From positions 1-64,000 of the forward strand of contig FN648572.1 in assembly GCA_000310025.1 (NCBI GenBank): a stretch of DNA of 64,000 nt, written 5' to 3'. This DNA comes from Ectocarpus siliculosus. Taxonomy: Eukaryota > Sar > Phaeophyceae > Ectocarpales > Ectocarpaceae. Below the pieces are notes generated by a model. The model was not told the DNA's origin, searched no databases, and was given only the letters and a program-made list of their open reading frames with translations. Positions 1-64,000 of this stretch are shown here, one piece after another; the stretch's first letter is position 1, and each line of letters begins with the position of its first letter. Made by a program: the position numbers and the translations under genes.

Positions 1-2
1 TG

Positions 3-19
3 CCCCCCCCCCCCCCCCC
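3..19. repeat. Poly-C tract at the window edge
   Basis: Homopolymer run of 17 C. Low complexity; no function inferred. Confidence 0.9.
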
Positions 20-136
20 ACACCCTCTCTCTATCAATCAACGTAGAGCGATCTCGCTCAATGGAAGTACACCAATAATGCCCAAGCAAAAAAATCTGTA
101 GATTTTTAGACGAGTTCCGAATCCACTTTTATTCAC

Positions 137-287
137 CTTTTTCTTCTTCGCGTCCTTGAACACCCCCTGAGCCTTCGACTGCTGCGCGTTGGGCTCGTCG
201 CAAGCCGTGTCGGAGTCGAGGCGGAAGAAGGCCTCCATCGTCGGTGCGAGCCTACGCCACATCGTGCTGGTGGCGTTCGCCGCGTTC
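137..287 (-). CDS. Hypothetical protein, exon 3 of a minus-strand gene
   Basis: I do not recognise the family. The 151-nt stretch starts after an acceptor (GTCGACAG, just above 287) and ends before a donor-like GTGAAT (131-136). It encodes a segment starting NAANATSTMWRRLAP, rich in acidic and small residues and ending in a lysine run. Third codon positions are strongly G/C. Its phase fits the exon at 1041-1417: the split codon CG+G gives Arg and the frame stays open. If the donor is not used, the frame runs on to a TGA at 38-40, which would be the protein's end. The intron would be 288-1040. The assignment rests on splice signals, phase and codon use only. Confidence 0.42.
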
Positions 288-1040
288 CTGTCGACAATGA
301 AACAGCAGCAAAAAGCGATGTTAGATTATCGATTGTCACAAACAAAAACGTCGCCGGGGTAGGTTTCGAATGAAGACTGGAACCCAAGTTATCTATGGAA
401 CACGTGCCTGTCCACGTGTTTACGTTTTGGTTAGACGCTCGACATGTAACCAAAACGCCAACCAAACACCGCACTTGCTTGTTCAACGACCGTGTCATCT
501 CTCTCTCTCTCTCTCTCCTTTCTCTCTTCCTCTCTCTTTCTCTCTCACGCTCTCTCCATCTAACTATCTTGTAACCCTCCCAATCCCCACACCCCATCCT
601 TCATCTACACCAGCGGTGTTGCTGCGGGGTTCATGGATGCGATGCTTAACTATTGCCCGGGTCGGAGTAGTCTGAGCAAATATTCCTATGCTAATACCGT
701 CAGCTTCCCGTCTAGCTCGTCATGGAACATGCAAGCGAGGCCTACCAGTAAACGCAATCAATCGTTTATGGCGCGCGGGCGTGCAGTACGTACGCACAGG
801 TCGCTTGTCGTAGTTCTGTCATAACCATGGTTTACATTTTCAAATTTTGAATGACAGCAGTATTTTAGTATGCATCCCTTTCGTACCCAACTTGTGTAGG
901 CGTTAAACGCTTCGCTTTGCCTATTTGTGTGGAGCACGAGGAACAAAATGCTAAAAATTAATCCATGACATGATACACCCACAAAAACACTTCTCATGCA
1001 CACCGCCGTCGATGCCAAAAATAAAGACACGCGAACTGAC

Positions 1041-1417
1041 CGTGCTTCCGCGGGTTGGTTCGCCCACTTCCGGTACTGGTGCTTCTTGCTCGTGAGGAAG
1101 TTAGCTTGCGCTCCCTTCCCATACTCCAATGTCGAATCGGATCTTCCCCCATAGCGCATGCGCTCATCCAGGCTGGCCTTCTGCCACTTCTCGAACACGG
1201 CATCCGCTATGGCCTTCTGCTCTCCCCAATTCGTCGAGCATGTCGTCTTCATCCTCCACTTCCCATCGTCCCTGGTCTTGCAAGCATCGAGGAGGGCCTC
1301 CAGCAGCAGACTCAGGTACAGACCGTTGTAGTTCTGTCCGCCTTTTTTCGGCGGGGTGTGCACGTTTTCCTTCCCCGCGGCTGCCGCGACCGCCGTATTG
1401 GAAGCAACGGCCAACAG
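1041..1417 (-). CDS. Hypothetical protein, exon 2 (basic/aromatic domain)
   Basis: Encodes an alanine-rich lead-in (around NTAVAAAAGKENVHTPPKKG) and then a compact region rich in aromatic and charged residues, with segments such as YLSLLLEALLDA, AVFEKWQKASLDERM and SKKHQYRKWANQ. That composition could suit a small helical DNA-binding or interaction domain, but I cannot name a family. The exon ends at 1041 before GTCAGT (1035-1040). A possible acceptor CTGTGCAG lies just above 1417 and keeps phase with exon 1. Alternative: the open stretch 1443-1850 in another frame could be coding, which would imply a 1-nt frameshift near 1495 rather than an intron. Confidence 0.42.
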
Positions 1418-1905
1418 CTGCACAGCACCGCCGGCGGCGCCCTCAACTCCTTTTGCATCCCCCGATCCAGCCAGAGGCTCTCCCAACCCCGGCGAGGTCG
1501 GTTGTAGCCGGTCCTGCAATCGCCGCGCTGGAGGGAGGGCCTGGGAGAAAAGCCGAGCGAGGAGGATCCACCAAGCTGCCGGTGAGGTCCGTTGGAGGCG
1601 CGCCGGCGGCGGCCGCCCCTCGGGGAGAAGAAGCTGGTTGATGAGGCACGCCGCTGTCGTTAGAGGTTGCAACAGGGGTGGAACTCGCTGCTGCGCCGGT
1701 GAGAGGGCCGGGGGGAAGGCGCTGAGTGAGGAGGGGGCGCCCCGTCTCGGGGACAACCCTGTGCTTGGGCCCATCCTGCATGGCTGCGGGCGTGCTGAAC
1801 AAGCTGCCCGTCGTGCGTGCGCTTCGCCGTTGGAAGGGCCTCCGAAGCACGCCCCGATTGACTTCCTAGCCAAGCAGCTTGAGCGGCGGATGCCGCGGCG
1901 CTCAC

Positions 1906-2178
1906 AACACCGGAAACCCCACATATGCCAGGGAGACCTGCCGGAGGAGCCATAGCTCCGGCAGTCCGTGGGTCACGGCCCGAACCCCATACCGTGCCGT
2001 TGGCGGTGGCGTAGGGCTGCGCATGATGCTGCGGATGGTAAAATCCGCCAGGTGTTGCCGTCTTGGGGTATGCAGGCACGTTCATGCTGGGGTGCGCACC
2101 AAGCACGGGCGCCGTCTGTTGTCCTTGAACGCCGCCGTGCTGCACAGGGTGCGCCGTGTCGTTGCCGAGGTTGCTCAT
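1906..2178 (-). CDS. Hypothetical protein, exon 1 (Pro/Gly/His/Gln-rich N-terminus)
   Basis: ATG at 2178 (MSNLGNDTAHPVQHGG...) opens 91 codons of Pro-, Gly-, His-, Gln- and Ala-rich sequence, probably disordered. A donor GTGAGC (1900-1905) follows codon 91, and joining to 1417 keeps phase 0. An upstream in-frame Met at 2217 is possible; 2178 is preferred because the residues after it are of uniform composition. The start faces the palindrome cluster at 2324-2513. Reading on past the donor stays open to 1660, so an unspliced or frameshifted version cannot be excluded. Function unknown; the composition resembles activation-type or scaffold regions. Confidence 0.38.
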
Positions 2179-2323
2179 CTTAGCGGTGTGTAGCTCGTAG
2201 CTGTGAAGCGTGCACACGGCTGCTGTGTGGGATGTGGGTTGTGGCTCTCACCTCGCGCTGTGTTCTGCTGTTTGCTTAGAAAAGCGGCGCGTTTGGTTCC
2301 TGTCTGCACTCCAAAGTTGTGAT

Positions 2324-2513
2324 GCGGGAATTCCCTCATATGGGGCTCGAAAGCCCCATATGAAATCATGCAGGAATTGACTCTTTACACGCCAGGGCGA
2401 CGGGATTCCCGCGGGAATATAACGAACAGCCCGCTACCGCTTTCAAACTCGTGAGGCGGGAATTCCCGCATATTTCTGGATTTTCACGTGCTAACCCGCA
2501 TGCGGGAAGCGGG
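2324..2513. promoter_or_regulatory. Cluster of GCGGGAA palindromes upstream of the 2178 start
   Basis: Within 190 bp there are a perfect 14-bp palindrome ATTCCCGCGGGAAT (2405-2418), a second, GCGGGAATTCCCGC (2456-2469), the core GGGAATTCCC (2326-2335), two further GCGGGAA half-sites near 2504-2516, and a perfect 12-bp-stem hairpin with a CGAA loop (2336-2363). The TTCCCGC/GCGGGAA core resembles the E2F site family (TTTSSCGC). The cluster lies 150-340 bp upstream of the minus-strand ATG at 2178, where a promoter would be. Regulatory function is inferred from position and symmetry. Confidence 0.35.
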
Positions 2514-2535
2514 AATCGGAGTTTGAAAGATGTCT

Positions 2536-2817
2536 ATAGTAAATGTGGTTGAATATGGGGCATGGATCTACGGAGATTGCAGTTGGTAGATTGCGGAGGA
2601 ACAGGGAGTTTCTGCTTGGTTTCTTCGGAGATTCGATGAGTGATCTGAATTGCGTGACGGATAGGTGTGGGGACGCTCTCTTCGGTTGCTCACTCTCTTT
2701 TGTTCTCTGCTGTTCCCTCTTCCCTCTAATACAAGACTTTCCCATCTCGGCCCTCACTGGCCGAGTAGCCTTTCTCCACAAACCTACAAGCTTCGGCCTA
2801 CCCGGTTTATCCAACAC
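2536..2817 (+). repeat. 282-bp direct repeat, copy 1
   Basis: Nearly identical to 5275-5556 in the same orientation; I see only isolated substitutions. The inner part begins TGTGGTTGAATATGG (2544) and ends ATCCAACA (2816), so it has LTR-like TG...CA termini. No target duplication or primer-binding site flanks the pair, and there is no polymerase between them. Confidence 0.85.
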
Positions 2818-2818
2818 G

Positions 2819-3669
2819 AGGCTAAACCTGCTGCTCAAAAAGTAGCTACCAAAGAGAGCCCAGATAAAGCGTTAACGACTTTGTCGAGGGTGATTGGGTA
2901 GCACCGATGGGCAGCCGCATGCGCGGCTGACGACATCCAACCAGACGAAGAGGCCAACAGCGGCGAGGGCCTGCACAGCAGCAGCACCCACAAGACCTAC
3001 AGCAGCGCTCCCAAGACCTACAGCAGCGCCATCGTCAGCTGAGGCCCGCCGTCTACTGGGCTTGTAGGCATGAACAGGCACGTGATGACTTGTCAGTTTT
3101 CGACTGCTGTCGTTATGTGTACACCCATCCATGCGGTGATGCGGTACGCCTACCTACATAGTGCCGTCAGATCCTAAACGCGGCATTACGCCGTGCGGTA
3201 CTGCCGTCAAACACCAACGCTTACTCCAACTCCACCTCCACCCGGTACTGCCGTCAAACTCTCTCTCCAACTCTTTCTCTAGAATAATCGCGGCAACACG
3301 CTGCTCGGTAAAGCCGTCAAACACCAACACTTGCTCAATCAAAACGCGACAATACGTCGTGCGGTACAGCCGTCAAACTCCACCACTCGGTCAAAGGCCG
3401 ACTACCTGTACCAAATGGGTAGACACAATCCAGGTTACCAGTAATCCTCAAAAACTGATGCCAGTTTCTAAACTGATGATATTGTGTGTGCGTGTAGCAT
3501 GGTATTAGAAATAGTATTGTGCGTAATGTAATGCAGTGATTGGCGAAGTTTTGTGCTTTGTCTTCCTGACAGCCGTGCTGAGACCAACTTTCTCTCGCCG
3601 GCAACAACGTCATCAACGTTTTATCTGGGCTCTCTTTGGTAGCTACTTTTTGAGCAGCAGGTTTAGCCT
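2819..3669. mobile_element. Non-autonomous element with 55-bp terminal inverted repeats
   Basis: The arm 2819-2873 (AGGCTAAACCTGCTGCTC...) is the reverse complement of 3615-3669 with a single mismatch, 741 bp apart. A second, diverged copy of the right arm follows at 3684-3742. The interior has no transposase-like ORF and holds the GCCGTCAAA minisatellite. The left arm starts 1 bp after the 282-bp repeat ends, suggesting nested insertion. I see no convincing target-site duplication. A MITE or foldback element is the best description. Confidence 0.55.
3160..3400 (+). repeat. Degenerate minisatellite, GCCGTCAAA units
   Basis: The phrase TACTGCCGTCAAACACCAAC or close variants recurs at about 3162, 3203, 3248, 3312 and 3369, with 41-64 bp spacing. 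It lies inside the inverted-repeat element. Confidence 0.6.
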
Positions 3670-3742
3670 GATCAAAAATTCGTGATCAACGTTTTATCTG
3701 GACTTTCTTTCGGTAGCAGGTTTAACCTGATCAAAAACTTTC

Positions 3743-5274
3743 ATGTCTTGGTTGTGTTAGCGAGTACCACAGACGTGTGAAGTCTCAGCGACGTGCAACA
3801 TTGATTGGTACATCCACCTTGTTGCAGATTAAAAATCCACAATATTGACGAAATAAATGCTGATTTCCGAATATTGTTATACGTTGTCTTGAGGTTGCTA
3901 TTTGTTATGAGATTGCGATTCCAAAGTTGTGAAAGTTTCGACTTAGGATTGATTACCCTTTGTTTGGAACAGGAGCAGCGGCTGAATTATGATTTTGTGA
4001 TAGAGGACTAATCAACCTCCGTTTCAGGATGATATTCAGGTATCTCTGTATTGAATTGCAATGTCGCAGTGATAGGTAATTTCAGACAAACATTGCACAA
4101 GTAGGGTCCGACGACTTGAAAGTGTATTTCATTTATTGTTTTTTCTGCTGCAGTCACTACTGTGCAGAACCGGGGGGAATGTTGGTAGTATGTGATTCTC
4201 TTCAGTAGTGCTGGTTTGTTCGGAACTAATCTGCCGCCATCTTCCCCTCCAAACGCGCGACCTGCCCTGCACCACTGCCGAGTCAATCCTCCGGGAGCGA
4301 CAAATGTTTTTCCCCCACTTCAGGCGGACGCGAAGATCCAAGCTCGAGTCGCGGCCAGCCGGAAAAGATGAAAGACGGAAGGCGACCGCGGTGAAGGCGT
4401 GCGAAATATCCGCTGGGGGGAGAGAAACAATGGCTTGGGCAATGGGTTAGCGCTGGAGCTTGATGGGCCGGCAAATGTAGGAGTTTCGAGTGTTTTTGTT
4501 TTGGTATTGAATTGGAGGATTTTCGGGTGTTGATTGTTTTGGTGTGAATTGAAGGATTTTCGAATGTTCTGTTTTGGTACTGGATTGGATTATATGTTTT
4601 GGCATTGAATTTGATTTTGTTTTGGTGTTCGTCGGGATTTATTTGCAGGAGGATTGTTTTTCTTGGGTTTTGACTGGATGAACATTAAATGTTGTTCTTT
4701 TGTTCTATGGTTCAGACTCCAACCCCTTCTAAGCTCACGGGGGCGAATCTCCCAGAGCAGGGGGGCGCGTTGTTCTTTCGGAAGATATTTACCTGTAGGT
4801 GGTACTAGGTTTCTAGAGAGACACAATAGGAATACTCACGTATTTTCTGCGCAAATGATCTTCACGCTGAACGAATGTTTGATGGATGGATGTACTGGAA
4901 GCACAACGAAGGCGAATTTCTACGAATTGATCCGTGTTTTCGAAAGTGAACGTGATGACGATTGTCACAGATAGGTTTGGTTCGATGGATTGTTTAATGC
5001 TTCGGTTGTGCGGGGGATTTTAGTACTTTGCGGGTGTCGTTGCGGTGAAGTACTGAGAAAGGATGGACCAGAAGAAGAGCGTGTTTTCAGAGAAGGAATG
5101 AAGGCGATGAGACAAGACGTTGTGAGTTCAGGAAAATTTGCATCATCGAGTTCTTGGTTATTTGTGTGTCATGGAGGAGTAGGACCTACATTTTGGGTCG
5201 TAGATGGAATTATATTGACTTGCCGTGTCATTACGATGCATACGAGCAGGGGGGCTGTTAGATATACTCGTAGC
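3743..5274. other. No gene recognised; AT-rich degenerate repeat at 4478-4640
   Basis: Between 4478 and 4640 a unit of about 45 bp is repeated three to four times imperfectly (TTTTGGTATTGAATTGGAGG-like). A short open stretch near 5040-5120 ends at a GTGAGT-like donor, but I cannot support an exon there. Nothing else is recognisable. Confidence 0.5.
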
Positions 5275-5556
5275 ATAGTAAATGTGGTTGAATATGGGGC
5301 ATGGATCTACGGAGATTGCAGTTGGTAGATTGCGGAGGAACAGGGAGTTTCTGCTTGGTTTCTTCGGAGATTCGATGAGTGATCTGAATTGCGTGACGGA
5401 TAGGTGTGGTGACGCTCTCTTCGGTTGCTCACTCTCTTTTGTTCTCTGCTGTTCCCTCTTCCCTCTAATACAAGACTTTTCCATCTCGGCCCTCACTGGC
5501 CGAGTAGCCTTTCTCCACAAACCTACAAGCTTCGGCCTACCCGGTTTATCCAACAC
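5275..5556 (+). repeat. 282-bp direct repeat, copy 2
   Basis: Second copy of the repeat at 2536-2817, same strand, 2.46 kb between them. The match ends abruptly at CCAACAC on the right and at ATAGTAAA on the left. Confidence 0.85.
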
Positions 5557-7537
5557 AGTGTATTGCTACGTGTATGTATGCACAGTAGACGATACTACGT
5601 GACAACGCTGGGAAGGAGAACATATCCTTCCCCAGAGAGTCCGTAGTCGGTACTGTGGCAGCAGTACTTCTCCTGCTGCAGCATGTACGGATCGAAATAC
5701 CATTTTCATGTCTCTTCGAGTGAACACACACACAAACAATAACATATGATAACTAGTATGCGTGGAGTTGTCGTGACAAACTCTCCTATTCACACGTCCT
5801 ACGCACTGCTGTCACGTTCCAAGTAGTCTATTAGACAGCTTTAATGTAGACATAATCCTGCCTGTTTGGCATGGCACGTAGTTTTGTTGTTGTGGCGGTC
5901 AAGCAAACCCGACAGAAAACGAACTACTGCATAGAGCTCATAGGTAAACCGTCTCCGAATCCAGTTGGGAGAGGTGGGCCTTGTGTGGTCTGGACCGGGG
6001 CGGTACGATAGTGCCTGAACCGGTAGGGTACTGCATATTGATGCCTTTTGCTGTTATGAAATTCATTGATTGCTAATTGGCTCCGAAGCACCACTACCCG
6101 AAAAAAGGTCACCGGTAACGAGAACGAAAGGAAGACTGACTTCGAAAAATGTGCATGATGTTTTACCTTTCTGCAAAGGATTGGCGGAAAGCAAAACTAC
6201 CGCAAGTATCACACGGCACGACAACGACGTCAAATGTACATACCAAACGAAAATGAAACGTCACACGGAAAAGGTAAAAGAAGAGCGGTGATAGAGATGC
6301 TCAATCAAGTACTTGCTCCACTACAAAGATCGAGGAGGAAAAGTGTATCCTGATAAAAGGAGGTGTCACCCAACGAAGCAGGAAGAACCCCAAATGAACC
6401 CGCAAGCAACACACGTAGCCACTTTGCTCCGCCTTTTGCGTACCCTGCGGGACCAACACCCTGTACACACCCTGTACAGACCCTGTCGAGACCCTGCCAG
6501 GGACTCTTGTTCTCCAAGGTCGCCTACTGGAGACCTTGTGGAGAAACCACCCTGGTCAGGGGTGCATTGCCTATACCCTGTGCCACCATGGCATGTATTT
6601 AGAGTGCCAAAAGAGGCACCACCATTGAAGAGTCCTCACCCGACGATATGTGTTCGTATTATACTAAATATGGTATCAGAATGCATATTCCGGAGTACGA
6701 TGTGTGTTGATTTCCAGAGGCAGTCTACGAGTACAGGAAAAAAAAATCCGCAGCACGTACCGGAGGTGACACAAGATACCACGTCCCCTGAACCGCTTTT
6801 CAGAGCTCGATTTTTCTCCGCAAAGCAGAATTAGTGGCAGCGCCGAAAACGGCGGCGTTGAAGAAAACGTCTCGTCAAGAGCTTTCCGAAAAGGTGTCGT
6901 TCCATTTATGCAATATCCACAAAAAAAAAAAGAAAAAAACAATTAACGGACACCAACACAGACACCAATGAAATTCCCCAACAAGAGGTACAGTAGTTCA
7001 GATGTCACACGGTGAACGCGGTTTAATCTGCTAAATACAAAGTGTGCTGCACGCAAGGGTACGCAAAAAAGCTTCGATGAACGGCACTTGGCGCAAATCA
7101 AAACAACGGCCCGTACAACGCGCGAATATACAAACACAAACATGTGGTGCATTGTTGATGATGAGCATGAGGCCGATCCCTAAGCGTCCAAGACGAGGGC
7201 ACTATTTTCCCTTTCCCTCGGGGTTTGTCTCCACCGCGTCGGGTCCATCAGAAACGTCGATCCTGTGACGTCAATGCACACAGGACGAAACGTGTCGTTG
7301 TCAAAGAGGATTACGACAAAACAACATCTACAAGCTCTGAGGCGGCGACGTGTACTCGTACAAATATACCGTGAATTCAGGGCCCGTATAATTTGTACGT
7401 CGACCAAATATTAATGCGTGGCTCGTACAATGAGGGCCTTTGGACGCGGCCCCGCCCAACATCCGAATATTGAGAACATACAGATCCGTTCCCATCTCGA
7501 ACGCAAGTGTCCTGGTTGACGCTGTGGCGAACCTCGT
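5557..7537. other. No gene recognised
   Basis: ORFs here are short and of poor coding quality. The stretch 6440-6580 has short repeats of ACCCTGTACA and CCTGTCGAGACC type. A dispersed repeat copy lies at 6768-6825. An A-rich run occurs at 6919-6939. Confidence 0.45.
6768..6825 (+). repeat. Dispersed repeat with GATACC core, copy 1
   Basis: Shares a core of about 50 bp (ACAAGATACCACGTCCCCTG, then CCGMTTTTC and AAGCT) with 12425-12476 on the same strand, and with reverse-strand copies at 10511-10556, 12578-12625 and 13150-13192. Identity is roughly 70-75% by eye. Confidence 0.45.
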
Positions 7538-8710
7538 TTAAAAGGTACCTATCGTAGCCGTTGTGAGAGCCCGATGTGCCAGCCTGAATCTGTGCTGCCA
7601 AGCGCGCGTGGTGCGACCCTCCTCTTGGGTTTGTTCGCAAACAAAAGCCTCTTCCGGGTCGCCATCTCCTCTCCTAGGGCATTGGTGATAGATGTGCACT
7701 TGGCGCCGGATGGCGTCCACGGGGAAGACCAACGGACGCCCCCGACCACGCAGGAGCAAGGTTGGGTGCCCCGTGATGGAATCGGGCACACGTTCGTTTC
7801 CTTCACCATCCCCCACATACTCGTACTCGACCACCCACGAGGTAAGCGGAGGCGGCTCCCCGTTCAAGGAACGAGGATCCCCTCGTGCAGGAAGATGCAG
7901 AGAATCTTGACCAATGTCAATTGGTCCGGTGCAACAGTTCCAACGTCAGGTGGTGGCGGTGGTCCGTTGTATACCTCAACATTATCACCACCTCCGCCCC
8001 CCAAGGCCCAGTCATCGCGTGGTCTCGGTCTGTCCGCCGTTTTGGCATCGCCGCCCTTCAAGCGATCGATCCTGTCCGCAACTCGCCACGAGGTGGACGC
8101 GTATATGTGTAGAACACGCGATCTGGTTGACTTCGAGCGCTGAGGCATCACCATCGTCCCAGCACGAGGGACATCGTAGGTTCTCGCACGGCTCTCCCCT
8201 TCCACATCCGTAGTACGTCTCGTAAGCCCTAGACAAAGTTTCTTAGTCGGGTCGGAGATGCCATGACGCGACACGATCCTTCCAGGTCCCAGCGACGTTG
8301 CATACGTCCCCGTCTTCGAACAGAGTCGCCGCCCATACTGCCGAGCCCGGGAACTGTCCCTTTAGCTCGCCTGGCGACTGGCTGCCTCTTTGCTTTGATG
8401 TCTGTAGGCACGCGATCGTGGCCAAGGCTAGGGCCAAGCCATTGCAACATCCGAACGCACCCAGGACCGGGGCTGACCCAGACAACTTCGTGCGTCCTGG
8501 TGTTGTGGTTGTACTTCGTCCTTCGTACTGCAGGTCGTTGGCGAGTGCCAGTATGGCGGCATTGGTGTTGGCGCGCACGGCATAGTGCAGTGGAGGGTTA
8601 CGTCCACAGTCCGACTTGGCGCCAGACTTGTTCTGCTGGTGCGCGAATTTCCCGGAACTCGCGTCCGGGACACCTATATACGGGGGAGGGTGTGGGCGGA
8701 GAGGAAGCAA
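7538..8710 (-). pseudogene. Possible decayed gene, weak ankyrin-like segment
   Basis: Open minus-strand stretches follow each other: 8710-8243, 8236-8012 in the same frame after one TAA, then 8274-7864 in another frame and 7867-7538 back in the first. The first holds GRNPPLHYAVRANTNAAI, similar to one ankyrin repeat (G-x-x-PLHYA). The second has a Cys cluster (YYGCGRGEPCENLRCPSC) that could bind zinc. The stops and frame changes suggest a pseudogene, or introns I cannot place. GC is higher than in the flanks. Family assignment is weak, and the opposite strand is also open over 7574-8143. Confidence 0.22.
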
Positions 8711-11381
8711 CTTTGTGAGGGTCTACGTAAAAGTATCTTCCCAGAGCACAGTCCCACACAGATTGTTGTTGTTCAGGGGGTGTTGTATATATAATTGTCC
8801 ATCCCAGGTACGCCCACTCTGCTATGTGAAGAATTATCCCGCGGGAAAAACGGTACATAGCACCAACCACAGGCAGAACTGCAGCATCTCGTTCGGTTTT
8901 AACCCCACGGTTTTTCAGCTTGCTACTTCTGGCTCTACTACTACTTGCCGTCGCCATCAGGAACGAGGATAGTTCGATGGAAGAAATCTCTTGGAAGGAA
9001 GATCAAGTTGCAGGCTGTGAGGAAAGAGGACAGATGATGATGGAGCCATGGAGCCCTCTCTCAAAGCCCTCTCTCAAGCCCTACGCCCATCCCTGGAAGC
9101 GGCTAAACTATTGACAGACGCGTCCCGATAAGAACTAGTATCAAAAGGGCAGCCAGCGAAGCAAACACGCACACGGGTAAAGTTTTAGACTCCCTCCCGA
9201 CTACTGCTGTAGACCGCAGGTACACATACCGGTTGATTCGTTACTACCCCTACAACAGCAGTTCTTCACTGACTGTCGTTTTCCCCTCATCCGTACTCAA
9301 ACTCTTCCTCGTCTTGCGAGAAAATGGGCACAGGAAAGGAATCAAATTCCGACCAACGCACTGAAGTGCAAAAATTCCGACTACCTTGCCCATGAATCGC
9401 TCAGTCGCGCCGTGTTTCTCAGTCGCGCGCTGGGGCTGTCTGTCGCTCGGACGGTCCGATGCGGTCCGACATGACACGTCTCATCAAGTCTCTGTGGTGT
9501 ATATTGTCAAACGCAAACATGCCGCAGATATCCACGCGTTTCCGTAAGAAGAGATCCATCATGTTGCCCTTGCTTTCGATCACCCCACCCGTTCCGTATT
9601 GTGCGCCACCCTTGTCTCTGTCTTTGTCTCCCTCTCTCTCCCTCATTTTCTTTTCCGCGGCTGTCGTCAACCATTGTCTTTCGGTTTGAGTTCAACCAGT
9701 TCAACGCTTCCTCTCTGTTTGTGTTTTCCGAACCTTAGTCCACGCATCGGAAATGAAATACCGAGACCATGTTTGTGAGAGCCTGAGGGTCGCAGGCTAC
9801 CAGACTGCAGCCAAATCACCTCTATGATCTCGGTTCTGGCCTCGCGCGAGAGATGACACACAAGACATACATATCCCGTTGCACATGCTACATGTAACGA
9901 AGACAATACCATATACATGTGAAAGGTGTTCGCTATATCTTATACATCGCTTCGTTCGTTCAATCAAGCCTGTGGCTACAGGCTAGCCCATGTTTTCCAC
10001 CAGTCAGACTAGTCTAGTCTAGGTGTAGTCTCCCTCTCTCAGACTGCAGCACGCGCACGTACCATTCCCGTTCATATGTCATTGAACACACCACAGCTGG
10101 CGGTCGTCGGAAATTTATCCGCAGATATCTCCCCGCTGTCAATTGGAATTACCGTTCCCACCCAAATCGTCCGGGTTCCCATTCATTACCCCCAAACCGT
10201 TTCCAACAAAATTAAAGTGCGGTTATCATCTGTGCGAACGTCGGGTGGGCAACGTCGTCAGTGGTTGGGACCCAGGTGACCTGCAGTCTTTTATCTTGCC
10301 CACAATGTTTGTTTCGATGTTAACATTTTCGTACTGCGGTTGTTTTATCCAACCTCAAACAGATTCCTCTCGTCACGCCGACCGAAACTCGCATCATATG
10401 CCACACAGACAGATAGACGGACTCCCTGGGAAAAAGGAAAAGGTTTCATCACTTGAGGCCGGGGCTATATGCCTACACACTGCTGTTTTTGTCATGGATT
10501 GTTATCGGGCATTAAAAATCGGTCCAAGGGGGTGCGGTATCTTACGCAACATACGGCACTGCTTCTCGGACGATGATGTCTGTCTATACACTGCTGTCCA
10601 CATGAAACATTTACCTGGAGGCGTTCGAATTGACGAAGCCGTTCGGGTCGCCAGCTCGACGACTCCACTACCCTCGTCCTGCAGAACTCCATGACCTGAG
10701 GCCTCGCCTGCCGCCCCCCTACCGCCAGCATGGATAGCAGTGCCTGACAAAGCGGCTGCTCCTGAAAGCGTCTCCGAGTGGATCCGTAGGGGTAGCGCAG
10801 CCGGAGCAACGACTCTTATCCCGCTCTCTAAACGAACGAGTACTACACCGACAAATGTATCCACAACCTGGCTCAGGAAATCGCCAAGATGCCCACTGCT
10901 GTAATCTTGGCTCGTCATCGTACGAACGTGATATGTACCTTTACTGTCCGACGCGACACCTGGTACAGCACATGTACAACCGGAGCAGGGAGATCATCAG
11001 CAATGAGTAAAAAAAAATTATGAGAAAAAATATAGCTTTTTTTTCTGTGATGAAGAACGAGAAAGTCCGCTGTCAGAGCCAGCCTGCAGCACGCGCCCTG
11101 GCTAACGTTGTGGAGGGCGTGCGACCCGGCGGTTATCTGGCGCTAAGGTGACAACTGCCCGATAGTATAGCAGTTTACATGGTGTCTGCGAACAGTTTGA
11201 GTGGTGTTCGTGTGGGTTTATTGGTCCGAGGAATTGGCCTCACAACTTGCACAAGTTTTTGCTCTCATCTTCAAGCGCGCGCACGCTTTTGCCCGAGCTC
11301 ATTCCTACTCATCCCCTTCTCGTCCTCCCTTTGGACTCCGTTTTCTCACTCTCCGCCTCTCCATCTTCTCTACTCGTCACG
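8711..11381. other. No gene recognised
   Basis: A pyrimidine-rich tract lies at 9611-9655. A reverse copy of the GATACC-core dispersed repeat lies at 10511-10556. Other ORFs are short, with no recognisable product. The last 130 bp (about 11250-11380) is pyrimidine-rich and reads as a leader to the exon at 11382. Confidence 0.4.
10511..10556 (-). repeat. Dispersed repeat with GATACC core, reverse copy
   Basis: On the minus strand it reads TAAGATACCGCACCCCCTTG and then GACCGATTTTT, matching the cores at 6768 and 12425. Confidence 0.4.
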
Positions 11382-11582
11382 ATGTCCTCCGCCCGCTGCG
11401 TCCAAGGTCGTTCTGCGGCGAGGGGTGTCCATTCCGAGGTCAACGCGAATGAAGCCCATCATCACCAAACCCGTGGGCGCACGGCCGCCAAGGCCACCAA
11501 ATCCCCGTCCAAGTCCTACACGAATCCGAAGGAGAAGGGTCGCAAGACCATCGTCCGGAAGAAGAGGCGAGCGCCATCCTTG
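11382..11582 (+). CDS. Hypothetical basic protein, first coding exon
   Basis: ATG at 11382 follows a long pyrimidine-rich leader and opens 67 codons (MSSARCVQGRSAARG...) ending exactly at a strong donor, TTG|GTGAGT (11583). The peptide is Ser/Ala/Thr/Lys-rich, with a C-terminal basic patch (RKTIVRKKRR) like a nuclear localisation signal. It resembles in style the other charged genes in the window (23.9, 26.1, 37.9 and 62.7 kb). I could not place its downstream exons with confidence. Family unknown. Confidence 0.5.
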
Positions 11583-14230
11583 GTGAGTCTCACGTGTTGT
11601 CCCCGAATATATCCTGCATCGTTTGGAATGTATGGGTGCATGCACCCATTTTGCCTTTTTTTTCGCGGTTTTTCTTTTCTAGGTCCGCCCTGTCGTTCGT
11701 TGTTCTCCCTTCTCACTTATAAGTACAATCGACCGCTGTGGCCGTTGTCGCTGTCTTGGGCCCCTCTGCACCCACCCAGTGCATCCGGGCTCTGCACCCC
11801 GTCAGCGATGCATTCATGCCTTGCTTTCTCCCGCACCTCGCACGCTGTTCAATTGTTTTCAAGCATTGATCAGTAGCCACATCCCTGTGCCCAAGGCAGC
11901 TGCTCGCATCCATGCTCTCCGCAATCTACCATCGACCGTGCTGCAGTCATCCAAGTGTACGCACACACATAATTCGATTATTGGATCACTGGTATAAATT
12001 ATCAGTGTATAGACTTAAAAAAGACTCGAAATAAGTCCAGTACCCAGCCGGTTTCCCTCCACTCACTGAAAAGACTCCACCACATCCCGTTCGACTGTGG
12101 GTACTGTATATCTCGAATGGGTAGTCTTTCTGTGTGTATTTTTATAATTCCTTCATTGTCTGTATATGCCCGGTCTTTCTCTCTCCTCTCTCTCTCCTCT
12201 CTCTCTCCCTCTCTCTACCACTCACTATACGTAGAAGCGGGTTCTTGTGTTTCGATCTTGAGTCGTCAGGTCGTCACCCGCCTGTGCAATCGCAAGATAT
12301 GACAACCATGGGTGACGCTTTTTCTCGACACCCGCACTCGTTCGGTCGCGCATGTTCCTCACTCCTCAACGTTCTCCCACATCCCAAATCACCCAGCCTT
12401 CGTTAACATGCGTACCGTACGTGGTAATATACGACACCCCCTGGACCGATTTTCAAAGCTGGATTACTCCACAAAGAGTGCACACGAAGGAAACGATAGA
12501 TTTTCGGAAAGCACTCGATGAGATGGCTTGAACGCTACCGTATACGGCGCTGCCATTCTTGCTGCTGTGGATCAATTGAGCTTTACACATCGATCCGGGG
12601 GGTGTGGTATCTTGTGTCACATACAGTATGTTGGAAGTCTGTGTCAATGGTGTCGGGATCGCGATTGCGTTTATCATGTGTGTGTGTTGTTGGCGGGTAT
12701 AGACACCGCTGTCGCGTTGTATCGCCTCCTGTCGTTTCGTCACTCATGGCAATCTTCTTCCTGTCTTGTAGTTCGAACGATTACGCATTTGCTCATGCGG
12801 GTATAGTCGCTGCTGGTGTTTCGGAGGTGTCGTTGGCATAGCCCGTCGGTCAAGATTGTCGTTCGGGTGGATGTTCCCTTTTGATTTCGTCTAGGCTAGT
12901 TTACGTGGGAAACTCATCTCGGGTACATATTCGGTGAAAAGCTGCGACATTAAAGAGCCGGTCAACATCGTTCAAAACACATCAACTTTTGAACACGAAC
13001 GTCGGGAAAAGCATGTCACACACAAACAACATCTAACCCCATGCCCACGTCTCATCGATCGTGTATTTTACGGGAAAAACGAAGTAGATGCATGTTGGAA
13101 TCGCTTCCTTAAGCGGGGCGGCGCAAGCCGCCGAAACCCCTTGTAGGTTTTACAAGTGACGAAGAGCGTGTGGTATCTTATGCAACCTATGCCAGGTACT
13201 CCGTATAAGCAGAGGATGGCATGTGTTGTGCCACTCAAGTACGTCCTGTAACGCCTGAACAGCGGTGACAGGTAATACGTGCATACCACACACAAGAATG
13301 CATGCACACCCACATGTAAGGTGGATAGAATCCGCGTCGGTGCTCCGTGGGGTTGTTCCAAGCGCGAGTGAAAGAGTTAGAACATTCAAAGGTACGACAT
13401 TGGCGTCCCTTCAGCCGGAGAATCCGGCAACATGCACTTGATTCTTTGCAAATCGGAAATCAACGGTGCCGCACCCCGGGGAGGGGATGAACTTTGGATC
13501 TGAATTGCGCGCCCGGAGTACGTACAAACAGGGGGGGGGGGTCGTATTTTTCCTGCCATTGAATACCCCGGGTAATGATATAACCCGGGGGGGAGAACAG
13601 CAACCTCGACACACATCGGCATATTCTGTGTTCCCGCAATGGACAATAAATGCGAAGTATGCATATCAGCATCCAATCCGATCGATACGGCCATGTGCCC
13701 TCTTTTCTTTTCGCTCCCGGCAGTCGAATGGTATTGGATACAGTATTCCGCGGCGTCCACATAGGAATTGCAATATATAAACCATGCATTTTACAAGGAC
13801 ACAGGGCTTCCACCCAGGAGTTTGATTTGTTGATTCCCACGGGGTTCGCAAGAGGACATGGTCGATGTTGGCCCCCGGTTGTATCTCCGATTCGATGGTC
13901 ACCCAACAAGCTCATCTCATGCACAGATGTATGCGAGTCCATTGCTTTCTCCCTCTGCCTATAAGGCCGTTTCCTACAGCAACGAAAAACCTCGGACAAA
14001 AAAATGCGCAATTTCCTGCTTGATGACTTCTTTGTTTCTGCAAGAGTTTCAAATTTTGGGTGGGCCCTATCTCACATTCTGGGTGTAGATCGTCATGGTT
14101 GGCCCGAGATGGTTCATTTGTTCAAATACATAGCGCCGGCAAAGTTCCCGCCCACAGCATACCACACTCTATCCGACCAACCCATGCATTTTTGAACCCT
14201 CCGCCGTTCCCGACCTCTGTCGCCCGGTGG
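11583..14230. other. No gene recognised; CT microsatellite and dispersed repeats
   Basis: CT-rich microsatellite at 12174-12216. GATACC-core repeat copies at 12425-12476 (plus) and 12578-12625 (minus) form an inverted pair about 200 bp long. Another reverse copy lies at 13150-13192. G runs occur near 13531-13541. ORFs on both strands at 13386-13964 have no coding character. Confidence 0.45.
12425..12625. repeat. Inverted pair of GATACC-core repeats, MITE-like
   Basis: 12425-12476 (ACGACACCCCCTGGACCGAT...) and the reverse complement of 12578-12625 share the dispersed core, giving a structure of about 200 bp with imperfect inverted ends. No target duplication is evident. Confidence 0.35.
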
Positions 14231-14826
14231 ATGCAGGACTCGGACGATGCCGTTCAACCCATGCAAGAGTTCGGTTCATAGTGCGACCCGGAGAGCGACC
14301 CCGGCAACGACTCGAGGGACGAAGAGCTGACCGTCGATCCCAACCGGTTCGACAACGACGACAACCGCGGCGAGGGGTCTGACGCAGGCAGTGTGGACCT
14401 TCTCGCGCCGCGGCCGCTCCCGGCGACGTTGCGCGGCAACGACGCCCGCTCGGTCCGCCTGCCTTCCAGGGGCGGCGGGCATGCAGGGCAGTCCTTCAGC
14501 CGCCGCGATCCCGCCAGCACCTCTTCGACCCAGGCGGACGGTCGTTCCGGTGCCTCGTCAAGCGGCGGAGCTGCCTCGGTCGTGCGCAGCTCTGTGACGG
14601 GCGGCGGCCGCCAGCACCTCTTCGGCCCACGCGGGTGGTCTTGCCGGTGCCTTTTCACGCGGCGGAGCTGCCTCGGTCGTGCACCGCGCTGCCTCCACCG
14701 GCGCCTCCGGCACTTCACCGTAAGCAGATCAACTCTGGAATGACCGGGGATGAGCTTTACGGCTGCCTCCTGATCGCTCATGTGAACGTGGTGGCTAGAT
14801 CAGGTCTGCTGGTCAACCCGCAGTTG
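14231..14826 (+). pseudogene. Decayed gene, 5' region: acidic Ser/Gly-rich protein with in-frame TAG
   Basis: ATG at 14231 (MQDSDDAVQPMQEFGS) runs into a TAG at 14279-14281. Beyond it the same frame continues as a highly acidic, Ser/Gly/Ala-rich sequence (CDPESDPGNDSRDEEL...). A duplicated GGAASVV motif shows a frame change near 14605, and another is needed near 14720 to enter the segment KQINSGMTGDELYG...NPQL, which ends at a strong donor, TTG|GTAAGT (14827). GC-rich codon use supports former or present coding. One stop plus two shifts suggests a pseudogene or consensus errors. Function unknown. Confidence 0.4.
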
Positions 14827-15556
14827 GTAAGTGATCGTTGTTTCGTACGATACCGTAGTATCCTTTGTCGTAGCCCCCCTCCATGGCAACCCCCCCCCTC
14901 CCCCAAAAAGAAAAGAAAAATACCGCCGGGGTACCAAAAATACATTGTCGTAGGCCCGGATGACCATAGTTTTTTTCGTACCCCCCCCACCCCTGTTTCT
15001 TGTGCGAGCCCCAGCGGGATGTTCTTCATTGACGTCAAAATTGTCCTACCGATAGGGGCATTCACACACAAACCCAGGCATTCCATTATGGGAGAATTTC
15101 CGTGTGTGCGGTTGCCGATTTGTCGTATAATAGTAGGTGGTTTGCTGTTGGTGTTGCTTCTAGGGTGCTCTGGCAGGTGCATCACAGCAGAGAACAGACA
15201 ACACCGCGGGTACTATTCGCCCCGTGGCCTTTTTTTGTTTTTATCGTTCTTCTACCGTTGTCTCAGTGTTTTATTCCAACAGGATGTTTAGGTATGTTTC
15301 CATATGGCTTGGTTTACAGCTTCCCCCTTCTTGTAGTAGCCAAAATCGGTTTACCAACACCTTGGATCTTGCCGAGTGTGTTTTTCACGTCTTAGATCCG
15401 CACCGTTCAACCATAGCGACGGCACCAACACAACAGAAGCACCGGTTACCCACAGGGTTCACTTGCAGACTTGCAGCGCTGAACTTGATCGCGCGTGTGT
15501 CTCTTGCCACCTCTCCGACCGTCCGTGTTCGCGTACTTGCACCCCCCGAAACCCAG

Positions 15557-15632
15557 GTGCCCATGATGCAAGGGCCGCCTCCCGTTCCGTCGGACAAGGA
15601 CGCGGCGAACAAGGTCCTACGCGGATCTGTGG
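15557..15632 (+). CDS. Downstream exon of the 14.2-kb gene
   Basis: A pyrimidine-rich stretch ends in ACCCAG (acceptor at 15555-15556). The exon encodes VPMMQGPPPVPSDKDAANKV and ends at GG|GTAAAT (15633). G/C at third positions is strong. It leaves phase 1, which does not match the preferred frame of the next exon. This is another sign of decay, or of a missed exon. Confidence 0.35.
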
Positions 15633-15700
15633 GTAAATGTACTTCTACGTAGATGGCTCACTTGCTGACCCATTTGTGTGCTGACCCTATTTGCATGTAG

Positions 15701-15874
15701 TTTGCGACACCAATGCTCCTCCACGCGGTCCGCGATATGGATTTTTTGCGTGTGTCCGAGATCGGCACGCACGAGTCGGCGGCGTGCAGGGCCACCAGGC
15801 AGATGCGGTCTTGGTCGAGGCTGATCGACGGGGGATTCCCTGACCGTCAAGCCCGAGCCTTCCGGGAGAGGTGA
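15701..15874 (+). CDS. Terminal exon, 57-residue charged C-terminus
   Basis: Acceptor TTTGCATGTAG (ends 15700). The preferred frame encodes 57 residues beginning FATPMLLHAVRDMDFLRVSE, rich in Arg and likely helical, and stops at TGA 15872-15874. Third positions are mostly G/C in this frame only. No family recognised. With 14231-14826 and 15557-15632 it appears to be the 3' end of one gene. Confidence 0.4.
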   Translation, partial: FATPMLLHAVRDMDFLRVSEIGTHESAACRATRQMRSWSRLIDGGFPDRQARAFRER

Positions 15875-16171
15875 ACACTTTTGCTGATATTGTGTTGCGA
15901 TGAAATAATAAATACTCTTACTTGTGTTTATTTTAGTCCTCCCACCATAAATAATTAACTGCCTGCTCCCGATACTTTAGACCAACCTTATTTCTAGCTT
16001 GACCAAGCCCAGGGCATTGTCCTATCTAGGTGTTCACACTTCTTTGTGGCTTTCCGACGTTCCTTGCCAGCGTCTCGCCTGTTGTCACAGTGGTATTAAC
16101 GCTATTGCTTAAGGTATCTCACTCATGTGTTAGCGTAACAAGCACTGGCTAGGGTTCAATTAGTTTCTTCC

Positions 16172-16286
16172 ATTTCATGGTCAGGTTCATCCATTTCATG
16201 GTCAGGTTCATGGTCTCTTACCATTTAAGTCAAGGGGGGACTAACAAGGGGGGACTAATCAAGGAGGGACTAGCAAGGGGGGTCTA
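16172..16286 (+). repeat. Two short tandem repeats
   Basis: CATTTCATGGTCAGGTTCAT occurs twice in tandem, then about four units of roughly 16 bp (AAGGGGGGACTAAC and variants) at 16230-16286. Confidence 0.75.
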
Positions 16287-16837
16287 TCTCCTGCATTGAC
16301 TCACAACTGGTTGCTGCTTAGCGATGTGGGTCAAAGTTCCTCTTCCGAGATTGGCCGTGTTACCAGTGAGCGATCACCCAAAACACGTGTTGAGGCGGAG
16401 CTCTAGAGGGGCTCCGCCAATGATTCAGGTACACCCTGGGGTATACCCTAGCCCTCCTCAAACCATCGTGAAATGGAATGATTCTCAGTATTTAGCGTCC
16501 GTTCATGCTACCGTGACACCCCCCCAGCATACATGTGTTGAAAAACACAAAATGCTGAGGAGGTAGGAGAACGTGCTCTTCTCCCTCCTCAGATCATACC
16601 ACGCCGGGAATATAGATCTGAAAAGGAAGGATGCCGCCCTCCCCAGGTTAAACCACAACAAATGGATTTGAACCTCGAGAGAACGGATGCCGGTGTGTTC
16701 GCCGTCGATGGTACATTGCTGAAATCATCGACCCCGAATGACGGCCGTGAGTACTTTGGCCGCCGTATACCGGACTCCTTGACGATGACGATCTTGGACT
16801 GAAGAAGGCGATCGTCCACTGAAGAAGGTGATCTTCC

Positions 16838-17113
16838 ACTGTTGAAGACGTTCTTCCGCAAACAGTCTCCACAGACCGACGACTATGACGATGATCTTGC
16901 ATCTTGACCGACGATCACCGACTGTTGAGGACGATCTTCCGCTGTAGAAGACGATCGTGGAACTCCTCAGGTGATATTCCAACTGTTGAAGACGTTCTTC
17001 CACCAACAGTCTCCACAGACCGACGACCATGACGACGATCTTGCATCGTGACCCACGATCACCGACTGTTGAGGACGACCTTCCGCTGTAGAAGACGATC
17101 TTGCAACTCCTCA
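16838..17113 (+). repeat. 144-bp tandem duplication
   Basis: ACTGTTGAAGACGTTCTTCC starts at 16838 and again at 16982. The two units share the phrase CAGTCTCCACAGACCGACGA and the GACGATC-rich remainder, with scattered substitutions. It lies just beyond the 3' end of the gypsy remnant and may belong to its untranslated region. Confidence 0.75.
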
Positions 17114-17185
17114 TTCGTGACACTGCCGTCACACCCCCCCCAGCTTCCCGCATGGAGGACGGAAGATGGCAGGCAGTGTACGACT

Positions 17186-17878
17186 TCACGATTCTTGAGC
17201 GGTGAGCGGTGGGAGTCTGGTGGCAAGATCCATTCCACGCCTTAGCTCCCTGCGATTGAGCTCTTCCCAATCTCCGTCGCTGAACTCCACTCTCCAATAC
17301 GGATCATAGAAATCGCAGACCTTCCCTCTGCTGAGCACAGTATTGTTCTCTTGATCCATGAGCTCCCGTCCAACCATGGTTCCACAGGGAAATTCCGCGA
17401 GAGCTTCGGTCCGCGTTGTTGCTACTTCGCGTTCTCCTCGCGACGGCGGTCCCGGGGGTCGTGGTGCGATATTCACCCCGTGAAAGTCTTCCCACAGGGC
17501 ATGAAAAACATCAAGTTGCAGAGGCGAGAAACTGTCCCTGGCAGTGTCTTCGGTTATCCACGGAGAAGTGGTGCCATCCTGATACTTTCCTCTATACTCC
17601 CATGCCCATGCGGACGCTATTCCTCCAGCGCCCTGGACCACCGGTCTATTCTCCAAATTATACAGAGGTGCCTCGACGACGGAGTCTTCAGCTAATCCTA
17701 AATCCGGCGACCATACAAAATGACCAAACTCATCTTCAAATGGATGTCTGATGTCTTGTGGTCGAGAATGAAACACGGCTTGAAGTCCGTGGCTGCCACC
17801 GTCCTCTGGCGGATTTGACGTCCATGCAGTCTTACAGTAAAGCTCAACCCCTCTCGCACGACGTGCGCGACTTGCCAC
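17186..17878 (-). pseudogene. C-terminal tail of the gypsy polyprotein, Tudor/SH3-like motif
   Basis: Beyond the frame change the useful part is about residues 60-230. It is proline- and acid-rich, then has RGKVCDFYDPYWRVEFSDGD followed by WEELNRRELRRGM. The pattern G-x-V-x-x-Y-x-x-Y-x-V-x-Y/F-x-DGD-x-E-E resembles small SH3/Tudor-type barrels placed after integrase in some protist gypsy elements. That comparison is an inference from the motif only. Confidence 0.5.
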
Positions 17879-18060
17879 GGTCCTGTGAAGTGGTCATGGG
17901 CAAGTTTAGGGTGGACGCCATCCCGGTAGAGTGTACTGGCGCTCTCCTTGACCAATACCTTGTCGCCCACCTTAGCCTTGGTGCCTGGTGATGCACGTTT
18001 GATCCTCGCGTTCTGGAGTTCGCGGTGTTTATTCCGATTTTCCTGTCTCACTTTTAGCAC
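17698..18060 (-). pseudogene. Integrase C-terminal GPY/F-like domain
   Basis: 120 codons. KVGDKVLVKESAST then HFTGPWQVAHVVREGLSFTV is the usual end of a gypsy integrase (GDxVxV...GPY/FxV). A frame change near 17760-17790 moves the reading into the following ORF. Confidence 0.75.
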
Positions 18061-18609
18061 TTACATTACTTCCACAGTCTTCCTTCTCGTTTCCTCCACC
18101 GTCCTTTCCAACGGCAATGCTGGGCCCGAGCTGTCTAGTGATGGCGACATGTGATCAAATGATGTCCTTGGCGCCCGTCCAAAGAGCAGGTGGTATGCTG
18201 ACTCTTTGTTTGGAAGGCTCTCATCCGGCGTCGTACGATGGGCCCAAGCGACCACTGCCACATACTCATCCCACCTGTTCGGCCATGCCTGGCAGAGCTC
18301 CGACAGCATCTCTTGCAGCACCGCTCCCATCCTCTCGACTGTTCCCTTTTCTCTAGGATGGTTGGTCGGTCCAAAGTCGAGGGATATTTTGAGCCACCGG
18401 CACAGGTGTTCCATGATCGCCGAGGTGTTTTCTGCCCCCGGATCACAGCGCACCGATATGGGTAGTCCGAAGATGAGGATGAGCTCCAACAATTTCTTGC
18501 TGACTCCCAAAGTTTCCTTCGTGGGAAGCGAGTAAGCGAAGAGGAACTTGGTTGCTCGACCCACTATCACCAGCAAGTACCTGTTGCCCTTGTTCGATGT
18601 CAACTTCAT
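18061..18609 (-). pseudogene. Integrase catalytic core (DDE)
   Basis: 182 codons. NRYLLVIVGRATKFLFAYSL corresponds to the first strand of the RNase H-like core, where the usual Asp (D.xT/S) is replaced by Gly-Arg (VGRAT). SVRCDPGAENTS carries the second catalytic Asp, and NHPREKGTVERMGAVLQEML the catalytic Glu. Downstream WAHRTTPDESLPNKESAYHLLFGRAPR is typical of gypsy integrases. The upstream end is broken by a frame change at 18607 and the ORF ends at a stop near 18061. Loss of the first catalytic Asp agrees with an inactive copy. Confidence 0.85.
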
Positions 18610-18944
18610 GTCAAGTCATCTCCAAGACTTCCCATGGACGCAAGAATCGTGCCGGTAACATGTAAATTTTTTTTTCTCCACTGTCGTTTTGTCATACGGC
18701 ATCGACATGATAACACGTAGTCTCGCACATCTTTCTTCAGCGATGGCCAGTGGTACTTGTCCGCCACAATGACAGTGGTGCGAGCTATCCCCGAATGTCC
18801 AAAGGTGCCATGCGCCAGCGCCAGAACTGCAGACACCAGCTTGTGAGGTAGGGCTACAACATGTGCCGCCCCTCTCGGCGCAAACCAAAGTAGACCTTGA
18901 TCGTCCAGGATGTAATCAGCTTGCTCTCCTTCGCCGTTCTCCAA
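18606..18944 (-). pseudogene. Integrase zinc-binding (H2C2) domain fragment
   Basis: 112 codons. The pattern LALAHGTFGHSGIARTT then YHWPSLKKDVRDYVLSC matches the HHCC domain of retroviral/gypsy integrases: two His in HxxxxxH form, the hydrophobic/WP segment, then a Cys pair. The pair is C-x-C (SCRCRM) rather than C-x-x-C, which may be damage. The ORF runs out at a TGA where the integrase core begins in another frame. Confidence 0.78.
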
Positions 18945-19848
18945 ATTGTCCCGGATGTTTCAACCTCAAGTCTTCCTGTTGGATCCTTTTTAGTTGGGCA
19001 CCGTCGCGCAAGACACGCTCCATTTGTTCCAACTGTGCGGAATGCCCTCGACAGAGGGGAATGTCGTTGTCTGGCCGTTCCAACCGTGGTTGCGATGTTT
19101 CTGGGTCGGACCTCGATGGTGTTGTAGAAGAGCTCGCTGTCGACACTGATCGTCTCTCTGGTTGTTGCACCACGGTCTCCTTCTCTGAAGAGGTCGTTGG
19201 CTTCGCTATGGTGGATGGAGTGAGTGTCGGCTGTCGAGCTCGTCGAGCCGCACTCCGAGTCTCCGCCGGGGTCACCTTAAAACGTGTGCGGTCGACGTGA
19301 CGGTCGACGGTAACTCCCCTAGTCACCACCGTCACCGCCGCATCTTCCTGATACAAGCTGGCCAAGTCGATGAGCAGATCTTCGTCTACTTGTTTGTTGT
19401 GATCTGTCTCTCCGGTCTTTGTACCATCCATTAGACGCTTCGGCCTTCCTTTCAGTCGTAGAAGATTCAGAACTTCTCTCAGCATTGGCGCTAATGTGTG
19501 CTCTTGCATCACTCGAGCTACATAACATCTTCCCAGAGTTGGTGGTACCTCGTAGTTGTCCCGGTTGGTGGTTAGCTTCACGTAATCTTCCCACGATAGC
19601 TCTTGCGCTTCCTGCAACGACCCTGCGTCGTTGGGATGTGCCGTAAAAGCTGTTGGTAGCGGTTTACGGCCCATGATGTGTTCCCTCGTAGCCGTCACCA
19701 CCAGCTCCTCAAACGAGAATATCTCCTTGTTCTGATGTCCCCGTTTCAAGAAGAAGCATCCCTGTCTTGTCAAAAAGGCACCGACCGTGGGTGTCGACGG
19801 TGCAGTTCTCTCCACATTCTTCTTCCACTGAGATAGTTTAGCTGTCAA
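18916..19848 (-). pseudogene. C-terminal half of the C5-DNA methyltransferase plus linker
   Basis: 310 codons continuing the MTase after motif VIII. Residues 45-60 lead into KPLPTAFTAHPNDAGSL and QEAQELSWEDY, resembling motif IX (PTxTAxP...xExAxLxxFP). NYEVPPTLGRCYVARVM resembles motif X (GNAVPPxLA). Residues 130-310 are a hydrophilic linker rich in Ser, Thr, Arg and Glu, as often found before gypsy integrases. The end overlaps the integrase zinc-binding ORF in another frame (18916-18944), so a frameshift separates them. The MTase call rests on motif order and spacing across both ORFs. Confidence 0.7.
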
Positions 19849-21077
19849 TTGGGATCCCCGCTCTTCTTGACTGCTACCACAAACACTCTCCGTTTTGTTG
19901 TGGGTATCCCGACTGCTGTCGCTGACAGAGACGCTGTCGCCGTTTCACAGCCTGCCAGGTGCAGTTCTGGGTGAAGGATGTTCTTCCATCTCTCTGACCC
20001 TGCAAAGCCTACTGGACTCTCCATTACCAGGATCTGGATGGGGGACGACACGAAAATCTGCACAATGTTGTCTGCATTTCGCCCTGTCCTCGCTCCTTCG
20101 TCTGGACCATCCTCAACGGCGCACGCATTGCCAATGAGGATTTCGGGTTTATACTCGAGGGTTGTGTGGCGTGTGTCGGACTCTAAAGGCTGACGAAGCA
20201 ATGTCGCATCACCGGCTCCTCCGTTGACTGTGATGCATTCCATGGTCTTCCAATCAGAGTCAATCACACATGTTACGTCCAGCATACCCTCAACGGCTTG
20301 TAATTCTCCACCTGCCCCTCGACCGAGAACAGCCGACCTCGGCTGTCTTAGTGCAAAGAGACCTTGTGCTCGTTGATACGCCGCTACGTACTCTTCGTCC
20401 CTCGGTGTCAACGCATCAGGTGTGATCTGCAACGCATAGAACACAATGAGATTCTCCACTTTTCTGTCATCGACCTCTGTTGGCCCCAGGTCAGCTAAGC
20501 AGATTCCATCGAGTTTGATGTCTTCCTTGTTGAGCATGACTAACTCCGGTTGTGAGTCACTTCTCTCCTCTTCTTCCGCAAGTTGTGATTGTGCCATCCT
20601 TTGGAGAGGAAGCCCTTCCAACACTGATCCTGCCGGCCCGCTCCTCCTTACTTCGCCATCTCCATCACCCGGTAATGTGGTGTCGACATCGGGTTCGCCA
20701 GAGCCTTTCCGCCGGAGTCTAAAGAGAGCGTCTGGAACGACATGGTCTGTTCCCCTTCTACACTTGAGGACCATATCATACGCCATCATCTTTAGCGCCC
20801 AACGGTGCAGCTTTGACGATAGGTTGTGGCTAGTGAAGAGCCACATCAGGGCCGCACAGTCCGTGATGAGAGTGAACTGACGGTGCTGAAGGTAAATCTT
20901 GGAATGGTCTAGTGCATACAACACTCCCAGAACCTCCCGATCGTTTGACGATAGTTTTTTCTCTGACCTGGACAACCTCTTACTGGCGTATCCGACCGGA
21001 GCCTCCCTGTTCTCCACCTGCTGTGTCAGGACTGACCCTGCCGCGATCAAGCTTCGATGGTGCTGGTAGAGTTCCAT
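19845..21077 (-). pseudogene. RNase H plus N-terminal half of a C5-DNA methyltransferase
   Basis: 410 codons. Residues 1-125 are gypsy-type RNase H: VGYASKRLSRSEKKLSSNDRE, the ITDCAALMWLF segment (TD of the active site) and VVPDALFRLRR. Residues 126-240 are a charged linker. From 251 the sequence follows the C5-MTase motif order: I, LGRGAGG (FxGxGG type, SAM binding); II, VIDSDWKTMECITVN; IV, PEILIGNACA with Cys319 in the place of the catalytic Cys of PPCQ; VI, VMESPVG in place of ENV; VIII, VGIPTTKRRVFVVA. The stop overlaps the next ORF's ATG by 4 nt, consistent with a 1-nt shift. The non-canonical IV and VI motifs make activity doubtful. Confidence 0.72.
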
Positions 21078-21345
21078 CCCTTCCGACCATGACCCCTAAG
21101 AACTCGAGCTCCGGCAATAGAAATTCTCTTTTTACGAAGTGACCTGTGAACCCTTTTCGTTTCAGGATGGTGAGGACCTTCTCCAGCAGTACGAAGTGTT
21201 CTTCCAACGTCTTTGTGTGGAGTGCGATGTTATCCAACCATTTCTCCAAGCTCTTGCTCAATAACTCTCGCAGATCATCACCCAACGTGGCTGAGAAGAC
21301 GGCGGGGATTGTGGTGATACACGCGCCCGACCAGGATGTGCCCAC
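20980..21345 (-). pseudogene. Reverse transcriptase fragment (C-terminal half)
   Basis: 121 codons align in pattern with the gypsy RT palm/thumb: a degenerate motif before the active site (TTIPAVFSATLGDDLRELL), the active-site region EKWLDNIALHTKTLEEH, and the thumb pattern ELEFLGVMVGRDG. The catalytic YxDD reads WLDN here, so the second Asp is Asn and polymerase activity is unlikely. The match to RT stops near 21340; fingers and upstream palm are absent. The frame shifts into the RNase H ORF near 21000-21070. Confidence 0.8.
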
Positions 21346-22026
21346 AGCGCAACGTAACTGCTACGCTACACGCCTACCGCAGCCAACTGTTCATCGCTGC
21401 AACAACGCTGCACGATACGGCTGTGTGTTCGCCCGTAGGATTGTCCCTTCTTCATCCGCCAGACCCTTACTACTCTTCGCGCATGCGGTTATTTGCGCAT
21501 TCAAGGATGGATCGATAGTTAGCGGTGTCGACTGTCCCCTGCCGTCATTGGTCATTAAGCAACAAGAGTTCTGCACATACTTGTCTGGTACAATTATTTA
21601 AAGGGCCCCGTTTCTCGGCAGCAGCAACAGACGGTAGACGGGGTATACGCGAGATGGTGCGGAATTCGAGTGAGCTTCTACATATAGGTCAGGATCCATC
21701 TCCCCCCGAACATCGAAAAACGTTACCGAAATGACCGCCATCCTGTGGGTGTGGTACAGTTTATGTACATTATGAGTTTGGTTGCAGAGACCACCTGCCA
21801 TGTAGAAATATTCCTTACACGCTATTGTACGGCACACACCCGGCTAGCAAGCAAAGCTGGAATGGCAGTGAAAAGTCACTTCGTTCCGGTTGTGTGTTGA
21901 CAGGAAGGGCGCATTTCATAGTTCGTGTCATCCGTGCAAGTCGCCGCAATTCCTTGTGTGAGCGTGACCAGATTAGTTGCGACTACGCACCCCATGCGCT
22001 CCCACTCGTCGCTGAATGCCGCACAG
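21346..22026. other. No gene recognised
   Basis: Sequence changes character beside the truncated RT. I see no coding signal, LTR or clear repeat in this stretch. Confidence 0.4.
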
Positions 22027-22100
22027 CCTTACTGGAGAGGAGATGATCACGAGAGTGGGCGCATTCAAGGACGACGAGGGCAAGGTCCACCTCATACCGG
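22027..22100 (+). CDS. Short candidate internal exon
   Basis: Lies between the acceptor CCGCACAG (ends 22026) and the donor G|GTGAGG (22101). It encodes LTGEEMITRVGAFKDDEGKV followed by HLIP, with third positions mostly G/C. Codon use and splice sites match the exon at 23382-23521, so both may be one gene. No family recognised. Confidence 0.33.
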
Positions 22101-22417
22101 GTGAGGGTCCGCGGGCGTGTGACTTTGCATGTGATGTCTGTGTACCACGACAAAATAGTGATATGTCGTCATGGGAATCTCGTCACGCAACTCGACACGG
22201 AAGAGGCACGGTAAATATTCGACCCCCCCTTCCCTACCCGCGGCCACAGCAGTCTGTGAGCCACCTTTATTCTATTCATTCTACTCTGCCGATAAAACTG
22301 CGTGGCTGGCATGCCATTTTAGAGGTGCCCATAGAGAAGGACCAGCACGACAAGGCGTCTGCGTACTCCATGCATGACGCAATTCCCGACCCGATGTGTC
22401 TTGCCCGGTAACCCTTA

Positions 22418-22640
22418 CCGACGATAACACAACGCCGTTAGTGGTTTTACCGCCACCGCCAAACACAGTCGATACCGCCGATAAACGCATAACCGCCGAC
22501 CACAAGAACTGTAGCCTCCATATGGCGATACCGCCGGAATTTACGGCCGTTTTTTTGTTGGACCGCCGCCGAAGTTGATGCCGCCAGAAAGGGCAATACG
22601 GCATACCGCATAAAAGCAAAGAAACCAAATGGCAATACCG
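22418..22640. repeat. TACCGCC-rich degenerate repeat
   Basis: The words TACCGCC, CCGCCGA and GATACCGCC recur at irregular short spacing (at least ten times). No regular unit. Confidence 0.5.
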
Positions 22641-23381
22641 GCGGAAAAGAGTCCGCCAAAAGAAACGTACAGAGTAATTCCTTGGTCGAAACGAAAGGGA
22701 AGAGGCCACATAAGCCCAGCATCATCGAGAGGGTTGATGCACAACCTCCAAAACGGTCTGGTTTTGCACCCTGCTTCTGCTCCCGCTTTGTCTCTGTGAC
22801 TGTGTGCGTGTCGCTCTCAGTCTGACTCTCTCTGTCCTGTGATTTATTGTGAACCATACACGTCTGTCGGCGGGCGGGGAACAAAATAAATCGTGAAGGT
22901 GAAAGAAAAAAAAAATCCGGGCCTTTCTTGGTGTCTGTCATGTTTATAACCGCAAGCTTACCAGCGGCAGCAGCAGCAGCAATGTGTTAAGACTACATCT
23001 TACAATTCAATGATTAGGATGCTCTGATCACGCAGCGGGATAGTCGGTAATGGTAGCAGTTAGTGTCGATAGACGGGTGCCAGACAGATCTCGACAGCTG
23101 TTGAGTCTTGGCGAAATCCGCATGTAAGTTATTCAGGCAAAGCGCGCATGGTAAAGAAGCGGCGCGCAGACTGTTCGCCCCAGTCTTGTGCCGTTTATCG
23201 TTCTATTACACTTACCACCTATCGTTCGTCATGACAACGCGCGCACGCACGTTCAAAGGAAAGCGGACCTCGGATTGGAGGCGGCCCTTCATGAGCAGGG
23301 TCCATTCACGAACAAATTGTAATTTATTTACTGACACAGTAGCGTCATCCCCGCCCGTCCACCCACGCCCGCCCTGGTAAG

Positions 23382-23521
23382 ACTCGAGGATGAGCACCCT
23401 CGGGAAGATGAGCTTGGTGCCAGGAGAGATGGACAACCCGCCCACGGCGAGGGACGTCATGGGCCCACTCCTCACCGAGTTCGTCAAGAAGGGGACTGCA
23501 GAAGGCCTAGATTCTCAAATG
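23382..23521 (+). CDS. Candidate exon of a hypothetical gene
   Basis: Bounded on the left by a possible acceptor (GGTAAG, ending 23381) after a pyrimidine-rich stretch, and on the right by CAAATG|GTGCGT (23522). The coding frame begins DSRMSTLGKMSLVPGEMDNP and ends with a helical-looking FVKKGTAEGLDSQM. Strong G/C at third positions. It might join 22027-22100 upstream and the acidic ORF at 23928 downstream; I cannot prove the linkage. Family unknown. Confidence 0.36.
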
Positions 23522-23927
23522 GTGCGTTCGTAACTGGGCACCAGGAACAAGGGACAAAGTACAGCACGGCAACGTACTTTGACCGTCTGTGACCCTTAGC
23601 AAAGAGTGGTAACGACATTGAATACAGACTAAGTAGTTGTGAATCAGGTAAAGGCGAGTAACGCCTCATATTACAAAAACCCTAGGAAAGAAAAGGAAAG
23701 CCTCCAGATTGCAAAACGCCCGAGTAAGGATGATCCCAATAACCCTTGACGCCGTGTACATTAAGGCACGACTTACGGGGTTTCAAATAGGGTTTATGCG
23801 ACGGCCGAAACGACGTTATCGGTAGTCGGTGGGAATCCTGTGGTTTGTTGAGCCCGTCGCCGCTCTTCCTCACCAAGTTTCACACCACCCTTCCCTAACG
23901 TCACTGCGGAAACTGTTTCGCGCTACG

Positions 23928-24797
23928 ATGCCCCCTACGCGACGGCTTTCCTCAACGCAGCGCGACACGCTTGTAAGGGCGTCACGCACAAGGTCAGGGT
24001 CAGCTTCGCCCTGTCCCTGGTCCACCGGCAAAGGGAGCTGCTTCAACCTCGACGTCCTGAGCGACTCGGACCGGGGTACTGACGACGGTCGCTCCTATAG
24101 CTCGGACAGCTCATCAAGCGATGAGGGCGACGGCGCCCAGGAGGACAGCGACAAGGAGGTGACCGAGGAGGAGGACAGCGACGTGGAGGAGGTCGACGAG
24201 GAGGATTCGAGCGGCGGTAGCATGTCGCGGAAGTCCGGGGCAAGGAAGGGGGCGACAGGTACTTCCGCCGGTAGGCCTGCAGCCGCATCCGCGAGGAAGG
24301 CGAGCAAGCATCCCGGCGCGGCCGCAGACATCTTGAATCTCGCGGAGGATGGCCCTGCAGGGCGCCCTGCTCAGGGAAGCTCTTCTAAGAGCGCCGCAGC
24401 AGCAAACAAACATCCCACCTCAAAGCGCGCTGGAGCAGCCGGTGCGCCAGTGGATCTGGCTTCAGACAACAGCAAGAAGAAAGAGGGCAGCGCCGACGGG
24501 GGAAAGGGCAAGAAAGGCAAGGCCGACGGGGGCAAGGGCAAGAAAGGCAAGGGCGACGGGAGCAAGGCCAAGAAAGGCAAGGGCAAAGCGGCCAAGGACA
24601 AGGGCGACAAGGGGCTAATGCATGCACGGCTGACCGAGAGCCGTGAGGATAAAGCAACGCTAGATACAATAGCGAAGCGGACTTCGCGCGAGGCCGAGGA
24701 GGAGAGGCAGACGGCCTACAAAGCGTTTCTCGAGGCGGAGCGGGTCAGGGGGAGCCGGGCAAAGGCTCTCGAGGCCCGGGCCCACAAAGGGATCGAG
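23928..24797 (+). CDS. Acidic/lysine-rich low-complexity protein, main exon
   Basis: ATG at 23928 (MPPTRRLSSTQRDTLVRASR) is chosen over an in-frame 23829 start because the preceding 33 codons lack the composition of the rest. Order: basic Ser/Arg N-terminus (1-60), Ser/Asp/Glu tract (about 65-105), Ala/Ser/Lys-rich middle, GGKGKKGKADGGKGKKGK-type repeats (about 190-230), then an Arg/Glu/Ala-rich helical region likely to form a coiled coil (240-290). It ends at GAG|GTATTT (24798). The unspliced frame runs to 24974, where composition changes. Such charge-segregated proteins are often nuclear or chromatin-associated. No named domain. Confidence 0.55.
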
Positions 24798-25079
24798 GTA
24801 TTTACGACAGAAGGTTGCCCAACGTTTGTTGCATGCGGCACCAGGGTCCCCTCTATGGCAACCGATCATGCAATAATTTCTCGATATTTCCTCGCGGCCA
24901 AGGGGGACGACAGCACGGCTCCCGAACCCTGGATCCCACATTTTTGTCACAGTTGCCTGTATGCCGCGCCATAGTCACGTTGCGCGAAACATGCGATACT
25001 ACACGACCCTCCACCAACCTATACTCTTCTATAACACCTGCTGCCGCCCCCACCGTCCATGCCTGCGTGGACTACGAAG

Positions 25080-25205
25080 GAGGCGAAGCAGGCGGCGCAG
25101 GTCGCGACCAAGGACAAGTCTGACGCCAAGATGAAACGACTGCAAGCGAAGAAGGTGCCGAACGTGTACTCCTTCCTGCGGAAGGAAGCGTCAACTGCAT
25201 ATTAA
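25080..25205 (+). CDS. Terminal exon of the 23.9-kb gene
   Basis: From a possible acceptor (CTACGAAG, ending 25079) the frame encodes 41 residues beginning EAKQAAQVATKDKSDAKMKR and ending SFLRKEASTAY, then TAA. Phase 0 matches the donor at 24798, and the Ala/Lys-rich helical character continues the preceding coiled coil. An in-frame ATG at 25059 would allow it to be read alone. Confidence 0.42.
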   Translation, partial: EAKQAAQVATKDKSDAKMKRLQAKKVPNVYSFLRKEASTAY

Positions 25206-26101
25206 CTAGCGGGGCAAGGAACGGGGTTACAGTAGGGCAGTCGAACACCCCCCGTCCCGAGCCTCGCGCCGAAACTATGCACGCTGTCCGCGTTATCCAA
25301 AGTGACGTTGGCGACAGCGGGAGAGTTGGCTACTCGTGGACGGGCCAATCGTCTTGTTAAGTGGTCAGGAATGGTGTCGCTGTCGCATAATTCTCGCGTA
25401 GAGTACACAAGGTCGTGCTCCTGACCGTTGTCCTTCATGCTGTCGCTTTCGCCATCGACCCCCCTCGTGTTGCTGCCAGGATACCAACGCCAAGACGTCT
25501 ACCACTACCGCAAGTTCCGACCATGCGTCAGCATCTACAGGTTTCAAGCGAAAGGTACGACAACGCATCCAGCATCATCATGGGAGTCTATAGAAAAGCA
25601 GGAACGTTTGCACCACTCGAGCGCGTGTTGCCTGTTACTACGTTGGTTTATTTTGGTGCTCAGTCTTTCGGTGCCAAACGTTATACGAGCAGGTAGAATA
25701 GGACCGAACAACATGGTTCTGCGGGAAGCGGTTTAGTCGACCTAGTCTTGTGCTCTGATTGGACATGGATCAATGCATAACGTCCGTCAGTCGTGATCTT
25801 GGTCACAATGTTTCATGCCACCTTCGACTTGTCAGGCTGGGCTTCTATGCACAGAGTACAGCACCACCGTACTGGAAAATCACCGGCCGGAGCCGAACTT
25901 CCACGGCCCAACGTTTACATTCCCTATTTCCCTCTATCCAGATACCGTGTTTCCTACTACCATGACTGCCACAGCACTTACAGAATGATCCTAGCCTCTC
26001 TCTACCCAAGAAATGTGACTGGACTATACGAAGGGCCACCCCAGGCGGAGCCTACTTCACTGCTCTGCTTCTTGCGTCCCCGCTTATTTTCCGTCAAACA
26101 G
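25206..26101. other. No gene recognised
   Basis: No convincing exon. The last 60 bp is pyrimidine-rich and leads into the acceptor at 26101. Upstream exons of the 26.1-kb gene probably lie here or further left. Confidence 0.35.
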
Positions 26102-26188
26102 GATGTTACTCCCGCTGCCCCTCCGGTCGGTTCGGACAAGAAGAAAAAGAAACCCAAGAAGAGCAACAAGCCCGACGCCAACGTCCAG
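26102..26188 (+). CDS. Short lysine-rich internal exon
   Basis: Acceptor TTCCGTCAAACAG (ends 26101) and donor CAG|GTAAGC (26189) bound 29 codons beginning DVTPAAPPVGSDKKKKKPKK and ending SNKPDANVQ. Phase is 0 at both ends and joins cleanly to 27136. The Lys run is nuclear-localisation-like. An internal exon of an unrecognised gene. Confidence 0.45.
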
Positions 26189-27135
26189 GTAAGCTCAGCG
26201 AGGGGCTCTCCTAAGTGCTGCATTCCCACTTCACATTCATTGGCTACACATGGCTACGTGGCTGATATATGACTGCAGCAAGAGCAGAGCGAAAGGAACG
26301 TTGCCCAAACAATGCGAGTGTTTCATTAGCGCTCTTCCGTGGTCGGGACGGTGTGTATTTCGATCGTCGTTCGAACAATTTTCGGGTTATCGTTATAGCT
26401 ATTGTGGCGACAGTCCCCCTAAGATCGTGGTAGGGCTACATACATCCAGACAGCGTCGCCTACAGATAGGGAAACACCGGGGTGTTGCTCTTGATTTTTT
26501 TTTTTTTTCCTGGAACCCACGTTGCTCATGTGTCGCTGCCGAATCCGTTATTGGGTTCGCTCGTCGCGCTAAGGCCAAAGCTGCCCCTTACCCTCCTCAA
26601 CTGTGCTAACGTCGGAGTGTGGGAATAACGAGCCCTCAGCCTTGTGCCCTCCCATCCGCGTAAAGATAAAGTGTGCACCCAATGGGGGTTCGACCTTACT
26701 AGAAGTTTCGACGTCGTGTTCAAGATACGGTATACCGGTGCGACCGGGCTCATGCGTCGCGGAAAATTTGCACAACCCTACAATCGATGATATAGTTAAT
26801 TGGCCGTAGTACACATTTCCTTCAACCACAGCCCCACACACACCCTCTCTGCGGGTCGCAGTCAAGACCACTGCGCTGGGGGAAGTCACCTCCACGGGGT
26901 GCAAAATCCACAACGCCCTGTCCCCATGCTATACAGCACACTCCACGCCCCCAAACCGCGGTTCAAGCGCCTTTGCTATTTGCAGCCAGACGCACCTGGA
27001 AGTGGTGACCCACGCATACTGCACCCGCTTGGCTCCGGTGTCGAATACACAGACGCTACGCACGCACGAACTATTAGTCTTCGCCGGCCCTCAGCTCCAC
27101 GCGTCCCCCCACCCCCCCTCCTACGTCCCTCTCAG

Positions 27136-27306
27136 ATACCTGGGTTAGACCCGGCACAGGTTGCAGCTCTGATGCAAATGATGCAACGTCTACAAGGCGG
27201 GGGGAGCTCCTCGGGAACCGTACGTGACGCGTCATCCGAATCGGATTCGGACTCAGCCTCGGTCGATTCGACGGCCAACAAGGGACATCCAGCTGGTGAG
27301 AGGTAG
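27136..27306 (+). CDS. Terminal exon, Met/Gln-rich then Ser/Asp-rich
   Basis: A strong polypyrimidine tract ends in CCCTCTCAG (27127-27135). The exon encodes 56 residues: IPGLDPAQVAALMQMMQRLQ (amphipathic helix), a Gly/Ser linker and an acidic Ser/Asp tract. It ends with TAG at 27304-27306. An alternative donor GTACGT lies after SSSGT. The chromovirus inserted 23 bp after the stop, probably in the 3' untranslated region. Confidence 0.5.
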   Translation: MPGLDPAQVAALMQMMQRLQGGGSSSGTVRDASSESDSDSASVDSTANKGHPAGER

Positions 27307-27325
27307 ACGTTGGGACACAACTGCA

Positions 27326-27329
27326 ATAC
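27326..27329. other. Target-site duplication ATAC, left
   Basis: ATAC directly precedes the left LTR and recurs directly after the right LTR at 36480-36483. Confidence 0.8.
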
Positions 27330-27655
27330 TGAGGACACTGGCTATTGTCGGAGACAGATGCCGGTGCCGTGGCAGTATTATCCCACTGCCAGGGGAAGGC
27401 TATTTCCTCTCGTGATGTGTAAACGAGGAGAAGAGGGTAGAAAGAGAGAGCGGCCATAGCGGCAGAGGGAGAGGAGAGTCGAAGACTCTCCGCTTCCACT
27501 TTCGGCAAGTGGCCAGGGACTTCGGAAGATATCCATCTCCGACGGTGCATTTCCTGTCACTCTCCTTGTGACAAGATACCCCGAGGGAGCCATATCTTCC
27601 TACACTTTGTATGTGCACACATGGTTGGTTATACTCCTGACAGGTGTCCTCCACA
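27330..27655 (-). repeat. 3' LTR of the chromovirus (left in window)
   Basis: 326 bp, apparently identical to 36154-36479. On the plus strand it begins TGAGGACACTGG and ends TCCTCCACA. Flanking bases diverge immediately outside both ends. Confidence 0.95.
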
Positions 27656-27670
27656 TCACCCCCCCCTCTA
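27656..27670 (-). other. Polypurine tract
   Basis: On the minus strand TAGAGGGGGGGGTGA lies immediately upstream of the 3' LTR, the usual position of the plus-strand primer. Confidence 0.7.
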
Positions 27671-27949
27671 TGCGCCACAAGTCCATCTGTGCTAAAGATG
27701 TGCTTTTGGCGGCCATAGACATGAGTGGCTCATGGAGACACATGTATTGGAGTTAACCTACCTGGTACAACATCATCAACTCGGCCTGATTATCATACAA
27801 CGCGTGTTAAAAAACACGGAGTCTTCAGACAGAGTAGTGATAGATGTGGTCCATACTAGTATAGTCTAGAAAAAAAAAATTGTGGGTACTGGGCTATCAA
27901 GATGACAGCTAGTGTACTAAAATATTTTCTCTATTCATCATCGAAAAAT

Positions 27950-28170
27950 AAGATATTGATGGAGGATGAACTTGTAATGAGGTGACCCTCTGGCAAGTTT
28001 ATCTGTTCACCAAAACATAAGATATTGATGGAGGATGAACTTGTAATGAGGTGACCCTCTGGCAAGTTTATCTATTCATCACAAATAAGATATTGATGGA
28101 GGATGAACTTGTAATGAGGTGACCCTCTGGCAAGTTTATCTATTCATCGAAAAATAAGATCTATTCATAA
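27950..28170 (-). repeat. 69-bp tandem repeat in the element's 3' region
   Basis: Three units starting at 27951, 28020 and 28088 (AGATATTGATGGAGGATGAA...) with few changes, then a partial fourth. It lies between the end of pol and the polypurine tract. Confidence 0.9.
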
Positions 28171-28390
28171 AAAAATAAGATCTTGGGACAGCGGTGGTAT
28201 CATTCAATTCTCCTCGCGAGTGTTTCCCCAAACACTTCAAAAATAGGTTGTTTCCACTGGATACAACCAACCACCGTGGCTACTGGTCCTGTGCTAAATA
28301 TATATATATAACACAGAATAATAGTAGTATAAATTTGTCTCAAGTCTCGGAAAAGATAGACATGGCAACTGTTAGGAACGATAGAATAAA

Positions 28391-30559
28391 TCAATCGTTT
28401 AATTTCCGGGCCCTAGTTCGTTTTCGTTTGCTAGTACGGCAGGGCAATTGAGTATCACTCTGTGTCGTAGCAGAACGCGACTTGGGTAATGGACCCTCCT
28501 TTAGGAGCCTTCTTCGTCGCTTCTTGGTTTTGTTCGGTGGCTCAGAGCCACTTTGCGTTGCCAATTTCCGACTTAAAGGTTCTTGAGGAGTAGCTGCCTG
28601 TTTTCGTTTTCGTTTCCCTGTTTTACTGGGTGATTTTGGGTCTCCCTGTTCAACTGGGGCACGAGACGACGATATATTAGGCTGCAATATTTCCAAACCA
28701 CAACGGATTCGGTAGGCAGATATCATTTCTTGACATTGTGGAATTTCGTCTGCTCTATATTCAAGGTCTGACTCAGGGCCGTAGCCTCGAAGACGCAAAC
28801 GATACTTGTAGTTGTACGGGGTTTTCGGCCCCTTACCACTCTTATGACTTACCACTTTGTCAACGGCGTAGGATTCAATTTTCGGTTGAGCTTCGTCGGG
28901 ATGGTCTAGCTCGGGCAACGGAATCTGGCGTCCTAAGAAAAACTCGGAAAGCTTATCAAAGTCTGGCGCAGGTGGTGTTTTCCTCGCGTAGTACTGTTTA
29001 ATGTGGGCTAAATGGACCGAAACTTCTCGAGTTTCGTTCTGGCGTCTCACTCTATATACCACCGGTGATAATTTAGAGCAGATGACGTAAGGTCCTCTCC
29101 ACGGTAACAATAATTTCGGATTTGGTCCATCCGAATCCTGGTATGGGCGGTACACAAGTACTAGATCACCAGGTTTAAACACAGGGATAGGGCGCAGTTT
29201 AGCGTTCTTAGCAGCTTGTTTTTTTGTGCGTTCCGATAGGTTACGGCGCGCTAGTTCAAAAGCAACCTGTAGATTTTCCTGTGTTGTTTTAGAGAATTCC
29301 TCGGTATTCGCTGTTGTTCCCACATGAGGGATGCCGAGGATAATGTCAACTGGTAGTCGTGGCTTCCGACCAAACATAAGAAAGAATGGTGTTTCATGCA
29401 TGGTGGAGCTAAATGACGTGTTGTAAGCCAGTTGGACAAAAGGCAGCAATGATGCCCAGTTATCGCGGTTCATGGAACTATGCATGGCAAGCATTGCGTG
29501 CATGGTAGCATGTACTCGTTCTGAGACAGAATTACCCTGCGGACGGTATGGTGTCGTGCGGGTTTTCTTGTAGTTCAGAATACGCTGTAATTGGTGGACT
29601 ACACTGTTCTCAAATTCAGGTCCTTGGTCGGAATGCAACAGTTCAGGCGATCCAAAGATGCTGATGATGCGGTCGATAATGGCCTGAGCGACAGTGATTG
29701 CTGACTTGTTGGGAATCGGAGTCAACACGGTGAATCGGGTTAGGTGGTCCATCATGGATAGGACATGTTTGCACCGTACCCCGGCGGCTGAAACTGATTC
29801 TACTTTATATTCAACTAGGTCAACCGAAATACGTTCAAACGGTCTTTGTACTGGTACATGTCCCGTTGGTAATTTGTTCCGGTTGTGGGCTGTTTTCCGA
29901 CGTTGACAGGCTTGGCATTCTTGACACCAAGTACGGACGTCCCGATTCATGGTTGGCCACCAGTACTTTTGGCGAATCTTCTCATAAGTCGGTCTAGACG
30001 CTAAGTGGCCCCCAGATAATACGTGGTTATGATAGGCGTGTAGCACTAGTCCGGTAAGGGCGTAAGGCAACACCAATTGGTCACTAAACGTACTACGTTT
30101 CCGGAGGTAGCCTGGTAAATACGATTTAAACAGCAATCCATCACGCACGAAGTAGTACGACATGGAAGTGGTTGTCTCGTCATCAGGTAATTGAGCGTCA
30201 GGTTTTGTAAGATAGTCGATATACTTGCCATATTCAAGAGCTTGTTTTTCACGCAAGATATCGCGGTTAATAGTTTCAAATACGTTGGTCGCGCTAATAT
30301 AAACTGATTTCTCAGCGAATAATTCGCGATCACTTTGAACCGGTCGCAAGTTTTCCAAACGATCTGCAGACACTTGGTACGGACGTGGTGGGACATTTGA
30401 ATGCAGCGCAGGGTCATCAGGCACATTCCTACATATCGGTGCAAGTTGCGGTGCTTCCAACTGTTGTTGGTGATCGAACGCAAACAACCGAGATAGGGTG
30501 TCTGGGACTACATGTAACTTTCCCGGCTTGTGTCGCACTGTAAAGTCAAAGGACTGCAA
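28391..30559 (-). CDS. pol: Chromovirus pol, C-terminal part: RNase H end, integrase, chromodomain
   Basis: 722 codons, open to the contig edge at 30575. Residues 1-25 are the RNase H end (HVVPDTLSRLF). The integrase H2C2 zinc domain is at about 174-218 (HNHVLSGGH...CQECQACQ). The catalytic triad D247, D311, E347 has the standard DD35E spacing. GPYVICSKL near 490 is the GPY/F motif. Residues 562-617 (YAVDKVV...YRLRLRGYGPESDLEY) resemble a chromodomain, which in chromoviruses directs integration to particular chromatin. The tail 640-722 has three basic clusters (GKRKRKQ, KKRRRRL, SKRKRTRARK), probably nuclear-localising. No damage is seen in this copy. Confidence 0.92.
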   Translation of the reverse strand: MQSFDFTVRHKPGKLHVVPDTLSRLFAFDHQQQLEAPQLAPICRNVPDDPALHSNVPPRPYQVSADRLENLRPVQSDRELFAEKSVYISATNVFETINRDILREKQALEYGKYIDYLTKPDAQLPDDETTTSMSYYFVRDGLLFKSYLPGYLRKRSTFSDQLVLPYALTGLVLHAYHNHVLSGGHLASRPTYEKIRQKYWWPTMNRDVRTWCQECQACQRRKTAHNRNKLPTGHVPVQRPFERISVDLVEYKVESVSAAGVRCKHVLSMMDHLTRFTVLTPIPNKSAITVAQAIIDRIISIFGSPELLHSDQGPEFENSVVHQLQRILNYKKTRTTPYRPQGNSVSERVHATMHAMLAMHSSMNRDNWASLLPFVQLAYNTSFSSTMHETPFFLMFGRKPRLPVDIILGIPHVGTTANTEEFSKTTQENLQVAFELARRNLSERTKKQAAKNAKLRPIPVFKPGDLVLVYRPYQDSDGPNPKLLLPWRGPYVICSKLSPVVYRVRRQNETREVSVHLAHIKQYYARKTPPAPDFDKLSEFFLGRQIPLPELDHPDEAQPKIESYAVDKVVSHKSGKGPKTPYNYKYRLRLRGYGPESDLEYRADEIPQCQEMISAYRIRCGLEILQPNISSSRAPVEQGDPKSPSKTGKRKRKQAATPQEPLSRKLATQSGSEPPNKTKKRRRRLLKEGPLPKSRSATTQSDTQLPCRTSKRKRTRARKLND

Positions 30560-30575
30560 AGCGATTGCCCATCTG

Positions 30576-30675
30576 NNNNNNNNNNNNNNNNNNNNNNNNN
30601 NNNNNNNNNNNNNNNNNNNNNNNNNNNNNNNNNNNNNNNNNNNNNNNNNNNNNNNNNNNNNNNNNNNNNNNNNNN
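30576..30675. other. Assembly gap of 100 N
   Basis: Exactly 100 N. The sequence left of the gap (29745-30575) reappears right of it (30676-31505), so the flanking contigs overlap and no real sequence needs to be missing. Confidence 0.97.
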
Positions 30676-31505
30676 TGGTCCATCATGGATAGGACATGTT
30701 TGCACCGTACCCCGGCGGCTGAAACTGATTTTACTTTATATTCAACTAGGTCAACCGAAATACGTTCAAACGGTCTTTGTACTGGTACATGTCCCGTTGG
30801 TAATTTGTTCCGGTTGTGGGCTGTTTTCCGACGTTGACAGGCTTGGCATTCTTGACACCAAGTACGGACGTCCCGATTCATGGTTGGCCACCAGTACTTT
30901 TGGCGAATCTTCTCATAAGTCGGTCTAGACGCTAAGTGGCCCCCAGATAATACGTGGTCATGATAGGCGTGTAGCACTAGTCCGGTAAGGGCGTAAGGCA
31001 ACACCAATTGGTCACTAAACGTACTACGTTTCCGGAGGTAGCCTGGTAAATACGATTTAAACAGCAATCCATCACGCACGAAGTAGTACGACATGGAAGT
31101 GGTTGTCTCGTCATCAGGTAATTGAGCGTCAGGTTTTGTAAGATAGTCGATATATTGCTATGTTCAAGAGCTTGTTTTTCACGCAAGATATCGCGGTTAA
31201 TAGTTTCAAATACGTTGGTCGCGCTAATATAAACTGATTTCTCAGCGAATAATTCGCGATCACTTTAAACCGGTCGCAAGTTTTCCAAACGATCTGCAGA
31301 CACTTGGTACGGACGTGGTGGGACATTTGAATGCAGCGCAGGGTCATCAGGCACATTCCTACATATCGGTGCAAGTTGCGGTGCTTCCAACTGTTGTTGG
31401 TGATCGAACGCAAACAACCGAGATAGGGTGTCTGGGACTACATGTAACTTTCCCGGCTTGTGTCGCACTGTAAAGTCAAAGGACTGCAAAGCGATTGCCC
31501 ATCTG
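30676..31505 (-). repeat. False duplication of 29745-30575, with a frameshift and a stop
   Basis: 830 bp matching 831 bp left of the gap. I see about six differences: single substitutions near 30730 and 30959, a cluster near 31155 that includes a 1-bp deletion, and G to A at 31265-31270 that turns a Gln codon into TAA on the minus strand. The right-hand version of integrase is therefore broken while the left-hand version is open. Two alleles, two element copies, or read error in the right contig are all possible. Confidence 0.88.
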
Positions 31506-34057
31506 GTCAGCATATTAGACGTGTCTTGCATTGTGTACAAATATCTCAATGCCGCGTGATCCGTGACAACTTCGAAATGTCTGCCCCACAAGTAGGGTCG
31601 CCAGTGTTGTAAACTCAAAACCACACCGTAACATTCCTTCATCGTCGCAGAGTAATGACGTTGAGCCTTGTTAAATCGTTGGCTAAAATAAGCGATAATA
31701 TTCACATCGTCGCCGTTCTTTTGGCCCAGGAATGCTCCTGCACCAACTTCACTAGCATCTACGTGAACCACGAAGTCTTTGGTAAAGTCAGGGAAACATA
31801 ACACAGGTGCTTTGCTGAGTAACCGTTTGATCTCTGCAAAAGCCTTATCATGTTCCTGGTTCCAACGTTTTGCGATCGATTTTACATGCTCTTTTTGTGT
31901 GAGTTCGACTAGCGGTGCGATCACCGTAGAAAGGTCGGGTATAAATTTCCTCACATAGTTCACCATTCCCAATACTGAGCGAAGCGCTTTGATTGTTTTG
32001 GGTGCAGGCAAATCGACAATAGACTTTTTACGATCTTCCCCAACACGAATCCCTTTTGCCGACAGTATATGCCCCAGGTATTTTACTTCCTGTGGTCCAA
32101 ATTGTACTTTGGAGGGTTTCAAGGTAAGACCGGCCGCTTGGAGTGCTTGGAGCATGCTTTCTAATAAGGTTAGATGGCTCTCCCAATTTGAGCTGCAGCA
32201 AATAATGTCGTCCATATACACCAAAAGTCCACTGCGTGGTCCGAAGTGAGAGAATGCCAGAGACATCATACGGGCAAATAGAAAAGGAGCATTCGCAATT
32301 CCGAAGGGGAGGCGTTTGAAAACCCATTTCCCTTTGTGTGTCACAAACGCAGTCTTTTCTTGTTCTGCTTCGTCTACTTCGATTTGGTGGTAGGCTGACT
32401 GGATATCGCAGACAGTAATAAATTTTGCACCTCCAACGGTATCAATATGGGATTCTATATCTGGCATGGGCCAAGATTTTCGAATTAAACTCTTGTTAAT
32501 AGTAGAGCGGTAGTCAACGCAGAATCGAGGAGTGCCATCAGCTTTTGCTACGATGGTAACTGCAGATCCCCACGAACTGGGTCTCTGTTCAATAATCTCC
32601 TCGTCTTCCATTTGTTCCACACACTTGTCGATAACTTCTTGTGCTCTAGGATTAGTACGATAGGGAGCACGGTCGACTGGTTTAGTGCCTGGTTCTAGCG
32701 GAAAATCTGCCTTGGCTATCGTGCATTTTCCGAGCTCCTTCGGAGATAATGAAAACACGTTACGATATTTCGCGCATAAATCCAAGACTTGCGAGCATTG
32801 TTGAGGAGTAAATGTAGTGTTCGTGAACGCTTTTTTCATGGCTCGTTTCAACTCGTCTCGCTTGTGTCTGAATGTGGTTTGGTCGCTATTGACAGCGCTA
32901 ACTGTTTTATCGGCAACCGATTTTACAGGCGAAATGTACCCTAAAATAGTGTCACGCGCAATGTGAACGTGTCGTTTGGATGGATTAGCAACTTGTACCG
33001 CAGCAGACTTGTCCGTTGCTGACCAATTGCATACCAATCTAGCGACTACGATTGTACGGAACGCTTCGGGTATATTTTCAGACGTTTCGATGTCTTTGGC
33101 AGTGACAATCCGTGGTTCGATCAACGCAGGCGTGTTTGCCTGTGGTGCATGTTTCGTCACGACGTCTAGTGCCATTTCACTTTCGGGGGGAATGCAGTAT
33201 CTCCTAGAGAGATATACGGGCACTGCTCCTATCGATGGGTCAAGCGTCACTATAGATATTTGCGCGGGGGCATCATTATTAGTGTCCGCTTGACTATTCG
33301 TTCGTCTGTGAGTTGCCGGAATTTTTCGTGTTGAATTTTTAAACGAAAGTTGCTCACCGCACCAATCAAGGACGGCACCGAAGGCATTCATAATGCTATT
33401 ATCGAGCAACATCTTATCCGGACCTAGATTGGGCAACACGAGAGCTTCTACTGGTAATGTGATATCTCCCAGTGTGAGCTTAAATCGGATGTATCCTAGG
33501 ATTTCTAACGCTGATCCGTCTGCGCTATTCAACTGAATTGCGCCAGGAGGCACAGGTTTCAGAGGCAAACGTTGCAGGACCGGATGCGATTTAATAAAAG
33601 ACGCTGATATACACGGTACATCAGCTGCTGTGTCGATAGTAAGGTCGGACACAGCGTGATTACAAACTCGGGCAGGAATTCGCACTCTCTTGGAGGACGA
33701 ATTTAACGCATTCGGGTGTTGTGGGTATTTACTCAGTGCTGACGCATGAAACGCCGCATAAGTGGGTCCACCACTCGATGCACTTGAAACAGAGGCATGT
33801 CTTTCCGTGTTATGATTAAATGGCATACTACCAGTCAGTACAAATTCAGCTTGCGGGGCTAACCTAGAAGTCGGCACACGAGTGCGCTTGTTCTTCCTAT
33901 TTTTCCCTGCTTTGCTACTTGACCGACTATGAAACAGTGCCTGGGCAGAATCTGCTACCGATGTCTCAGAATTACTGCTAGAATCTTGAACGGACTTCAC
34001 ATCACCACCTCTCACCCGAGGAAAAAATGATTCCCTCGATTTTCTACTGTCATGCAC
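31265..34057 (-). CDS. pol: Chromovirus pol, N-terminal part: protease, RT, RNase H
   Basis: 930 codons. No ATG is needed at the left limit shown, because the frame is open back to the TGA at 34166. Protease: LTIDTAADVPCIS with D142-T-A in place of the usual DT/SG. RT: D551 in FITVCDIQSAYHQIE, RLPFGIANAPFLF, and the intact catalytic LVYMDDII (614-617), then FGPQEVKYLGHILSAKGI. RNase H: D767 (VVHVDASEVGAG), E808 (MKECYGVV), D833 (VVTDHAALRYL), D876 (VVPDTLSR). The ORF ends at the TAA at 31265, which is absent from the other copy of this segment; the complete pol would run on into 28391-30575. Confidence 0.93.
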   Translation of the reverse strand: MHDSRKSRESFFPRVRGGDVKSVQDSSSNSETSVADSAQALFHSRSSSKAGKNRKNKRTRVPTSRLAPQAEFVLTGSMPFNHNTERHASVSSASSGGPTYAAFHASALSKYPQHPNALNSSSKRVRIPARVCNHAVSDLTIDTAADVPCISASFIKSHPVLQRLPLKPVPPGAIQLNSADGSALEILGYIRFKLTLGDITLPVEALVLPNLGPDKMLLDNSIMNAFGAVLDWCGEQLSFKNSTRKIPATHRRTNSQADTNNDAPAQISIVTLDPSIGAVPVYLSRRYCIPPESEMALDVVTKHAPQANTPALIEPRIVTAKDIETSENIPEAFRTIVVARLVCNWSATDKSAAVQVANPSKRHVHIARDTILGYISPVKSVADKTVSAVNSDQTTFRHKRDELKRAMKKAFTNTTFTPQQCSQVLDLCAKYRNVFSLSPKELGKCTIAKADFPLEPGTKPVDRAPYRTNPRAQEVIDKCVEQMEDEEIIEQRPSSWGSAVTIVAKADGTPRFCVDYRSTINKSLIRKSWPMPDIESHIDTVGGAKFITVCDIQSAYHQIEVDEAEQEKTAFVTHKGKWVFKRLPFGIANAPFLFARMMSLAFSHFGPRSGLLVYMDDIICCSSNWESHLTLLESMLQALQAAGLTLKPSKVQFGPQEVKYLGHILSAKGIRVGEDRKKSIVDLPAPKTIKALRSVLGMVNYVRKFIPDLSTVIAPLVELTQKEHVKSIAKRWNQEHDKAFAEIKRLLSKAPVLCFPDFTKDFVVHVDASEVGAGAFLGQKNGDDVNIIAYFSQRFNKAQRHYSATMKECYGVVLSLQHWRPYLWGRHFEVVTDHAALRYLYTMQDTSNMLTRWAIALQSFDFTVRHKPGKLHVVPDTLSRLFAFDHQQQLEAPQLAPICRNVPDDPALHSNVPPRPYQVSADRLENLRPV

Positions 34058-34165
34058 ATACGGGGCTGAGTCAACTCGGGCATTCTGTGCTACATGAGTT
34101 TCCTCAGCTAATGGTGTGCTATCGACCTGTCTCCCTACGAGCGAGGAGTCCCGTGAAGGGCCCCG

Positions 34166-34432
34166 TCATGCTTTTGTCCAAGTCCATCCCTTCTCCAGTG
34201 CGTGCTTTTTCTTTAGCCCACACTGTTCGATGGGGTGGTTGAACTTGCACCCCGGGTAGGGGCACGGTTCTGCCTTCGTTGCCGAAGAAGAACTGCCCTT
34301 GCCCGTGGTGCGCGCCTTTTTAGGGGCGCCCTGACTCGAACTGGTCTTGGTGGGGCCCCGCATCGACTTGAGCCTCGTTACTTCAGCTTGTAGGTCTTTT
34401 AATGACCGCCGTGTTCGAGGACACGGTTTGCT
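34166..34432 (-). CDS. Gag C-terminal zinc-knuckle segment in the pol frame
   Basis: Open from just after a TGA at 34433-34435 to a TGA at 34166-34168. It encodes a short coiled coil (LKDLQAEVTRLK), a Ser/Lys-rich linker and a zinc-knuckle-like CPYPGCKFNHPIEQC (C-x4-C-x3-H-x4-C, a variant of CX2CX4HX4C). A nucleocapsid role, binding element RNA, is inferred. It overlaps the end of gag by 47 nt in the +1 frame and is in the same frame as pol, separated only by UGA followed by CGG. Confidence 0.72.
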   Translation of the reverse strand, partial: SKPCPRTRRSLKDLQAEVTRLKSMRGPTKTSSSQGAPKKARTTGKGSSSSATKAEPCPYPGCKFNHPIEQCGLKKKHALEKGWTWTKA

Positions 34433-36080
34433 TCAGCTGTGGGGGTTCAGGGTACGCAACAGCGGATACGGTGTCGGATATGGGTGACGCTGCGCCTCTC
34501 AGATTATTTGCCTCGTGTTTTTTCGCGCGGAGTCTTGCGTCCTGAAATGAGTTTGGGGGGTCCTCTCGAACACACTCTACTCTAATGTGAGGTTTCAGGC
34601 CGTTCTCAAATGTGGCAGTCATGAAAACGTCCCATGCGTGTTCGTAGTGGCTAATGTGAGAGGGACCTGAGCGAGCCGCCTCTGCTAGGAGGCGTGTGCG
34701 GGCCTGAGTAACTTTCAGCGCAAACCCGTCCACTGTCGTCTCTCCTTCCTGCCTGAGAACGGCTATCTCTCTGGCTAATACCGCAATGCGGTTGGGCGCG
34801 GAGAAATGAAAGGTAAAAGCTTGACAGTATTCGTCCCAAGTTGCCGGTGCTCGTGGCCTGACAACTTGTCCTGTGTTCCGAAGTGCGGTCAACCGGTGTG
34901 CCGATCGCCATTCGAGAGTACCACTAACCAGTCCCACTAGAGTGTCATAGGCTTGGCCTCGAATGACGAAGGGGAGGAATTGAATCGCTCTTTGGTCTAC
35001 TACAGATTCGGGCGGGTCGTCTGCTGCAACAGAGGCTAGTTTCACACGTGCTCGGTATCGGGTCAGAATCTCAACAACATCGGAATCTCCTGGAGTCCCC
35101 GAAAACGATATTTCTTTCGGAAGGTCGTTCTGGCGAAAGGTAAACTTCTGGTTGTGTCCCGATGTATGCGTTGAGGTAGGGGTGCTTGTGGGCATAGAAA
35201 AACGCGCAAGCGGGGGCGTAGACAGTGCGACAGGGTTGCTAGTCCTGTGTGCGCTGTCCTGGCTATCCGGAGTAGGGGCCAACTCGGGTGCTACAGGGTT
35301 GCTAGGCCTGTAATCACTATCTTGGCTATCCGGAGTAGATGTTAAATCAGGGGCTAGGTTCCGAGGATGGACAGGTGTGTTCTGAGTGACAGCGGGCAAG
35401 ATTGGTTGACGAAAAACTAGGCCGGGGGAGGTACTCCCTCCACTGCTCTGATTTCCCTCAACTGGTATACTGCTACGTGCTGTCGAAGAAGTATTCACCT
35501 GGGCCACCTCTGCTGCAGAGGCTGGAGTCGTGGTGGGTGGAGTTGCGGTAGGACGGAAGAGGGACACCAGCCACTCGGGTGGATTCGACTGCTCCTTCCA
35601 GTGGCGGGAGAGCATGTCAGCGAATTGTCCCCCAGCGGAGGTCATGAGCGCCTGTCGGTCATCCGCGGACACGTCCTGTGACCGGAAGCCCTCGAGCAAT
35701 TGGTACATGATGTGCCGTTCGCTCTGGTTAGCCCATTCCTCGTCGCCGTCATGTTCCTCGTCACCGTCGTTGTCCGAATTCTCCGGGGTGGCTCCTTTCT
35801 CCTCACCGGTGCCCGGCTCGTCCTCTTCGGGAATCGACTCCTGTTGGGAGTGGTCTCCCCGAGAGGGACGCTGCGCAGACACGCGTTGAGAGGGGGTGCC
35901 CCTTCCCGGCGTTTCAGAGATCAACGGTGACGGGGAAACAGTGACGCCGAGCTGTTTCCGCAGCTCCTCCAGCTCCTGCGCCTGCCTCGCCAGCGCCGCA
36001 TTCTTGTCAGCGACGAGTGCGTTCGCCTCCCTGACTTCATCGCGTAAGTCTCTCCGCTTTTGTGAAGAGGTTTTCGGCAT
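34383..36080 (-). CDS. gag: Chromovirus gag
   Basis: 565 codons starting MPKTSSQKRRDLRDEVREAN, 73 nt inside the 5' LTR. N-terminal coiled coil (about 10-45), then a long acidic, Pro/Ser/Thr-rich disordered region (50-310). Residues 315-525 form the capsid-like retrotransposon Gag domain, with ISFSGTPGDSDVVEILTRYR and TWDEYCQAFTFHFSAPN. The zinc knuckle is not in this frame but in the overlapping +1 frame. The start is preceded by an A/G-rich leader on the coding strand. Confidence 0.85.
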   Translation of the reverse strand: MPKTSSQKRRDLRDEVREANALVADKNAALARQAQELEELRKQLGVTVSPSPLISETPGRGTPSQRVSAQRPSRGDHSQQESIPEEDEPGTGEEKGATPENSDNDGDEEHDGDEEWANQSERHIMYQLLEGFRSQDVSADDRQALMTSAGGQFADMLSRHWKEQSNPPEWLVSLFRPTATPPTTTPASAAEVAQVNTSSTARSSIPVEGNQSSGGSTSPGLVFRQPILPAVTQNTPVHPRNLAPDLTSTPDSQDSDYRPSNPVAPELAPTPDSQDSAHRTSNPVALSTPPLARFSMPTSTPTSTHTSGHNQKFTFRQNDLPKEISFSGTPGDSDVVEILTRYRARVKLASVAADDPPESVVDQRAIQFLPFVIRGQAYDTLVGLVSGTLEWRSAHRLTALRNTGQVVRPRAPATWDEYCQAFTFHFSAPNRIAVLAREIAVLRQEGETTVDGFALKVTQARTRLLAEAARSGPSHISHYEHAWDVFMTATFENGLKPHIRVECVREDPPNSFQDARLRAKKHEANNLRGAASPISDTVSAVAYPEPPQLKQTVSSNTAVIKRPTS

Positions 36081-36132
36081 GTTGTTTCTCTTTTTCTTGG
36101 TTGTCTCTCCTCGCTACAGTAGCACGGCGGAG

Positions 36133-36152
36133 CCGTGTTCTAGTCGACGCCA
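36133..36152 (-). other. Candidate primer-binding site
   Basis: One base inside the 5' LTR the minus strand reads TGGCGTCGACTAGAACACGG, starting with the TGG expected opposite a tRNA CCA end. I could not match it to a specific tRNA. Confidence 0.45.
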
Positions 36153-36153
36153 A

Positions 36154-36479
36154 TGAGGACACTGGCTATTGTCGGAGACAGATGCCGGTGCCGTGGCAGT
36201 ATTATCCCACTGCCAGGGGAAGGCTATTTCCTCTCGTGATGTGTAAACGAGGAGAAGAGGGTAGAAAGAGAGAGCGGCCATAGCGGCAGAGGGAGAGGAG
36301 AGTCGAAGACTCTCCGCTTCCACTTTCGGCAAGTGGCCAGGGACTTCGGAAGATATCCATCTCCGACGGTGCATTTCCTGTCACTCTCCTTGTGACAAGA
36401 TACCCCGAGGGAGCCATATCTTCCTACACTTTGTATGTGCACACATGGTTGGTTATACTCCTGACAGGTGTCCTCCACA
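36154..36479 (-). repeat. 5' LTR of the chromovirus (right in window)
   Basis: 326 bp, apparently identical to 27330-27655, followed by the duplicated target ATAC at 36480-36483. Confidence 0.95.
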
Positions 36480-37967
36480 ATACGACCTTATGAGTAGTGT
36501 CATGTTTCGGCGAGTTGTCTAGGGTAACCCACACTATTTGGCAAATGGAACAAGCTTCCGTGGAAGTCGAAATTGACTTCCATGGAATCCGTTCGCCTGT
36601 TTCGTGAATTGACTTCCATGGAAGTCAAGTAGACTTCCATATACTTCCATGGAATATGTTCGCCTGTTTCGGGTTACAGCTTCCATGATGCTTCCATGGA
36701 AGCGATGAACAACTTCCATGGATGTTAATCCGTTTCCATGGAAGGACCCGGTAGCAACCGCTCGTTGCTTCAATGGAATTTGCATTTCGGACTTCGAACG
36801 AAGCGCGCCGAACTTTCGGAGAAGTACTACGTTGATGGAGGCTCGGCGCCTGACAGAGTCTTTGCTACTTCCATGGCAGCGTGTAAAATCCTATGAAAGC
36901 ACCTTCCATGGAAGTTGGTGACAGAGGTCGAAACCGACTTCCGTCGCGGCACAGAAAATTCCATGAAGGCAACTTCCACCTAAGCGTCTGGAGATGTTTT
37001 CATTTCAGCTTCCCTACCCTAACCCTCACCCTGATAAGACGCCGTGGAAGTTAACCCGAGGTTGAATACTTCCATGGATGCTGCCATAATCCTGTTTTGA
37101 ATAGCTTCCATGGAAGACTAAGGTTCAACTTCCATGGAAGCTATTTCATTTCCATGGGGGTCGAATGGTTCTTCCGTGGAAGCTAACTGCCGTGAAATTG
37201 GCGCATCGGTGTTCCATATCTTCTGTGCCATGGAAGTTACTATCGCTTCCATGGAAGTGCCGTCTCGCGCTTCGAAAGTGCCGTCTCGCGCTTCCATGGT
37301 ACAGATATCAGCTTCCTTGGAATTATATTCAACTTCCATGGATGCTGCATTATACTTCCATCAAAGCGGTACACCTTTGTAAAACAATGTGGAAGATCGG
37401 TTGCGTACTATCTCCTATGGACCTGGGGCATTATGTTTCTACGAGCACTCTCACCTGTGTCCCGAAGCTGTCGCGATTTTTGTTCGACATCCGGTCGTGT
37501 GTTCAGGGCGTCAAGCCTCTCTTACTGTTGTAGCTGTTTTCGCGCCTTTGACTACACTGCGTCGCGAACTTGTTTCCATAAGATCGAAAACCACACGCCA
37601 AAGTCATCAAGATACACGCCTCAGTAGGGGATATATCGACGACGTTAACCTTGTGTAACAATGTTGTTTTCTGAGACTTTTCCGCCGGCAGTTCCCATTT
37701 GCAAGTAAGGCACCACTTTCTTTTTTCGGAAATGAACGCTTTGAGCTGAGCTGGCGTACTCGCCGTGCCTAATACGCCCTCGCAAAGCTCTAACCCGCGA
37801 GTGACCTAAAATAGTCCGTCAGTTTCGAACAGTTTTCCGGCTGGACGATAGCGTGTCGACGCCTGTAATGGTTCCCTCCGCCAACCGCCGCTAACCCGTT
37901 CACGTACACTCCGGACTGTCCTTTCCCGTGTCTGCGAATGCCCTGGTTCTGATTTGTGTACAATAAG

Positions 37968-38238
37968 ACGAGAACGAAGATGTGAGCCCCTCTCTCGACG
38001 ACTCGATCTTCGGTGATGATCCGGAGCTGGAGCATTTCCGCGAATGTGTCAACGCCTGTAAGTTTGGCGCGTGCACCGTCAAGGATATGCGCGAGTGGAA
38101 CGAGGCGCACCTGGCTCTGAAGCGGACGCGTAAGCAAGGACGGGCCAAGGTCTCCCTCATCCAGAGCAAGGTCAAGAGCAAGGACGGCACCATTACGTAC
38201 CCTCTGGTTCCTGGATGCAGTTTCCCTACTGCAAACAG
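37968..38238 (+). CDS. Hypothetical protein, exon between palindrome blocks
   Basis: Starts after an acceptor (TACAATAAG, ending 37967, or ACGAAG ending 37979) and ends at CAACAG|GTACGT (38239). It encodes an acidic start (SPSLDDSIFGDDPELEHFRE), then a Lys/Arg-rich helical part (ALKRTRKQGRAK) and KSKDGTITYPLVPGC. Strong G/C third positions. The split codon AG|G joins phase-correctly to 38607. Upstream exons are not found. No family recognised. Confidence 0.55.
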
Positions 38239-38606
38239 GTACGTGCGGTGTACATTCGTATACAAGGCAACCGTTCGATTGTGCTGTTCCCGGATTTTCG
38301 CTCCCACCCGGAATTTCGTTGGGCCCACCTCATTAGGACTCGCTCAGTGCGGTGTTGCCGTCCACGGTAGGTAGCAGACGCTGCAAAGTACCCCTGTAGC
38401 CCGAGGTTGTATTTTTAATTTCCCAACACTATTTCACGTTCTGCGACAACATCGACGGCATTTTGTGATTGTGAGTTGCGGTTCATGGTTGTCAGTGACA
38501 AAAGGACGACTTCGTTCATATACATGTACATCGGTGTGACTGGTGGATGGTTAGTTTTTATTTCCATATCTCCGGCGTCGATTTTAAATACCCTTGTTTC
38601 CCCCAG

Positions 38607-38817
38607 GTGGCACTTGAAGCTGGACGCGGTTAACGTCTGCCACGACACCACATGCTGTGACGAATCAACCCCGTGGGACGAGGCCACGGAAAAACACCCC
38701 GCCCCCAACACCCCTAAACCCAAGAGGGTCCGCAAGAAGTCCAGCAACGCCAAACGGGTGGCGGGTGCGGGCGGTAAAAGGGGAGGGGAGGGGAAGGTGG
38801 AAGGATGCTCCGGCTGA
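38607..38817 (+). CDS. Terminal exon of the 38-kb gene
   Basis: Acceptor CTTGTTTCCCCCAG (ends 38606) is excellent. The exon encodes 69 residues, beginning WHLKLDAVNVCHDTTCCDES (four Cys/His in a short span) and ending in a Pro- then Lys/Arg/Gly-rich basic tail (PKPKRVRKKSSNAKRV), with TGA at 38815-38817. The basic tail suggests nuclear localisation. Both exons lie in the gap of the palindrome array. Confidence 0.55.
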
Positions 38818-39150
38818 TGATACTGGATATCCCCGATTCTAGGGGACACCTATCGGTCCGGTCCGGCTTTGGTGTTATGAGGGTTTTGTTTCTTGCGTAG
38901 CGGACTCGGGGTAGGTGGGTGGGTCGCTACTCCATCAGGGACGGTTCGCGCGATCCTTTGCAACTCGTGCAATGTAGCCTAATAATTGGTCCTTTGTCGT
39001 TGCTACTGTGGTGGTACGCGCTGGGTTGATGTCACTGTAGCTGACAATAGTGCCGAGCCGGTGTAGTGAGCTTTATTCGAAATCCTGCCGCATACACAGT
39101 CACTCACGTGAGCTTTCGTGGTAGTACCTACACTGGCTTCCTAGTCAGTC
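38818..39150. other. No feature recognised
   Basis: Short spacer between the gene's stop codon and the second palindrome block. Confidence 0.4.
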
Positions 39151-41660
39151 GCTTTCTACTATCGATGGAAGTACATCACGGTAGACAGAGCGTCCGTGAA
39201 AACGGCGGTGGTTGCTTCCACCCTGCTTCCATGGAAGTATCGCCTGCACTTGTAAGGAAGTACGACCGGACTTCTATTGGAGTCCGTCCATTGATCATAT
39301 GCGCGTACTAGGAAGTACCTTTCACAGAACAATTTCCACAACCGCCGAACTAAGCTTCCGTGGAAGCTATGGGACCTCCGAAACCTTTCCGTCGAGCTTC
39401 CGTAGAATTGAGTATCGTCTCCGTAGCATGACAGGGGCTTCCGTATTATACGTTTTCTACTATCGTTGGAAGCCCAGGACGGAAGCACATGTAAGTTTGC
39501 CACACTTTCATGGAAGCCGCGTGGAAGCTCCAGCTGCGCGACCCCCCCCACGGCACTTCAACGCCATTTGCATGGAAGCAACTTCCATGGGGGTAGACAG
39601 AGCTTCCATGGAAGCGGCGGTGGTTGGTTCCACGCTGCTTCCATGGAAGTAGCGACTGCATTTGTAAGGAAGCACAACCGGACTTCCATCGGAGTCCGTA
39701 CATCGATCCCATGCGCGTATCGTGTCCGGTGGTGGTTGCTTCCACGCCGCTTCCATGGAAGTATCGCCTGCACTTGTAAGGAAGTACGACCGGACTTCCG
39801 TCGGAGTCCGTCCATCGATTCTATGCGCGTATTTGGTAGTATCTTCCACGGAACAACTTCCACGACCCACGCCGAAGTAAGCTTCTGTGGAAGCTATGGG
39901 ACCTCCGAAACCTGTTCGCCGAGCTTCCGTAGAATCGAGTGCCGTGTCCGTAGGATGAAACTGGCTTCCTAGTCAGTCGCTTTCTACTATCGATGGAAGT
40001 ATACCACGGTAGACAGAGCGTCTATGGAAGGTGCGGTGGTCGCTTCCACGCTGCTTCCATGGAAGTATCGCCTGCACTTGTAAGGAAGCACAACCGGACT
40101 TCCATCGGAGTCCGTACATCGATCCTATGCGTGCAATTGGCAGTAACTTCCACGGAACAACTTCCACAACCGCCGAAGTAAGCTTCGGTGGAAGCTATGG
40201 GACCTCCGAAACCTGTCCGCCGAGCTTCCGCGGAATTGAGTATCGTGTCTGTAGGATGACAGGGGCTTCCGTATCAGTCGCTTTCTACTATCACTGGAAG
40301 TACATGGCGGAAGCCCATGTAAGTTTGCCATTCTTTCATGGAAGCCGGCTGGAAGCTCCAGCAGTGCGACCCCCCAACGGCACTTCAACCCCATTCCCAT
40401 GGAAGCAACTTTCATGGGGTTAGACAGAGCTTCAATGGAAGCGGCGGTGGTTGCTTCCACGGCGTTTCCACGAAAGTATCGCCTGTACTTGTAAGGAAGT
40501 ACGACCGGACTTCTATTGGAGTCCGTCCATTGATCCTATGCGCGCACTAGGAAGTACCTTCCACGGAACAACTTCCACAACCGCCGAAGTAAGCTTTCAA
40601 GGAAGCTATGGGACCTCCGAAACCTTTCCGCCGAGCTTCCGTAGAATTGAGTATCGTCTCCGTAGCATGACAGGGGCTTCCGTAATATACGTTTTCTACT
40701 ATCGGTGGAAGTCCATGACGGAAGCCCATGTAAGTTTGCCACACTTTCATGGAAGCCGCATGGAAGCTCCAGCTGCGCGACCCCCCCACGGCACTTCAAC
40801 GCCATTTGCATGGAAGCAACTTCCATGGGGGTAGACAGAGCTTCCATGGAAGCAACTTTCATGGGGGTAGACAGAGCTTCCATGGAAGCAACTTCCATGG
40901 GGGTAGACAGAGCTTCCATGGAAGTAGCGACTGCACTTGTAGGGAAGGACAACCGGACTTCCATCGGAGTCCGTACATCGATCCCATGCGCGTATCGTGT
41001 CCGGTGGTGGTTGCTTCCACGCTGCTTCCAAGGAAGTAACGCCTGCACTTGTAAGGAAGTACGACCGGACTTCCGTCGGAGTCCGTCCATCGATTCTATG
41101 CGCGTAATTGGCAGTAACTTCACGAAACAACTTCCGCAACCGCCGAAGTAAGCTTATGTGGAAGCTATGGGACCTCCGAAACCTGTCCGCCGAGCTTCCG
41201 TAGAATTGAGTGTCGTGTCCGTAGGATGAAACGGGCTTCCTAGTCAGTCGCTCTCTACTATCGATGGAAGTACATCACGGTAGACAGAGCGTCTATGGAA
41301 GGTGCGGTGGTCGCTTCCACGCTGCTTCCATGGACGTATCGCCTGCACTTGTAAGGAAGCACAACCGAACTTCCATCGAAGTCCGTACATCGATCCTATG
41401 CGCGTAATTGGCAGTAACTTCCACGGAACAACTTCCACAACCACCGAAGTAAGATTCCGTGGAAGCTATGGGACCTCCGAAACCTGTCCGCCGAGCTCCC
41501 GCAGAATTGAGTATCGTGTACGTAGGATGTAACTGGCTTCCGTATCAGTCGCTTTCTACTATCATTGATGGACGGAAGTATCAGCAGCAACAACGCGATA
41601 AGCAACTTCCATGGGGGTAGACAGAGCTTCGGTATCAAACAGACTACTTTTCTGAAATTA
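39150..41660 (+). repeat. Higher-order repeat of about 1.27 kb, two copies
   Basis: The anchor phrase GTATCGCCTGCACTTGTAAG and variants occurs at about 39236, 39648, 39759, 40062, 40474, 40922, 41033 and 41335. Spacings are 412, 111, 303, 412, 448, 111 and 302, so an A-B-A'-C set is duplicated at about 1.24-1.27 kb. A more diverged anchor lies at 42147. Confidence 0.85.
40817..40924 (+). repeat. 36-bp unit in three tandem copies
   Basis: Three near-identical units (AACTTCCATGGGGGTAGACA then GAGCTTCCATGGAAGC). The equivalent place in the first higher-order copy (about 39585) has one, which accounts for the local 36-bp length difference. Confidence 0.88.
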
Positions 41661-43510
41661 GACTCACCTCTTTTCACGAGCCCTCTTGTGAGCTTCCGCA
41701 GCAGCAATATGCCAGGCACGTCTAAAGGTGGCTTAGACGCCCGCTGTACTAGCTTCCGCGGAAATACTGTCGCGTACACAGTCACCCATATGTGACCTTT
41801 CGTGGAAGTACCCTTTATATATATCCAATTTCACCAACCTAGGTTTGCCTGTGGTTCGGAGATCATTTCCACAACCGAAACATTTCCGCTGAGCAACCGT
41901 ATAATCGAGTGTTATCGTGTCCGTAGCATGAAACTGGCTTCCGTATCAGTCGTTTTCTACTTTCGATGCAAGTACATCTCGGAAGCGCAGGGCATTTTGT
42001 CACGCTTTAATGGAAGCCGCCTGGAAGCTACAGCAGTGCGACTCCCCCACCGTAGCTCAACGCGATTACGCGATTTCCATGCACATGGGTTAATCTTAAA
42101 GGGGGGTAGACTGAGCTCCCATGGATGCAGCGGTGGTTGCTTCCATGGAAAGAAGTATCGCCTGCACTTGTACGGAAGTACTACCGGACTAACATGGGAA
42201 TCCGTCCATCAAAACTATCGTGTTATATATAAATACTCACAGGATCGTCGTGACGTGATACATTTCTTGTTACTGGCATCGGAATAAAAAAAAAAGATGG
42301 CTCGATATTTGGGTTTCTACAGCAGTATGGACCAGACGCCGACTGTACATAGAAGTCGTACGAGTGTCGACCTAGTTGTTGTGCTGTCACAGCATCTTCC
42401 ACGCACTTCTGCCAGTGCTGGTTTGTTGATTGGAGTATTGTAGGCCGAGATACAGCCGTGGGATTCTCGGGTTGTGGAGGCAAAAGTGAACCAGGGCAAA
42501 AAATTGCATGCAGACCTCGATTGCTGCTGTTGCAAAACGCGGCGGCTTACGCGTCCACTGCGGCATGCCGTTAACGTACGTTGAAGGAACTAGTTTGTTG
42601 CACTACGTCGTTTGGCTGGACGATGACATGAAACAGCCTGCTTCCCTAGGAGCAGACGCACTTTCGCTACCTGCATTGTCTAACTTCCACGACCGCTGCA
42701 ATATAAGCTTTCAAGGAAGTAATAACGTGAGCTCCGTGGAAGAAAACCATGCCCTAGATCCCACTTACACGTTGTGGCGAGGAAGTGGTAGTATACAGCC
42801 AGCTTCCGCAGAACCGGTGTGACTTTCACATCTATTCTATTGTCAGCTTCGGTATCGAACAGACTGCTTCCCTAGAAGTAGACTCGCCATTTGTAACGAG
42901 CCACTTGTGAGCTTCCGCAGAGCAATGTGCCAGCCACGTCTGTCAGTCTTGAGCTTCCGTCAAAGTTACAATGTGGCTATGGCGCCCGCTGCAGCTTCCG
43001 TAAAAGTAATCCATGTTCCCCACTTCACTTACTATAATCGACGACGGCATGCAACCAGCCGGCTTGGTGATGAGGCTCAGGATGACTTCCACGGACCGAC
43101 GCTTTTGTGAACTTCCACGGAAGCAATGTGACTTACACAACACTATCACTTGTTTCCAGGTCAATCATCATGCGGCCTATTTCACCTACTACGTTGTTTT
43201 GGCGAAGGTAGCGTACACGCACCTTCCACGGATTAACTATCGATACCACATGGAAGTTGATGGAAGACGACCTTTGCTCGCCATTGGACACTCCCACGGA
43301 AGTTCGAATAATGGCTTCCATGGAAGTCGCTGAATTCCACGGAAGTTGAGCTATGGCAAATTCAATGACTTCCAAGGAAGTGCAAGGAACGTCTTCCATG
43401 GAAGTTGACAACGTTCCATGGAAGGTACGTGGGAATCGAGACGAACGCTTCCATGGAAGTAACTTCCATGGAAGTAACTTCCATGGAAGTCGATTATCTT
43501 CCATGGACGT

Positions 43511-43930
43511 CGCTGCCCAATCGTTCCGTTTACTTCCATGGAAGTAACGTCCACGGCAGTAAGTGTGGTTCCGTGGAAGTCGCTGCCCACTCGTTCCGTT
43601 TACTTCCATGGAAGTAACGTCCATGGAAGTATGTGTGGTTCCGTGGAAGTCGCTGCCCACTCGTTCCGTTTACTTCCATGGAAGTTACTTCCATGGAAGT
43701 ATGTGTGGTTCCGTGGAAGTCGCTGCCCACTCGTTCCGTTTACTTCCATGGAAGTAACTTCCATGGAAGTATGTGTGGTTCCGTGGAAGTCGCTGCCCAC
43801 TCGTTCCGTTTACTTCCATGGAAGTAACTTCCATGGAAGTATGTGTGGTTCCGTGGAAGTCGCTGCCCAATCGTTCCTTTTACTTCCATGGAAGTTACTT
43901 CCATGGAAGTAATTGTGGTTCCGTGGAAGT
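43511..43930 (+). repeat. 70-bp tandem repeat, six copies
   Basis: TCGTTCCGTT begins at 43521, 43591, 43661, 43731 and 43801, and with one change at 43871: exact 70-bp steps. Each unit carries two CTTCCATGGAAG palindromes plus TTCCGTGGAAGTCGCTGCCC. Confidence 0.97.
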
Positions 43931-44260
43931 TAATGCCAGATTCTCGTTAAGGATCGATGGACGGACTTCCATGGAAGTGAACTTCCATGGAAGTCCGACC
44001 GGACTTCCGTGGAAATTTCAGGCGAGACTTCCATGGAAGCTACCACCGCTGATTCCATGGAAGTACGAGCTACTTCCATGGAAGTAGCGTGGAAGTACGG
44101 GGGCGGATTCGCACGACCACTTCCATGCGGCTTCCATGGAAATGCCTTGTACTTCCATGGAAGTAGCTCGTACTTCCATGGAAGTACAAGGCACTTCCAT
44201 GGGCTTCCATGGAAGTAACAATATGCTTCCATGGAAGAAAAAATCCACTTCCATGGAAGC

Positions 44261-44929
44261 GGGTACCATATGGACAATAATGTATATTACCCGGTTAGCG
44301 TGGGCTGTGAAGCACTTGCAACTTGGACAGACTTGCACAGGGGGTGGAAACCCTGGTTTTGGTGGGCACTGGGGCCACGGAGGGAAAGTATATTCTTTCA
44401 ATGTATGTTTGCTCGGGTGGCTATAGTCTACTTCCCATTCTGCTTGTCGTCAAACGAAAAGAACTGGAATCTTGGTATGTATGTAGGTAAACCTCAAAAA
44501 ATTCTCCGCAAAACAGCCACACGAAAAAATCCTTGAAGCAAACACATGTCATGATGTACATTCCTAAACCCTTACTATAATACTGCTGCACGAAGAAACG
44601 TGAAAACGATACTTACCTATTAGAGGGGACAGACAGGTCGAACAGGAAACCAAACCAATAATGGTGGTGCTGCAGTAGCCTTTGAGTAAAAATAAAATAT
44701 CACAATTGGGACCTTCATGTGTTACTTGGTTTCAGAGGACCCCCGTACCCTGCAGGCCCGATGATGTATACCTTCAGTTGTAGGTGTGGGGTATATCTTC
44801 GTGCACCCTGCCCTCGCTCGAAGAGATTTTTCGTTTTCTTCGTACGGCCAACTGAAACTCCGGGCAGACGCGGTAGCAGCATCTTCCACCGACCTTTTCT
44901 TCCTGCCCACAGCAAGCAAGTGAAGGTCG
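44261..44929. other. No gene recognised
   Basis: Transition out of the palindrome array. No repeat or coding signal that I can support. Confidence 0.4.
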
Positions 44930-45085
44930 ATGGCAACAAACAAGACTGGCGGAGAGGAGCGAGGGTCACTGGACGCACGTTGTAGACATGCATTCAGCGA
45001 CCCAGAGATTATAGCAGGAGGCGATTTCATAGAGTATGTGGAGACCGGGAACGGATGCATCAAACACAAGGAAACGCTACGAGGG
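44930..45085 (+). CDS. Hypothetical protein, candidate first exon
   Basis: ATG at 44930 opens 52 codons (MATNKTGGEERGSLDARCRH...) with even, acidic/basic composition, ending at CGAGGG|GTGAGA. Reading through stays open to 45217. No homology recognised and no downstream exon placed, because the satellite begins about 250 bp on. Confidence 0.36.
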
Positions 45086-45339
45086 GTGAGAGCGTTGGAC
45101 GAGGTGAAATTGAGGCGCAATCATGCAAGCGTCCAACATCCGTGCCAATATCCGAGCCTCCTGCGAAACGTGATCTCCCCAGGCTTCATGGGTCTGAGTG
45201 AAGGTCTCCGTCCTTAGTTTCTTTTTACTGCTGTCGCCAGGGCTTGTAGTTTTCAGAAGCTTGATCCAGCCCGCACCTTTTAGAAAATATACATAACGTC
45301 TTCTTGTGGCCCTCTGCAACCTGCAAAGATTGGTTTCCC

Positions 45340-47600
45340 AAGATACCCGTCTTGTGGTGCGGTTTGCAGAAGACACCATTCCTCTTCCTCAACATCATCA
45401 CGCCACCTACGGCGTGTAACGACTTACATACAAGCCTTGCGATCCAGGTAGACGGTCTGAGTTCCAGGTAGTGGTTCGTCGTTCAAGTAGGCAGCATACA
45501 TGCAGTACTTTCCTATTCTCAACATGATCGAATCGGATAGAGGTTGTGGTTCGTCTTGCGGGGTCGTTGTTGTTCTTGAGGTCTTCTTTCCTGAACGTCA
45601 TGACGCTGCCTGCGACCTGCAAATGTTCGTCTCGAAGCTGCTTGTCCTTGTGATGAAGTTTGCAGATGACGTCCGTTTCCCTTCCTCAACATTATCACGC
45701 CCCCTGCGACTTGCAACGGTTTTCTTACAAGAAGCTTCTCGGTTGGCCTTCGAGGTCTGCGTTCCAGGTAGTGGTCGGTCTGTGTTCCAGGTAGTGTTTC
45801 TGTGTTCCCGGTAGTAGTCGGTCTGCGTTGCACTAGGCAGATGATATCGATTGGTTGTCCTCGTGATGCCGGATGGAGCTCTTCGTTCGTCCTTGGGTAG
45901 TCTGCAGAGGATGTCCTTGAGGTTTCCTCCTTCAATGTTACGAGGCCGCCCTGCAACCTGCAACGATTGTTTTCCAAGCTTCTTGTCTTGTGATGCGGTT
46001 TGCAAACTTCGTCATGTCTCTTCCTCAACATCATCACGCCACCTGCGACCTACAACGATTTACTGCAATCTGCTCCTTGCGTTTCAGATAGATTTCGTTC
46101 TGCTTTCAAGGTACTGCAGCCGATCTGCGTTCCAGGTAGTCGGTCTGCGTTCCAGGTACTAGTCGATCTGGGTTCCAGGTAGTTGGTCTGACTTCCAGGT
46201 AGTGGTTCTGCCTTCCTGTAGGCAGATGATGTATTTTCCCTTTCTCAACATGATCAAATCGGATAGAGCTTGTGGTTCGTCTGGCGGTGCAGTTAATGTC
46301 CCTGAGGGTTTCCCTCCTCAACACCATTGCGCTGTCTGCGACCTGCAAATGCTCGTCTCGAAGCTGCTTGTCCTTGTTGTGCAGTTTGAAGATGACGTAT
46401 TTTTCCCTTCCTCAACATCATCACGCCACCTGCGACCTGCGACGGTTTCTATACTAAAAGCGTCTTGGTTGGCATTCCAAGTAGTTGTCGGTCTGCGTCC
46501 CAGGTAGTAGTCGGTTTGGGTTCCAGGTAGCGGTTGTGTGTTCCAGTAGGCATAGGATATCGATTGGTTGTCCTCATGATGCCGGATGAAGTTTTTCGTT
46601 CGTCTTGCGGTGTAGTCTGCAGAAGATGTCCTTGAGGTTTCCTACCTCAGCGATACGAGGCCGCCCTGCAACCTGCCAATATTGTTTTCCAAGCTTCTTG
46701 TCTTGTGATGCGGTTTGCAAACGACGTCATTTCTCTTCCTCAACACCATCACGCCACCTGCGACCTGCAACGATTTACATACAATCTCCTTGCGTTCCAG
46801 GTAGTAGTCGTTCTGCCTTCAAGGCACTGTAGCCGATCTGTGTTCCAGGTACTGTAATCTGTCTGCGTTCCAGGTAGTGGTTCTGTGCTCCAGTACGCAG
46901 TTATTTTCTTTCGCTAAACCAACATGATCTAACCGGATGGAACTTGTGGTTCGTCTGGCGATGCAGTTGATGTTCTTGGGGGTTTCCTTCCTCAACGTCA
47001 CGAGGCCGCCTGCGACCTGCAACTATTTGTCTTGAAGCTGCTTGTCCGGTTGTGTAGTTTGCAGATGGCGTCCTTTTCAGTTCCTCAACATGCCCACGCC
47101 TCCTGCAACCTGCAACGATTGATATAGAAGTTTCGCGTTTCGCGTTCAAGTAGAGGTCCTTTGCTCCAGTAGGTATAGACGATATCGATGATTCGTGCTC
47201 ATGATGCCGGATAAAGCTTTTTCGTTCGCACTACGGTGTAATCTGAAGATGCGGTCGTTGAACTTTCCCTTCATCAACACTATGACACCCCCTGCGACCC
47301 GCAAAAATTCGTTGCACAAGCTTCTTGTCATGTGGTGCACTTTGCAGATTATGCCATGTTCCCTTCCTCAACACCATTAAGCCTCCTGCGACCTGCAACG
47401 ATTTATTTACGAGCTTCTCGTCTTGAGTTCCAGGTAGCGGTTCTTTTGTGTACTAGTCGGCAGACGAGGTGGATTCTTGTCCCTCAGCATGATGACACCG
47501 GATGGAGCTTTTCGTTCGTCCTACGATGTAGTCCGCAGATGATGTCCTCAAGTAAGGTGTCCCATCCTCAGCATTTTGACGCCTCCTGCTGTCGAAAGGA
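45340..47600 (+). repeat. Diverged tandem repeat, 280-390-bp units
   Basis: The anchor CCTCAACATCATCACGCC (with changes), followed by TGCGACCTGCAACGATT, occurs at about 45387, 45684, 46023, 46410, 46738, 47083 and 47365. Inside the units GTTCCAGGTAGTAGTCGGTC is itself repeated. Seven units or more. ORFs on either strand are repeat translations. Confidence 0.88.
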
Positions 47601-47989
47601 ATGATATCCAGTCTCCATGGGGCTGAACCTTCTCGTCCTGTGGTACAGCCGGCAGAGTATATTCTTCCCTGCCTCCTGTTCCCCCTTTGCAGGGCTAAAT
47701 TTTCCTCCTATCATCTCTCCAGGCTCTCAAATGTTCTTGATCTCTCACTCATCTCCCCCCCACACACACATGATTTGCGTACATCGACCGTTCACTTACC
47801 TGTAGCCTCTGAGGAGAGTTATTTTTCTTTCTATTGTTTTGCCTTTTCTCCGAGTTGGTTTTGCCGGGAATGCCATGCACCAGTCGGCCATTTCTCGGCA
47901 ATAGGTAGATTTGCTTTCTTAGGCGACCACGAGTTGGGCAAACCAGAATATAGCGGTTACAGTTGAGTTTTTCGGCGCATAAGTCGTTT

Positions 47990-49440
47990 TTCGATGGAGA
48001 GGTGAAGAAACACTCAGTGTTAAGACGAAATTATAAGACTTGTGCTCTGCTTGAACTATTTCTGACGACCATTCGCTTGGATGGCTGGTATCCCGTCCGG
48101 CTTGAAGTCGATTAATTGTGAATAGCTGAAAGCTCGAAGCGCGACTGGACAGATTGTGTTGTGCACGGTCTGTACCTCTTCGATTTGTGTGTGGTTTGAT
48201 TTCGTGGCACTAGGTGCCCATTCTCCGGGAACCGAACTTATTTCCGGTTACATTGGAGGGATTGAGTGTTCCCACCGCGCGAGACTTTTTTCTGTCGACC
48301 TCCTGCTGGACACAAGTCGTTCGTGAAGACAGCACCTGATTATCTCAACGGATTTCAGGAGAAAGTCAGATGAATCTAGGAGGAGGACAATTGCAAGGTG
48401 CCGTTGTCCGCCCCGACTTCGAAAGACTACGAGACGTTCTTTCTGTTCGTACCCGAATCAAAGACCGGTCTTTCCGATTAAAATAAACATTTTCCAAAAG
48501 ATGGTAGACGAGGCCAATATTGAAGTTTCTACATGAATTCATATATTGACCGCATTTGTTTCGAGTGCCGCTACTTTTCGAGCGTTGCCATTGAGGAATT
48601 TGGAATCGCTTGGTTTGTGTGAGGACGCCCAACGTGATGGTCGTTCATTATCGCCCTCGAGAGGGGCGCAGGTTCGCGAAATGAGTTTCAGCGGCGGAAA
48701 ACGGTTTGTATTTTTCGGCGCAACACTCTTGTTTGACGGGGGTGAAAACAAACAATCGTCCTCACGTCGAAATTTCAAGGCTTGCGCCCGGCTTGAGTTA
48801 TTTCTGGCATTCACTTGATTGGACGGCTGGATCGGCTTGACGCCGTTAAAGAGTGATCTGCTGAAACTATAAAGTGATGAGCTGAAAGCACCATTGTACA
48901 TATTATGTTTTACATGGTCTGTATCTCTTCTGCGATTCGTGTGTGGTTTGCCTTCGTCGCACTACGTGCCCATTCTCCGCGAACGAATTCACGGTTATAT
49001 TGGAGGGATTGGGTGTTCCCAATACGCGAGTCGTTTTCGGTCGACCTCCTGCGGGACATAGTTTCGTTCGTGGAGACAGCAACAGACTCAACGGATTTTA
49101 AGAGAAAATCCGATGCATTTATGAAAAGGATGGCTCAACCGGGCTGTTTGCGCGCCCTCTTCATTTGAAGACGCGGAATGTTCTCACTGTTTGTGCGTAG
49201 ATCAGCGACCAATATTTCCAGATCCACATTTAAAAACAGAAAATAAATGGATAAGCTTTTCGCACTTTTCCTGTTATCGAGCGCAACTAATTTTCGAGCG
49301 CTGCGATCGACAAAAAATACCTCGCCTGGTTTGTGTGGGGACGCCCAGCCTGGTGATAGTCGTCCACTCTCGCCGTCGGACACGGGCGCGGGTTTGCGAA
49401 ACGACACCCGGTGTTGCCGCGTAGCATGTGGAGTACCAGA
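47990..49440 (+). repeat. Diverged tandem duplication of about 720-740 bp
   Basis: Anchors pair at 48350/49091 (CGGATTTCAGGAGAAAGTC), 48615/49330 (TTTGTGTGAGGACGCCCA) and near 48250/49000 (TTGGAGGGATTGAGTGTTCC), offset 715-741 bp. Identity is roughly 75-80% by eye. No gene recognised inside. Confidence 0.78.
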
Positions 49441-50119
49441 CCAACGGTGAATGATGCAGTACCAGTCGATCATTAGCGCACGGAAACGTCCTGCCGGCGC
49501 CGGTGAAGTAACGTTTGTCGGGAGGGATGTTGAAATTTTGAAACGCGATTGATTAAAGAGGCGTGAAACACACAGATAAACGAAAATAGCATTTGAGTCA
49601 TGGCAACGAGCGCGAAACCTCTCCTGGTTTGATGTATGTGTAGGAATGAGTAGTAGGAATTGTCCGTGGAGGAAATTTGGTCAAATGCTAGGAAGGACCC
49701 GATAGTGACGTTTACCAGAATCGGTACACCTTCGCGTATAGCCTCGGAAGGACGCTGGTTGGAATCTCCTTGGGTGCACATTTTTCTCCTGACTCGGATA
49801 TTTGTCCGTTGATGTCAGTCCCGAGAGCAGTCAATCCAACAAAGAACTTTGTGACACCTCCATCGAATTACCCGTCCTGGCCCCACTGGGTTCCCAGTTG
49901 ATTAAGGGTATAGTCTGCGGGTGAAGAGTGTTGAAGGAGACGCAATTCGCAGGGTATCCGTCTATTGAGTTTTACCAGAATCGGTACACCTTCGCATGAA
50001 CCTATAATAATACCAGGGCTACGAAAGGCCCCGCCGCCCCCAATTGGCGGGGGGGGGGCACGATGGGAAGATTATTGTAGACACAAGGAGATGAGACCGA
50101 AAGAGCGAGGTAGATATAG
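49441..50119. other. No gene; small duplicated phrase and G run
   Basis: TTTACCAGAATCGGTACACC TTCGC occurs at about 49712 and again at about 49971. A G-rich run lies at 50045-50058. No coding signal. Confidence 0.5.
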
Positions 50120-50252
50120 ATGATGGATCTCGGTAAATCCATAATGAGGGGGGGCTTGCGGAAGGGCGACTCTACAGCGCGATGATTGGAAGAGCCTGAT
50201 ACGAAGGTAAAAGACGGTTGCGGTTGGCGGTCCGCGGCTCTTTAAGAAGGAC
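50120..50252 (+). repeat. Dispersed repeat, copy 1 (pairs with 61245-61378)
   Basis: GCGGAAGGGCGACT, CAGCGCGATG, AGCCTGATACG and GGTTGGCGGTYCGCGGCTCT occur in the same order and spacing at both sites, about 80% identical by eye. Confidence 0.7.
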
Positions 50253-50273
50253 GAATACCAATACGAATAAACT

Positions 50274-50573
50274 GTAATTCATTGTGCACGGAAGAATCCG
50301 GAACATCTCCCAGATCTACGGATGTCTTTGGGTTGTTGTTGTTGTGCCGCCGTGAAGGCGTGTTGGCTCGGATGTCTTGGTTCGGTTTTCTGGGGTCCCC
50401 CAAAGAGAAAGGCCTCACGGAATTGTAATTCATTGTGCACGGAAGAATTCGGAACATCTCCCAGATCTACGGATGTCTTTGGGTTGTTGTTGTTGTGCCG
50501 CCGTGAAGGCGTGTTGGCTCGGATGTCTTGGTTCGGTTTTCTGGGGTCCCCCAAAGAGAAAAGCCTCACGGAA
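50274..50573 (+). repeat. 151-bp tandem duplication
   Basis: ATTGTGCACGGAAGAATYCG begins at 50281 and 50432. The units are almost identical up to AAGCCTCACGGAATT, so duplication is recent. Confidence 0.95.
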
Positions 50574-50599
50574 TTCTATTTCTGCTGCCTCGCTGCTCC

Positions 50600-51929
50600 T
50601 GCAGCGAGAGTTTGATAGACGCGTGTCCACTGGACCCAAGGGTCATGTTGTGAAGAAGACACAGTGTGTAACATGCAGCCCACTTAGGAGGGCCACGCGG
50701 CAAGAGAAGGGCAGCAGCTGGCTACATCGAAGTTCAGACGATAGCTAGCATTCGTGTCGTAGCTTTTCTCACTGAGCTGAGGGACGAGGGTGGGATGAAG
50801 ATGGAGCACTCTTGGCCGGAGCGCCCCGCCGCGTAGTAGACCACTACTACTCCGGAACCCGACACCCCGCGGTATGTGTGCTTTCGTATCAAATCCCATC
50901 ATGGGTTGGCAAAAACTCATCTCATGACAGCAGTATTGTCGCCGTGTCAACTCGTGAGCGGTGCAACTCCGACGTACCGTATGTGCTAATTCGGAGGTAT
51001 GCATATGCCGCCACATGAGATCACACAACATACGTCTTCGCCCATCGTTTATTCGACGATCTGCTGTGTGGTGGTATTTGTACTTGGATTGTGCGGGATC
51101 TACTTCTCGTCTGCCCCGCCACCGCGCGGTTTCTGCAACCGTACCACAGGAAACAAGCAGCAATCGAACTCTAGTATATGTGTTCTACATACACTCATCG
51201 TGAGGCCTTTTGTACGGGAGTGCGTGTACTGTAGCGGGCTATGCGTAATCTAGCCTCAGATGCTCCTCAACCGAACGCACGCTATGTGATAGAACGCCCG
51301 CTTGGCAACGTTGGTTTGGGGAGACTGTCTCGAGACAGCAGGCACACATTGTTATACGGAACGTGACACAATGTAACACATCCCCTGGGCCGTTTGCTCT
51401 ACGAAAGCCGTGTACACACATTCGTGCACACCAACACAAGTCATAGAACGCTTCGAGACAGCAACCGTCTGCCCGAAAACGTACACAGACATGCACATAC
51501 ATGCACACATACGTGGATATATGCGCTCGTTGTTAAACGATGTATACGTGCGCTGCGTGTAGGACGTTCTGCAACATGCTTCACTCACACGGAGATACGG
51601 AACAACGTACTTCGAAGGGCTTCATGTACAGGCACGTATGTGCTCGAACGCCTATCATTTTTCCATACAATAGGCGCTCGTACAGCGGTGCCGTATAACG
51701 TATATGCATGCGCACATGCTCTCGAACCTGAAATGTCGACGTCGTTTGTATGGAAACGTGTGCATACTGCATGCACGTACAGGTTCGCGTGCGCGACACT
51801 GTGCAGCGTCCCGAAAAGCTTCAGTCGTCTACTCGGACACTTCGCAGAAGGCTCCTGCACTATCTTTGCCTTAACGGGATGCTACAGTAGTGTACGTACG
51901 GTGCCCTTTTACTGAACGTGTCCCGGGTG
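50600..51929. other. No gene recognised
   Basis: Rich in CA/GT and CATGCA words (51390-51790). No regular repeat or credible exon. Confidence 0.4.
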
Positions 51930-53115
51930 CAATGAAGGCGCTTAGTTTTGGCTACCGTCGTACTCTGAAGTAGGTTAGCCTGAACCCGAGCAAACAAAAT
52001 AATTTGTAGTCGCTTGTACGGTGGTCTGCTACTGATTGTGAGGCTGGCTTCGGCCACCGTCTCACTTTCAGTACATTGGGCGGATCCGGAGCGCAAAACA
52101 ATGAACGTCGCTGTCATTGAGTGTGTGGCTGATTTCGGCCACCGCCGCAATCTAGGTTGGTCGGATCCGGAGTGCAAATAAATACTGCTTGACATGGTGA
52201 GTTGCTTGTACGGTGCCCTGTTGCTGAGCCTGCGTCTAGCGTTTGCTACCGTCGCACCTTCAGTGCGTTGGTCTGGTCCGGAGCGCAGTTGTTGAGACGT
52301 CGCTTGTACGATGCCCTATTACTGAGCGTACGGCTGGCTACGGCCACCGCCACACTCTCGGTAGGTAGTCGGATCCGGAGTGCAAAATACACTGAAATTA
52401 TACTTGAAGTACTTACTTGTACGGTGCCCTGCTACTGGGGGTGCGCCTGGTTTCGGCCACCGCCAAACCCTCCGTAGGTAGTCGGATCTGGAGTGTAAAC
52501 AATACTCAAATAACACTTGAAGTGTCGCTTGTACTGTGACCTGTTACTGATCGTGCCCCTAGCGTTAGCTGCCACCCGCTGTCGGTAAGTTTATCGGATC
52601 CAGACCGCAAATAAAACAATCATAGTCGCTTGTACGGTGCCCTGTTACTGAGCGCGAGGCTGGCTTCGGCCATCGTCGCACTCTCAGTAGGTTAGTCGGA
52701 TCCGAAGCGAAAATATAGCAACAGTCACTCACGGTGCCCTGCTACTGAGCGTGCGTCTTGTTTCGGCCACTGCCACACCGTCGGTAGGTAGGCTGGCTTC
52801 GGCCACAGCCGCACTTATGCCACCGTCGCACTCTTAATAGATAGTCGAATCTGGAGTGGAAGAAATGTCGCTCGAACGGTGACCTGTTAATGAGCTCATG
52901 GCTGTTTACCACCACTGTCAAACGCTCGATAAACTAGCTGGATCCGGAGTGTGATAACGATCCTTACCCTAACCCTAACCCTAACCTTTTCGGCTAGCTT
53001 CGGCCATCGCCACAAACTCAGTAGGTTAACCGATCCGGAGCGCAAGAATAGTTGCTTGTACGGTGCCGTGGCTACTGATGATCGAGCCCGGCTTCGGCCA
53101 CGGGGTGGTAGTTGT
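51930..53115 (+). repeat. About 100-bp satellite, ten degenerate copies
   Basis: CTTGTACGGTGCCCTGTTAC, GGCTTCGGCCACCGTCGCAC and GTCGGATCCGGAGYGCAAA recur in order. Starts are near 52014, 52206, 52308, 52417, 52529, 52629, 52728, 52873 and 53054, mostly 99-112 bp apart, with a few irregular or double-length steps. Confidence 0.92.
52967..52984 (+). repeat. Interstitial telomeric repeat (CCCTAA)3
   Basis: Three perfect CCCTAA units with a partial unit on either side, inside the satellite. The reverse strand is TTAGGG, the common eukaryotic telomere type. A weaker CCCTAACCCTCACCCT lies at 37016-37031. Confidence 0.92.
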
Positions 53116-54587
53116 TCTTCCGTCCGCCTCGGGAAAAGCGCAATGGACGTACCGAACATAACGTAGGATGCGATAGAAAGAGAAAACACGAGGTGGTTCC
53201 ACACCGATGCCACCCATGCATGTCGGCGAACACCGTCAACGAGCACATGTTCTGTGGGCTGAAAAAACAGCACCCTACATAACCTTTCTGCATCGCTACC
53301 CACATGCCTCCCCCCCGCATCTGTACCAGGATATCTCGTTTGGGCTTTTCTGTTTCTCTTATTGTGTCGGGGGGGGGGGGGGACCACATCATCGGCATCA
53401 TGAATTGGTCTGAACATTTATATACTCTTGCGCGAACAGACGTTTTTGCCCTCTCTACACAAATATCCGTGTCCGTCTCCATAAGTTCTAGGGAGATTTC
53501 AACAGGTTGCGTTTACGCTGTCTCTGTTCCCTATGTGTCCCTTACTACGCTCATACAAAACGGTTGTGTCCGTATCGATGATAGCGCCAACGTACGTCAC
53601 ACACACACTGCTCGTCTTCCGTGCGGACAGTTTGTAGAATGTGGAGGAAGTTGCTGAAATCATATGGAAGGACAATGGAGATTGCGTCCGGATTGTCGTG
53701 TGAAACTTTATGGCACGTGCTAGAAAGCTCGAGGCTTGTGATGATGAACTGCGCCCTACAGTAGTTCCGTGAAAATATCCCGACGACCATGAACCTGTAC
53801 ACAGGGTTCCGATAGTCCACGTCCTAAACTCCCGTTTGACGGTCCACGTCCTAAAAGGGTAGTTTAGTCGTCGAACAGACAAAATATAATGGCGTTTTAT
53901 TGGCGGAACAGTTTCGGATTGTAGCTTCAATAATTGTTCGGAAATCTGGGGTCACGAGGGGAAGAAATTCGAACCCCCTTCCCTGTCGTTCCTTTGAAAA
54001 GAGAGCGCGAAGTGGTGTAGCATGCCGAGTAACGAGCGGAAGCTACAGAGCGCGCGAAGAGAAGGAAGGACAGCAGTGGCCGCGCAACGTAGGAAGTGGC
54101 AGTATAGCAAAAATGGCAACGAAGGACGGGGCAAGCAGCACTGGAATAGAGCGCTGCGCCAAAGCAGGCCCTTTCCCGACAAGAGGTGCGAGGGCCTCTT
54201 CTCTTGTTAGACAGCAGTAATGTTCATGAGGAGGAAGGAGGAGTGCCTTCCAAAATGACTTGCGCGTCGTCACCTGCTACTGACCTTCCCGCGTGCACTC
54301 ATGCTACTCACGTAAAGCCTCTGATCCTTTCCGATCGACTCGACATATACACAGAGTACTCTCGGGGTGGTTGAGGTTACTGCCGTAGAAAGAAAAACGC
54401 CGAAAAACAAATGTCAAGATGCATCTCGTTCCAACTCGCCGGCGAATGGCAATAGCTGGTATCGCCCTAGACGTGCTCAGTATTGCGTCCTTCAACTTCC
54501 AGAGATTGCCTCTGAAACAGCGACAGCAGTCACAGCACAGTGCCGAGGCGCGGAAACACGGAAACGGAAAAAAAGACTAACAAAAGC
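53116..54587. other. No gene recognised; G12 run
   Basis: A homopolymer G run at about 53370-53381. ORFs on both strands are short with no family signal. Confidence 0.4.
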
Positions 54588-54915
54588 GTCGCTAAATATT
54601 ACAGCAGGGGAGCGTGTTATCATGCGTATGCGCGCGTGCCGTTTCCTGCTGACAGCAGATATCTTCTGCGTATTCAACACGGGCACACTGCATGCGGTTT
54701 GCGTCTGTGCTTGTATGTTATGTGCGATATCTGTCCTCCAACATATTCTGCGCACGCGGGGCTACATAATGAATGGTGCCGTGGAGGAAAGATAAAACCA
54801 AAGCGCCGCTAACGTACGGCAGGGGGGGCGTGTTATCATGCGTATGATTCTGCGCGCTTGCCATGTCCTACGGACAGATGTCTTCTGCGCCTTCAACACT
54901 GGGCCACAGCAGGTT
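54588..54915 (+). repeat. Diverged repeat pair, about 220-bp spacing
   Basis: CGTGTTATCATGCGTATG, then a GCGCG/TTGCC stretch and ATCTTCTGCGYATTCAACAC, occurs from 54588 and again from 54808. Confidence 0.65.
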
Positions 54916-56079
54916 ACTTTCTCCTTATCGTGACGCCGTACAGCGCGGAACGCGCCGAATTGCGGCTGCACCCGTTCTGTAGGCGAGCGCAGTCATTGAA
55001 CAAAACAAAAAAAATCCGTAGGTGCACTATGTAGTGCCGAAGGGGGAGAAGACAGGAGAAATGCCTCCAAGTACCGTAGGATGCGGGTCTTGGCACACTG
55101 TGCAATCGTTTTTTTTTATGTTTTCATTTTCGTTTTTTTTATCGCACAGGGGTGCCAAGACACCGATACGTGCCATGTACCTGATACCGGTGCGGGACAT
55201 AAATTAAATGTTTGGTTCTGAAAATACAACGCACACCCCCGTGCCATGACTCCGATCCGTGCGATTCTGAACAAGTACAAAGCGGCGAGTGGGGTGCTTT
55301 GAACGCGCAACCCCGTACCAAGACTCCGATGTGTGCGACCCTGAACATATCACAGCAGACATACACCAGCACTCCGTGTGCGTGTGTACGTATTGCAGCA
55401 TCAGGACCATAACATAACGAAGACAGACAGACACACCAGCACCCGAAAACACAGAACACATGCCGCGAAATAGAATCCAAGGCGGCAAGGCGGCGAGGCG
55501 GCGAAATACCTTGAAATTTCGCAACACAGAGGTCTGTGTTCACGCTCACCACACACAAGCAACACGTTGCCTACGATGTCAGAGGGTGCAAGCCCGGAGT
55601 CTGCATTTTTCGTAGTACCGTAGTTGGTTGTGGTCGTTTGGTCTCGTGTGGTTTGTACGCATTAATATTTGGTTGATTGAGTAGAAACCGTTTGCCGATT
55701 CCGACAATGATGACACTGATCTGTTGCACAACATCACTTGCACATGAGCAACGTTACGATGCCAAAGTACAGCAGTGGAGTCCCTGCTACAAGCTATGCA
55801 CCTTGGTACAGTAGTGGCCTGCGACAGAGCTGTGGATACCATGGCATCACCCAGCCTCGCCCAAGGTATCGGGGTCCTGTGCGAAGTGAACGATACCTGT
55901 ACGATAATCAATTAAATCCCTTGGAACCCGATTTGTTTCCGCACCCGCTGTGCCAAGATCCCGGCCTGTGCGATGTAGCCGATCAGTGCAAGACCCGCAT
56001 CCTTACGGTAGGTTACCTGCACATTGCGTCCGTTCTGCCGTATGAGATGTGCGGGTATTTGTCGTCAAATCGTTCAGCA
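54916..56079. other. No gene; short diverged repeats at 55140-55350
   Basis: GTGCCAAGACACCGATACGTG and variants occur near 55152, 55241 and 55315, with weaker relatives near 55950. No coding signal I can support. Confidence 0.45.
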
Positions 56080-57190
56080 CACGAAGCGCCATTGTGTGGC
56101 TGCATCGGTGATGTAGGCGAACGACCTTCACCAGATCACCAATCCAAAAATAGGCTGATTGAACGTTTACACATCCCGTTTGTCGTGTGACGCCGAGCCT
56201 CAACACGCGAAGCGCCAAAGAGTGGCTGCACCTGTGTCGTAGGCGAAGCGCTCATCACACGAAGCGCCAAAGCGTGGCTGCATCGGTGCTGTAGGCACAC
56301 GGCTCTCACCGAAACACATGCAGAGAAGGGTGGTCGAACGTTTACATATTCCCGTTTATCGTGACGCCGAGTCTCAGCACACGAAGCGCCAAAGAGTGGC
56401 TGCATCTGTGTCGTTAGTGACCGGCATTCACCAAATCAAACATGTTAAGTAGGCCGGTCGAGCATTTCACCTCAACTCGCCGCTCCATCGCGACACTGCG
56501 TCTCAACACACGATGCGCCATAGTGTGACTGCATCCACGTCGTAGGCATCGTGACAAAGGGTCTCAACACGCGAAGCGTCACAGTATGGCTGCATCCATG
56601 CTGTAGGCGACCGGCATTAGCAGGACGTACCACGCATCATGCCAAGCGCCATAGTGCGGCGGCATCCGTGCTGCGTGCGACCGGCATTCACTGGATCAAA
56701 TCTTAAGTAGGCCGGCAGAACAATTCGACATGCTACTGGTTCGCGCCGCGTCCCAACACACGAAGCGCCAAAGCGTGGCTGCATCCGCGTTGGGGACAAA
56801 GCGTCCAGTACGCAACAAGAGAAGCGCCATAGTGTGGCTGCATCCATGTTGTAGGCAAAGCGCGCGTTGCGCGTAGCACGCAACGCGCGAAGCGCCAAAG
56901 CATGGCTGCATCCGTGTCGTGAGCGAAGCGCACAGCACGCGAAAGCACCATAATGTGGCCGCGTCCGAGCTGTAGGTGAACGGCATTCATCGAATCAACA
57001 ATCAACGTAGGCTGAAAGGAAAAAAAAAACTCACATGCCGTTGGTTATCGTGACGCTCCACAACGTGGCTAATGCAGAACGGCTATCGCATATAGTCACG
57101 GAACAATGAAGCCCATCGAATCAAATCCAAAGTAGGCTGATCGAAAATCTCACAGGGGCATTTGTTTATCGTGACGCGCCGTAGCGTGGC
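56080..57190 (+). repeat. About 60-bp satellite with 120-bp dimers
   Basis: GAAGCGCCAAAGCGTGGCTG then CATCCGTGTCGTAGGCGA and variants start near 56086, 56209, 56262, 56383, 56512, 56574, 56645, 56764, 56824, 56890, 56944 and 57175. Steps cluster near 53-71 and 119-129 bp. ORFs on the minus strand here are repeat translations. Confidence 0.9.
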
Positions 57191-59366
57191 TGCCTCCGTG
57201 CCAAAGCAACACGGCTATCGCCTCTAATCACGAAACCATGAGGTTTTCTTCAGGCCAGACAAAAAAAAAAAAACACTCTTTACCGCGTTGATCAGTCGGG
57301 GCGCACCAGTAACCAAAAGCTTTGAAAAGGGCCGTCCACCACTTTCTGTGGTAGCGGTAGAGACATGCGCTTTGGACTACACCTTTGCAAGTTAACAAAA
57401 CATAGTTTTTGTGACACTCTACGTTCCGAAGAGGCCCATGTATGTCGGCAGCGGTGCGTACACGTACAGAGGGGGTTCCGCTGTAGTGCGGGCATGGGCC
57501 AAGCGAAAACACCGGCACTGTAGCAGGCGCCCGCACTTTATGATTTCGGGCCTGACTAGTGCGGCAAGACTCACAAGTCAGGGTCCTCAGTACCGTCAAT
57601 AGTGCGGGAAGGCGTACTATTCGCGATATCATCAGTTGCATTGTCTTGAACGAAAAATACATTGGATTGAAGTATCAGGAGAAGGCCGCGCATTGCATCG
57701 AGACTACCAAGTATCTGCGGTTTTTGCGAAGAGCTGGACTTTTCTGGCGCTTGCCGCGCGCCATAATGATGAGCAAATCTACCGCCTTATACCTGATGCA
57801 GGCCGGAACGAGGATGGGCGCAACAAACCCTCGGTTGTCTGATACTACTGAAGGTCGAGTGCTATCAACGACAATCACACAGATTATACCTACACTTCAG
57901 TCCGCCGTCCCTACATGATCATGGTAGATTTTCGGGTCATTGGCGATTTGTGCCGCCACTGAACGGGAAGCGACTTAACTTCTTGTTGATCGTATTCGAC
58001 CGAAATATTTTGAAGAGAGCATCGACGCATTGCACATACATACGTAGGCGGTGACAACGAGAGCAGAAAATGATCAACAGTGTGTGCAGTCGAAGACAAA
58101 CGTATGCTTTCGTCCGACTGGCAGTGTGCATGCGAGATATTACATGGAGAGGGCCTGGTGAAGGCCTGGTGGGAGGTAGGTGTAATACGTTGGAATACTC
58201 AATGTCAGTCATACGTATTGGTACTGCTGTATACACAGCACGTAGGTATGCATCTGAGAAGTATTACCGGAATAATCCTCGGTAGGGTATACACACATAC
58301 GAGACACATGTTGAACCATAGGAGTATGGTACATCGGACCATTGTCCAGTAGGATATTCTTGGACTGGTTCTATAGGTCGGATTAACCGACTGTTACCGT
58401 GACCGGTACGTTGCAATAGTCCGTATGTGTGCATCTTTCCGTGATAGATTGGAGGCTCGCCCCCTGTGGTGCTCGCCACTCTCCTTCCTTTCTCTCTTCT
58501 TCCAGGGCCCTTGGCCTCTTCCAAGTCCTTCGGGACTCTTGCGAGTCCCAGGACTCCTCTTCTCTTCGTTACGTTTCGGCCACATAAGCTCCAATCAATT
58601 CAAACCATCAATCTGGTCTACAACACAAGCATACTTTACAGTCACTCTGTGAGCCTCTGCACACTGTTATATTACACGGTGCCACATCCAGGGATACACC
58701 TATCACAAGGTTACATCCCAACAGGTTAGAGCCTCGAGCTCTACATCCAACATGATAGTGCCCAGTCATCCATGATATCGATCGATAAATATGCAAGAGA
58801 GAGAGAGAGAAGAGACATTGTGTGCGGCGTGGTGAAGAAGAGTGGCATATACCTATAAAACAATGCATTATGTGAATGATGTGAAAGACACATAATGCAC
58901 GACTGAGACCACCCGCGGCAGCGAGGGTAAGACTGTGCGAACGAAACATCGGTTGGATAAAAATATGCCGTTTCTACGAGGGTCCCCAACATTTGCCCCA
59001 AGGCGCGAATGCGTGATTTCTGCATTTGCACGGACGAGACAGAAAAATCAACCCACGGAAGAAATCAACGTTGTCTCGCAATAATTTTTATGTCCGAGCG
59101 GCACACGAGGGACGCGCAATAGTCGCTCCTCGTGGCGAAAAGGCTGTCCACGAGCTCCGGGAAAATTCCGCACCCCTCACCAGAAGAAAACTGTATGAAG
59201 GGGAAGCCGGCCTCTCCGGAATGCATCACCTTTCGGACCTCCCACCCCTGTAGGCAAGATCGGTGCATGCGCCTTGGAATAAAACCATTTACAGTGTCTT
59301 TTCAAACAAAAGACGCATCTCGAGCAGCAGGGTATATGTAGTACACGTTTACAAACACAGAAATAA
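57191..59366. other. No gene recognised
   Basis: A GA microsatellite lies at about 58797-58812. The stretch 58470-58590 is pyrimidine-rich. No recognisable exon or element. Confidence 0.4.
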
Positions 59367-59957
59367 TTGTTCCTCTGCTGTGGCTCAGTAGTCTCCTGTT
59401 CGCAAGGGGCTGATGCAAAGAGAACATCTGGAAATATGTCCACGCCTTGTTACCCGAAAACATCCGAGCAGTGCCATGAAACTACTCGCAGCCCCGACAG
59501 ACCAACAAGTGCCACGGGCGCAGTAACGTTGCGCCTTTCAATTCACGCAGGCGTGGACAACGAAGAAAGTAAGAGCATGAAAAGCTGTAGCGACGTTACG
59601 TCTGACTCATTGCCATGCTGGACATTCTGCCACAGAGATGGGAGCGTGCAGAAATTCTACTTGCAGATACACGTGTGCCCTATCCCCGACTACGCTGAAG
59701 ACAACAGCGAGTGTTCCCGTTACCCCGTCCTGACGTTCGTACGCTTCCCCGTCACCGGTTCGCTGTTGACAAAACCGATTGTGATTAGATGTCGGCACGA
59801 ATCTCCACGCGGTGGCGGAGCGGCAGGGCCGCGGCTAGGCAAGGGTGGCGGGGCCGGGCGGACTCACGATGTACGAGGAGAGCTTCAGGACGACCAGCAG
59901 CGAGTCGGACGGCACGCGACTCGATACGCAGCGTGTCACATACTCTACAATAGCTAG
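59367..59957 (+). CDS. Hypothetical 196-codon ORF
   Basis: The longest plain ORF of the right third. A start at 59367 (MFLCCGSVVSCSQG) or at 59436 (MSTPCYPKTSEQ) is possible. Composition is mixed, with several Cys, and a middle part (PCWTFCHRDGSVQKFYLQIH, VCPIPDYAEDNS) that looks like folded protein. The end is Gly/Arg-rich. A second frame opens from 59845 to 60105 with similar GC-rich character, so an intron or frameshift near 59850 is possible. No family recognised. Confidence 0.33.
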   Translation: MFLCCGSVVSCSQGADAKRTSGNMSTPCYPKTSEQCHETTRSPDRPTSATGAVTLRLSIHAGVDNEESKSMKSCSDVTSDSLPCWTFCHRDGSVQKFYLQIHVCPIPDYAEDNSECSRYPVLTFVRFPVTGSLLTKPIVIRCRHESPRGGGAAGPRLGKGGGAGRTHDVRGELQDDQQRVGRHATRYAACHILYNS

Positions 59958-62653
59958 ATGCAGGTCGTCATGCGAGCGCGATCAACGGACACCCGTGGCG
60001 CCCCTCTCGACGAGACCGAGGTGGCCACTCTCCGCGGACCGAGCGGCAGCGGCAGCGCGACGAGGCCGTAGGCGATCGACAACATGTGTGAGCGACGATT
60101 GGTGATCTGGTCTCGAATCGATCTACTGTAGGTACAAGATACCGGGGAATGTCCTCACGAAACTTGGTCATGTCTCGAACGATGCATAGCTGTGAAAGTG
60201 TAGCGTCGAGTTCGAACTACATGCGCGCTAGTCAAGTAACGCTCAATAATACCAGCAGAGACGACCACGGTCAAGCAATCGTATTCGTTCCCGTGATGAA
60301 GCCACATGCTGTGTGGTCCTTTGTTTTTTTTATCATATTTAGGCCGCGCCGTAAGCTGAACCGCCCCAAGGAATTCGACATGGTGCCGTGAATTCCCACC
60401 CCCGGAAGAAAACAAAAATATACCATGCCTCGCACGTCGCCTGACCCCATGTCGACCCGTAGTGGCTATGTCCGAATGCCCACGAGATTTGGTGACCCGG
60501 ATGCACGATAGCGTATCCCTGTCACTTTTCTCGTGTCTTTGTGTCATGTTTCTTTGCGTAATGAGACATCCCAGACACCAGGCGGATCATTTCATGAAGA
60601 CCTCAAAGATGCAAGAGGGGATCAAGCAAGTCCATGAAACCAACACACGGCGCGGACCCATGGGGATCAACAAGAGCATGACAAAACGACACTCGGCGAA
60701 TCCTACATTAGTGCCCCGCAGCTGGTCATCGCCAATCGGTACTGCACGCCACCGCCGAGAGACAGACTGGGGTCTCTCCAAGGTAGCGCTCGCCGGTGTG
60801 CTTCTTGGTAGAGGAACTCTTCGCTTCCTTCGGTTTGAGGTGTTGTAGGCGGGCGGGGCCGCACGAAGCCAACCGGCTGAGCTGTGTCATTCCGTTGAGC
60901 GGTCAAATTGCAGGCAGGATGTGTATCGTACCAGTTCGGTACTGATAATATATGGGTATTGTACGACATCGGACCACCCGACGGGTTCTACTGTTGTCTC
61001 CCGAAGCCGTTATCGCATGACTTCGAATTCGGTGTTGTGTGAATGGTAGCGTACCATTGGGAGGCTCAATCGTCCGAGGATGACTCTACAACAATTTGGC
61101 TCCGTCTGGTGGTATTCGGAGGGAGACTTGTGTTTTGTAGCAGAGACACGTCAGGATACCGCGGAGGCTTTGTGCCGTGCGGGACGTGTACAACGGGGGA
61201 AGTCTCCCTCCGTAGGCCACAGAGAAAACAAATCAAGGCAATTCGAAAGAAAAATAATAAATACGTAATTGGAGGGGTTTTGCGGAAGGGCGACTTTCCA
61301 GCGCGATGGTTGGGATAATAGCCTGATACGGTAAGAAAATATGGCGGTTGGCGGTTCGCGGCTCTGCATGAAGGACCTGATTGATTCATTGGGAATAAGA
61401 AGGCGCTAAACACAGACACATTTTGTGGATGTTGAAGGTACATGAAGAGAAAATATGGATGCAACCTCCGCACGTCGCAAGGTTGGTACCGGCGAAAGAT
61501 GGCAAGTCCGTCGAGGCAGACATGGCGATCATTTCCCCCTGGCGGGGTAGGTGTACAGCATGTGGCATACGTTATGGCAGGAATGATGGATGAAGAACGT
61601 GTAAGAAGTAGTTTGAATAAAACAGGTGAAGAGGACGCGTGACGCATAAATGAACTCTCTGTTCCCTCGTCCCACCACGCACGGTACACACGCAAGTCCC
61701 AGACGAAATACAGAGATCTGATCCATAAGTGAAGGGGTAATACCCCCCCAGTTTAAAACAACGTGGGACCTGGAACGGAACGGAAGTGATCGGAAAAAAT
61801 CCATCTACACTACTGTAACACCACAGGCTACCGTTGAAGAGACATGATGGATAAAACTACGGACACAGAAAGAGAACAATCATATTATTGGAATACTTTG
61901 AAGCCAAATTAATACAAGAATGAGGACAGCTCGACAGCGGGTACCATGAGCCCGGGAGACGTACGTTATTTGACGGGAAAAAATGTTGATATAACATGAA
62001 GGTATCGATTTTTCGGCCTGTACGAAGCGAGCAATCCGAAAGCGCAAAGGCTCCAATCACTAATGACAAGAAAGGCATACGGAAATATTCATCCGAAGCA
62101 GTGCCCAAGGGCGAAGTCAAAACAGTGCGCGCGTGAGAAGTTGCGCGGTGCTGTTGTCCAAGAGACGAATATGAACATGCAAACGGCCGCCGTTGCTGTC
62201 ACATCTCAAAACATAGAACAACCAATAGGTAGCCATCAAGAAGCAGACGGTAACGACGAAAAGAGGAAGCAAGCAGAAGGTGGATACGGTAACGGTACGT
62301 CCCGCCATAACATGAAGTAATCAACAGCGAAGTGGAATCGAAAGTAAGTGCAAAGAAGAGGCCACAAGCGGTCGTATATCCGTGAGGTACAGGATGGACC
62401 GAATGGCTCAGAAGGAATGCCGAAGGACGATCCCGCACGCTGAAAAGAGGCGACGTACTCCATGAAGGAAACCAAAAGGACAGGAATACAGCCGGGCAAA
62501 GAAGATACGCACTGGCAATGTAGTTTAAACAAAATATCTAGGACAGGTTCTTGAGCGTCATTATACTGAACTGGTCGTTTTCCTCCTGTTGTTGTCTACT
62601 TCATCATCGTCGTCGTATTACTCGTCCTCGTGCGCCCGGTGGTTCTCCTCGTC
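59958..62653. other. No gene supported
   Basis: A stretch near 60590-60780 is open with fair codon use and ends near a GTAGCG donor, but I cannot support it as an exon. The dispersed repeat copy at 61245-61378 is listed separately. Confidence 0.35.
61245..61378 (+). repeat. Dispersed repeat, copy 2 (pairs with 50120-50252)
   Basis: Same ordered phrases as copy 1, 11 kb away, same strand. It includes GCGGAAGGGCGACTTTCCAG and GGCGGTTCGCGGCTCT. Confidence 0.7.
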
Positions 62654-62909
62654 CTAGTCCTTCTCCTTCTCCTTCTCCTCCTCTTCCTCCTCCTCCTCCT
62701 CCTCTTTCCCTCCATGTTCCGAGTCATCTTGTTGTTTTTCGGGGTCATTGGCGTCGTTGCCGTTGCCGTTGCCGTCAGCGTCGGCGTCGGCGTCGGCGAA
62801 TGCGGAAGGGCGGGGAGTAGTGACCTTGCGTTTCTTGCCCTTGCCGTTGGGTTTTGGCGAAGGTTTGCGCTTGATCTTGCGGGATTTTGCGGTAGATAAG
62901 GCTCCGCGT
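62654..62909 (-). CDS. Basic/acidic low-complexity terminal exon
   Basis: From an acceptor-like CCACTAG (just above 62909) the minus strand encodes about 84 residues: a basic part (KSRKIKRKPSPKPNGKGKKR), an Ala/Asp repeat (ADADADADADG), Gly/Asn repeats, and a terminal Glu/Lys run (GGKEEEEEEEEEEKEKEKD) ending at TAG 62654-62656. Charge segregation with a nuclear-localisation-like start matches the other charged genes here. The opposite strand reads as poly-Leu and is rejected. Upstream exons not placed. Confidence 0.42.
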
Positions 62910-64000
62910 CTAGTGGCCTGAAACTGGAATGGTACTCATTCATACCGGAATGGGACGCGAACAACGTAACTTGGCGGACGCGTTGGTGGTGACGGCTTGC
63001 CGTATGCCGTAGATTATGGGCGCTTGGACTTGGCTGATAGACCGGCGACGATCCGAGAGTGCAAGGGCGCACCATGAATAAATGATGGTCCATGGTTGGC
63101 GGACCCGAGTGGTGGGAAGTCACGGAGAAAAAACGTCGGAGTAAATGTTGATGTTTCCGCTGGTGTGGATGACGGATCACTGTAAGGCGAAAAGTTGTGC
63201 GGTTCGAGCACGAGATGGCAGACATGAAAGCATGGATGGGCTAAAATGACTCAAACGATAGGATTGTAGGAAGCACACAACGTTTTTGATATTATTTGTG
63301 AGTTGGGAAAGGTATCGAGCAATGCTCTATCCGTCACCCATGAAAAATCGGTAGATTTTGGAGACGTTTGATTCTTTGCCGGGACGTCCGCGGATGCTAC
63401 TTCGTGAAGTCTTGGTAAGTCGTTCGTGCGTCACTCGCGACGACGATGACCAACGACAAAAAAATACTTCTGTCGTATATTCAACAACATCAACAACAAC
63501 AATAACAACAAGTCGCCTGTGTACGTACCCACGTCGTCCTCGTACGTAGTTGGGTGTTGTCCGTCGGTGGCGGAGGCCATTGTATGACACATGGTGATGT
63601 TGAAACGTTTACTTGTGGTCGATGGCAGCGGGGGGTGTGATTGTGTGTACGTCTGTACCGGTCGCAGCCTTCGGCAAGACTGTCCGGAACGTTGTGCGGA
63701 GACCGGAGAAACATCTTGACGTTCCGTTCAAAATGTCCAGGTACTCTCGAGTGGTGTGGTTGTGGATTGCTGGACATATCATGGAGGGCACGATTGTTGC
63801 CCGTCTTTATACACCGCTTTTTATGGTAGCACAATGCTGCAAAAGAAAGCTGCATTTCTGCAAAATTTCTTGCAGCTTTGCTAATGTACGCTCAGTGTGG
63901 GAGGTTAAAGTTGCACGAAAAGTTCTGCAAATTGTTTCCGGAGCAAAAAGCTGCAATCCGGCCAAACCGTTTTGCAGCTTTTCTCGGGTCGGGAAGGGGC
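62910..64000. other. No gene recognised; hairpins at the right edge
   Basis: No credible exon. AAC-rich short repeats lie near 63485-63510. Two perfect inverted repeats built on AAAGCTGCA lie at 63846-63879 and 63946-63982. Confidence 0.45.
63846..63982. repeat. Two AAAGCTGCA hairpins
   Basis: AAAGCTGCA (63846-63854) pairs with TGCAGCTTT (63871-63879). AAAAGCTGCAA (63946-63956) pairs with TTGCAGCTTTT (63972-63982). Both are perfect, with loops of about 15 nt. Confidence 0.8.

Follow-up and report, generated by a model that had tools for sequence, protein, structure and literature searches.

We analysed a window of 64,000 nucleotides of Ectocarpus siliculosus DNA (contig FN648572.1, positions 1 to 64,000). 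In it lies a defunct member of a Gypsy family that carries, between RNase H and integrase, a divergent cytosine-C5 methyltransferase (C5-MTase) domain, probably captured long ago (Table 1). The Ty3/Gypsy copy is 5'-truncated inside the reverse transcriptase (RT) and carries several frameshifts. We detected no LTR pair on this copy and no LTR-like direct repeat in positions 12000-30000. About 97 amino acids are absent between the RT part and RNase H, and the RVT_1 match to the RT part in the Pfam scan (E 0.0024) is under the curated cut-off. An earlier note on this DNA had read RNase H, H2C2 and integrase core in that order on the minus strand, in shifted frames, and the matches to PF17917, PF17921 and rve bear this order out. 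The Tudor-like PF21743 match recurs, again below the cut-off, in P0010, P0011 and P0013-P0015 (E 8.3e-4 to 1.5).

Table 1. Features of the element, in window coordinates
Feature	Position	Strand	Basis or remark
Ty3/Gypsy remnant	16082..21320	-	blastn matches to further copies in this genome
RT C-terminal part	21049..21354	-	tblastn, Ectocarpus sp. P0006 residues 211-305, 84%
RNase H	20778..21053	-	PF17917, E 2.9e-22
C5-methyltransferase-like domain	19468..20513	-	two frames, 19848-20513 and 19468-19857; family profile
Motif I, LGRGAGG	20307..20327	-	SAM-binding loop by homology
Motif II, VIDSDW	20250..20267	-	acidic residue retained
Motif IV, IGNAC	20121..20135	-	instead of PC(Q); Cys codon 20121-20123
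Motif VI, VMESPV	20010..20027	-	instead of ENV; Glu retained, N absent
Motif VIII, TTKRRVF	19881..19901	-	PTTKRRVF with the preceding residue
Integrase H2C2 zinc-binding domain	18687..18848	-	PF17921, E 1.1e-13
Integrase core	18355..18600	-	rve, E 1.4e-6, 29 bits, under the cut-off of 32.6
Integrase C-terminal part	17698..18060	-	collinear by eye with P0010 and P0014; no Pfam family
Tudor-like C-terminal domain	17240..17326	-	PF21743, E 8.6e-4, 19.5 bits, below the cut-off of 27.2

The domain was located with a family profile made from ten relatives, the window itself not included. This profile matched the window frame 19848-21095 with E 2.2e-105 and the frame 18919-19944 with E 2.1e-64, and the two frames join at profile positions 224 and 222. 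The third-ranked window frame reached only E 0.016. The C5-MTase motifs claimed for this stretch in the earlier note stood in part. Motifs I, II, VI (as MESP) and VIII can be recognised, but GNAC takes the place of PC(Q) in motif IV, and the N of ENV is absent from motif VI. Motifs IX-X are ordered in the alignment at a permissive setting but are not significant alone, the segment being equalled by 51 of 200 column shuffles.

We assessed the homology of the domain to C5-MTases. A PF00145 search of the window's methyltransferase frames had been set beforehand as a refuting test; it returned no match at E≤1 in either frame, and the homology is visible through relatives only. This is the outcome that the earlier note had named as refuting; the C5-MTase assignment is made via relatives. 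One of the 13 relatives scanned, P0004, exceeded the PF00145 cut-off (23.2 bits against 22). PF00145 weakly matched five of eight excised domain pieces (E≤5) and was the only Pfam family that matched several members, and the six long polyproteins searched at full length (P0009-P0011 and P0013-P0015) gave no PF00145 match at E≤5. Profile-profile comparison of the family with C5-MTases was significant, and is confident only around motifs VI-VIII, where the default hhalign alignment covers just 65 columns. Taken alone, the segment of motifs I-IV was equalled by 23-27 of 200 column shuffles and the segment from the TRD to motif X by 51-61 of 200. When the family alignment of eight pieces was searched as a profile against PDB sequences, two proteins and no others came up, a nucleoside phosphorylase at E 0.13 and a spermidine synthase at E 0.27; phmmer with P0003 found no match. 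Among ten phage loci retrieved, L036 and L037 were left out and L030 was kept though its gene is annotated as truncated; L002-L028, which come from viral contigs and are closely related to Dcm, were also left out.

A structure model of the domain, with a mean pLDDT of 42.8, matched the C5-MTase catalytic-domain fold. C5-MTase chains made up 47 of the best 50 fold-search matches in both lists, in which a small set of proteins (HhaI, DNMT1, MET1 and DNMT2) recurs many times; the TM-scores by query length were low (0.12-0.19). The other matches were 3r9x_B, 1eiz and 2oo3 in one list and 8i9v_CS, 1eiz and 3dou in the other. By profile and by modelled fold, the domain is a C5-MTase homologue.

In the 189-Mb host genome we counted 45 places, of which 17 are close copies and 28 have diverged further. 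Three or more diverged lineages of the Gypsy family in this genome have the domain, and so do relatives elsewhere. The earlier note had proposed to look for copies with intact frames and LTRs: three lineages have long uninterrupted Pol frames with the domain inside, and one copy (C30) is flanked by 635-bp LTRs that are 99% identical (629/635) and has a GTTG target-site duplication. No LTR pair was found in the surrounding DNA examined for the C98 and C147 copies. With N at 5303 of 9901 bases, locus L075 (C476) was not counted as an open frame; N occurs in L077 too. The Pol order in P0009, P0010 and P0013-P0015 is RT, RNase H, integrase. P0011 lacks the core of the domain; it is a gene model, and the gap may be a predicted intron. 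No relative was found by tblastn in viral_contigs (six pattern matches) or genome_contigs (52), a result that says little about the MTase domain because the patterns lay within RNase H. Profile, fold, copy number and open frames together support the capture of a C5-MTase by a Gypsy element that the earlier note had put forward.

We read the motifs in 31 of the 45 places, leaving out the 14 weaker ones. The PC of motif IV was found in none of 30 copies, and a cysteine (that of NAC) stands at the aligned position in 23 of these. The cysteine is missing from motif IV in lineage C, to which the LTR-flanked copy with its uninterrupted pol belongs. ENV was absent from motif VI in all 29 covered copies, one of which (L044) has EN. 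The GxGG loop and the acidic residue of motif II are mostly retained among the copies.

For dN/dS we sampled 14 of 17 loci in lineage A, 6 of 9 in lineage B and all 5 in lineage C, dropping pairs with dS≤0.02 or fewer than 60 codons. The dN/dS of the domain was <1. In lineage A it was 0.52, against 0.32 for RT/RNase H; in lineage C it was 0.46, against 0.07 for RT/RNase H, the latter from three pairs. Lineage B gave 0.20 for the domain, with dS saturated. Since both A and C show a higher value for the domain than for RT/RNase H, the constraint on it may be weak. In addition, CpG was 0.79-0.88 in lineages A and C, against 0.99-1.07 in the window flanks, and TpG was 1.17-1.27 in lineage A, against 1.12-1.13 in the flanks. 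A weak methylation footprint in the elements is possible. We looked for one specific to CpG and found CpG not depleted beyond GpC, which was equally low.

We consider it moderately probable that the domain was captured long ago, lost its canonical active site and nevertheless stayed in Pol, with a non-catalytic job in the Pol particle. The domain would no longer perform standard cytosine methylation and may be retained for another task in the particle, most likely binding cDNA or RNA, perhaps SAM. DNMT3L is a DNMT-fold protein that works without catalysis; by analogy, the domain and the Tudor-like tail could help to guide the integration complex towards chromatin. More tentatively, and with slightly less than even confidence, we propose a pseudo-methyltransferase: a DNMT-fold Pol domain that outlasted its canonical active site while several Gypsy lineages diversified, serving retrotransposition without 5mC in a host without any cytosine-methylating enzyme but DNMT2. 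It might also be the last remnant of a DNMT lineage lost by the host. A single PF00145 locus was found in the host, and it resembles DNMT2. Brown algae are reported to be without DNA methyltransferases except DNMT2 (PMC13076208), and 5mC is reported as negligible in Ectocarpus (PMC12477816).

Most members of lineages A and B keep the motif IV cysteine (23 of 25 copies when intermediates are included) and nearly all copies keep the motif VI glutamate (27 of 29), so an unusual yet active enzyme is conceivable. Despite its non-standard motif IV (GNAC), such an enzyme would methylate cytosines in element cDNA or RNA, as proposed for other algal retrotransposon DNMTs, and the Symbiodinium ones are reported to be able to methylate CG (PMC5890265). 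The mostly kept GxGG and acidic motif II, a dN/dS <1, and the lower CpG and higher TpG of lineage A relative to the window flanks fit such an enzyme. We nevertheless judge it unlikely, given that neither PC nor ENV occurs in the examined copies, that lineage C, with its young LTR-flanked copy, is without the motif IV cysteine, that CpG is not depleted beyond GpC and that the 5mC reported in Ectocarpus is negligible (PMC12477816). The same observations, together with the reported brown-algal lack of DNMTs other than DNMT2, leave the suggestion that the element methylates its own copies unsupported, though still conceivable.

Less probable still, in our view, is a passenger domain on which little constraint acts, an RNase H-integrase spacer with a slowly decaying fold. 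In lineages A and C the domain's dN/dS above that of RT/RNase H would agree with this, as would the missing core in P0011 and the identity of the domain in P0013 pairs, which is the lowest of three segments (32-34%, the others 43-52%). However, the P0011 gap may be a predicted intron in a gene model, the frames are open in long polyproteins, dN/dS is 0.20 in lineage B (dS saturated), and motifs I, II and VI are mostly kept although the lineages are only 32-46% identical. It is highly improbable that the stretch is a spacer unrelated to C5-MTases or has a different class I methyltransferase fold. The absence of PF00145 from the window frames and the six long polyproteins, the two weak unrelated matches from PDB sequences and the low-confidence structure model would suit this reading, but it is largely refuted by the PF00145 matches to domain pieces (the sole Pfam family to match several members), the significant profile comparison and the C5-MTase chains in 47 of the best 50 fold-search rows.

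We compared the family with published systems. DNMTs borne by Gypsy, DIRS and LINE elements have been described in other algae, in a survey that counted PF00145 genes (de Mendoza et al. 2018, PMC5890265). As described there, KnitGypsy-Dnmt3 of Klebsormidium nitens likewise joins a Gypsy-type Pol to a C5-MTase domain under purifying selection. Its Dnmt3 can be recognised as such and keeps the key residues, its repeats are arranged in a DIRS-like manner, and the methylome of its host is plant-like, whereas the window family falls mostly below PF00145, has altered motifs IV and VI and ordinary LTRs (on one copy), and lives in a host whose only PF00145 locus found is DNMT2-like. SymbioDIRS-Dnmt3 and SymbioLINE-Dnmt of Symbiodinium are likewise retrotransposon-borne C5-MTases, but are reported in DIRS and LINE elements, with conserved key residues and heavily CG-methylated hosts, unlike the window family (PMC5890265). 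The key catalytic residues, described as conserved in these DNMTs, are not conserved in the window family. The family is a further case of a retrotransposon-borne C5-MTase domain, as the earlier note had anticipated, in a lineage other than those described in that account. Gypsy-10_Ec32 of Ectocarpus has a C-terminal Tudor domain on a brown-algal Gypsy Pol, comparable with the below-cut-off Tudor-like match in the window copy and five relatives, and its description, the basis of this comparison, mentions no C5-MTase domain (PMC12477816); the two are perhaps the same lineage. The carrying lineage and the decay of the active site appear to be new here, comparable captures being known from other algae. 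A domain with dN/dS <1 that is mostly under the cut-off suggests that PF00145-based surveys can miss captured domains, and the family offers an example, open to testing, of a transposon that puts a methyltransferase fold to a use other than methylation. DNMT3L has a C5-MTase fold without a working active site, as we propose for the window domain, but it is a host regulator, whereas the window domain is borne by an element.

A divergent C5-cytosine-methyltransferase (MTase-like) domain related to PF00145 lies between RNase H and integrase in the window's Ty3/Gypsy element and recurs across the genome. The window spans positions 1-64000 of contig C117. We searched the 189.46 Mb assembly (492 contigs) with the window's 247-aa stretch (E ≤ 0.001) and recovered at least 64 matches, which we sorted into at least 45 places. 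These comprise at least 17 places with 81-100% identity to the query, which form lineage A, and at least 28 further places at 30-70% identity, including lineages B and C. Uninterrupted frames were found in a lineage A copy on contig C147 (1807 aa), a lineage B copy on C98 (1649 aa, beginning within RT) and a lineage C copy on C30 (1943 aa). All three encode RT-RNase H-MTase-like-H2C2-rve, followed by a weak Tudor match. The same order occurs in two polyproteins from elsewhere, P0009, which has no Tudor match, and P0010, which begins within RT. The C30 copy has LTRs that differ at six positions, all transitions, a GTTG target-site duplication and a 733-aa frame preceding pol. Twelve of the 17 lineage A places are on contigs <1 Mb, which may be repeat-rich regions.

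Coordinates of the elements and associated features
Feature	Location	Strand	Description
Window element	window 16082-21320	minus	RT tail, RNase H, long insertion, H2C2, integrase core, weak Tudor match (Pfam profile search)
MTase-like domain	window 19468-20513	minus	between RNase H and integrase
Direct repeats	window 16838-17113		two of 132 nt each, just 3' of the Tudor frame
Second Gypsy element	window 28391-36113	minus	weak gag, RT/RNase H, H2C2, rve
Gap in second element	window 30576-30675		100 N
C30 copy (lineage C)	C30 772550-784061		bounded by 635-bp LTR pair
Tandem array (C147)	L073:6262-9305		~106-bp units, from 5' end of the open-frame copy to contig end

The window element resembles other genomic copies over its whole tabulated extent at the nucleotide level. 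It is dead, because RT is truncated, ~97 aa are gone between RT and RNase H, and several frames are needed to read it; no LTR pair was found around it. An internal RT deletion (at 21050 in the window) is common to the window, C114 (L043) and C143 (L044) copies and absent from those on C147 and C183; its sharing may reflect either mobilization of an element already lacking this part or duplication of the locus. Sequence related to the 132-nt repeats is contained in three extracted loci (L073, L052 and L075). Protein P0006, from Ectocarpus sp. CCAP 1310/34, shares 84% identity with the window element across 217 aa of the RNase H and connection region, and stops where the MTase-like domain starts. 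The second Gypsy element belongs to a different lineage and had no match in a profile search with the MTase-like family; a stretch is seemingly repeated on either side of its gap.

Canonical C5-MTases carry PC at motif IV and ENV at motif VI, and PC and EN are visible in our alignment of Dcm and phage enzymes. Among 31 loci, PC was found in 0 of the 30 covering motif IV and ENV in 0 of the 29 covering motif VI, with EN at motif VI in L044. The cysteine of the variant NAC is present in 15/16 loci of lineage A, 8/9 of B with intermediates and 0/5 of C, and the motif VI glutamate in 15/15, 7/9 and 5/5, respectively. Two lineage C loci, L079 (C53) and L080 (C129), have an identical stop and equal identity; they may be duplicates of one insertion and thus possibly counted twice. 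We infer that the domain no longer performs standard cytosine methylation and probably binds nucleic acid or SAM within the Pol particle, with the Tudor-like tail possibly joining in chromatin targeting. Lineages A and B may alternatively encode an active enzyme with an unusual active site.

The domain is constrained, though less than RT/RNase H in lineages A and C. Median pairwise dN/dS (Nei-Gojobori; pairs are not independent) was 0.52 in A (78 pairs), 0.20 in B (15 pairs; median dS 1.8, saturated) and 0.46 in C (9 pairs), reaching 0.94 in the highest pair. The corresponding medians were 0.32 (78 pairs), 0.23 (10) and 0.07 (3) for RT/RNase H, and 0.37 (59), 0.11 (12) and 0.46 (9) for IN. In FastTree trees, both splits among the five proteins common to the RT-RNase H and MTase trees agree; the P0013-P0015 pair is the only grouping that the IN tree clearly has in common with the others. 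The simplest reading is a single old capture followed by co-inheritance.

CpG-specific depletion is absent, since CpG is not below GpC (observed/expected CpG 0.79-0.88 vs GpC 0.78-0.88 in lineages A and C; CpG 1.01 vs GpC 0.92 in B). Compared with the window's flanks, where CpG is 0.99-1.07, CpG is lower in A and C and TpG is higher in A, so the copies may bear a weak methylation footprint. Only one PF00145 locus was found in the genome, and its motif IV exon is nearest to DNMT2 structures; with the similarity to P0006, this suggests a brown algal host. DNMT2 is described as the only DNA methyltransferase in brown algae, and the outgroup Schizocladia ischiensis as having DNMT1 and high 5mCG (PMC13076208); 5mC is described as negligible in Ectocarpus (PMC12477816).

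The literature covered, which took in few subscription papers and no supplements, gave no report of stramenopile Gypsy elements that carry a C5-MTase domain. The Ectocarpus element Gypsy-10_Ec32 is described as bearing a Tudor domain (PMC12477816). De Mendoza et al. 2018 (PMC5890265) describe retrotransposon-borne DNMTs in Symbiodinium, on LINE and DIRS elements, and in Klebsormidium, on a Gypsy element.
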